A DNA stretch of 33,408 nt from positions 1-33,408 of IMG/VR virus record IMGVR_UViG_3300001533_002944; one strand, 5' to 3'. Both the position numbers and the translations under genes were made by a program. This stretch comes from a virus. Positions 1 through 33,408 of the stretch are shown in pieces. Position 1 is the stretch's first letter. Every line of letters begins with the position of its first letter. The notes under the pieces were generated by a model. The model was not told the DNA's origin. It did not search any database and saw only the letters and a list, made by a program, of their open reading frames with translations.

Positions 1-96
1 ATTTCGTTTAAGATTACAAATTACTAGTTCTGCACAAGCAGCGGCAGAAGATTCAAATGTCAGACTGGCAGGCCTATCAACCTCATTTTATTTTTT
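1..96. repeat. Terminal direct repeat, left copy (circular closure)
   Basis: Bases 1-96 are identical to bases 33313-33408, the last 96 bases of the window. The open reading frame entering from the right end continues without a break through this repeat to a stop at 206-208. This is what a circular or circularly permuted phage genome gives when an assembler writes the overlap twice. A true 96-bp terminal repeat of a linear genome is less likely, because the repeat lies inside a coding sequence. Confidence 0.93.
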
Positions 97-208
97 TGTG
101 CCAAGAGATGGGGCAAACCGGTTATTTTCAAATGCTCGTAATCGTAGATATTATGACATGAACGACGATATTGCTGAGCACGTGGCTCAAGGCGCTTGGT
201 TTACTTAA
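2..208 (+). CDS. 3' part of the structural protein gene that spans the circular join
   Basis: This is the carboxy-terminal piece of the gene that begins at 32768. The reading frame uses codons starting at positions 2, 5, 8 and so on, and ends with TAA at 206-208. It encodes a serine/alanine-rich stretch followed by an Asn/Arg-rich segment and ends in Gln-Gly-Ala-Trp-Phe-Thr. The full protein, read across the join, is about 250 residues. I do not recognise a family. Its position directly before the tail fibre, in a run of virion genes, suggests a tail or baseplate-like structural protein. Confidence 0.85.
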   Translation, partial: FRLRLQITSSAQAAAEDSNVRLAGLSTSFYFFVPRDGANRLFSNARNRRYYDMNDDIAEHVAQGAWFT

Positions 209-217
209 GGGGATTTT

Positions 218-2413
218 ATGGCATTTACAACACTCACAGGATTACGAATCAAGGTTCCGACTCGAGGGACGAGAAACTGGGATGCAGTTTTACTTACGGA
301 CACTTGGCAGGTGATTGCTCAACATCGTCACACTGGAGACCCGGATGGGTTACAGATTCCAACTGGCGGGATAGCGGACAACGCAATCAATGGTGCCAAG
401 ATTCGATTGGCTAATGACCAGTATTTAAGAGCGAGAAACCAGGCGGGTAATGGTGATCTCGATTTATGGAAAGCAAGTACATCAAATTTACTTACCCAGG
501 GGATTTTATCGTCAGGATTTAGATTAGCGAACGAAGCCTATTTGATTGGTAGGAATAATGCAGACGATGCAGATATAAACATAGGCAGGGTTAACTCCTC
601 TGATGTGATTGAGTTTGGTCAAGAGTCTATAGACTCTCAGTTTCTAGGTCAGCTTTTGCTACCTACAGATGCCACAACATCCGAAGGTGCTATTCGTTAT
701 GATGCGAACAGTAAAAAGTATTTAGGAAACGATGGTTCTGCAGAGATTTCTATTGGTGGCGATGATTCTTGGACCATGTCAGATTCTACCGACGGTCAGA
801 TTACATTCAACGCAGGATCTAGAGCGGTTAACGGAATTGTCACCGACATTGCTTCAGACATCACAACAAATGCAACAGTCGTTGCCTTAACAGATGACAC
901 TCTAACAGTTGTAGACGCATCAAACGGCTTTCTTTACGAAGCTTCCGACACAGTTCGAATCTATACTTTCTACGACATTATCAATGAAGAATTTGCAGCG
1001 ATTGGAAACTCTTCAGATGATGCGAAGTGGGATTATCGAAACGAAGACCCCGACTTTGATATCAACCTCGCTCGATATGTTCCGATTGGGTATGTCGACG
1101 TAACCGCAACAGGCTCTCCAGGAGACGTAACTGTTGATATTACAAACTGGCCAGTGGGATCATGGACTACATTTAATAATGTGGCGGCTGCAGGGCCTTG
1201 GGAGACGTGGAGTCCTACAAACTCAAACTCTACAAACGCAACGCTCTTACAAACCAGGTTTCGTAGAGTTGGCAATTCAGTTGAATTTAAAGGAAGAATT
1301 CAATGGACTGGGGTGGGGTCTGGCACGACTTTAACTTTAAGTTATCCGGTTGCTCCTTCACCGAATATTATTTCAGGAAGTCAAAAAGTAAGCGTTGGTA
1401 CGGCTGTATTCTCTACAACCGGCTCAGCGGCAAATTCAGACGTAGCCTCTTGCGATATAGATAATTCACAGACTGGAATTTTGTTTACTGAAGACGGAAA
1501 CACAATTGACGGATCTCAATTTTCAAGTGGGGGCTTCTTAGATTTTTCTGGTTCTTATGAAATTAGCGCCGCTGATGGTTATAATCCAATCGCCGTTGCA
1601 TTCCCGAGCATTAACGACTTAGTGACAACACTGCCTCTAGCTTCGAATTTAACATCCGATGGTGTTATAGCAGGCCTTACAACGTCTAACCTAACTCCCG
1701 GAAAAACTTATAAAATTACTGCTCATTTGCAAGTTCGAAGAACAGCGGCAGGATTAGATAATATTATCCTAGAGCTTTACGATGGCGACACCTCAACCGG
1801 AACTTATTTCGGTGAAAATATTATAGGAGTTGATAACGGAGAAGAGACCAACGCAACAATTTCTATTGTTCGGACCTTTAACACAAACACTTTAACTACA
1901 AATGCGCTGTCTATCGATACTGATAGCTCAATTCGGGGCAACGGAACTACTCGCCGAACTTATGTTCAGATAGAAGAAATCCCAGTCGCAGGCATTGGGG
2001 TTTTGCTTCCGAGACAAGACTATTATTTTACATTTGCAAATTTAACAGGGTTATCAGCCACAGCGAATTTAAGTGATTTATCTTCTTATCAATTTACTCT
2101 TCCAAAAGGAAGCTGGGAATTAACAGTTACGGCAGGGGCTCAATTTACTATTACCGGAACAGCGACACGTGGGTTTGCAAGAGTTGTTGCGTCTGACCTT
2201 TCTGATAACGCAGTTACTTCTATCGACCTACAGGGCGCTGCTCAAGTTTTTTCAACGGATTGGTACAGTCAACTTTCTTCTAGGGGAGTCGTAGATGTTT
2301 CTTCTGTCAGTCAAACATTTAAACTTAGATATTCTTCGGATTTAGTTGGGGCCTCTACTGTAGATCGCAAAATTAACAACATTCAAGTTTTTGCAAAGAG
2401 ACGGTTTGAGTAA
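218..2413 (+). CDS. Tail fibre / receptor-binding virion protein
   Basis: This 731-residue protein probably forms a host-recognition fibre or spike. Residues 62-85 and 101-124 are two diverged copies of a short module of the form R-L-A-N-x-x-Y-L-x-x-R-N followed by an Asp-rich turn, a repeat type seen in phage fibre shafts. The rest is Thr/Ser/Asn-rich and predicted all-beta. Around residues 320-460 lies a beta-sandwich-like region typical of fibre tips, and residues 620-731 form a second sandwich-like domain. The start ATG is preceded by an AAGGGGA ribosome site. The gene follows the join-spanning structural gene by 9 bp and overlaps the next gene by one base. The fibre role is inferred from composition, repeats and context; receptor and fold are unknown. 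Confidence 0.7.
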   Translation: MAFTTLTGLRIKVPTRGTRNWDAVLLTDTWQVIAQHRHTGDPDGLQIPTGGIADNAINGAKIRLANDQYLRARNQAGNGDLDLWKASTSNLLTQGILSSGFRLANEAYLIGRNNADDADINIGRVNSSDVIEFGQESIDSQFLGQLLLPTDATTSEGAIRYDANSKKYLGNDGSAEISIGGDDSWTMSDSTDGQITFNAGSRAVNGIVTDIASDITTNATVVALTDDTLTVVDASNGFLYEASDTVRIYTFYDIINEEFAAIGNSSDDAKWDYRNEDPDFDINLARYVPIGYVDVTATGSPGDVTVDITNWPVGSWTTFNNVAAAGPWETWSPTNSNSTNATLLQTRFRRVGNSVEFKGRIQWTGVGSGTTLTLSYPVAPSPNIISGSQKVSVGTAVFSTTGSAANSDVASCDIDNSQTGILFTEDGNTIDGSQFSSGGFLDFSGSYEISAADGYNPIAVAFPSINDLVTTLPLASNLTSDGVIAGLTTSNLTPGKTYKITAHLQVRRTAAGLDNIILELYDGDTSTGTYFGENIIGVDNGEETNATISIVRTFNTNTLTTNALSIDTDSSIRGNGTTRRTYVQIEEIPVAGIGVLLPRQDYYFTFANLTGLSATANLSDLSSYQFTLPKGSWELTVTAGAQFTITGTATRGFARVVASDLSDNAVTSIDLQGAAQVFSTDWYSQLSSRGVVDVSSVSQTFKLRYSSDLVGASTVDRKINNIQVFAKRRFE

Positions 2414-2787
2414 TGAGCACAAGACCGCCCGACAACTTAGGATCTTATCAACTCTTCTATCGAGATGGGTTGTTTAACATTCGAAAGCGCGGTCTCGTGA
2501 AGGTGATCACATCCCTCTTCAATCGCTTCCCCAATGTCACTTATCCTTTGGGGGAGTCTAGATATTGGGACTCTGTTGAGAAATATGGTCACCGCGAATG
2601 GACGGCCCCTCATAGTTTGTGGCGAGGATTCTGTCACTTTATTGGAGGTCTTTTGATTTTCACTGTGCCATTTGCGATGATTGAAGAGGTAAGGGATGGA
2701 TATCATGGATCGAAGACGGTGTTTGATGTGTGGTGTTGGATGAGTGGGAGTTATGTTTCGACTTCGCTGATTTTGATTTTTATTTAG
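2413..2787 (+). CDS. Small membrane protein in the tail module
   Basis: A 124-residue protein whose ATG overlaps the tail-fibre stop (TAATG), so translation is probably coupled. The first 65 residues are polar and aromatic. Two hydrophobic segments follow, at about residues 69-88 and 103-124, separated by a charged loop containing Glu-Glu-Val-Arg-Asp-Gly-Tyr-His-Gly. The protein ends inside the second hydrophobic segment. The stop codon overlaps the AGGAGG of the next gene. I do not recognise the family. Two membrane segments could suit a holin or an inner-membrane protein acting during DNA entry, but no motif decides this. Confidence 0.6.
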   Translation: MSTRPPDNLGSYQLFYRDGLFNIRKRGLVKVITSLFNRFPNVTYPLGESRYWDSVEKYGHREWTAPHSLWRGFCHFIGGLLIFTVPFAMIEEVRDGYHGSKTVFDVWCWMSGSYVSTSLILIFI

Positions 2788-2795
2788 GAGGAATG

Positions 2796-3314
2796 ATGAA
2801 CTACTTACAAAACTCTCTAATGCAAAGAGATCTTGATGATGATTTGTTGAACATTCAAGGGTTTCAGGGTCCGAAAGATTTATCTTCCGTTCAATTTGAT
2901 ACTTCAGGAGTAGCCGGTTTAAATGCGGCTGATGACAGTTTAGGATCTGCGCTTTCAAGCGGTGTTAATAAAGGTTTGGCCGGTCTCAATGCTGCTAAAA
3001 ATATTGCAGGGATGGCGGGCGGATCGTCTACAGATTTAGCGACTGGCGGATTAGAGGGTGCGGCTTCCGGTGCTTCGGCTGGATCAGTTGGTGGACCTTG
3101 GGGTGCAGCGATTGGTGCGGCGGCTGGATTAACTGCCGGTTTGTTCGGAGCTTCCGCTGCGGAAGACGCAGAGAAAAGGAAAAAACGGTTAGAGGCCGAG
3201 AAAGTAAAATACCAGGGAATGCAAAACGCTTTAGCTCAAGGTGGCGCTGGTCAATCTCAGGCTTATGGAAATATTGATGATAGTTTAAGAGCAGCTTTAA
3301 TAGGGGGTCGATAA
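2796..3314 (+). CDS. Small Gly/Ala-rich putative internal virion (ejection) protein
   Basis: About 172 residues. The N-terminus is polar (Leu/Asp/Gln-rich). The middle (residues about 65-125) is a long Gly/Ala/Ser-rich low-complexity segment with a weakly hydrophobic glycine-zipper character, followed by a Lys/Arg/Glu helix. AGGAGG at 2786-2791 sets the start: ATG 2796 has 4-base spacing, while ATG 2793 is too close; longer upstream starts overlap the previous gene and lack a ribosome site. Gly-zipper segments are common in podovirus proteins ejected into the envelope, and the gene sits beside the adaptor and nozzle genes. Ejection is an inference. Confidence 0.6.
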   Translation: MNYLQNSLMQRDLDDDLLNIQGFQGPKDLSSVQFDTSGVAGLNAADDSLGSALSSGVNKGLAGLNAAKNIAGMAGGSSTDLATGGLEGAASGASAGSVGGPWGAAIGAAAGLTAGLFGASAAEDAEKRKKRLEAEKVKYQGMQNALAQGGAGQSQAYGNIDDSLRAALIGGR

Positions 3315-3502
3315 TGAAAAAAGAAATGATGGACGAACTAAAAACAAAAATTATGGATGCTGTTGAAATGGCAATCGCTGATTGTATGGGCGAGGATTCT
3401 GCAGAAGTTTCAGAAGAGTATGAGGACGATTACGAAGACGAGCCGATGATGGATGACAAAGAAAAACGGAAGGCCGCCGTTATTATAGGATTTAAAAAGT
3501 AA
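3314..3502 (+). CDS. Small acidic hypothetical protein
   Basis: A 62-residue protein coupled to both neighbours by one-base overlaps (TAATG at each end). The N-terminal half is a Met/Lys/Glu helix. Residues about 30-50 are a run of Glu, Asp and Tyr, followed by a basic tail with a short hydrophobic end. No family is recognised. The strongly acidic middle and its place between virion genes could suit a chaperone or minor structural partner, which is only a guess. Confidence 0.6.
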   Translation: MKKEMMDELKTKIMDAVEMAIADCMGEDSAEVSEEYEDDYEDEPMMDDKEKRKAAVIIGFKK

Positions 3503-4452
3503 TGAGACCATTGGAAGCATTGATTAATCAAGCTCGACGCGGCACAGAGAATGAAGATGTCGGAATAGAGCGAGGGATTCAAGATATTGAGTTCATTCAA
3601 TACTTCAATGATGCTCAAGATCATCTGCAGGCTGAAATTATAAAACATAACTCGATAAATTTCACAAAGCAGATATTTACAACTGTTGTCGCAAACCAAG
3701 AAGCTTACGCTCTTCCAGCAGATGCTTTTTTAGATAATCGGTTGGTAAACATTGATTTTTCTCAATCAGGGAATCGAGATGACTACTATCCTCTAAGAAA
3801 AAGAACTTTAAGAGAGCGCAATAGTTATTTAAATCCAGACATCGATGGGTATATTTTAAGAGGGAGTGAGATCATTTTAGATCCGATTCCTCAATTTGGA
3901 GTCCTTAATGGCCTGAGAATTAATTACGTTTATAAGTTGCTCGATTTGGATATCAAAAGGTTCCAAGTAAACGATGTGACTTTAGACACTAATGCTCGAA
4001 CAATCACAGCACTTACGATTGAAAACTTAAATAGCGTTGGTGGAGACCTTGATCAAACGAAGCTGGATATTTTAAACGAAGACAATTTTCTTACGGTGAT
4101 TGACCGTCTCGGCAATATTAAAATGCAGAATGTTGACTTTGATTTAATTGCGCAAACCACAGGGGTTGTGACGGTTAATAGCGGCTTTGTTTACGAAGAG
4201 GGTGAGAGCATTGAGGTCGGAGATTTTATTTGTAAGGGGAGGCGATCTACCAATAGGGGTGAACTTGATTCAGACACGGAGCGATATCTTTTAGCTTATG
4301 TTTATTGGAAGATTTTGAAGAGAGATTCTTCTCAAGACTCAACAGAGGCACAACAAGAGATGATTGCTTTAAGGGATGATTTGGTTTCGAACTACAAAGA
4401 CGGAACGGACGACGTTGAGTTCATTCCGATTATTGATGAGTCGTTTTTCTAA
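3502..4452 (+). CDS. Head-tail adaptor protein (SU10/P22 gp4/T7 gp11-like)
   Basis: A 316-residue protein. It opens with an alpha-helical part including a Tyr-Phe-Asn-Asp-Ala-Gln-Asp stretch, then a segment containing Tyr-Ala-Leu-Pro-Ala-Asp, then a mostly beta second half and a helical C-terminus rich in Glu/Asp. This helical-then-beta layout, with a Y-x-L-P-x-D turn, resembles phage adaptor proteins that bind under the portal and join it to the nozzle. The gene overlaps its neighbours by one base on both sides and is followed directly by the nozzle candidate, which is the expected order. Family placement is from pattern and order, not an alignment. Confidence 0.65.
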   Translation: MRPLEALINQARRGTENEDVGIERGIQDIEFIQYFNDAQDHLQAEIIKHNSINFTKQIFTTVVANQEAYALPADAFLDNRLVNIDFSQSGNRDDYYPLRKRTLRERNSYLNPDIDGYILRGSEIILDPIPQFGVLNGLRINYVYKLLDLDIKRFQVNDVTLDTNARTITALTIENLNSVGGDLDQTKLDILNEDNFLTVIDRLGNIKMQNVDFDLIAQTTGVVTVNSGFVYEEGESIEVGDFICKGRRSTNRGELDSDTERYLLAYVYWKILKRDSSQDSTEAQQEMIALRDDLVSNYKDGTDDVEFIPIIDESFF

Positions 4453-6971
4453 TGGCAGGCGCGAATCTCATTGTTAAGAAGTTTACAAGCTTTTATGGGC
4501 TTGATGAGAGATCGTCTGATTTAGTGATTGATCCAAACTATGCGACTTTATTTGAAGCGGCTCAGATTACGAGAAACACTTCGATTGAAAAATCGCCTGG
4601 ATATAAAGCCAGACTTGCTGATTTAGCATTTGCTGGAATTGCGAAGTATGGTCGCGAAAATAAAGTTACTGGACAGATTGAAAATGAGTTAATTGGATTC
4701 AGTAATACGGTTCATCGAAGGATCGAAGGGTCGATTACGATCAACTACACAGGATCATTGTCTGGTGTTGAGCTTTCAATCACGACTGGTGATGATGACG
4801 AAACAATCACATTGGCAATAAGAGAGTCGGAAACGACTATTTACACCAAGAACCTGACTAAGGTCATTGATACATCTTCACCGGTTACACTTGCGACTTT
4901 AAAGACAGAGATCGATGTTTTAACAGATTATTCCATGACGATTAGTGGAACGACAAGCACTGAGGCTGGGCTATTGCCTTATATTGAAAGCTTAGTGTTT
5001 ACGACGGCTGCTCCGGCAGTGATTTCTTTTTATGAATGGGAAGAGGTAAACAAGACCGTAACTTCTCCATTGGCAGGTAACGCCACAAATAAAGCAGCGA
5101 GTGATTTTGAAAACACGGCGTGGATGAACTCACGCGGAAATCTTTATATCACGAACGGATATGATGAGGTTTTAAAGTATGATGGGCAAACTCTTTATCG
5201 AGTGGGTTTGCCTCAGTCTTCTGGCGCTCCCACTACTGCTTTTGTTGGCTCTGGATCGATTACCGATGCAGGCAGGCAGTACAGCATTACTTATGTTCAA
5301 GTAGACGCGAATGGGAATGTGGCCGAAGGGGTGGAGTCAGCACAATCGGCTTCCGTGTCACCAAGTGGTCAAAATGTAAATGTTACCGTAGCCAACATTC
5401 AAGCGGGTAGCGGGTTTAACACCAACTGCGCGATTGTGGCGGGTGGTCAAACTACCGTAAACACAATTACGGTCGACGATGGATCGGGTGGAAATCACAC
5501 GATGAAAGCCGGAGACCAAGCTTATTTTTTTGATGGAGTGACTGGTGATTATATCACTAGAAATGTAACAGCGGTCGCCGCCACTACGATTACAGTGGAC
5601 GGTGCAGCGGTTACAGTGGCTGACAATGCGGTAATCTCTAACAATCTAACGATTGCGATTTATGCGACTACTGCCTCTGGTCTTTTAAGATACTTGTTAG
5701 CTGAGATTCCAAACAATAGCTTTGCTTTGACGCAAGTTTATTTAGATTCTTTAAACGATATTACTGGGAATGCTTTATTTTCTACTCCGGATATTTCTCC
5801 AGGCCTGCCACCTAAATGTCGATATATCACCAGCTTTCAGAATTTTATTATTCTTGGTGGTAACAATGAAGCCGTAAACTCAATTTATGTCTCAGACTTT
5901 GGTTTATCGTTTGAGGGATTTGATCAGTTTAACCGATCTTTTGACGTGATTAGTGGTTTGGGAGACAGGATTTCAGGTCTTGGGGCTAACGATCAATTTT
6001 TATACATTGGAAAATCGCAATCGAGTTTTAATGTTTCTGGAGATTTGGCTACGTTTCGGATTAGAGTAGACCAAAACCGCGGAGACAAAGGTTGTGAAGC
6101 GCATCATTCAATTCAGCCCGTATCTGGCTATCTGTATTTTCTTTCTACTGATGGCGTGTATAGAATTATATCTGGGCAAACTCCTGAGGAAATAAGCGCG
6201 CAGATTCAGCCTGTATTCTTTTTAGACGTTGAAAACACTGGAGCTAACTTTAATTTAAAGCGGGCGACGGCTATTAACGACACGGATAATCAGAAGTATT
6301 TGCTTTTCTTGCCAGATGAAGTGGTTGGCGATTCTACAATCAACGCCACAGAAGCGTCTCGAGTGTTTATATACGACTACTATCGGAATAGTTGGGCGCG
6401 TCGAGCGAACTTGAATGCGGCGGCAGGGTTTGTAAAAATTAACGAACAAATCTGGTTTGCGGAAAGAAGGCTTGGCACAACAACCAATAATTCTGAGTCG
6501 TTTACTTATTTGATTTCTACCGATCCTAACTCAGTTCAAAGCTTCAATGATCATGTCACTGCGACACCGTTTACTTTTGGCACCGCTTGGACTCATTTGG
6601 GCGAGCCTCAAGTATTTAAGAAACTGTTGAAAGCAAAAATTGAAAGCTTAGAGTCAACGCCTAATGATGGGTTCGATCTTACGATCAACGTAGAGTTTAA
6701 CTTTATCAAAGGTCTTACAGTGAACTCAAAGGAGCTTTCACCTGGTTTTAGTGGTGAGGGATATGGCTTAAGTGCGTACGGTATTGCTCCTTATGGAGAT
6801 CCCGATAATCAAATTCAAACATTGGACAGCATTATCAAGATGAAGCATCAAAAGTGTTATTCTTGGCGGTTGATTTTAATAAATAACAAAAAGAATCAAA
6901 ACGTAAAGATTACAGGCATTGCTGAAGATGTGAATACACCCTATCGAATGACAGGAGGGTTTAAAGAGTGA
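4452..6971 (+). CDS. Tail nozzle / stopper-like protein (T7 gp12 / P22 gp10-like)
   Basis: An 839-residue, mainly beta protein. It begins with a segment describing a connector-type N-terminus (Phe-Tyr-Gly-Leu-Asp-Glu-Arg, then a Leu-x-Glu-Ala-x-x-Ile-Thr-Arg-Asn stretch). The centre holds fibronectin-like or Ig-like Thr/Val-rich repeats. The second half carries propeller-like blades with signatures such as Tyr-Asp-Tyr-Tyr-Arg-Asn-Ser-Trp near residues 640-650, common in podovirus nozzle proteins. Size and position right after the adaptor fit a nozzle closing the short tail. The beta repeats at residues about 260-410 look like an inserted accessory domain. The assignment is by architecture. 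Confidence 0.6.
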   Translation: MAGANLIVKKFTSFYGLDERSSDLVIDPNYATLFEAAQITRNTSIEKSPGYKARLADLAFAGIAKYGRENKVTGQIENELIGFSNTVHRRIEGSITINYTGSLSGVELSITTGDDDETITLAIRESETTIYTKNLTKVIDTSSPVTLATLKTEIDVLTDYSMTISGTTSTEAGLLPYIESLVFTTAAPAVISFYEWEEVNKTVTSPLAGNATNKAASDFENTAWMNSRGNLYITNGYDEVLKYDGQTLYRVGLPQSSGAPTTAFVGSGSITDAGRQYSITYVQVDANGNVAEGVESAQSASVSPSGQNVNVTVANIQAGSGFNTNCAIVAGGQTTVNTITVDDGSGGNHTMKAGDQAYFFDGVTGDYITRNVTAVAATTITVDGAAVTVADNAVISNNLTIAIYATTASGLLRYLLAEIPNNSFALTQVYLDSLNDITGNALFSTPDISPGLPPKCRYITSFQNFIILGGNNEAVNSIYVSDFGLSFEGFDQFNRSFDVISGLGDRISGLGANDQFLYIGKSQSSFNVSGDLATFRIRVDQNRGDKGCEAHHSIQPVSGYLYFLSTDGVYRIISGQTPEEISAQIQPVFFLDVENTGANFNLKRATAINDTDNQKYLLFLPDEVVGDSTINATEASRVFIYDYYRNSWARRANLNAAAGFVKINEQIWFAERRLGTTTNNSESFTYLISTDPNSVQSFNDHVTATPFTFGTAWTHLGEPQVFKKLLKAKIESLESTPNDGFDLTINVEFNFIKGLTVNSKELSPGFSGEGYGLSAYGIAPYGDPDNQIQTLDSIIKMKHQKCYSWRLILINNKKNQNVKITGIAEDVNTPYRMTGGFKE

Positions 6972-7321
6972 AGTTTCCAGTTTTTAAAGAGGCTAGAGAG
7001 ACAATTTCAACGATTCAAGAGGTAATTCGGTATTTGACAGCTGAGCTTTCTCAAAGCTTAAGAGAGTTAAGGACTGGATTAGATTTGCTTTCTTTTAACG
7101 AAAACTTTGAAAGCTTTACAGCGACATTAGATATTAATGCGTCGAGCGAAGTGTTTATACGGAATCAGTTCCAAAGAGGACGTCCGAGTCAGTGGTTTTT
7201 GGTGGACGCGAATGGCGATAGCAACATAGTTCGAGGGGATGAGCCTTGGACGGACGAGTTTTTATATTTGAAAAACGTCGGAAGTAACAATGCAACAGTA
7301 ACGGTTATGTTTTTAAAGTGA
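6968..7321 (+). CDS. Small tail-associated hypothetical protein
   Basis: A 117-residue protein with a GTG start that overlaps the nozzle gene by 4 bases (GTGA) and has GGAGGG upstream. The N-terminal 45 residues form a probable helix with Leu/Glu heptads. The C-terminal 65 residues look like a small beta-sandwich (alternating Thr/Val/Phe with Asn/Gly turns). That layout fits a minor tail component attached to the nozzle, but no family is recognised. Confidence 0.6.
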   Translation: MKFPVFKEARETISTIQEVIRYLTAELSQSLRELRTGLDLLSFNENFESFTATLDINASSEVFIRNQFQRGRPSQWFLVDANGDSNIVRGDEPWTDEFLYLKNVGSNNATVTVMFLK

Positions 7322-7328
7322 GGGTGTA

Positions 7329-8690
7329 ATGGCATTTTTTAATGATTTTCAACTACAATACGGTCTTGATCCAAACAATATGCCTCAGAAATTCCAGGGC
7401 ACGCCTCAATATGAGACGCCGAGCTTTGGTAAAACTCCCTTAAGCTTAAAAGAGTCGAAGCGCCTTCGAGAGAAAGAATTAGAAGAGGCACAAAGAAGAG
7501 AGCGTCTTCAGCGCGAGAGAGAAATGGTTCGTGCGGACCGAGGGCAGGATATGCAGGCGGGCCAGGACTTCTTTGCAAGGATGTATGGCACTAAAGGCAC
7601 TGGTGGTGGTTCTTTAGGTTCTAGTGCTTTTGGAAATGTAGACGCCAATCGAGCTCAAGAGATTCAAGACATTATCAATCAAAGAAAAGGGGTTATTGAT
7701 CCATCAGAAGATATTGCTGAAGCTTTGGCTAGAAGAAGGGCAAACCTAGATGGACTAGATTCTGTCGAGGGGCAGGCTTTAAGAGAGCAGTCCATGCGTG
7801 GGCTTTTGTCTCAAGAAAAGTCAGCTGCAAGAAATCTAAGGGGTTCCTTGGGGGGCCTTCGAGGGGGTGCGGCGGCGGCGGCACAAGCTTCTCTTGCCAG
7901 GGATGTTGGCAACCAGAGATCTCAGCTTGAGCAGGATCTTTTGATGAAGAATTTGGATATCAAAAATCAAGCATTGGGTTCGTTTGAGCAGGCTGCAATG
8001 TTAGATGATCAAAGAAGGGCGCAGAGAATTGGTGACCTTGAGGGAAGTCTCACTCGAACGCGAGCGGATGAGCTAGCGCGACAACAATACAATCAGTCTC
8101 AAGCCGCAAGAGAGTTTGCAGCAAGATCAGGTGCAGAGCTTGGATTTGCAAATTTAGGGATGCAGGAAAGAAACCAGATTCTTAGTCAGATTGGTGCTGA
8201 AGATTTAGCCGACGCGACAGAGAATGCAGGGGGTGGCAAGAAGTCACACTTTTGCATGGAGTTCTTTCGCAAAGGATTGATTTCAAGAGATCAGCTACAA
8301 ACACTGACTAATTTAGTCGGTGAGGGCATGGTTCGCCGAGGCGACTTTGTTTATTGGTATATGAAAAACGCTGACAAGATTGCAGTAGAGGCAAACAAAA
8401 AAGGATTTAATTGGTCGGAAGAGGTTCATGTAGTGGATCTCACAATTAGCACTTTTAAAGAGTGTGGTCGAAAAATGGGTGACACGGTTTACATTCAATT
8501 TTGTGAAAGAATGTGGAAAAAGTTCGGCAAAGATGTGGATGGTATAGAGGCGTTTGACCAAAGATTTTACAATCCGACTTTGTTAAGGCGATTAGTTGGT
8601 TTTGTGAAGATTATGGGTACTAAGAAAACCTGGACGCACACACCAAAGGTTCTTAGAGCAAGATGGAGGGCACGATGTCAAATGGCGTAA
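7329..8690 (+). CDS. Putative internal virion (ejection) protein 1
   Basis: A 453-residue protein. Residues about 35-75 and 150-270 are Arg/Glu/Gln/Ala-rich helices likely to form coiled coils, with a Gly-rich and poly-Ala patch near residue 180-190. The C-terminal 150 residues are different: Cys, Trp, Phe and Lys-rich (Cys-Met-Glu-Phe-Phe, then Phe-Val-Tyr-Trp-Tyr). That tail region looks like a separate globular domain, possibly a fusion. Helical Ala/Gln-rich proteins between the nozzle and the end of the late operon are usually podovirus ejection proteins. The C-terminal domain is unassigned. Confidence 0.55.
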   Translation: MAFFNDFQLQYGLDPNNMPQKFQGTPQYETPSFGKTPLSLKESKRLREKELEEAQRRERLQREREMVRADRGQDMQAGQDFFARMYGTKGTGGGSLGSSAFGNVDANRAQEIQDIINQRKGVIDPSEDIAEALARRRANLDGLDSVEGQALREQSMRGLLSQEKSAARNLRGSLGGLRGGAAAAAQASLARDVGNQRSQLEQDLLMKNLDIKNQALGSFEQAAMLDDQRRAQRIGDLEGSLTRTRADELARQQYNQSQAAREFAARSGAELGFANLGMQERNQILSQIGAEDLADATENAGGGKKSHFCMEFFRKGLISRDQLQTLTNLVGEGMVRRGDFVYWYMKNADKIAVEANKKGFNWSEEVHVVDLTISTFKECGRKMGDTVYIQFCERMWKKFGKDVDGIEAFDQRFYNPTLLRRLVGFVKIMGTKKTWTHTPKVLRARWRARCQMA

Positions 8691-10360
8691 TTGAATTTGA
8701 GGATCCTGAGCTTAAGAAGATGCAGAGCGGTTTTAAGCTTGGCCAAGATGCAGCGATGAACGGTCTGCTTGGGTTTCAAGATTTAAAGCAAGCAACTAAA
8801 GATGTAACCGGAAAAGAAGTTTCGGATGAAGACTTAAAGAATCAAAAGATTCAAGCAGCGACACAGCGGTTTGCTCAGAAAAAAGAAGATGAGATTACTT
8901 CCGGTCGAAAGACTGCCGCAGAGCTTTATGAAGAGGCTAAAAAGAAAAAGAATTTGTCGGTAGGCGAAGCTTTATCGATGGGGGCTTTGGCTTTAGTACC
9001 TTCTTTAATTGGGTATGCTGTGGGTGGAGCTCGAGGTGGAGAAGTGGGTGCGAATGTTGGTGCTAAAGCTTCTGGTGGATATTTTGGTTCTTTAATTAAA
9101 GAGAAAGAAAACATTCGTGGAATTACCGCAGATCAAGCGAAGGCAGCGGAGGAACGTGCAAAGCAAGCATCTGGAACAGTGGACAAGGCTGATTTTGCGG
9201 GGTTTGAAAGAGAATTAGATTTGTTAGCCCCTTCTAGATCGGCTGCTAGTGAAAAACAGTTTAAGCTTTTGGTTCCAGACCGAGCTGGCGGAAACTTTGG
9301 TGAAGATGTTGAGGTTATTCGTGGGGTGGATGGGGTTGTGCGTTATTTAGATGGAACAGAAATTCCTTCTGATGTTTTATCTGTTGCGAAAGTAGCAAGA
9401 GCACGTCGACCGCGTGTAGATACAGAATCAGGATTTGTAATAATAGAAGACCCATTTTCTCCTAATGGAGTTAGGACTCTGCGTCGTGCGACAGATATGG
9501 AAAAGAAATATGGGTTTGTGTCTGGAGAAGGCGTCCCTAATTTTAACATTTCAAACATGGAAAATGTTTCCAATGAAGAGAACATTCCTAATAAAGAGAA
9601 AAAAAGAGTGCCAGATCAGGCTAAAACGAGAGCCGATTTCGCTTTGCCAGAGATGCCAGGATTTCAAGAAAACTTTTCCAACTATGACGTAGGGCAGCAC
9701 CCAAGAGTTAAGCAAATTGAAACGAAGCGAAACGAACTCGAGAAGCAGTTGATGAGTAGTAGTACATTGTTGCCAGGGGAAACTCCCAAACAAAGAGATG
9801 TTCGGGTGAAAGCCTTAGATCGTCAAATTGTTGATTTAATTAGTGATGAAGATCGACAAGAGCAACAGCTTACAAAGGCATTAGAAAAAGCCATTGATAG
9901 CCAGGCGGTCGCTAGGGAATCGAATCGCATTATTTCAAGGCTGGCTGGTGTAAAAGACGGTGTAAACACTGGTTTTATATCTGATTCAATCGGTCCTATT
10001 TTAGATAAATTTGATTCTTTGGGAGATCAAGAGAGAGTGCGTTTGCGGGCTAGAACAGAAGAAGCTCTTTCAGCGTTTTTGAAAGAACGATCAGGGGCAG
10101 CCGTTGCAGAGCCAGAATTTCAAAGGCTACAGCGAGTTTTGCCAGGTATGAGTGATAGTGATGAGGCATTTAAAACAAAGCTGCAAGAATTTGCTTTTAC
10201 GGCAGAAAATTTAAGAAGAAGGTCTTTAGAAGGCTCTGGATTATTCCAGTTTGCAGGTGAAAAAGACGGTCCTAAAAATGTGATTGAATCTCAAGAAGAA
10301 TCTATACAACAGAGGGCTAAAGAGATTTTAGAGCGAAGAAGGCTTGAGAGGGGACAGTAA
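8675..10360 (+). CDS. Putative internal virion (ejection) protein 2
   Basis: About 561 residues. The start is taken as ATG 8675 because GGAGGG at 8665-8670 sits 4 bases before it; an in-frame ATG at 8663 lies on top of that site. The gene overlaps the previous one by 16 bases. Near residues 95-135 there is a Gly/Ala-rich hydrophobic segment (Ala-Leu-Val-Pro-Ser-Leu-Ile-Gly-Tyr-Ala-Val-Gly-Gly) that could cross a membrane. The second half (residues about 350-560) is charged and helical with long Glu/Arg/Gln stretches. The layout resembles podovirus internal proteins that build the DNA-translocation channel after infection. No enzymatic motif was seen. Confidence 0.55.
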   Translation: MSNGVIEFEDPELKKMQSGFKLGQDAAMNGLLGFQDLKQATKDVTGKEVSDEDLKNQKIQAATQRFAQKKEDEITSGRKTAAELYEEAKKKKNLSVGEALSMGALALVPSLIGYAVGGARGGEVGANVGAKASGGYFGSLIKEKENIRGITADQAKAAEERAKQASGTVDKADFAGFERELDLLAPSRSAASEKQFKLLVPDRAGGNFGEDVEVIRGVDGVVRYLDGTEIPSDVLSVAKVARARRPRVDTESGFVIIEDPFSPNGVRTLRRATDMEKKYGFVSGEGVPNFNISNMENVSNEENIPNKEKKRVPDQAKTRADFALPEMPGFQENFSNYDVGQHPRVKQIETKRNELEKQLMSSSTLLPGETPKQRDVRVKALDRQIVDLISDEDRQEQQLTKALEKAIDSQAVARESNRIISRLAGVKDGVNTGFISDSIGPILDKFDSLGDQERVRLRARTEEALSAFLKERSGAAVAEPEFQRLQRVLPGMSDSDEAFKTKLQEFAFTAENLRRRSLEGSGLFQFAGEKDGPKNVIESQEESIQQRAKEILERRRLERGQ

Positions 10361-12375
10361 TGTCACAGAACTTAGAAGAGTTAAGTGATGCTGAATTAGA
10401 AGCCATTATCAATCAAAGCAACCCTTCTGATGATTTAGAAAATTTATCGGATGAAGAGCTTGAGAGAATAGCTTCAGGTGTTTCCAAAGAAGATTCACTA
10501 TCAGGTGTTTCTAAAACTGAGTCGGCACTTCGAGGTGCGGCTCAAGGAGCTACTTTTAGTTTACAGCCTTATATATCCAGCGCTCTAGAAACTAGAATAG
10601 GGTCTTTAGACCGGGCCATTACAGGACAATCTGCTTTTGATGAAGAGCCGGTTGGAATAGGTGATCGAATTAAAGCCGGGCTATCTGCGATCACAGGGGT
10701 TCCGGACGCAAGAGCAATCGAGGATTATCAGCGTTCTTTGTCGACTCAAATTGATCAAAGAGATGCTGCTAGACAAGCAAATCCTGTAACATTTGGTGCG
10801 AGTCAGTTTGGTGGGGCATTGTTAACTGCTCCTGTAACTGGTGTCGCAGGTGGCGCTTACAAAGCAGCGAGAGGCGCAAATGCAGCTCGATCTATGCTGG
10901 CAAGTGCGATTGCAAAAGATTCTTTGGTGGACGGCGCAATAGGCGCAGCCGAGAATGTTGCGGCTGAAGCACCTACCAATGTGGAAGATGCTTTAAAAAA
11001 TGCAGCTTTTGGATTTGGTGTTTCGGCTGTAACGAGTGGGCTTTTAAAAGCGCCTAGTTTTGCCAAGGCTGGAAAGCCTTTAATCAGCCCTTCCGCGTCA
11101 CGAATGCAGTTAGAAGAAATGAGTGAAGGAATTAATAGTGCCGTTTATCGAGCAAAAGCTGTAGGTGCGACTGCTACTGATCTTCGTGGAACCACTAAAA
11201 ACCTTGTTAAAAACCCGATTGTAAAAAGTGCAAAAGAATTACAAAACAGGGGGTTTTTCAAAAAGGGTCAAAGGCAGTTCAATCCGGAAACACGACAGTT
11301 TGATGAATTAAAGGGAGGAATTTTACCTCCTTCTCAAGAAGAGCTTTTGTTTCGAACAGAAGAGGGTGTTGAAGTCGCCGCGGAAGAATTAAAGAAAGTT
11401 TTGAGACAGGCCAACAAATCTTTTACAGATAATTCAGAATTGGGTTTATCAAAAATAAAATCAAATCAACTTCCTGGCTTTAGTGCATTAAAAGAAGATC
11501 TAGCGGAAAATATTAAATACCCAGTTAACCGAAAAGGAATGACAGCGGCTAGAAAAACAATAGAAGCCGTTGAAGAATCTATTAATGCTAAAGATGGAAG
11601 CGACTTACTTCGTTTGCAAGATATTAAGCAAAGGCTTGGCAGAGAGTTAAACGACAAAACGTTTTTAGACAGGTCTGCCGAAGACAAGAGAATGCTTCGC
11701 GGTTTGTATTCTGTTTTAAAAGAAGGGATTGAAAACAAAGCGGAGCAGGGATTAAAAAGGGCTGCAGAGTTTGATCCTAAACTGCAATTAGATTTAAGTG
11801 CGGTGAATGATTTAAACCGCGTTCAGAGCGAACTTTTAAGTGTTCAAAGTCCTTTAGCCAAAGCATTGGGCCGGGAAAGAGGAACGATTGATCTCCCAAG
11901 TGTAACCCAAATTGTTGGAGCGTCCGGCACCTCTTATCTCACAGGGAGCGCGTCTGTAGGAATTGCTGTCGAAGGCCTAAGGAAGGGTGCTAAAAGTTCT
12001 ATCGGCTATCAAATGAGAGCCAATCTTTCTGATGCTGGAAGAGCTTTTGTCGACGGTTTTAAACAGAAGCCTAAGCTAGCACTCGATTTTGTGAGAAAAA
12101 ACTTTCCAGAAATGGCCGAAGAAGTTGGTGCGTTAGCGGCGAAGGGCATTCCTGAATGGCAGCTTGCTAATGCGGTCGCAAGGCAACCAAGCGTGTTAAG
12201 AGTGTTTGAAGACCAAAAAAGATCTTTCACATACAATCCAGGCACTGGTGAATTTGATGATCCAACAGAAGCAAAGTCATTTATAGAAAACATGATTAAA
12301 GATGACGAAGGTGACAGTTCAATTAAGCGTGCAAAAGAACTTAAAAATTACGGCAAAGGCCGGGGCTTAAAGTAG
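10360..12375 (+). CDS. Putative internal virion (ejection) protein 3, last late gene
   Basis: A 671-residue protein that overlaps the previous gene by one base. The N-terminus has two short repeats, Leu-Glu-Glu-Leu-Ser-Asp-Ala-Glu-Leu and Leu-Glu-Asn-Leu-Ser-Asp-Glu-Glu-Leu, a linear motif often found at the start of phage internal proteins and possibly a docking signal. Residues about 140-235 are Ala/Gly-rich and partly hydrophobic. The rest is helical and charged, with a second Gly/Ser-rich hydrophobic patch near residues 510-530. I see no lysozyme or peptidase motif. The 3' end overlaps by 9 bases with the HNH gene on the opposite strand, leaving no room for a separate terminator. Confidence 0.6.
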   Translation: MSQNLEELSDAELEAIINQSNPSDDLENLSDEELERIASGVSKEDSLSGVSKTESALRGAAQGATFSLQPYISSALETRIGSLDRAITGQSAFDEEPVGIGDRIKAGLSAITGVPDARAIEDYQRSLSTQIDQRDAARQANPVTFGASQFGGALLTAPVTGVAGGAYKAARGANAARSMLASAIAKDSLVDGAIGAAENVAAEAPTNVEDALKNAAFGFGVSAVTSGLLKAPSFAKAGKPLISPSASRMQLEEMSEGINSAVYRAKAVGATATDLRGTTKNLVKNPIVKSAKELQNRGFFKKGQRQFNPETRQFDELKGGILPPSQEELLFRTEEGVEVAAEELKKVLRQANKSFTDNSELGLSKIKSNQLPGFSALKEDLAENIKYPVNRKGMTAARKTIEAVEESINAKDGSDLLRLQDIKQRLGRELNDKTFLDRSAEDKRMLRGLYSVLKEGIENKAEQGLKRAAEFDPKLQLDLSAVNDLNRVQSELLSVQSPLAKALGRERGTIDLPSVTQIVGASGTSYLTGSASVGIAVEGLRKGAKSSIGYQMRANLSDAGRAFVDGFKQKPKLALDFVRKNFPEMAEEVGALAAKGIPEWQLANAVARQPSVLRVFEDQKRSFTYNPGTGEFDDPTEAKSFIENMIKDDEGDSSIKRAKELKNYGKGRGLK

Positions 12376-12660
12376 CTCTTCGATTTCTAGGCTGTTAAAT
12401 ATCGGCTGATTTCGTTTTGGATAGATCCCCGAAGTATCGATAATATTTTGCAGGTTGTACTTGAGTACAAAAGACTTGGTGCCGATTGAATGAAGTTCAG
12501 TGTGGCATTGTCGACACAGGCTGATTAGATTTTCTGGGGAGTCATCGCCCCCAGCTCCACGCGTTCGAATATGATGGCAGTCGTTTGGTGGAGCGTGACC
12601 ACAGTTTTCGCAGTATTTTAAACTGACCAGCTCAAGCAGTTTCTTCGACGTGCTTTTCAA
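12367..12660 (-). CDS. HNH endonuclease
   Basis: A 97-residue protein with a full HNH signature: Cys17-x2-Cys20, His29-His30, Asn44 and Cys49-x2-Cys52-His53, with His57. His29/30, Asn44 and the second His provide the beta-beta-alpha-metal active site, and the two CxxC pairs bind a structural zinc. Free-standing HNH proteins of this size in phages act as homing or packaging-associated nucleases. Here the gene is far from terS/terL, so either a homing role or a recombination role is possible. It overlaps the upstream gene by 29 bases and meets ejection gene 3 tail-to-tail. Confidence 0.85.
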   Translation of the reverse strand: MKSTSKKLLELVSLKYCENCGHAPPNDCHHIRTRGAGGDDSPENLISLCRQCHTELHSIGTKSFVLKYNLQNIIDTSGIYPKRNQPIFNSLEIEELL

Positions 12661-12844
12661 CCTTCTCTACAATATCGGATAAAACGACTTGCATCAAAAC
12701 ATTCCCTCGAGCGAGAAACAGCGCATCAGAGCCTACAGGATTAGACACCAATCGAGCATCGTTTGCTTCTTGGCCGTCTTTCAGCTTTGAGCAGTGGACT
12801 TTGAGGGTAATTTCAACGGATTCAGTTTCAGGTTTTTCAGACAT
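12632..12844 (-). CDS. Hypothetical protein upstream of HNH
   Basis: A 70-residue, mildly acidic protein. A GGAGG site lies 7 bases before the ATG. The sequence reads as a short beta/alpha domain with a conserved-looking Leu-Val-Ser-Asn-Pro-Val-Gly-Ser segment and a C-terminal Val/Glu/Lys helix. Its 3' end overlaps the HNH gene by 29 bases, which suggests coupled expression. No function is recognised. The 60-bp AT-rich gap to the resolvase gene on the other strand presumably holds divergent promoters, but I could not find a convincing -35/-10 pair there. Confidence 0.6.
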   Translation of the reverse strand: MSEKPETESVEITLKVHCSKLKDGQEANDARLVSNPVGSDALFLARGNVLMQVVLSDIVEKVEKHVEETA

Positions 12845-12903
12845 TTTAGAGCCTCCTTCATTTAGGTAGCCTTTTTTAATTTATATTGTCTAGTATTTAG
12901 GAA

Positions 12904-13353
12904 GTGATATGGGGTCTCGATTTATCATTAAGACATACTGGATTGGTGATTTTAAATGAAGAAGGAGCGCCTATCGATGCGATTACAATCATACCCCACA
13001 AAGACTCTCGAGGACCAAAAAGATGGCATGAGGTTGTTTCCCAAGTTGCCGATGTATTGGAAAAGAGGCGGCCTCGACTGGTCGTTATTGAAGGACTTGG
13101 TTTTCGGAGTCATACTCTTGCCATGTCTGCTGAGCTTAGTGGGATTATTAGGTATTTTTTCTTTTTGCAAAACATCCCTTACAAGCTTGTGGCACCCACA
13201 AAACTCAAATCGCTTATTGCTTCCAAAGGAAACGCTAAAAAAGAAGAAATGATTGCGGCGATAAAGAAAACGTATGGCTACACGTTCAAGGATGATCACC
13301 AAGCCGACGCTTTTGCTTTAGCGATTTTAGCCTTTGAGAATCGGATTGATTAG
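12904..13353 (+). CDS. RuvC-like Holliday junction resolvase
   Basis: A 149-residue RNase H-fold resolvase. Acidic residues expected at the two-metal site are Asp6 (in Gly-Leu-Asp-Leu-Ser), Glu63 (Val-Val-Ile-Glu-Gly) and Asp131/Asp135 (Asp-Asp-His-Gln-Ala-Asp-Ala). Lys113, after Lys-Gly-Asn-Ala, fits the conserved basic position. Length is slightly below bacterial RuvC (about 170). It would cut branched DNA made by recombination or replication before packaging, working with the ERF protein of the facing operon. The start is GTG 12904 with AGGAA before it. It is the only + strand gene inside the - strand module and has its own terminator. Confidence 0.85.
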   Translation: MIWGLDLSLRHTGLVILNEEGAPIDAITIIPHKDSRGPKRWHEVVSQVADVLEKRRPRLVVIEGLGFRSHTLAMSAELSGIIRYFFFLQNIPYKLVAPTKLKSLIASKGNAKKEEMIAAIKKTYGYTFKDDHQADAFALAILAFENRID

Positions 13354-13363
13354 GCTTTTTTTT
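13329..13363 (+). terminator. Intrinsic terminator after the resolvase gene
   Basis: AGCCT at 13329-13333 pairs with AGGCT at 13352-13356, and AATC (13339-13342) with GATT (13348-13351) around a 5-base loop; a 5-base bulge separates the two stems. Eight T residues follow (13356-13363). The hairpin starts inside the end of the resolvase gene. The stem is modest, but the T run makes rightward termination likely and keeps transcription out of the facing methyltransferase gene. Confidence 0.55.
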
Positions 13364-13372
13364 GTTATCGGT

Positions 13373-14296
13373 CTAAAGAAGCACATCAGCAAACCGCTTT
13401 GTAATGTAGAGGCGCTCGGTAGCATCTTTTTGACCACCGAGACTGGATTTCACCTTCATCTCTTTGATCAACTTAAACCTAGTATCTTTGATCTCGTATT
13501 CTGAAACGAAGACAGGAGATTCTTGAGAGTCCGCCCAATCATAAAACTCTTGATGATTAAAACTTTGATCGTATTCGACTGTGCCTTTGTAAGGAATATC
13601 GCAATAGACGATAGATTGTGGATTAATTTTAATTTGCCGGTAGTCGGAATTGTAAAAATGCAGTTGCTGCAGTTGCTTCAGTCGCTGCAGTCGCTCCAGT
13701 CGCTCCAGTTGCTCCAGTCGCTTTAATTCTTTTTTGCCATCCCAGTCTTTTAAAAAGGGCTGAATCTGTTCTGGTATTTTTTTTGTTCGACGAAACCACT
13801 CTACTCGATTTAGAATGAAGATTCTTTTTTTATAAATACTTGTATTGGGCGGCCATGAATCTCTGCCAGTAACAGCTATCGATATTTCGTCGAATTCATC
13901 GAAGACCACGCATCGATGCAGAGAGCGCTTATAAGGCTCGATATCCTCTCCAAACAAATAATCATTCCCATTATTCCCAAAAGACCAAACCATTTTTATA
14001 AAAGCGTCAGTGTCTTTATTTTCTAAAAATTCTTCTTTAGAAACCCAAGGCATTTTAAAATTCTGATAGTTGAACTCTCCTGAAATTGCTCTTTGAACGA
14101 GCTCACACACTCCTGGCCTGATTTCATTGAAGTGAAAACCTTTATAGTCCTTAGACCTTCTTTGAATCATATAATGCGAAACGGAAAACCCACCGCCAAA
14201 GAGGTCATAGAAGTGATTTGCTTTTGGGAATAAGTGGGCGAATTGATCTATTATTTTGGATTTTGACCCCATGTAGGGAATGCCGTATTTTGCCAT
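13373..14296 (-). CDS. D12-class adenine-N6 DNA methyltransferase with Leu-repeat insert
   Basis: A 307-residue member of the Dam/D12 adenine methyltransferase class, which uses S-adenosylmethionine to methylate adenine in DNA. Tyr-Met-Gly-Ser-Lys at residues 8-12 and Asp-Leu-Phe-Gly-Gly-Gly-Phe at 31-37 form the cofactor site. The catalytic motif IV reads Asp-Ile-Pro-Tyr (233-236) rather than Asp-Pro-Pro-Tyr, a tolerable variant. Residues 191-212 are an unusual Leu-x-Arg/Gln-Leu-x-x-Leu tandem repeat just before motif IV, encoded by a 9-bp repeat. The gene follows the ParB-like gene by 5 bases. Likely roles are protection from host restriction or marking phage DNA; no matching nuclease is seen. 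Confidence 0.85.
   Translation of the reverse strand: MAKYGIPYMGSKSKIIDQFAHLFPKANHFYDLFGGGFSVSHYMIQRRSKDYKGFHFNEIRPGVCELVQRAISGEFNYQNFKMPWVSKEEFLENKDTDAFIKMVWSFGNNGNDYLFGEDIEPYKRSLHRCVVFDEFDEISIAVTGRDSWPPNTSIYKKRIFILNRVEWFRRTKKIPEQIQPFLKDWDGKKELKRLEQLERLERLQRLKQLQQLHFYNSDYRQIKINPQSIVYCDIPYKGTVEYDQSFNHQEFYDWADSQESPVFVSEYEIKDTRFKLIKEMKVKSSLGGQKDATERLYITKRFADVLL
13661..13726. repeat. In-frame 9-bp tandem repeat inside the methyltransferase gene
   Basis: About seven imperfect copies of a 9-base unit, close to CTCCAGTCG on the + strand, lie end to end. Substitutions fall mainly at two positions of each unit. In the coding frame each unit gives Leu-(Glu/Gln/Lys)-(Arg/Gln). Because the unit is a multiple of three, copy-number change by slippage would lengthen or shorten the protein without a frameshift. 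Confidence 0.85.
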
Positions 14297-14301
14297 GAGA
14301 T

Positions 14302-14835
14302 CTATTCAATCCTTAGTTTGGCCTGTTTTTCTTCGAACTCTTCTTTGCAGTTGGGGCATGTATAGAACTTCATCTTGTTTGAATTGTCGGGCATATCCTC
14401 AAGCTTTGGCTCTATTTCGCTAGAGTATTTATCCGCAGGCTCCACCACAAAGTCTTTAATCCCGAGCATATCGATATCTAAGTCGGGACCGAGGTCTGCT
14501 AGATCGATATTTATTTCTGCAAGCGAAAGCTCAGCCCAAGCGGCCACAGCATTGTCGGCTTGCACATCCGCGTACTCTTGTTCGTCGCTGTCATAGTCTT
14601 GATATACGACTGGCACTGATTCCCATTTATTAAAAATGGCAGCGAGCTTTCTACCGTGTCCTGTGGTGATGCATCCGGATCTATTTGAAACTTTAATCGC
14701 GTATCGCCAACCTTGATAATCGATAATTTTAGCGAGCCGCTCGATTTGTTCTTTGCTGTGTTTGTTTCTGTTTTTCGGGTGATCTTTAAGATCTTTAGGA
14801 TTTACAAGATCATCATACAGGCAATGTATTTTCAT
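14302..14835 (-). CDS. ParB-like (ParB/sulfiredoxin-fold) protein
   Basis: A 177-residue protein with a ParB N-terminal-like domain. His-Pro-x-Asn-x-Asn-x-His at residues 19-26 is followed by a helix for "where to act" recognition, then Gly-His-Gly-Arg-Lys at 59-63, the nucleotide-binding core of the ParB fold (now known as a CTPase/nuclease-type fold). Asp-Asn near residue 94-95 matches the usual C-terminal motif. A single CxxC (Cys160, Cys163) lies near the end. ParB-like genes next to a methyltransferase are a common phage pair and probably act with it on DNA. No ParA partner or partition site was found, so plasmid-type partition is unlikely. Confidence 0.8.
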   Translation of the reverse strand: MKIHCLYDDLVNPKDLKDHPKNRNKHSKEQIERLAKIIDYQGWRYAIKVSNRSGCITTGHGRKLAAIFNKWESVPVVYQDYDSDEQEYADVQADNAVAAWAELSLAEINIDLADLGPDLDIDMLGIKDFVVEPADKYSSEIEPKLEDMPDNSNKMKFYTCPNCKEEFEEKQAKLRIE

Positions 14836-14871
14836 CTTTAAAGCATTGCAATTTTATAAAAAAATTAAAAC

Positions 14872-14925
14872 TTATTTTAATATCTTTGCAAGAATAATGA
14901 ATTTGCTCTGCCAGGGGTTATTCAT
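14872..14925 (-). CDS. Possible 17-residue leader peptide before the ParB/methyltransferase genes
   Basis: An ATG at 14925 with a strong AAGGGGA site 5 bases upstream opens a 17-codon frame ending in TAA. It encodes a short basic, hydrophobic peptide starting Met-Asn-Asn-Pro-Trp. It fills most of the AT-rich gap between the membrane-protein gene and the ParB-like gene. The good ribosome site is the only support; it could be a leader peptide or chance. Confidence 0.25.
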   Translation of the reverse strand: MNNPWQSKFIILAKILK

Positions 14926-14941
14926 TCTTTCCCCTTCATCT

Positions 14942-15211
14942 TCATTCTGGCTGCCACCTTCGAATATCCCAGCACACTTTTTCGGTCTCTCCGAGAAGAC
15001 GTGGGTCGGTGGTTTTTGTGAGTCCATTCGAATATTTGACTCGGCACTGCGGTCTTGAAAGAAAACCGGCACCTGCACAATGGCCCAATTCAACGACTTC
15101 CAAAACATCGCACCTCTGATTTTTTTGATCCTTGTATCCCATCCAGATGCCAAAACCGACAGTAAAAAGGATAGCCCCGTAAATGATCATAGCAGGGACG
15201 AACTTTTTCAT
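14942..15211 (-). CDS. Small membrane protein, Cys-containing
   Basis: About 89 residues, starting at ATG 15211, which has GGGAG upstream and overlaps the preceding stop by ATGA. Two Lys and then a hydrophobic segment (residues about 4-23) look like a signal anchor. The remaining 60 residues contain four Cys and would lie outside the cytoplasm if the N-terminus is inside, so disulfides are possible. No family is recognised. A longer reading frame from 15250 exists but lacks a ribosome site and overlaps the upstream gene more deeply. Confidence 0.6.
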   Translation of the reverse strand: MKKFVPAMIIYGAILFTVGFGIWMGYKDQKNQRCDVLEVVELGHCAGAGFLSRPQCRVKYSNGLTKTTDPRLLGETEKVCWDIRRWQPE

Positions 15212-15414
15212 TTTTCTCCCTTTAGCCCCGTGCCGCCACAAGTGGGGCAAATTTTTTCATTTATCTTTAGGCATTTTTTGCAGGTCGCTTCCCGCTCCCC
15301 CCTAACAGCCATGCCTCCGAAACGAACCATAACCCCGCATAAAGTTGCAGCTTTAAAAGGATGCGCGGATCCGTTTGGATGCGATAAGTGAATCGCTTTT
15401 TCTTGTTTACTCAT
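15208..15414 (-). CDS. Small zinc-ribbon-like protein
   Basis: A 68-residue protein ending in a Cys-x2-Cys ... Cys-x2-Cys-Gly-Gly-Thr-Gly arrangement at residues about 45-64, a knuckle seen in zinc ribbons and DnaJ-type modules. The first half contains His-Leu-Ser-His-Pro and an extra Cys. Start and stop each overlap the neighbours by ATGA, so it is read as part of a coupled chain. It could bind DNA, RNA or protein; nothing in the sequence decides which. Confidence 0.65.
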   Translation of the reverse strand: MSKQEKAIHLSHPNGSAHPFKAATLCGVMVRFGGMAVRGEREATCKKCLKINEKICPTCGGTGLKGEK

Positions 15415-15509
15415 TCCCCCGCCTCGTTCTCGCCTGCAAGGATTGTGTTAACTTCTTGTGCGATCAGTAACTCATCTTTTTTCGCATCGTAGTAGACGGT
15501 CTGTTTCAT
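15411..15509 (-). CDS. 32-residue micro-protein in a coupled gene chain
   Basis: Reading frame of 32 codons, starting Met-Lys-Gln-Thr-Val-Tyr-Tyr-Asp and ending in Glu-Ala-Gly-Glu. Its ATG overlaps the lipoprotein stop by ATGA (15506-15509) and its own stop overlaps the zinc-ribbon ATG in the same way (15411-15414). Two exact ATGA couplings on a frame this short are strong evidence that it is translated. It is acidic and probably helical, without a recognised family. Confidence 0.7.
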   Translation of the reverse strand: MKQTVYYDAKKDELLIAQEVNTILAGENEAGE

Positions 15510-16069
15510 TTCTTAAGAACCATTTTTCCTAGTCCGTTAATCGCACAAACATCCCCATCCACATCAATGAGTAATCGATAGTCCGCATTAAATACCGCAC
15601 CAGTGCCAGTACCGCTTGAAAATGAATTAGCCCACCAACCAAAGTTACCCATGATTTGAAAAATAGCGTCTCTCTCCACTCCGTCCAGAGTAACGGTGTG
15701 TTCTAAAAAGACTTGATTGTTTCCGCCCTCAATCAACTCTTCGGTCCACTTTGAAAGGTCGACATCTTCAACATCTATATTTTCTAGATAAAGTTCTTTG
15801 CTCGGAAATGCAAATTGAATCGATACCGCCTCACCTAAAGTATTTTCATCAATCATTTTCGTATAATAGCGAGCGGTTCCAAAAAACGATGGGTTCGATG
15901 TATTAAGTAAAAGCCCACAACCCTCATCTTCAGTAAAAACAATTTCCATTTCAAAAGGAGAGCTTGAGGTCAGTACAAGGTCGTTTTGATTTTCGTTGGC
16001 AGCTTGAGGATCTTTAGAAGACCCACCACAAGATGTAAGAATAAAAAGAGCAGCAATGTATTTTTTCAT
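15506..16069 (-). CDS. Phage-encoded lipoprotein
   Basis: About 187 residues starting at ATG 16069, which has a strong AAGGAGGG site; longer upstream starts lack one. The N-terminus is a lipoprotein signal peptide: Met-Lys-Lys, a hydrophobic core, and the lipobox Leu-Thr-Ser-Cys (Cys at about residue 14) followed by a Gly/Ser-rich tether. The mature part is acidic and beta-rich with two further Cys residues (about positions 50 and 175). It would be anchored in the envelope after lipid modification. Being in the early recombination operon rather than the lysis cassette favours superinfection exclusion or masking of a surface receptor, but this is an inference. Confidence 0.75.
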   Translation of the reverse strand: MKKYIAALFILTSCGGSSKDPQAANENQNDLVLTSSSPFEMEIVFTEDEGCGLLLNTSNPSFFGTARYYTKMIDENTLGEAVSIQFAFPSKELYLENIDVEDVDLSKWTEELIEGGNNQVFLEHTVTLDGVERDAIFQIMGNFGWWANSFSSGTGTGAVFNADYRLLIDVDGDVCAINGLGKMVLKK

Positions 16070-16071
16070 GA

Positions 16072-16614
16072 TTATCCCTCCTTCATTTGTTCTAGGTAAG
16101 CTTTGGCATTCGCGTTTGTTTCGGGGTGTTTGAAGTCTTTCGCATACCACTCCAGTTGTGCTGGGGTGAGGCTTTTGAGAGTGCGGCCTTTGTTTTTAGT
16201 CAGAGGCAAAACAAATGATCCGGGGTCGTCGAGCACAACTACGTTTTCTTTCGTGCTTGCTTTTGCGCCGTCATCATCCTCTTCCTCTACAACGAGATCG
16301 AGTAAAATCAATTTGGCATAGCGTCGGTAGTAGGTCATCGCCGAGCCTAGTTTTTGAGCATCAGCAATTAAGTCGTCGTGAAATGGAATTTGAACAGTGT
16401 TCATCACTTCACCAGATATATGTCTCAGTGTCGCAATAAGCATTTGATCTTTCATTTCGTAAATAATTGTAAATTGATGTTTTATCAATAAAGGGCGAGT
16501 GGCGTTGTCGACTTCGGTAGAGTCAGCATATTTATATTTAAAAGCTTGGGAGTGTGCTTTTATTTGAGGGCGGTCTGCCATCATTGCAAAAAAGTCTGTA
16601 AGATGTTCACTCAT
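16072..16614 (-). CDS. erf: ERF-family single-strand DNA annealing protein
   Basis: A 180-residue Erf-type recombinase. It anneals complementary single strands in phage recombination, circularisation and repair. The family core is seen as Tyr-Lys-Tyr-Ala-Asp at about 27-31, Pro-Leu-Leu-Ile at 41-44, Gln-x-x-Gly-Ser-Ala-Met-Thr-Tyr-Tyr-Arg-Arg-Tyr at 87-99, and the acidic Glu-Glu-Asp-Asp-Asp-Gly at 111-116. After a linker, residues 133-175 form a short domain with Leu-Thr-Lys-x-Lys-Gly-Arg-x-Leu and Leu-Glu-Trp-Tyr, like the C-terminal module of exonuclease X and DUF3820 proteins. The gene overlaps the Gp157-like gene by one base, the usual partner arrangement. Confidence 0.88.
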   Translation of the reverse strand: MSEHLTDFFAMMADRPQIKAHSQAFKYKYADSTEVDNATRPLLIKHQFTIIYEMKDQMLIATLRHISGEVMNTVQIPFHDDLIADAQKLGSAMTYYRRYAKLILLDLVVEEEDDDGAKASTKENVVVLDDPGSFVLPLTKNKGRTLKSLTPAQLEWYAKDFKHPETNANAKAYLEQMKEG

Positions 16615-17120
16615 TATTCTCCGCCTTTCATTCGTACATGGAGTTCTTGCTCAAGTTTGATAATTTCTTTTAAGGGTTCGGGAAGGTTTTCGTATTCGTT
16701 TTTAAGTTTCTGCGTTAAAATCTTAGGAGTCATTTCGACAAATTCAGCGGGAAGATCTGAGTAATCTAAACCGCCAAGATTTACTTTCACTGGACCTTTT
16801 TGCAGTTTAAATTCGACAGATTCGGTTTGTAGTTTTTCGTCGCTATTTAAAAGGAACTTAATCCAGTCTTTAAATCTTTGTTTTTTGTTTTCGAGTACGG
16901 CTTTTCGATCACTCCAATATCGTGCTTTTTCTTTGGCGTGATTCATTTCCATGTCGAGAGTTTCTAAATATTTAGCGTAATTGTTTATTTTTTGGTCGCG
17001 CTCTTTAGAGTTTTGTTGCTTCCACTCGATTAACCAGTCGGGCATTTCGCCTTCCATGGTTTCGATTTGAGAAACAATTTCTTCTCGTTCTTTCAAAATA
17101 AATGCCAATGATTTTTGCAT
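16614..17120 (-). CDS. Siphovirus Gp157-like protein
   Basis: About 168 residues. ATG 17120 is chosen because AAAGG lies 7 bases before it; an in-frame GTG at 17141 is possible but overlaps the upstream gene. The first half is a long charged helix with Glu/Lys/Gln heptads. The middle carries Trp-Ile-Lys-Phe-Leu-Leu and the second half Phe-Lys-Leu-Gln-Lys-Gly-Pro-Val-Lys-Val, ending in a Glu/Leu-rich tail. The coiled coil plus basic beta segment and the place directly before an Erf gene match the Gp157 family, which accompanies phage recombinases. The biochemical role is not established. Confidence 0.7.
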   Translation of the reverse strand: MQKSLAFILKEREEIVSQIETMEGEMPDWLIEWKQQNSKERDQKINNYAKYLETLDMEMNHAKEKARYWSDRKAVLENKKQRFKDWIKFLLNSDEKLQTESVEFKLQKGPVKVNLGGLDYSDLPAEFVEMTPKILTQKLKNEYENLPEPLKEIIKLEQELHVRMKGGE

Positions 17121-17121
17121 A

Positions 17122-17451
17122 TTAAAACCTTTCGTATTCACTGAGATGAACGTCTATAAAAGATCCAAGCTCTTGATAGGAGTTACCGGTGGTATGAAAT
17201 TGGGGTTCGATGTAGGCGGTAGAAACAAGATCTTTCCACTCGTTTTTTAGATTGGCCGGAGTCCAGATAATCAGGTGATTTGACTCTTCAAAGATTTCGA
17301 AGGGCACGTCTTTATCAAGGCGGCCCATAAAAGGCTCTACATCGTCAAATATAGAAACGAATCGATTAGTTTCAACAAAGCCCGCAAGTCGTTTGTAGTC
17401 GTATCGGGTGGCGATTAAGCCGAGCACCTGCTCGTTGTTTAGGTAGTTCAT
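17122..17451 (-). CDS. First gene of the recombination operon, unknown function
   Basis: A 109-residue acidic alpha/beta protein, first in the leftward operon. It has an aromatic-rich core (Phe, Trp, Tyr) and no membrane segment or Cys. The ribosome site is weak (GAAAG about 10 bases upstream). It lies about 43 bases after the predicted start of transcription from the promoter at 17501-17529. As the first early gene it could be a small host-takeover or regulatory factor, but no family is recognised. Confidence 0.6.
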   Translation of the reverse strand: MNYLNNEQVLGLIATRYDYKRLAGFVETNRFVSIFDDVEPFMGRLDKDVPFEIFEESNHLIIWTPANLKNEWKDLVSTAYIEPQFHTTGNSYQELGSFIDVHLSEYERF

Positions 17452-17500
17452 CTATTCACTCACTTTCTAGAAGGGCTGCTAAATCCTTCGTCTTATGTCT

Positions 17501-17529
17501 ATCATGGCATATCTTGCGCTCTGTGTCAA
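17501..17529 (-). promoter_or_regulatory. Sigma70-type promoter for the leftward recombination operon
   Basis: On the - strand a perfect TTGACA (17524-17529) is followed after exactly 17 bases by CATGAT (17501-17506), which matches the -10 consensus at 4 of 6 positions. Transcription would start near 17494 and run left into the gene at 17451. This is the best promoter match noticed in the window and fits host RNA polymerase driving early genes. Confidence 0.7.
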
Positions 17530-17570
17530 CGGGGTGTAAGCTGTAGGTTCTGTAAACATCTATTCACAGA

Positions 17571-17619
17571 AAAAGTGGGGTCGGGAAGCTGCTAAAACTT
17601 TCCTGGCCCCGCTACTTTT
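17571..17619. other. Strong 17-bp inverted repeat (hairpin) between divergent modules
   Basis: Bases 17571-17587 pair with 17600-17619 over 17 base pairs (two G-T wobbles) with one 3-base bulge and a 12-base loop. On the - strand the stem ends in a run of five T, so it could stop leftward transcripts; on the + strand it ends in four T. It lies between the leftward promoter and the + strand gene at 17635. It may be a bidirectional terminator, an insulator or an attenuator in the + strand leader. Confidence 0.6.
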
Positions 17620-17634
17620 GGCTAGTGTGATGAG

Positions 17635-17874
17635 ATGAGTTGTTTTGATCCCGATATCATGCAATTAAAGCCCCGCTCGCGAGTTTATACCAAGGACCCT
17701 AGGCCAGAGTCTGGGTTTACCCTAAAACAGCTGAGAAGCTATTATGGGATGCCTGAGAGCCATAAACGAATTGTGGCGTGTGTGGAGTGTAAAACCAACT
17801 TTGAGGCATGGTACGAAGGTACAGTGCGGCTCGAGCGCTACTGCCCCCGATGTCGGTCACGTTCCCGCGAATAA
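17635..17874 (+). CDS. Small zinc-ribbon-like protein
   Basis: A 79-residue basic protein. Residues 49-52 (Cys-x2-Cys) and 70-73 (Cys-x2-Cys) are spaced as in a zinc ribbon, and the N-terminal part holds Leu-Lys-Gln-Leu-Arg-Ser-Tyr-Tyr-Gly-Met, which could be a helix. The ribosome site is poor. It is the first gene of the + strand island and follows the hairpin at 17571-17619. A nucleic-acid-binding regulator is plausible but not shown. Confidence 0.55.
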   Translation: MSCFDPDIMQLKPRSRVYTKDPRPESGFTLKQLRSYYGMPESHKRIVACVECKTNFEAWYEGTVRLERYCPRCRSRSRE

Positions 17875-18044
17875 ATCTACTTGCTTTAGTCCAGGCTTTT
17901 GTAGCATTAAAACTACTTAAGCGGCCTGGTTGGGAAAACCTTTGGCGGGCCGTGTACAAAAAGCGGAGCCAAAGGGACCTGAGCATGCCGCAACCTTGGC
18001 ACAAGCACCGAGAGGGCTCAGTAGGGGTTTCACCGCCCCGATAA
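17850..18044 (+). CDS. Possible small basic protein
   Basis: A 64-codon frame overlapping the end of the previous gene by 25 bases. The product is basic with an N-terminal hydrophobic helix (Leu-Leu-Ala-Leu-Val-Gln-Ala-Phe-Val-Ala-Leu) and a polar C-terminal half with Arg-Ser-Gln-Arg-Asp-Leu and Pro-Gln-Pro-Trp-His. The motif-like C-terminus argues for a gene; the lack of a ribosome site argues against. A longer version from 17808 overlaps the upstream gene more. The frame could also be chance within a GC-rich structured stretch. Confidence 0.4.
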   Translation: MSVTFPRINLLALVQAFVALKLLKRPGWENLWRAVYKKRSQRDLSMPQPWHKHREGSVGVSPPR

Positions 18045-18287
18045 GTAGGGTGTGACGATAAACGGGTGGCACTTAAGGGGTATTAAAATACCTATTGAGA
18101 GTAGCGATTTTATCGACTCGACACGACGGCCTGGCGACGGGAGATAGTTGTAAGAGTGTTAGTGCAGACTCCGCTTGTTTTAGTGGGGACTGCATTCGCA
18201 CATACTCTCTCCTCAAACACAATGCTCTGGGAGATAATCATACTTCTCACCTACTCTCCATATCGATTCGGAACTTGCTTATAGGGA
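18045..18287 (+). other. GC-rich, inverted-repeat-rich intergenic stretch: candidate structured RNA or control region
   Basis: No convincing gene lies here. It contains a GGTATT-AA-AATACC dyad (18079-18092); a hairpin GAGT-AG-CGAT / ATCG-ACTC (18099-18119); a hairpin TGCAG-A-CTCC / GGGG-A-CTGCA with a 12-base loop (about 18163-18194); and the 7-mer GAGAGTA at 18097 facing TACTCTC at 18203, with TACTCTC again at 18252 and GAGAGTA near 18352. GAGAGTA to TACTCTC (18097-18209) could close a multi-branched domain that encloses the smaller hairpins. GGGAGATA also occurs twice, near 18139 and 18229. It may encode a noncoding RNA or bind a regulator. Confidence 0.4.
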
Positions 18288-18554
18288 GTGAATAAGCCAA
18301 TAAAACTCTTACCAGATAGCCGATGTACAAGCAGAAGAGCGATTAAGACTAAGAGAGTACGAATGAGACTAAGAAAGAACTTAAGGGCAAGTAAAAGCTT
18401 TAAACTAAGAGCTTACAAACCATATGTTCAACTAGGTTTCAAAGAGTTTATAATTACTCCAAGATTGCAGAGTTCCATAAAATTTCTTCAAAGGCCTAAG
18501 CTTTCAGACAATGACGTAAAGGTATTACAAGAATTTGCAAGACGCGGATTTTAG
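18288..18554 (+). CDS. Small Lys/Arg-rich protein
   Basis: An 88-residue, strongly basic product (Arg/Lys in nearly every third position up to residue 50), then a Tyr/Phe-containing segment and a short helix. The start is uncertain: GTG 18288 has AGGGA directly against it, while ATG 18363 would give a 63-residue protein with a purine-rich AAGAGAG before it. Arginine is written mostly as AGA. Such a charge suggests nucleic-acid binding. No family is recognised. Confidence 0.5.
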   Translation: MNKPIKLLPDSRCTSRRAIKTKRVRMRLRKNLRASKSFKLRAYKPYVQLGFKEFIITPRLQSSIKFLQRPKLSDNDVKVLQEFARRGF

Positions 18555-18693
18555 ATGAAGCTTAAATTTTTTAGATGTGCTGAGTGCAAGCTAAGCCGAA
18601 CGACTCAAGAACTTGCCTATGTTTGCTCGAGATGGTAGAATTTACAAATATTGCAAGCCGTGCCTAAATACCGTCAAGGGCAGTTGGTCGTAA
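18555..18693 (+). pseudogene. Zinc-finger-like gene split by a +1 shift
   Basis: The frame from ATG 18555 runs 27 codons to TAG 18636 and contains Cys-Ala-Glu-Cys. The +1 frame then carries Asp-Gly-Arg-Ile-Tyr-Lys-Tyr-Cys-Lys-Pro-Cys and ends at TAA 18691. Joined near 18612-18616 the two halves give a 45-residue protein with Cys-x2-Cys ... Cys-x2-Cys and an intervening Phe/Arg turn, a small phage zinc-finger pattern. Either half alone lacks a full zinc site. It may be an assembly or sequencing error, a decayed gene, or a programmed shift. Confidence 0.4.
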
Positions 18694-18866
18694 TTTACAA
18701 GCCAGAGCATCCTTTTCACAATCAGCTTGTTCAAATTATCGAAATTAGTTTTGGCAAAAGTATGTGCTTTTATCATGTAAAAACAGCGAAGAAAAAAGAT
18801 TTTGTATTTGATGAAATTGAGTTGAGAGAAGTGAAAGATAAACTAACGACGATTGTATACGAGTAG
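18660..18866 (+). CDS. Small beta-rich hypothetical protein
   Basis: About 68 residues if translation begins at GTG 18660 (TTG 18651 is also in frame). The sequence, with Gln-Gly-Gln-Leu-Val-Val-Ile-Tyr near the start and alternating hydrophobic and polar residues, looks like an SH3/KOW-like beta barrel. It overlaps the split zinc-finger frame upstream and the - strand gene by 24 bases at its 3' end. The ribosome site is weak. Function is unknown. Confidence 0.55.
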   Translation: MPKYRQGQLVVIYKPEHPFHNQLVQIIEISFGKSMCFYHVKTAKKKDFVFDEIELREVKDKLTTIVYE

Positions 18867-19100
18867 CACGATTCGGTTCCACTCTTCATGAAACTTAAAT
18901 TGATCTTCTGCCGCTGCATATTCTTTCAAGCGCTCCCATGCGCCGCTTTGCCTAAAAAACTCCCACGCTGGAGTGCCATAAAGTCTTTGAACAGAAGATT
19001 GCAATTCTAATATAAAGCGCTCGAGTTCTTCTTTTGATTTCATTAATTCGGAAAACCGCGACCTCTGCAAAGCCAAATACTTGGCTTCAATATCATCCAT
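18843..19100 (-). CDS. Hypothetical helical protein at the end of the lysis cassette
   Basis: About 85 residues from ATG 19100, which follows the previous stop by one base and has GAAGG 11 bases upstream; GTG 19118 is an alternative. It is charged, helical and aromatic (Trp and Phe in its second half), with Glu/Leu/Arg heptads at residues about 20-45. It is last in the leftward lysis operon. It has no membrane segment or known lysis motif. Confidence 0.55.
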   Translation of the reverse strand: MDDIEAKYLALQRSRFSELMKSKEELERFILELQSSVQRLYGTPAWEFFRQSGAWERLKEYAAAEDQFKFHEEWNRIVLLVYNRR

Positions 19101-19101
19101 T

Positions 19102-19365
19102 TCATTTGCAACCTTCACGAATAAAGATTTCTAATTCATCGATGTAGGTTTTAACTTTCGACCATTCTTCCGGACGAAATGAAGTCGCTTTATCACAATA
19201 ATCGAGTGTCTCTCGATACAGGCGAGTTGAGCCCCCTGTTAATCCGCAAATGCACTCGTCATTCGCATAATCAATGTGGCACATTTCCACCATTGGTTTT
19301 TTCGGGGCGTTGCAAGAAATTAAGAAAATACTAAAAGGAATTAATATCGTTTTGAGCAGCCGCAT
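19102..19365 (-). CDS. Small lipoprotein in the lysis cassette (possible outer-membrane spanin)
   Basis: An 87-residue protein with a lipoprotein signal: Met-Arg-Leu-Leu-Lys, a hydrophobic core, and the lipobox Leu-Ile-Ser-Cys at residues 15-18. The mature part has five further Cys and ends in a Glu-rich helix. Its start overlaps the preceding gene by 35 bases, an embedded arrangement typical of Rz/Rz1 spanin pairs. Unlike classic Rz1 it is not proline-rich, so the spanin role is tentative. Confidence 0.6.
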   Translation of the reverse strand: MRLLKTILIPFSIFLISCNAPKKPMVEMCHIDYANDECICGLTGGSTRLYRETLDYCDKATSFRPEEWSKVKTYIDELEIFIREGCK

Positions 19366-19546
19366 CTCGCTCCTCCTTCGTTTCTGCCGAAAGAGTTTGC
19401 TCGGCTATCTTTTGATTCTTCTCGCGCGCTTTTCGATAAGCTTCTTGAATCATCAGCGTCTTCACAAGCCAAGTGGAAGCCTTGCCGTAAACCCACTCTA
19501 GGATTTTAACGGCAAGATCCACCATAAAACTAGACAGGAAGGTCAC
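19331..19546 (-). CDS. Small amphipathic protein of the lysis cassette
   Basis: A 71-residue protein with a hydrophobic, Trp-containing N-terminal helix (residues about 2-30) and a charged Lys/Glu/Ala C-terminal helix containing Glu-Glu-Arg-Asp-Ala-Ala. Membrane-near helix plus charged coiled tail suits an inner-membrane spanin or holin-like role. It overlaps the lipoprotein gene by 35 bases. The family is not certain. Confidence 0.55.
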   Translation of the reverse strand: MTFLSSFMVDLAVKILEWVYGKASTWLVKTLMIQEAYRKAREKNQKIAEQTLSAETKEERDAAAQNDINSF

Positions 19547-19553
19547 TTCTTAA

Positions 19554-19781
19554 TCAGCCTTCTTTGCCGTCTATTTTGTCGATCTGCTCATGAATGTAGG
19601 GCTTCACTGCAATTAAAAGCGGAGCCAAAATATCATCCACTTTGTTTGGACTTTTTGCCGACGACTCCACCACCCAATCAATCACTGAGTCTAAAACGAG
19701 CCCCGCCGCGTCTTCAGCAATCTCTAATCCTTTATCTTTTAGCTTCGATACCAAATCTTTAACGTCATATGCTTTTTCCAT
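19554..19781 (-). CDS. Small hypothetical protein after the endolysin gene
   Basis: About 75 residues from ATG 19781, which has a strong AGGAGGGG site; the longer frame from 19799 does not. The sequence is helical with an amphipathic middle (Leu-Val-Leu-Asp-Ser-Val-Ile-Asp-Trp-Val-Val) and ends in Ile-Asp-Lys-Ile-Asp-Gly-Lys-Glu-Gly. No Cys and no clear membrane segment. It is probably an accessory of the lysis cassette. Confidence 0.6.
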   Translation of the reverse strand: MEKAYDVKDLVSKLKDKGLEIAEDAAGLVLDSVIDWVVESSAKSPNKVDDILAPLLIAVKPYIHEQIDKIDGKEG

Positions 19782-19791
19782 TTTTCCCCTC

Positions 19792-20217
19792 CTAAACAAG
19801 CCAAGAATATCTTGGCATTAATACCGCCACGAGATCAGACCTCTGATCAATCGGCCTTACTCGAATATAAGCATTTTGATCGGCAGCTGCACGCAAAGAT
19901 GTTGTTTTTGAGTTTCCCCCTGCCGCTTCAATCATTAAGTCTTGATTTAAGCTAAATGCCACATGCGTAATCTTGTCGGGATTGCGCCCATAAAAAGCTA
20001 ACGCCCCAAAGCCTCGCATCTGAGCTAAACCATGCTCGTAAAAATGAGTGAGGAGTGCTTGTGCCGTTTGATCTCCTGGAGGGTCCATTCCAACCACAGC
20101 TAAGAGTTCTTGGGCGAATCCTGAGCAATCAAAACCGTCTATCGTGTCATCCCCTCCCCAACGGTAAGGCAGGCCTACAAACTTAAGCGCATAATCATAC
20201 AATATCTCTCGATCCAT
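19792..20217 (-). CDS. NlpC/P60-family endolysin
   Basis: A 141-residue cysteine peptidase that should cut peptide stems in peptidoglycan at lysis. The active-site Cys31 lies in Phe-Asp-Cys-Ser-Gly-Phe, preceded by Pro-Tyr-Arg-Trp-Gly-Gly, the classic NlpC/P60 entry. His85 (Thr-His-Val-Ala-Phe) is the second catalytic residue and the third is probably Glu97 or nearby. ATG 20217 has GAGGG 5 bases upstream. There is no signal peptide and no wall-binding domain, so it needs a holin or similar pore. The gene order, membrane protein then peptidase then small membrane and lipoproteins, is a normal lysis cassette. Confidence 0.85.
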   Translation of the reverse strand: MDREILYDYALKFVGLPYRWGGDDTIDGFDCSGFAQELLAVVGMDPPGDQTAQALLTHFYEHGLAQMRGFGALAFYGRNPDKITHVAFSLNQDLMIEAAGGNSKTTSLRAAADQNAYIRVRPIDQRSDLVAVLMPRYSWLV

Positions 20218-20225
20218 TCGGTCCC

Positions 20226-20546
20226 TCACTCGCTCTCCTTTATCGATTGATTCAACATGTCACTAATTCGAGGCTGTGCAATTTTATGCACCACCTCCCA
20301 CGCCTTATCGACCTTGCTTTCGAGTTTCGCTAAATTTACTTTCTGAGAGTTAATGTCTCGCCATAGAGCCGTGTCTTTGCCGTCGACCTCTCCTTTTCTC
20401 TCTGCCATATTAAGTTTTATAAGATTCATTTCATCAAAGAGTCGGTCTAGCCTGCGGTCTACTTTCGTAATCCAAGACTTAATCATCCAAAGACCTAAAC
20501 CACCCGCTGTCACCACTCCACCCGCTCCGACTATCATTTCATCCAT
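20226..20546 (-). CDS. Membrane plus coiled-coil protein (holin or spanin candidate)
   Basis: A 106-residue protein, first in the lysis cassette. Residues about 4-26 are a Gly/Val-rich hydrophobic segment that probably spans the membrane, followed by charged helices with Leu/Asp/Lys heptads (residues about 30-95). The form, one N-terminal membrane helix and a coiled tail, fits an inner-membrane spanin or a one-pass holin. The gap to the endolysin is 8 bases. No other clear holin is present in this cassette. Confidence 0.6.
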   Translation of the reverse strand: MDEMIVGAGGVVTAGGLGLWMIKSWITKVDRRLDRLFDEMNLIKLNMAERKGEVDGKDTALWRDINSQKVNLAKLESKVDKAWEVVHKIAQPRISDMLNQSIKESE

Positions 20547-20589
20547 AGCCTTATTGGAGCGCCTAAACCAAAATCCATAAAGAAAAAGT

Positions 20590-20619
20590 TTGATCTCGAC
20601 TCGCTAGAACTGATCCAAT
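20590..20619 (+). promoter_or_regulatory. Weak candidate promoter for the rightward packaging operon
   Basis: TTGATC (20590-20595) and TCCAAT (20614-20619) are 18 bases apart and together match the sigma70 consensus at 8 of 12 positions. They lie just before the first + strand gene and opposite the lysis operon start. Position helps; the match alone is not strong. Confidence 0.3.
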
Positions 20620-20646
20620 ATGAGAAAATTAAGAAAAGGAGCTCTC

Positions 20647-20811
20647 ATGAAAAAAACCGGTGGCTACTCAAAAATGAACAAAGACGGTCAACTGAAAAAT
20701 ATGGGCTATGACAAGTCGAAAAGCACTTCTCAAAGTGCAGGTAACCCTATCGATATGGGCGGATACGCTGGATCAAAAGGTATTGTTGGCGGACTTAAAA
20801 ACCCTCGATAA
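20647..20811 (+). CDS. Small Gly/Lys/Ser-rich protein
   Basis: A 54-residue basic, low-complexity product with Gly, Lys and Ser throughout. ATG 20647 is preferred because AAAGGAG lies 5 bases before it; an upstream in-frame ATG at 20620 lacks a site. No fold is predicted from such composition. It opens the packaging operon. It may bind DNA or be a minor head component. Confidence 0.6.
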   Translation: MKKTGGYSKMNKDGQLKNMGYDKSKSTSQSAGNPIDMGGYAGSKGIVGGLKNPR

Positions 20812-20829
20812 CTAAAAAGCTTTGCCGCT

Positions 20830-21768
20830 TTGAAGAAAATCTATCTTGACCCCCGAACTCAGAATCCTCTGATCGGTAACTCCGACGCTACCCTCTGGCT
20901 CAATAATTTTAAATTTTTATCGATTTTAGGGAAAGTTTACTCTACGGTCGTTCAAGATGCTCATGCAGAAAGACAGCGACAAATGAAGCCGATTCTGCTC
21001 GTTGCCACGCCCGCTTTCGGCTCCCATGTTCACACCGGTTATTACAACTCGATGATGAACCTGCAAAACCTTTGCAAAAAAGAAAACATCGCTCTCTTCA
21101 CTTTTACGCCCGGCTCCTACTCCATTATTTCTAAAGCCAGAAACGCTTGTGTCGCTGCCTTTCTCTGCAATCCTAACGCTACCCATCTCATGTTTATTGA
21201 TGCGGATATCGAGTTTGAACCTAAAGACGTAGTTAAACTCCTCAGACACAATAAGCCCTTAATCTGCGGGGCCTACACGATGAAACAAATTGAGTGGGGT
21301 AAAGCAGTCGGTATCGCTCTTAAAATGCAAGAGAAGAGAAACGGCAAGATTGAAGTCCATGAACTGATGGAGAGAAGTGCCTACTACCACACCGGATGCG
21401 TGCACTCTCATCAAGTAAATATCACCCCCATTCTGAGAGAAGACGGCCTCATGCACGCCCCTGGAGCCGCTACTGGTTTTATGATGATTCAGCGGGGCTT
21501 AATTGAAAGGCTGATCAAGAAGCATCCTGAAAAGCAATACTTTGAACCGAGGCAAACTGGGGTCATCAAAGACTGCTTCTATGCTTTATTTGATCACTAC
21601 ATTCATCCGGAGAAAAAGTTTTATATGGGAGAGGATTACGCCTTTTGTAATTCCGTTTTAGCCTTGGGGGAGGATGTTTGGATCGATCCAGACTGTAAAC
21701 TCATTCACCACGGTCAAATGGGATTCCATGGCCATCTGCTTAAACAACTGCAACCTTTGGAGGCTTAA
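20830..21768 (+). CDS. GT-A-type glycosyltransferase
   Basis: A 312-residue protein with a nucleotide-sugar transferase fold. A Rossmann-like start (Ile-Leu-Leu-Val-Ala-Thr-Pro-Ala-Phe-Gly, about 55-64) leads to the metal-binding Asp-Ala-Asp in Phe-Ile-Asp-Ala-Asp-Ile-Glu-Phe (122-129). Gly-Ala-Tyr-Thr follows near 147-150, and Gly-Glu-Asp-Tyr-Ala-Phe and His-His-Gly lie near the end, like Anp1/GT62-type and related GT-A enzymes. The start is uncertain: TTG 20830 gives the full frame, and ATG 20983 (residue 52) would still keep the catalytic domain; neither has a good ribosome site. Targets could be phage DNA, virion protein or host surface sugar. Confidence 0.75.
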   Translation: MKKIYLDPRTQNPLIGNSDATLWLNNFKFLSILGKVYSTVVQDAHAERQRQMKPILLVATPAFGSHVHTGYYNSMMNLQNLCKKENIALFTFTPGSYSIISKARNACVAAFLCNPNATHLMFIDADIEFEPKDVVKLLRHNKPLICGAYTMKQIEWGKAVGIALKMQEKRNGKIEVHELMERSAYYHTGCVHSHQVNITPILREDGLMHAPGAATGFMMIQRGLIERLIKKHPEKQYFEPRQTGVIKDCFYALFDHYIHPEKKFYMGEDYAFCNSVLALGEDVWIDPDCKLIHHGQMGFHGHLLKQLQPLEA

Positions 21769-22133
21769 TGGATCGAGAAAAGCAAATCTTTGAAAATACC
21801 GTAAAACGTCAGGAAAAAGCCGCAGAGGAGTTTATTCGAGCCGCTGATAAGATCGGTGTAAAGGTCACCTATGAGCAGCTCTATGAGCTTGTATCGGCCT
21901 ATAAAGATCGCCTCATGCACGAAATGCTCGAGAATCGCCTAAAAATGTCATCCCCCGTTGAAATCACCGCCTTTTGGGAGGCTGTCAGTCGTTTGAAAGA
22001 AAATGTTTCACGTGTAACGCTTCCGGTATCCAGCGAACTCCCACATAAAAAACCCAAACGAAAACGACGCTCTGCCGCTGAAATGGCCATGATTCGTGAA
22101 GAAATGAAAGCCAAAATCGACCCTTTAGTGTGA
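21768..22133 (+). CDS. Hypothetical protein, helical and basic at the C-terminus
   Basis: A 121-residue protein whose ATG overlaps the glycosyltransferase stop by one base. It is mainly helical with Glu/Lys pairs; residues about 90-103 carry a Lys/Arg cluster (His-Lys-Lys-Pro-Lys-Arg-Lys-Arg-Arg) that could contact nucleic acid. No family is recognised. The coupling suggests it is made with the glycosyltransferase. Confidence 0.6.
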   Translation: MDREKQIFENTVKRQEKAAEEFIRAADKIGVKVTYEQLYELVSAYKDRLMHEMLENRLKMSSPVEITAFWEAVSRLKENVSRVTLPVSSELPHKKPKRKRRSAAEMAMIREEMKAKIDPLV

Positions 22134-22162
22134 TTGCTTTAAATTTTAATTGAAACTACAAT
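22134..22162 (+). promoter_or_regulatory. Candidate promoter for a leaderless transcript
   Basis: TTGCTT (22134-22139) and TACAAT (22157-22162; 5 of 6 to the -10 consensus) are exactly 17 bases apart. The predicted start of transcription, about 7 bases after the -10, falls on or next to the ATG at 22169. The gene there has no ribosome site, so a leaderless message is plausible. Confidence 0.45.
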
Positions 22163-22168
22163 CAAGAT

Positions 22169-22381
22169 ATGGATGATATTTACACACAACTTCAAAAAGC
22201 AGGTCAATTTAACGCTCTCGAGCTCATTACCCCTGAAATGATTCAATACGATGTTCGCCTCAACCACAATATCCCAGGCGCAGGCATATTCAATGCCCTC
22301 ATGGATAACAACCAAACGGAAGAGGCCATCCGATGGATTGAATGCCTTCAAATGGCAGATATCCCCAAAACCATAAAATGA
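22169..22381 (+). CDS. Small hypothetical protein before the terminase genes
   Basis: A 70-residue protein, helical with an Ile/Leu-rich centre and two Trp/Cys residues near the end. No Shine-Dalgarno sequence precedes ATG 22169, and a promoter -10 ends 6 bases upstream. Its stop overlaps the next ATG by ATGA. Function is unknown. Confidence 0.55.
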   Translation: MDDIYTQLQKAGQFNALELITPEMIQYDVRLNHNIPGAGIFNALMDNNQTEEAIRWIECLQMADIPKTIK

Positions 22382-22530
22382 AACCAGGCCGCAAAAAAAT
22401 ACCCGCTCACCTGAAACGAACTCCGGTCACCATCATGCTCGACCCCAAACTCGCCGCCGCTATTAAACAACACCCTAAAAAAAACTGGCTCATCCAAAAC
22501 TTGATCGAAAACTGGCTTAAAAATGGGTAG
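22378..22530 (+). CDS. Small ribbon-helix-helix-like DNA-binding protein
   Basis: A 50-residue basic protein. Residues about 15-23 (Pro-Val-Thr-Ile-Met-Leu-Asp-Pro) read as the beta ribbon and the following Ala/Ile/Leu segments as two helices, the pattern of Arc/MetJ-type proteins. ATG 22378 overlaps the previous stop by ATGA. It may regulate the packaging genes or bind near the packaging site. Confidence 0.55.
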   Translation: MKPGRKKIPAHLKRTPVTIMLDPKLAAAIKQHPKKNWLIQNLIENWLKNG

Positions 22531-22969
22531 AAAAGCTTGGCACCCCACACCAGAAATTCTTAAAGAAGTCGAAAAATACGCTTCTCGCTACCTCAAAGAA
22601 GAACAAATCGCCTATCTCGTCGGCTGCCACCCCACCACATTCTCTGAGAAAAAAAGTCTACACAAAGAATTGCGGGAAGCAGTAAATAGAGGTAGAGCGA
22701 CCGGAGCTGGTTTTGTTCAAAACAAACTGTTTGAAGAGGCCGCCAAAGGAAACACTCAAGTCCTTATCTTCCTCGCCAAAGCTCTTTGCGGTCTCCGAGA
22801 GAATGACCCAAGCACCGCTGTAAATTTTCATATCGATCAAAGATCAATCAGTATAAAAGATGAAGTAACCGCTGAAGAGGCACTCAAAAGACTACTAGAG
22901 GGGAAGATCAACCATGGACGAATACTCGAAGCTCATACTCCCAAAGAACCTGCCCACCAGCCCGACTGA
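22523..22969 (+). CDS. terS: Terminase small subunit
   Basis: A 148-residue protein. The N-terminal 50 residues form a helix-turn-helix-like unit (Ile-Ala-Tyr-Leu-Val-Gly-Cys-His-Pro-Thr-Thr-Phe), followed by Gly-Arg-Ala-Thr-Gly ... Leu-Phe-Glu-Glu-Ala-Ala-Lys-Gly-Asn-Thr ... Phe-Leu-Ala-Lys, typical of phage small terminases. It should recognise the packaging site and recruit the large subunit. It overlaps the ribbon-helix-helix gene by 8 bases. The terL gene lies 230 bases on, with one small gene between. Confidence 0.8.
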   Translation: MGRKAWHPTPEILKEVEKYASRYLKEEQIAYLVGCHPTTFSEKKSLHKELREAVNRGRATGAGFVQNKLFEEAAKGNTQVLIFLAKALCGLRENDPSTAVNFHIDQRSISIKDEVTAEEALKRLLEGKINHGRILEAHTPKEPAHQPD

Positions 22970-23237
22970 AAAACAAGTCATCCTTACCGAAGTCGAATCT
23001 CAAGTCGCGAAACTTGAAATCGATAAACTCGTTGAACAAAAAAAACTCGACCTTCTCGCTAACAAATACATTCTCTCTGAAACTGCGGCCATTCTTAGAG
23101 GAGTCTTAAACGGCTTTCATCAAAAAGATCAAAGTCTGCTGAACGAAATCAATCGATCCCTAAAAAACTTACAAGACCGAGATAACTTCGAGGAATCCAT
23201 GCGTGAGTGGTTTAGACACCTTATTAGAAAAACTTGA
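22914..23237 (+). CDS. Small coiled-coil protein between terS and terL
   Basis: A 107-residue protein overlapping terS by 56 bases and terL by 35. Residues about 20-90 are Leu/Glu/Lys/Gln-rich and should form a coiled coil. Its place, wedged and overlapping with both terminase genes, suggests a packaging accessory, although no known family fits. AGGGGA lies just before its ATG. Confidence 0.6.
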   Translation: MDEYSKLILPKNLPTSPTEKQVILTEVESQVAKLEIDKLVEQKKLDLLANKYILSETAAILRGVLNGFHQKDQSLLNEINRSLKNLQDRDNFEESMREWFRHLIRKT

Positions 23238-25677
23238 TAAAGATCTAAAGATCCAAGCTCCAGAACTCGTTGCTAAGCTCTTCTTTCAAAGAGCACCTCA
23301 CGATGGCCAGCTTGAAATTATCTACAAATTTATCGATACCTACGGCCAAAACATTCCCATATTTGTTCAGAGCGGTAGGAAAGTTGGCAAGCAGCTTCAG
23401 CTAGAGGAAGAGCTTCTGACTACGGAAGGCTTTAAAAAAGTAAAAGATATTCAAGAAGGCGACCAGTTATTTGGACCCGACGGTAAGACCACTCAAGTTC
23501 TTCATGCAACCCACCCCGAAGAGCAAAATTACTTTAAAGTTTGCTTTTCCGATGGATCGACAATTGAAGCTTGCGAAGACCACCTTTGGGAAGTTTATTC
23601 GAAAAAAGCTAGAAAATGCATATCTGATCAATCTCGATATGGATCCAGCGCACCCGAAGTGCTTAAAACAAAAGACCTCATACTTAACCTGAGATATGGC
23701 AAAGAGTGGAATTACAGCATACCAGCAGCAAAACCAATTGAACTAGAGCATAAGAATTTTGATCTCGACCCCTACCTTTTAGGAGTGTGGTTGGGAGACG
23801 GATCGAAGGCAGACGCTCATATTACAAAAAATGACTCAGAGGTTTTCGATGCTTTTACTCAACAAGGCTTTGAGGTTGTTCAAAGAACGTATGCTCCAAC
23901 TAAATACATCAAGGGGCTGTTGCCGTATCTTCAAAAACTAAATCTAATTCAAAATAAACACGTCCCGGAAGCTTATCTCTATGGCTCAAAAGAGCAGCGA
24001 CTAGCGCTTCTTCAAGGACTTATGGACGCGGATGGCTATGCAGATAAAAACGGAAAAGTGGAGTTCTGCTCGACAACGCCACAACTCGCAGACAGCGTTC
24101 ACTACCTAGCCTGTTCTTTAGGGTGCGTGACTAAAAGGTACGATAAAATAGGTAAACTGTATGGCGTGCCAAAAAAAAAGGCTTACATGGTCAGCTTCTA
24201 CGCAGACCCAGAAACCACGCCTGTTTTTAGATTGAAAAGAAAACTTAAAAACCAAAGAGCAAGGAAAAAACCTAATCATCGATTTATCGTGAGCATTACA
24301 CCCATTGGCCGTAAAATAGGCAGATGTTTTGAGGTCAACAACACCTCACATCTTTATCTAGCCGGTCGATCTCTCATTCCTACCCACAACACCGAAACGG
24401 CCTCATTCCTCTGCTTCCTTCACGCCATCCTTACCCACAACCCCTCTATTTACTTTATTGCTCCCTATTTCAAACAAGCAAAAGAAATCCTTTGGGCAAC
24501 GAGAAGAATTCAGCATTTCGCTCCCTGGTTAGTTCCCAGAAAACCAAATGAATCGGAGCTCCGACTTCCAGTCATTAACGACGGATTTATTAAACTTGAT
24601 GGGGCCGACAATATCGACACCGCTCGAGGCTTTACACCGTCTCTTGTCATTTATGACGAGTACAAAGACTTTAAGCCAGGATTCCACACCGCCATGGAAC
24701 CCAATCTCATGGCTCGAAAAGCTCAACTCGTCGTCTTTGGCACGCCTCCAGAGTCCGAAACTGAATACTTTGAGCTCGCCGATATCGCCAAAAGACACGG
24801 CACATTCTTCCAAAAGCCAACCTCGGCGAACCCCTATATCGATCCCATATGGCTAAAAGAGAAAAAGGCTGAACTCATTGCTCGAGGCGAAGAGGATGTG
24901 TGGGCCAGAGAATACGAAGGTAGATTTGTAAGAGGGGGATCTCGATCTATCTTCCCGATGTTTAATAAAGAAAAGCTTGTTCAACCTCATGAAAAAGTAA
25001 TGGAAGAGGTGCTCGCCACCCTTCACAAGCTAGAGCTTCTGTGTGTTTCGGATCCAGCGACAATTTCCACCTTTGGTGTGCTCTTCCTTGCCCTTAATCG
25101 ATACACAAAAACTATTTATGTCCTGAAAGATATTTACGAGAGCAACCCTCAAAAGACCTCTGTAGACGGTATCGTGCCTCAAATCAAAGAGTTCACGTCG
25201 AGCATCCCAGGCAACTGGGACTATGTATCCGATGAAGCCGCTGCCTGGTTTATCAATGAAGCTTCTCAGAGATATAACCTTCATATCTTTCCCACGAGTA
25301 AAGCTCAGAACAAAAAAGAAGTGGGTCTCGCTCAGTTTAAAGATATCTTGCTCGCAGATAAGTTGATTGTTTCGGATCAAGCTCCAAACTTTGTTTGGGA
25401 GTGTGAAAACTACGTAAAAGATCAGAGAGGCAATATTCCGAAGGAGAAGGATCATTTAATAGACTGCGCTAGGTATAGTCTTGGATTCTGGAACTACGAT
25501 TTGAACTCTCGGAAAGAAAGAGAGTCTATCGAGCGGCAAAATCAAGAACAGAAGCGTTTTTATACCATGGATGAGGATTTTCCTAAAGCGTTCGGTGAAC
25601 CTAATGATTTACTTGAGGCTGAGTTTTTGCAAGAAGTAGAATCTGATTGGGAGGAGGCCCTACAAAATGATTGGTGA
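23203..25677 (+). CDS. terL: Terminase large subunit with in-frame intein
   Basis: An 824-residue precursor. Residues 64-396 are an intein; the spliced protein would be 491 residues, a normal TerL length. The extein has the packaging ATPase: Walker A Gly-Arg-Lys-Val-Gly-Lys | Thr, split by the intein between Lys63 and Thr397; Walker B Leu-Val-Ile-Tyr-Asp-Glu; and a coupling motif Val-Val-Phe-Gly-Thr-Pro. The C-terminal RNase H-like nuclease shows Val-Ser-Asp-Pro-Ala, then Asp-Glu-Ala-Ala, then Asp-His-Leu-Ile-Asp-Cys-Ala-Arg. Without splicing the ATP loop cannot form, so packaging should depend on the intein. GTG 23203 is the start; it overlaps the small upstream gene. Confidence 0.92.
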   Translation: MSGLDTLLEKLDKDLKIQAPELVAKLFFQRAPHDGQLEIIYKFIDTYGQNIPIFVQSGRKVGKQLQLEEELLTTEGFKKVKDIQEGDQLFGPDGKTTQVLHATHPEEQNYFKVCFSDGSTIEACEDHLWEVYSKKARKCISDQSRYGSSAPEVLKTKDLILNLRYGKEWNYSIPAAKPIELEHKNFDLDPYLLGVWLGDGSKADAHITKNDSEVFDAFTQQGFEVVQRTYAPTKYIKGLLPYLQKLNLIQNKHVPEAYLYGSKEQRLALLQGLMDADGYADKNGKVEFCSTTPQLADSVHYLACSLGCVTKRYDKIGKLYGVPKKKAYMVSFYADPETTPVFRLKRKLKNQRARKKPNHRFIVSITPIGRKIGRCFEVNNTSHLYLAGRSLIPTHNTETASFLCFLHAILTHNPSIYFIAPYFKQAKEILWATRRIQHFAPWLVPRKPNESELRLPVINDGFIKLDGADNIDTARGFTPSLVIYDEYKDFKPGFHTAMEPNLMARKAQLVVFGTPPESETEYFELADIAKRHGTFFQKPTSANPYIDPIWLKEKKAELIARGEEDVWAREYEGRFVRGGSRSIFPMFNKEKLVQPHEKVMEEVLATLHKLELLCVSDPATISTFGVLFLALNRYTKTIYVLKDIYESNPQKTSVDGIVPQIKEFTSSIPGNWDYVSDEAAAWFINEASQRYNLHIFPTSKAQNKKEVGLAQFKDILLADKLIVSDQAPNFVWECENYVKDQRGNIPKEKDHLIDCARYSLGFWNYDLNSRKERESIERQNQEQKRFYTMDEDFPKAFGEPNDLLEAEFLQEVESDWEEALQNDW
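23392..24390 (+). mobile_element. Class 3-type intein with LAGLIDADG homing endonuclease in the TerL Walker A loop
   Basis: The 333-residue element splits Gly-Lys | Thr of the ATP loop. It starts with Gln, not Cys/Ser, and ends Pro-Thr-His-Asn before Thr+1. Block B has Glu-Asp-His-Leu-Trp (His64, Trp66). Block F is Arg-Cys-Phe-Glu-Val ... His-Leu-Tyr-Leu-Ala-Gly with Cys312. Trp in block B, Cys in block F and Thr+1 form the WCT set that defines class 3 inteins, in which the block F Cys makes the first attack. Residues 129-137 (Leu-Leu-Gly-Val-Trp-Leu-Gly-Asp-Gly) and 207-215 (Leu-Gln-Gly-Leu-Met-Asp-Ala-Asp-Gly) are the two endonuclease motifs, each with its acidic residue. The DNA is A/G-rich while the flanking terL is C-rich, which suggests transfer into the gene. 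Confidence 0.93.
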
Positions 25678-25927
25678 AGTTGCACTTGGTTTATCTCTTG
25701 TCGCTACCGGAGTCTCTGTCCTTGCCCTGGGCTTCGGGTGCTATGCGTTAGTCAAAACCGTCGCTATGGAAAAGTCGACCCACACAATTCAGTGGAAAGA
25801 TCCTTTTGCCGAGGAAGAGCTTCCGACGGATGAAGAGCTTAATAAAAAGCTACACGAAGATTTTGAGGTCCAGCAAAAAAGTTCAAATGATTCAATGTTT
25901 GAATATGAACGCCAAGTGCTTCCATGA
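25667..25927 (+). CDS. Small single-pass membrane protein
   Basis: An 86-residue protein overlapping terL by 11 bases, with GGAGG 8 bases upstream of its ATG. Residues about 4-30 are hydrophobic and Gly/Leu/Val-rich, followed by an acidic polar tail. It lies between terL and the portal. It could be a holin or an accessory of head assembly at the membrane; there is no motif to choose. Confidence 0.6.
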   Translation: MIGEVALGLSLVATGVSVLALGFGCYALVKTVAMEKSTHTIQWKDPFAEEELPTDEELNKKLHEDFEVQQKSSNDSMFEYERQVLP

Positions 25928-25956
25928 CATACTAGCCTTTTAAAGGGGGGAATTCA

Positions 25957-28161
25957 TTGTCACTCACTTTCGATGATCTAGAACAAGCCACAGCGCCTTA
26001 TGGTGATTCTGATGATTCCGATGTTTATAAGCCATTCTGGGCCATAGCCGATCAGGGGGACGAAAAAGTCCTCAACTGGTTAAAGTTTAATCTTTCCAAT
26101 TTAAAGCGAAAGTCGATCGATCGAGTAGAAGAGTACCGATCCAATGTGGCGCGCTACAAAAATCTTTATTATTACGACCTCGATCAAAGGGAAGGTCGAA
26201 ACTCTAGGGACTTTGTTTCCGGCTCTCCGATTAACAGGCGCTATCAAAAGGTTTCGGCCAATCACTTAAGGGATCTTGTAAATGCAAGGGTGGCAAGGCT
26301 CACTCGGTTTAAGCCTGCGATTGCTGTGGTGCCACCAACGAATGAGAATGCAGATGAGCTTGCCGCTAGTATGGCCAAGCGATGGATTGATTATTTATGG
26401 AACAAAAACAAGATAGAACAATTAAATGCTCGTCATGCAAAGAACGCTGATCTTCTAGGAGATAGCTTTATATGGCCGAGTTGGGATCCGGACAAAGGAC
26501 CAATCGATCCCGATTATTTGGATGATGAAGAGGTTCAGGCAGACATTGACGGCGAGGATATAAAGCTCGATGGCAAGCCTCGAATGGGAGATGTGGCTTT
26601 TAAGTTGGTTCGAGCGGACTACGTTCATTTCGAGCCCAAAGAAACTTATGAAGATGCGAGTTATTGCTTTATTGAGGAGTATGAAGCCACAGAAGCTTTA
26701 AAAAAGGATTTCCCTCGTTCGGCTGGGGACATCAAGGTCGAAGGTGATTTAAGGCGATTTGATTTTGAAAGCTTTAAAGAAGAGACGCTCCCCTACTCCA
26801 CTCGAAAGATTACGTTTTATCATAAGCCGACTAAGCACTTTCCTCGGGGGGTTGAGGTTGTTTTTACTGTCAACACTCTTCTCAGGCAGAGAGACTTCCC
26901 ATATCTTGATCACAATGATCCGGAAGAGACTTTAGAAATTGGGTTGCCTCTGGTTCGATATACCTCTGACGAAGTGGTGGGTGAGCAAAGAGGGATTTCC
27001 TTCGTTCGCTTTATTAGAAACCTTCAAGATATTTATAACTCTCTTACGACGATGATTGTAAGAAACCAGCTGTTAGCGGCGCATCCAAAATGGATCATGC
27101 CAGCGGGGGCTGCGAATCTAAAGTCTTTGGGTAACGATATGACAGTGGTGCAATACAAAGGCCCCACACCTCCACAGCTAGTGACGTTTAATACGACTCG
27201 ATCAGAGACATTTGATTTTCGAGATAAGCTTCGAGAAGAAATGCAGCAGCTTTCTCTTGTTTATGGGAATTCTCGAGGAGAGCCGCCTCCAGGGGTGAAG
27301 TCGGGTGTGGCGATACAGTTCTTAGCCGAACAAGAGCAAGAGCGTTTTAACGAGCAGGTTGTAAAATGGCAGCAATACATCGTGAACTTAGCGGAGTGGA
27401 CAGTTCGTTTAATCGGATTGCACTACGACAAGGACGACAAAAGAAAGATTCAGATTATTGGAACTGAGACTGGAATGGACGGCGAGGTTTTAGAGTTTGA
27501 TCCGGAAGTGTTTAAGCGCAAGTTTAATATCCGAATTATGAACTCCTCTGCTCTTCCAGAGTCTAAAGCGGCCCGCATTCAAACGGCTTTGGATATTCGA
27601 GAGATTGCTCCGAATGTGATGAGTGACGAGGATTTAGTCGAGGTTCTGGATATTGGTAATGTTCACAAGCTAAAAGCCAAGATCACCGTGAATAAGCAAG
27701 CGGCAGATTTTGAGAATCAGGTTATGAAAGAGGGTCATTCAACAGAAGACCCAGCTCCTTATGAAGATCATTTGGTGCATTATGATCAGCACTTAACGAC
27801 CATGATGGACAAGGGTTATCACAAATGGCCTAAGGCGAGAAAAGAATCGTTTCAAGATCATGTGATGGCGCACGAAATGTTTATGTATCGGATTTCTAAG
27901 AAGTCGGAAGCCTATGCGCAAGAGATCGCCGCTCGCTTCCCAAGCTTTCCATTGTTCTTCCCAATTGAGGAGCTCGAAGGTGTACTGCAAGAAGAATCAG
28001 GAATGGTTCAACCAGTGACGTCTCCTGAGCAAGGTTTACCGCAAGCCAATCAGATGCAAGCCCCAATGGAGGGAGTTCCGGCTGAGGAGCTCGCAATGCC
28101 CAGCGAGCTACCTCAACCCGAACCTCTTCCATCAGGAGAAAATGCTGCACCGCTAATCTAG
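25957..28161 (+). CDS. Portal protein
   Basis: A 734-residue protein that would form the dodecameric DNA gate at one capsid vertex. The order terL, small gene, portal, scaffold, capsid is diagnostic. The N-terminus is helical with many Tyr/Arg residues, followed by Val-Ser-Ala-Asn-His-Leu-Arg-Asp-Leu-Val-Asn-Ala-Arg-Val-Ala-Arg, then a stem/clip part, and Phe-Val-Arg-Phe-Ile-Arg-Asn-Leu-Gln-Asp-Ile-Tyr-Asn-Ser typical of podovirus portals. The last 60 residues are Pro/Gln/Glu-rich. The length matches P22/T7-type portals with a barrel. The start is TTG 25957 with AAAGGGGGG upstream. Confidence 0.85.
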   Translation: MSLTFDDLEQATAPYGDSDDSDVYKPFWAIADQGDEKVLNWLKFNLSNLKRKSIDRVEEYRSNVARYKNLYYYDLDQREGRNSRDFVSGSPINRRYQKVSANHLRDLVNARVARLTRFKPAIAVVPPTNENADELAASMAKRWIDYLWNKNKIEQLNARHAKNADLLGDSFIWPSWDPDKGPIDPDYLDDEEVQADIDGEDIKLDGKPRMGDVAFKLVRADYVHFEPKETYEDASYCFIEEYEATEALKKDFPRSAGDIKVEGDLRRFDFESFKEETLPYSTRKITFYHKPTKHFPRGVEVVFTVNTLLRQRDFPYLDHNDPEETLEIGLPLVRYTSDEVVGEQRGISFVRFIRNLQDIYNSLTTMIVRNQLLAAHPKWIMPAGAANLKSLGNDMTVVQYKGPTPPQLVTFNTTRSETFDFRDKLREEMQQLSLVYGNSRGEPPPGVKSGVAIQFLAEQEQERFNEQVVKWQQYIVNLAEWTVRLIGLHYDKDDKRKIQIIGTETGMDGEVLEFDPEVFKRKFNIRIMNSSALPESKAARIQTALDIREIAPNVMSDEDLVEVLDIGNVHKLKAKITVNKQAADFENQVMKEGHSTEDPAPYEDHLVHYDQHLTTMMDKGYHKWPKARKESFQDHVMAHEMFMYRISKKSEAYAQEIAARFPSFPLFFPIEELEGVLQEESGMVQPVTSPEQGLPQANQMQAPMEGVPAEELAMPSELPQPEPLPSGENAAPLI

Positions 28162-28174
28162 GAGGAACAATGGA

Positions 28175-29320
28175 ATGGGAACAAATCAACCAACGGAGAT
28201 ACATGGCAACCTATCCACGGCAGAGATGGGAGAAATGTTCTTTGATGATATCCAGACTTCGAAACCTGCGCCTGAGCGAATTCACTCAGAGCCCAAAGAA
28301 AAGCTGCCCTCCGAAAAAGCCGAAGAGCTAGACCAAGCCGAAGAAGAAATCAAAGAGCAGGAAGAAGAGGCTCGGGAGGATTCTGAAGAGGTTGAGGAAG
28401 AGGCTGAAGAAAAGCCAAAGAAAGCCGCAAAGAAATTTAAGGTGGGTGACGAAGAGATCGAGCTATCCATTGACGCGGTTGTGCCCCATAAGGTTGACGG
28501 TAAAGAGGTAGAGGTTACGGTTGAGGAGCTCTTAAACAATTACGCAGGCAAGCAGGCTTGGGATACAAAGTTTAACGAGCTTGAGCTGCAAAGGCGCAGC
28601 TTTTCTAAAGACAAGGCCCAGGTTCAAGATTTAGTGACGCGGTTTTACGATAAGGCCAACTCCAATGATCCTTTGGGTGCCATTGCTGTGGTCGCGGAAG
28701 CTTCTGGTGTTGATCCGGCGAAGTTCTTAAGAGAGTTTCGAGGCAATATTTTTAAGATGATTCAGGAGCATGGAAAAAAAGATGCTCAAGAATTAAAGCT
28801 TTTAGAGTATCAAGAGAATGAGAAAACGTATGAGCAGATTGCGAAGGATCGAGCAGAGCGTCAAACCCATACTCAAAAGCAGGCTAAAATCAATGCTGAG
28901 GTTCAAAAAGTTGTAGACAGCACTGGTGCGACCAGAGAACAGTTGTATACTATATATGAAGAGTTAAAGAATCAGGGACATAATGATCTTACACCTGAGC
29001 GGCTAGGTTACGAGTATGTAACTCGACAGCGCGAAAGTAAGGTAGTCGGTATCCTACAGTCTGTAGACCCTAACCTGGATAATGAAACATTCAAAAAAGT
29101 AGGCTCTTATCTTTATAAGCAAGCAGAACTGAACCCGGATTTTTCGGACAGTGATTTGCAAGATATAGCTAACACTTTGTTGGATGCAGGGAAAACGCAA
29201 CACAAGCAAGCCAAGAAGAAACGTCTTGGGGAGAAGTTGAAGAAGACGGCTCCGGAGCGTGTTGTAAAAAAAGAATCAAGGCCATCGGGAAATGAACCGA
29301 TGTTTTTTGATGATTTATAA
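28175..29320 (+). CDS. Capsid scaffolding protein
   Basis: A 381-residue, very acidic, helical protein. Residues about 40-80 are Glu/Ala/Lys-rich; a small beta segment (Phe-Lys-Val-Gly-Asp-Glu-Glu-Ile-Glu-Leu) and Tyr-Ala-Gly-Lys-Gln-Ala-Trp-Asp follow; the rest is coiled helix ending in a basic tail. Both ends carry Met-Phe-Phe-Asp-Asp (residues 21-25 and 376-380). Position between portal and capsid genes and the composition support a scaffold that leaves the head during maturation. AGGAGG lies 9 bases before ATG 28175. Confidence 0.8.
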   Translation: MGTNQPTEIHGNLSTAEMGEMFFDDIQTSKPAPERIHSEPKEKLPSEKAEELDQAEEEIKEQEEEAREDSEEVEEEAEEKPKKAAKKFKVGDEEIELSIDAVVPHKVDGKEVEVTVEELLNNYAGKQAWDTKFNELELQRRSFSKDKAQVQDLVTRFYDKANSNDPLGAIAVVAEASGVDPAKFLREFRGNIFKMIQEHGKKDAQELKLLEYQENEKTYEQIAKDRAERQTHTQKQAKINAEVQKVVDSTGATREQLYTIYEELKNQGHNDLTPERLGYEYVTRQRESKVVGILQSVDPNLDNETFKKVGSYLYKQAELNPDFSDSDLQDIANTLLDAGKTQHKQAKKKRLGEKLKKTAPERVVKKESRPSGNEPMFFDDL

Positions 29321-29348
29321 ACATTATTCAAAATAAAAAGGGGAAAGT

Positions 29349-30530
29349 ATGGCTACTTTTAGTCTTACAACTGCCGCCAACATCTTTAAAACAAAGTTTG
29401 GAAAGCTGGCAGACAATACCTACAACTCATACAACGTCACTCTAGGTCGAGTAGACAAAAAGTATGATTTCGTAGGTGATCAAGTATTTGTGTCACAACC
29501 GTTAAGTTATGCAGGGGGTGTAGGTTCTGGATCTCTGCCCACAGCTGGTGTAGCGGACTATGGCAAAGCTCTTATTCTGGCAAAAAAAGTTTACGCTCGA
29601 ATGGAGTATGACCGAGAAGCGATTAAGGCTTCGGCTACTTCTGAAGGCGCTTTCATTGAGGGTGTAAAAGAAGTTACTCAAAAAGGCGTTGAGTCTTTTA
29701 TGAGAAACATGTCTCGGATTTGGTACAACGATGGCTCCGGACTTTTAGGTGTAATTGATACTGGTGGTGTTACCGGAACGAATCCTTATGTGATTGATAT
29801 TTCCGCAGCAAGTTGGAAAGAAGCAAACTTTGAGGAAAACGATCTTGTAAACATTGAGACCGCAAATACTGATCTTTTTGAGATTACTGCGGTTGATCCT
29901 ACAAATCAGCAAATTACTGTCAATCGAATCAGTGGATCTCAAACACCCGCATCAGGTGATGAAATCTTTATGCAAGGCTCTGAGGATAATGATCCTTTAG
30001 GTCTTAAGGGAGTTGTAGATGCTACCAATGGTTCGCTATACAATATTCCAGTTGCACGACGATGGCAGTCAACAAAAGTTGATGCTTCCAGTGCCGGTAT
30101 TACGACTGACTTGATGAACCAAGTCATGATTGAGGTGGAGAGAAAGACAGGCAAAGCGCCTAACTTGATCACGACTTCTTACAAGCAATACCGAAAAATC
30201 TTAGACCTTCTCGAAGATCAAAAACGATACAATGTCGAGCCTCGCGCTAAAGATCTTAAGGGTGTGGTTAGCTTCAAAGGTATAGCTTTCATGAGCTCTA
30301 TTGGAGAGGTGCCTATCGTACCTGAGAGATTTGTAGAGGATGACCGCGTTTACTTCTTGAATGACAAATACCTTTGCACCCATCACCGACCTGACTTCGG
30401 TTTCTTCGATGATGACGGCACGGTATTCCTCCGTAAAGCGGATGATGACAAGTACGAAGCCCGATACGGCGGATACTTGCAAAACTACATCGTTCCAACC
30501 TTCCAAGGTGTCTTGGACGGATTGGCTTAG
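29349..30530 (+). CDS. Major capsid protein (HK97 fold)
   Basis: A 393-residue coat protein. Features of HK97-fold coats: a spine-helix stretch (Met-Asn-Gln-Val-Met-Ile-Glu-Val-Glu) with the A-domain near residues 240-330, and a loop-rich insert at residues about 125-215 with Thr/Asn/Gly repeats that may be an inserted domain. It contains Tyr-Asp-Arg-Glu-Ala-Ile, a common E-loop neighbour. The gene has AAAAGGGGAAAG before its ATG and is directly followed by a strong terminator, as expected for the most abundant virion protein. Confidence 0.85.
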   Translation: MATFSLTTAANIFKTKFGKLADNTYNSYNVTLGRVDKKYDFVGDQVFVSQPLSYAGGVGSGSLPTAGVADYGKALILAKKVYARMEYDREAIKASATSEGAFIEGVKEVTQKGVESFMRNMSRIWYNDGSGLLGVIDTGGVTGTNPYVIDISAASWKEANFEENDLVNIETANTDLFEITAVDPTNQQITVNRISGSQTPASGDEIFMQGSEDNDPLGLKGVVDATNGSLYNIPVARRWQSTKVDASSAGITTDLMNQVMIEVERKTGKAPNLITTSYKQYRKILDLLEDQKRYNVEPRAKDLKGVVSFKGIAFMSSIGEVPIVPERFVEDDRVYFLNDKYLCTHHRPDFGFFDDDGTVFLRKADDDKYEARYGGYLQNYIVPTFQGVLDGLA

Positions 30531-30544
30531 CGGCAATGGGGTGG

Positions 30545-30575
30545 GGGCTCTCTTCGGAGGGCCCTTGCTTTTTTT
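30545..30575 (+). terminator. Strong intrinsic terminator after the major capsid gene
   Basis: GGGCTCTC (30545-30552) and GAGGGCCC (30557-30564) pair over 8 bases around a TTCG tetraloop closed by C-G, an exceptionally stable hairpin. It is followed by TTGC and seven T to 30575. It should stop much of the transcription after the capsid gene, leaving downstream genes at a lower level by read-through or from another promoter. Confidence 0.85.
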
Positions 30576-30586
30576 AGGAGGTTTAT

Positions 30587-30949
30587 ATGTCTAATTTAAT
30601 TGGTGCACAAACTAGAGAAGTGCGAAACATGCAGCGCGGTCCACGAATGATTGCGGCTCAAATTGATGGAACAGGAACAGCGGCTCTTTTAGTGGGCTCT
30701 GCTCGAGAAGTGGTTTTAACGGATAACGATACGGGTGATTATACGTTAGAGGTATCGAGTCCGTTTGCAAGAGAGCCAGTCGTTGTTGCCACTCCAGTAG
30801 GGGCTGCGGGTGACGTGGTGGTTACTCTTGGGACTGTTACCGCTTCATCCATTCAAATCTTAGCTTGGGACGGAACCGATGGAACCACAGCAAAAGATGC
30901 AGATATTCATGTGATGATTATGGGCTTTGATGCCGAGGATGAGATTTAA
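30587..30949 (+). CDS. Small beta-rich head protein (decoration candidate)
   Basis: A 120-residue, Val/Thr/Asp-rich protein predicted to be mainly beta. It comes straight after the capsid terminator with AGGAGG 6 bases before the ATG. It contains a segment Asp-Gly-Thr-Gly-Thr-Ala-Ala and alternating Val/Thr strands. Small beta proteins in this place often decorate the capsid, but no family is recognised. Confidence 0.55.
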   Translation: MSNLIGAQTREVRNMQRGPRMIAAQIDGTGTAALLVGSAREVVLTDNDTGDYTLEVSSPFAREPVVVATPVGAAGDVVVTLGTVTASSIQILAWDGTDGTTAKDADIHVMIMGFDAEDEI

Positions 30950-31305
30950 TGGCGAGCACGCGCGTTGTTAATATTCCTACGACAGTAGTCACAGCGAATG
31001 GGACGACCTTATCGGATGCAGTAGAGTTGAAATCTTCTTTTGTTGATATTACGGTTTTTAACGTCATTTCAGCAAGAACAGATGGCACTCTTACGGTAAC
31101 GATTCAAACGTCGGATTCTCTAGATGGCCCATGGGCAACTTGGTTTGCCGGTCTCGGCATAACCACGGTTACCGGTCAATTTTCATATCCTGGGATAACC
31201 GACCCAAGCACTGGGGCTCTTTTTATGAGAATTTCCGCAGTCGCAACTTTGGTCACTAGTGGCTTTACTTTTCGATCTTCTGTTTTTACCAGGACAGTTA
31301 AATAA
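30949..31305 (+). CDS. Small beta-sandwich structural protein
   Basis: A 118-residue Thr/Ser/Val-rich protein, one-base overlap with the previous gene. The strand pattern, with Asp-Ser-Leu-Asp-Gly-Pro-Trp-Ala-Thr-Trp in the middle, resembles the beta-sandwich of phage head or tail decoration proteins. No Cys and no membrane segment. The role is inferred from position and composition. Confidence 0.55.
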   Translation: MASTRVVNIPTTVVTANGTTLSDAVELKSSFVDITVFNVISARTDGTLTVTIQTSDSLDGPWATWFAGLGITTVTGQFSYPGITDPSTGALFMRISAVATLVTSGFTFRSSVFTRTVK

Positions 31306-31315
31306 GGGGGGGGAT

Positions 31316-31648
31316 GTGGGCATAAAACAGCACGCCTATATCCCCTCAGTTCAAAAGATATCGGGCACCAGTCTTACGACGTCTTATCAAGAGATGGCAA
31401 CTTTTGATGATGATTTGTTTCAGCTGCTTATTCTCAATTCTTGTAATCGACCCATAGTTATTAGTCTAGATGGCGGTGTGACAGATCAGTTTGAACTGGA
31501 CGGAGATGATTTGATTCTTGATATGAGAGCCAATCAAATTGCCATCGCAAGGCCGAGCATTCAGATCAAAGCTTTATCGGAAATTCCTACAAGCGGTTCG
31601 GTTAGAATTTCCGCTGTAGAGAATAGAGCGGGGAGGTCTTACCTATGA
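31316..31648 (+). CDS. Small beta-rich structural protein
   Basis: About 110 residues if translation starts at GTG 31316, which has a long AAGGGGGGGG site just before it. A longer frame from 31259 overlaps the upstream gene and lacks a site. The sequence has many Ile/Thr/Asp residues in alternating pattern, including Ile-Val-Ile-Ser-Leu-Asp-Gly-Gly and Asp-Leu-Ile-Leu-Asp-Met, consistent with a compact beta domain. It ends in ATGA overlap with the next gene. Probably a minor virion protein. Confidence 0.55.
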   Translation: MGIKQHAYIPSVQKISGTSLTTSYQEMATFDDDLFQLLILNSCNRPIVISLDGGVTDQFELDGDDLILDMRANQIAIARPSIQIKALSEIPTSGSVRISAVENRAGRSYL

Positions 31649-31956
31649 GCGGTGTTAGTTCTTCCTCCAATATTCAAATTAATGTGGATACAGACGAAAC
31701 CAAGTTTCGAGCTGATTTGGCTTTATCAAATTCGAATGCGGTAAGAGCGATTGCTGAGGAAGCTAAGGTTGTGGCTGAGGATGCGGAAGTGTTGTCGGAA
31801 GCTGCTGAGAATAAGTCAGATTATGCCTATGCAGCTGCACAAGCATCACGTTCGATTTCAGAACACGTTTTAGAAAGAATTGAAACATTAGAAAATGAAC
31901 TGAATTGCTTTGCTCAAAGAGAGTCAAATTGGCTGAGCTATCAAGTTTTCACATAA
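31645..31956 (+). CDS. Small coiled-coil protein
   Basis: A 103-residue protein with an ATGA overlap to the previous gene. After a Ser-rich start, residues about 30-95 are Ala/Glu-rich and strongly helical, likely a coiled coil. One Cys and one Trp lie near the end. Ala/Glu coiled coils in this part of phage genomes often form fibre shafts or chaperones. No family is recognised. Confidence 0.55.
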   Translation: MSGVSSSSNIQINVDTDETKFRADLALSNSNAVRAIAEEAKVVAEDAEVLSEAAENKSDYAYAAAQASRSISEHVLERIETLENELNCFAQRESNWLSYQVFT

Positions 31957-31965
31957 GAGGTATTT

Positions 31966-32316
31966 ATGGCGTCTACAATTACAAAAGTTGTTTTATCTGG
32001 TTCTACAAATGGTCGAAACATTGAAGTAGCTGCAACAGCCACGGCTGGAACTTTAATTCACACGGCTTCTGCTTCGGCATTAGATGAGATTTGGATTTAT
32101 GCGACAAACTCTAGCACGTCGAATGTCAAACTTACGATTGAGTTTGGAGGCGTAACGGACGCCGATGACTTAATAGAAAAAACAATTCCTGCCGAAGACG
32201 GTTTTAAGCTCATTATTCCAGGGCTTCTTTTAACCAACAGCTTGGTGGTTAGGGCTTTTGCGGCAACGACGAACGTGATTAACATCAACGGATTTGTAAA
32301 CAGGATAGCGTCTTAG
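31966..32316 (+). CDS. Small beta-rich structural protein
   Basis: A 116-residue Thr/Ala/Ile-rich protein with an AGAGG site upstream. It reads as a beta sandwich with Asn/Ser turns and lacks Cys and Trp-rich motifs apart from one Trp. It belongs to the run of small beta proteins at 30.6-32.3 kb, which may be paralogues by composition, although I see no clear repeated motif. Confidence 0.55.
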   Translation: MASTITKVVLSGSTNGRNIEVAATATAGTLIHTASASALDEIWIYATNSSTSNVKLTIEFGGVTDADDLIEKTIPAEDGFKLIIPGLLLTNSLVVRAFAATTNVININGFVNRIAS

Positions 32317-32771
32317 TGTCTTTAGCTTCTCAATATCAAGATTGGAGCGATGCTAAAAAGCTCGCAGCAAAAGCAGCTTCGGAATATTTTAGAGATAACA
32401 TCGTTTCTATTTTGAATTCGTCGCTCAGTCTTGATTTAGAAGTTCAAGTTTTAGATGTTTTGTTGGCAGGAAGTTTTGGCTCGCGACCTGGATATGGATC
32501 AATAGCAAGTGATTTTGATGTGCTGCTTGTTTTAAGCAACGATAGCGTTCCTAAATCTAAGCAATCAATTACTCTAATTAGAAATGTGTTTAATACTCAA
32601 ATGATGTCTAGAGGCTTTGAGCACGTATCAAACGTGTTTCCTATCATTTGGCAGGAAATTAAAGATAGAACCAACTACGAAGGTTCTTTAGACGATGTGA
32701 CAGCAACTTCTTTAATTGACGGAAAAGAATTTATAGACGCGTCTGATTTTCATGCGGAGAGATTTGCTTGA
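32316..32771 (+). CDS. Pol beta-superfamily nucleotidyltransferase-fold protein
   Basis: A 151-residue protein. Residues 51-73 carry the nucleotidyltransferase signature: Gly52-Ser53 ... Gly-Ser-Arg ... Ser65-Asp66-Phe-Asp68-Val-Leu-Leu-Val, where the two Asp bind metal ions and the Gly-Ser holds the nucleotide phosphates. Residues 1-48 are helical, and the C-terminal 70 residues are alpha/beta with a Trp. Members of this superfamily transfer nucleotides to RNA, proteins or small molecules. Here the start GTG overlaps the previous stop and its own stop overlaps the next TTG start, so it is made together with virion proteins. The substrate is unknown. Confidence 0.75.
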   Translation: MSLASQYQDWSDAKKLAAKAASEYFRDNIVSILNSSLSLDLEVQVLDVLLAGSFGSRPGYGSIASDFDVLLVLSNDSVPKSKQSITLIRNVFNTQMMSRGFEHVSNVFPIIWQEIKDRTNYEGSLDDVTATSLIDGKEFIDASDFHAERFA

Positions 32772-33408
32772 GTGTTGTAAGAATGCCAAGAGTTTCTGGA
32801 AGGCCAGAAGTTTTTAAAAGCATATTTTTGCTTCCTCAAGAAATAGAAGAGGTCAGCACAGGCTCTTCAAGTTATTTGTTTCCAATATCAAGCCTTTTAA
32901 ATACTGCTGACCCAATCGAAGACATAGCAATTGCTGAGTTTCTTAAGAGCGACATTAACCTTACGAATACTTTGTTGTTAAAAAAGTTTGCTTTTGGAGG
33001 GCCTTCCGAAGCGGAAATTTTGGGTTTGCGGTTTCAAGCAAGGTGCTTGTCCTCAAGTGGTGACGATTCTGGTGCAAGCGTAGATGGGTACACAGTTGAT
33101 TTATTGCCATTGTTGGGTAGTAATTTTGGTTCAGGTTCAAGCTTGTCAGTGCCGAAAGCGGGCTTTTCAGATAGTTCAAGTCTTTCTACTGTGATTTTAC
33201 CGCTTGAGAGTACAGTTGATTTTTTTTTAGACTTAACTGGTTTTACAAACTCACTAGGAAACACATCATTTTTTCCAGAAAGGGTTTCTGGGCAAAATGT
33301 TTTAGACGGTTCATTTCGTTTAAGATTACAAATTACTAGTTCTGCACAAGCAGCGGCAGAAGATTCAAATGTCAGACTGGCAGGCCTATCAACCTCATTT
33401 TATTTTTT
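32768..33408 (+). CDS. 5' part of the structural protein gene that spans the circular join
   Basis: The start is taken as TTG 32768, which overlaps the upstream stop (TTGA) and has GGAGAG exactly 6 bases before it; ATG 32783 is an alternative without a good site. The frame stays open to the window end and continues at position 97 of the window through the stop at 206-208, giving about 250 residues in total. The sequence is Ser/Leu/Gly-rich with alternating hydrophobic residues, probably a beta domain. It lies directly before the tail fibre. No family is recognised. Confidence 0.8.
   Translation, partial: MSVVRMPRVSGRPEVFKSIFLLPQEIEEVSTGSSSYLFPISSLLNTADPIEDIAIAEFLKSDINLTNTLLLKKFAFGGPSEAEILGLRFQARCLSSSGDDSGASVDGYTVDLLPLLGSNFGSGSSLSVPKAGFSDSSSLSTVILPLESTVDFFLDLTGFTNSLGNTSFFPERVSGQNVLDGSFRLRLQITSSAQAAAEDSNVRLAGLSTSFYF
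33313..33408. repeat. Terminal direct repeat, right copy (circular closure)
   Basis: Identical to bases 1-96. See the left copy for its meaning. The unique genome length is 33,312 bp if these 96 bases are counted once. Confidence 0.93.

Follow-up and report, generated by a model that had tools for sequence, protein, structure and literature searches.

Class 3 inteins are defined (PMC5050341, PMC7891396) by the lack of a nucleophile at position 1 and by the WCT triplet: Trp at B:12, Cys at F:4 and Thr at G:5. In 2020, 1701 class 3 inteins were counted, 82.5% of them with LAGLIDADG motifs (PMC7891396). The P-loop site between Lys and Thr of the terminase large subunit (TerL) was named TerL1-a in mycobacteriophages in 2016 and termed a 'classic' P-loop insertion (PMC5050341). 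A literature search combining terminase large subunit intein, homing endonuclease and Walker A returned nothing.

The window, the whole 33,408 bases of virus contig IMGVR_UViG_3300001533_002944, contained a single copy of the intein, located in terL (Table 1). The terL gene was a single open frame (23203-25677) with a GTG start, encoding an 824-aa terminase precursor composed of 63 N-extein residues, the 333-aa element and 428 C-extein residues. The intein comprised precursor residues 64-396, starting with QLQLEEELLTTEGF and ending with LAGRSLIPTHN, and was flanked by IFVQSGRKVGK and TETASFLCF, so that it was inserted between Lys and Thr of Walker A. Genes for a portal and a major capsid protein lay 3' of terL, and the gene was therefore considered a genuine TerL of a tailed-phage packaging module. 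No relative of the terminase was found in two scans of 84,980 bacterial and archaeal genomes, which made a host or prophage assignment impossible.

Table 1. Features of the window, with positions, strand and basis of assignment.
Feature	Position	Strand	Basis
Class 3 intein, 333 aa, Gln1 to Thr331-His332-Asn333	23392..24390	+	Translation; empty-site comparison; class 3 PDB matches
TerL N-extein, 63 aa, ending in Walker A start GRKVGK	23203..23391	+	ORF; gapless alignment to intein-free L006
Gln1, non-nucleophilic intein residue 1	23392..23394	+	Translation; preceding Lys fixed by empty alleles
Block B region EACEDHLWEVY, residues 59-69, with His64 (B:10) and Trp66 (B:12, W of WCT)	23566..23598	+	Both invariant, 32-row alignment
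First LAGLIDADG motif LLGVWLGDG, residues 129-137, Asp136 at catalytic position	23776..23802	+	Translation; 32-row alignment
Second LAGLIDADG motif LLQGLMDADG, residues 206-215, Asp214 at catalytic position	24007..24036	+	Pfam LAGLIDADG_3; alignment
Cys312, block F position 4, putative branch-point nucleophile (C of WCT)	24325..24327	+	Invariant, 32-row alignment
Thr331-His332-Asn333: G:5 T of WCT, penultimate His, terminal Asn	24382..24390	+	Invariant, 32-row alignment
TerL C-extein, 428 aa and stop, with Thr+1 (Walker A Thr), Walker B-like VIYDE and C-terminal part	24391..25677	+	ORF; alignment to intein-free L006
Portal	25957..28161		PHROGs
Major capsid protein	29349..30530		PHROGs
ERF-family single-strand annealing protein	16072..16614	-	
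Sipho_Gp157-like gene	16614..17141	-	
D12-class N6-adenine DNA methyltransferase	13373..14296	-	
NlpC/P60 family peptidase	19792..20229	-	
Large ORFs, 453-839 aa	218..2413, 4452..6971, 7329..12375	+	

Elsewhere in the window, the ERF-family gene and the adjoining Sipho_Gp157-like gene together formed a phage recombination module, encoded on the other strand from the structural genes. A D12-class methyltransferase gene was also present, and an NlpC/P60 peptidase that is possibly lysis- or tail-associated. The large ORFs had no convincing match in Pfam or PHROGs (E ≤ 0.01), with one weak Pfam match, below its cut-off, among them.

Searching IMG/VR viral contigs with the precursor retrieved three contigs (L006, L007 and L008) with a continuous terminase of 495 aa, supplying the intein-free alleles that the preliminary description of this DNA had proposed to look for. 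The joined exteins (491 aa) shared 332 identities (68%) with the intein-free terminase, and the junction aligned without a gap (GRKVGK-TETASF in the joined exteins vs. GRKFGK-SETAAF in the intein-free protein). Both boundaries, Gln1 and Asn333 (THN before T), were thereby fixed. The ends of the 333-residue element and the splitting of Walker A at Gly-Lys and Thr, both already in the preliminary description, were recovered unchanged from the ORF translation and from these alleles, in which the motif is uninterrupted. A wider search with the C-extein gave 15 IMG/VR loci, 35-67% identical save for one remote match. The intein was present in none of the TerL relatives at these loci (0/15) and the P-loop was uninterrupted in all of them; the intein was therefore sporadic within this terminase family.

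A difference in base composition between intein and extein had also been claimed, and it was slight. Only third-position A differed, being slightly higher in the intein (0.33 vs. 0.25; p = 0.015, uncorrected); GC content was 0.424 vs. 0.44 and third-position C 0.228 vs. 0.268 (p = 0.22), which left the composition argument weak.

Judged by its sequence, the element is a class 3 intein, as had been proposed, and nothing in the sequence spoke against this reading. Residue 1 was Gln rather than a Cys, Ser or Thr nucleophile; Trp occupied B:12 within DHLW (His64-Leu65-Trp66), Cys312 at F:4 fell in the same alignment column as the Cys in block F of 6rix and 6bs8, and Thr331 of PTHN occupied G:5. 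His64, Trp66, Cys312, Thr331, His332 and Asn333, with Leu65 excepted, were invariant across 32 aligned inteins, the conservation of Trp being in part ascertainment because the viral intein loci were selected with patterns that included H-x-W. The best PDB sequence matches were the class 3 inteins MchDnaB1 of M. chimaera (6rix, E 2e-12) and MsmDnaBi1 of M. smegmatis (6bs8, E 3e-11), with alignments that take in the Trp of block B as well as the block F Cys and THN ends. Within a small local set, class 3 inteins matched the window intein down to E 3e-76 (L009), a similarity well beyond what chance would give. The residues named beforehand (Gln1, Trp66 in block B, Cys312 in block F and Thr+1) were all present in the translation. 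Thr+1 had been mistaken for the T of WCT; the Thr of the triplet is the antepenultimate intein residue, Thr331 at G:5 (PMC5050341, PMC7891396).

The AlphaFold2 model of the intein (mean pLDDT 94.2, pTM 0.92) had a Hint fold, and Foldseek matched its splicing domain to class 3 inteins (TM 0.77-0.83, target length), the model overall to PI-SceI and its endonuclease domain to I-DmoI. Alignment to known inteins and fold modelling, the two checks suggested earlier, thus both favoured class 3, ranking it ahead of class 1 and placing the model among class 3 inteins and LAGLIDADG endonucleases. It is extremely improbable that the element is a class 1-type intein deprived of its Cys1, or one of class 2, where residue +1 attacks the N-junction directly: the Hint fold is common to class 1, and the class 1 intein gp41-1 was a weaker match by both sequence and Foldseek, but the full WCT triplet is in place, F:4 is Cys here and Asp in class 1, the first nucleophile of class 1 (Cys1 or Ser1) is replaced by Gln1, the class 3 PDB entries ranked first by sequence, and class 1 inteins from the same loci gave no match better than E 0.002. 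The best explanation, and one that is very nearly certain, is a full-length class 3 intein with a Hint domain and a LAGLIDADG homing endonuclease in a tailed-phage TerL.

Gln1 had been described as unusual even among inteins, which stood insofar as it is a minority state and not insofar as it was thought exceptional. In the initial set of 82 distinct relatives, residue 1 was Ala in 41, Met in 14, Leu in 12, Cys in 4, Gln in 3, Arg in 3, Gly in 3, Asp in 1 and Pro in 1. After the set was enlarged by a second search centred on the nearest relatives of the window intein, Gln1 was found in 10 of 124 other class 3 inteins, 5 of the 10 directly after GK; because this sample favours relatives of the window intein, Gln1 may in truth make up a smaller share. 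A Gln1-specific clade was rejected: on a tree comprising 80 inteins, at least 3 changes between Gln and non-Gln were needed, and no well-supported group joined the window intein with other Gln1 inteins. The window intein had an end branch of 1.36, no near relative and no well-supported sister. Gln1 is thus clearly a recurrent minority state at a position free of nucleophilic duty, and is unremarkable because position 1 of class 3 inteins is non-nucleophilic by definition and 10 further class 3 inteins have it. A literature search gave no specific report on Gln1 in class 3 inteins. That the Gln1 class 3 inteins (the window intein and at least 10 others) use this residue for something specific is very doubtful; if they did, it could act through strain at the N-junction or as pyroglutamate at the N-terminus of the excised intein, and splicing rate or intein stability would change measurably.

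By analogy with class 3 biochemistry (PMC5222942, PMC7664689), Cys312 would attack the Lys(-1)-Gln1 peptide bond, aided by His64 and Thr331, and the N-extein would then pass to the hydroxyl of Thr+1. Asn333 would cyclise with the help of His332, and an acyl shift would join GK to T, with Gln1 as a probable bystander. Unspliced terminase would, as earlier supposed, be unable to bind ATP, since in the precursor the intein lies between the Walker A Lys and Thr, and the ATPase site would be incomplete until splicing. Because unspliced TerL would be inactive, and because conditional splicing is reported for mycobacterial DnaB inteins (PMC6195587), the possibility was weighed that the intein is splicing-dead, or splices only conditionally, and so blocks or regulates packaging; with all catalytic residues intact and the frame open this is most unlikely, and efficient splicing of the class 3 intein is expected, given that it sits in an essential gene.

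Both LAGLIDADG motifs were retained, in agreement with the preliminary description, each with its catalytic acid. Pfam LAGLIDADG_3 scored above its cut-off, and the fold matched I-DmoI and PI-SceI. The predicted endonuclease presumably cuts intein-free terL between GK and T or S, which would lead to homing between co-infecting phages. The long end branch and the want of a near relative would suit an inactive endonuclease and vertical inheritance of the intein, but this is the less probable course, given the conserved motifs with their catalytic Asp positions and the sporadic distribution among related terL genes.

Intein relatives occurred in 759 of 50,697 GenBank phage records (E ≤ 1e-5). Compared with TerL1-a (PMC5050341), the window intein is in the same protein and at the same site between Walker A Lys and Thr. 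The candidate TerL1-a intein of mycobacteriophage Easy2Say TerL (L090; ARKNGK before TEL) was 33.6% identical over 96% of the query, but has Ala as residue 1 and belongs to a different phage lineage. MchDnaB1 (6rix/6riy) and MsmDnaBi1 (6bs8) share WCT, the block B His, the THN end and the Hint fold with the window intein; unlike it, they are short (139-146 aa), lack an endonuclease and reside in a different host protein. The Gln1 class 3 inteins of IMG/VR contigs (L009, 42% identical, L024, L025, L119, L130, L153 and others) have Gln1, Leu2, the class 3 blocks, THN followed by T and an endonuclease, as here, although several have their insertion point in another protein or at a different terminase site, between GR and T, and not in Walker A of TerL.

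Two of these terminase ORFs (L024 and L025) carried two nearby inteins each, the Gln1 class 3 intein between GR and T and, a few residues on, a class 1 intein (CFPYSQ... or CFPYDQ... to AHN before C) right after DE of a Walker B-like motif. Another single ORF (L084) had a class 3 intein at a P-loop, between GGK and S, followed further downstream by another intein, of class 1 type (CLEENEL... to VVHN before C).

The window intein adds a class 3 example in TerL that is well delimited and comes with a clean comparison to empty sites. Its source is an uncultivated phage, and the terminase family concerned seems otherwise free of inteins. The intein offers a tidy case for asking whether position 1 matters to class 3 splicing and for studying homing among related phages. 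Gln1 is its sole mildly uncommon point, and is common to other class 3 inteins. With relatives in so many phage records, so many class 3 inteins already counted and the TerL1-a site known, it is a genuine but ordinary new example of an already much-described kind, and leaves the understanding of inteins unchanged.
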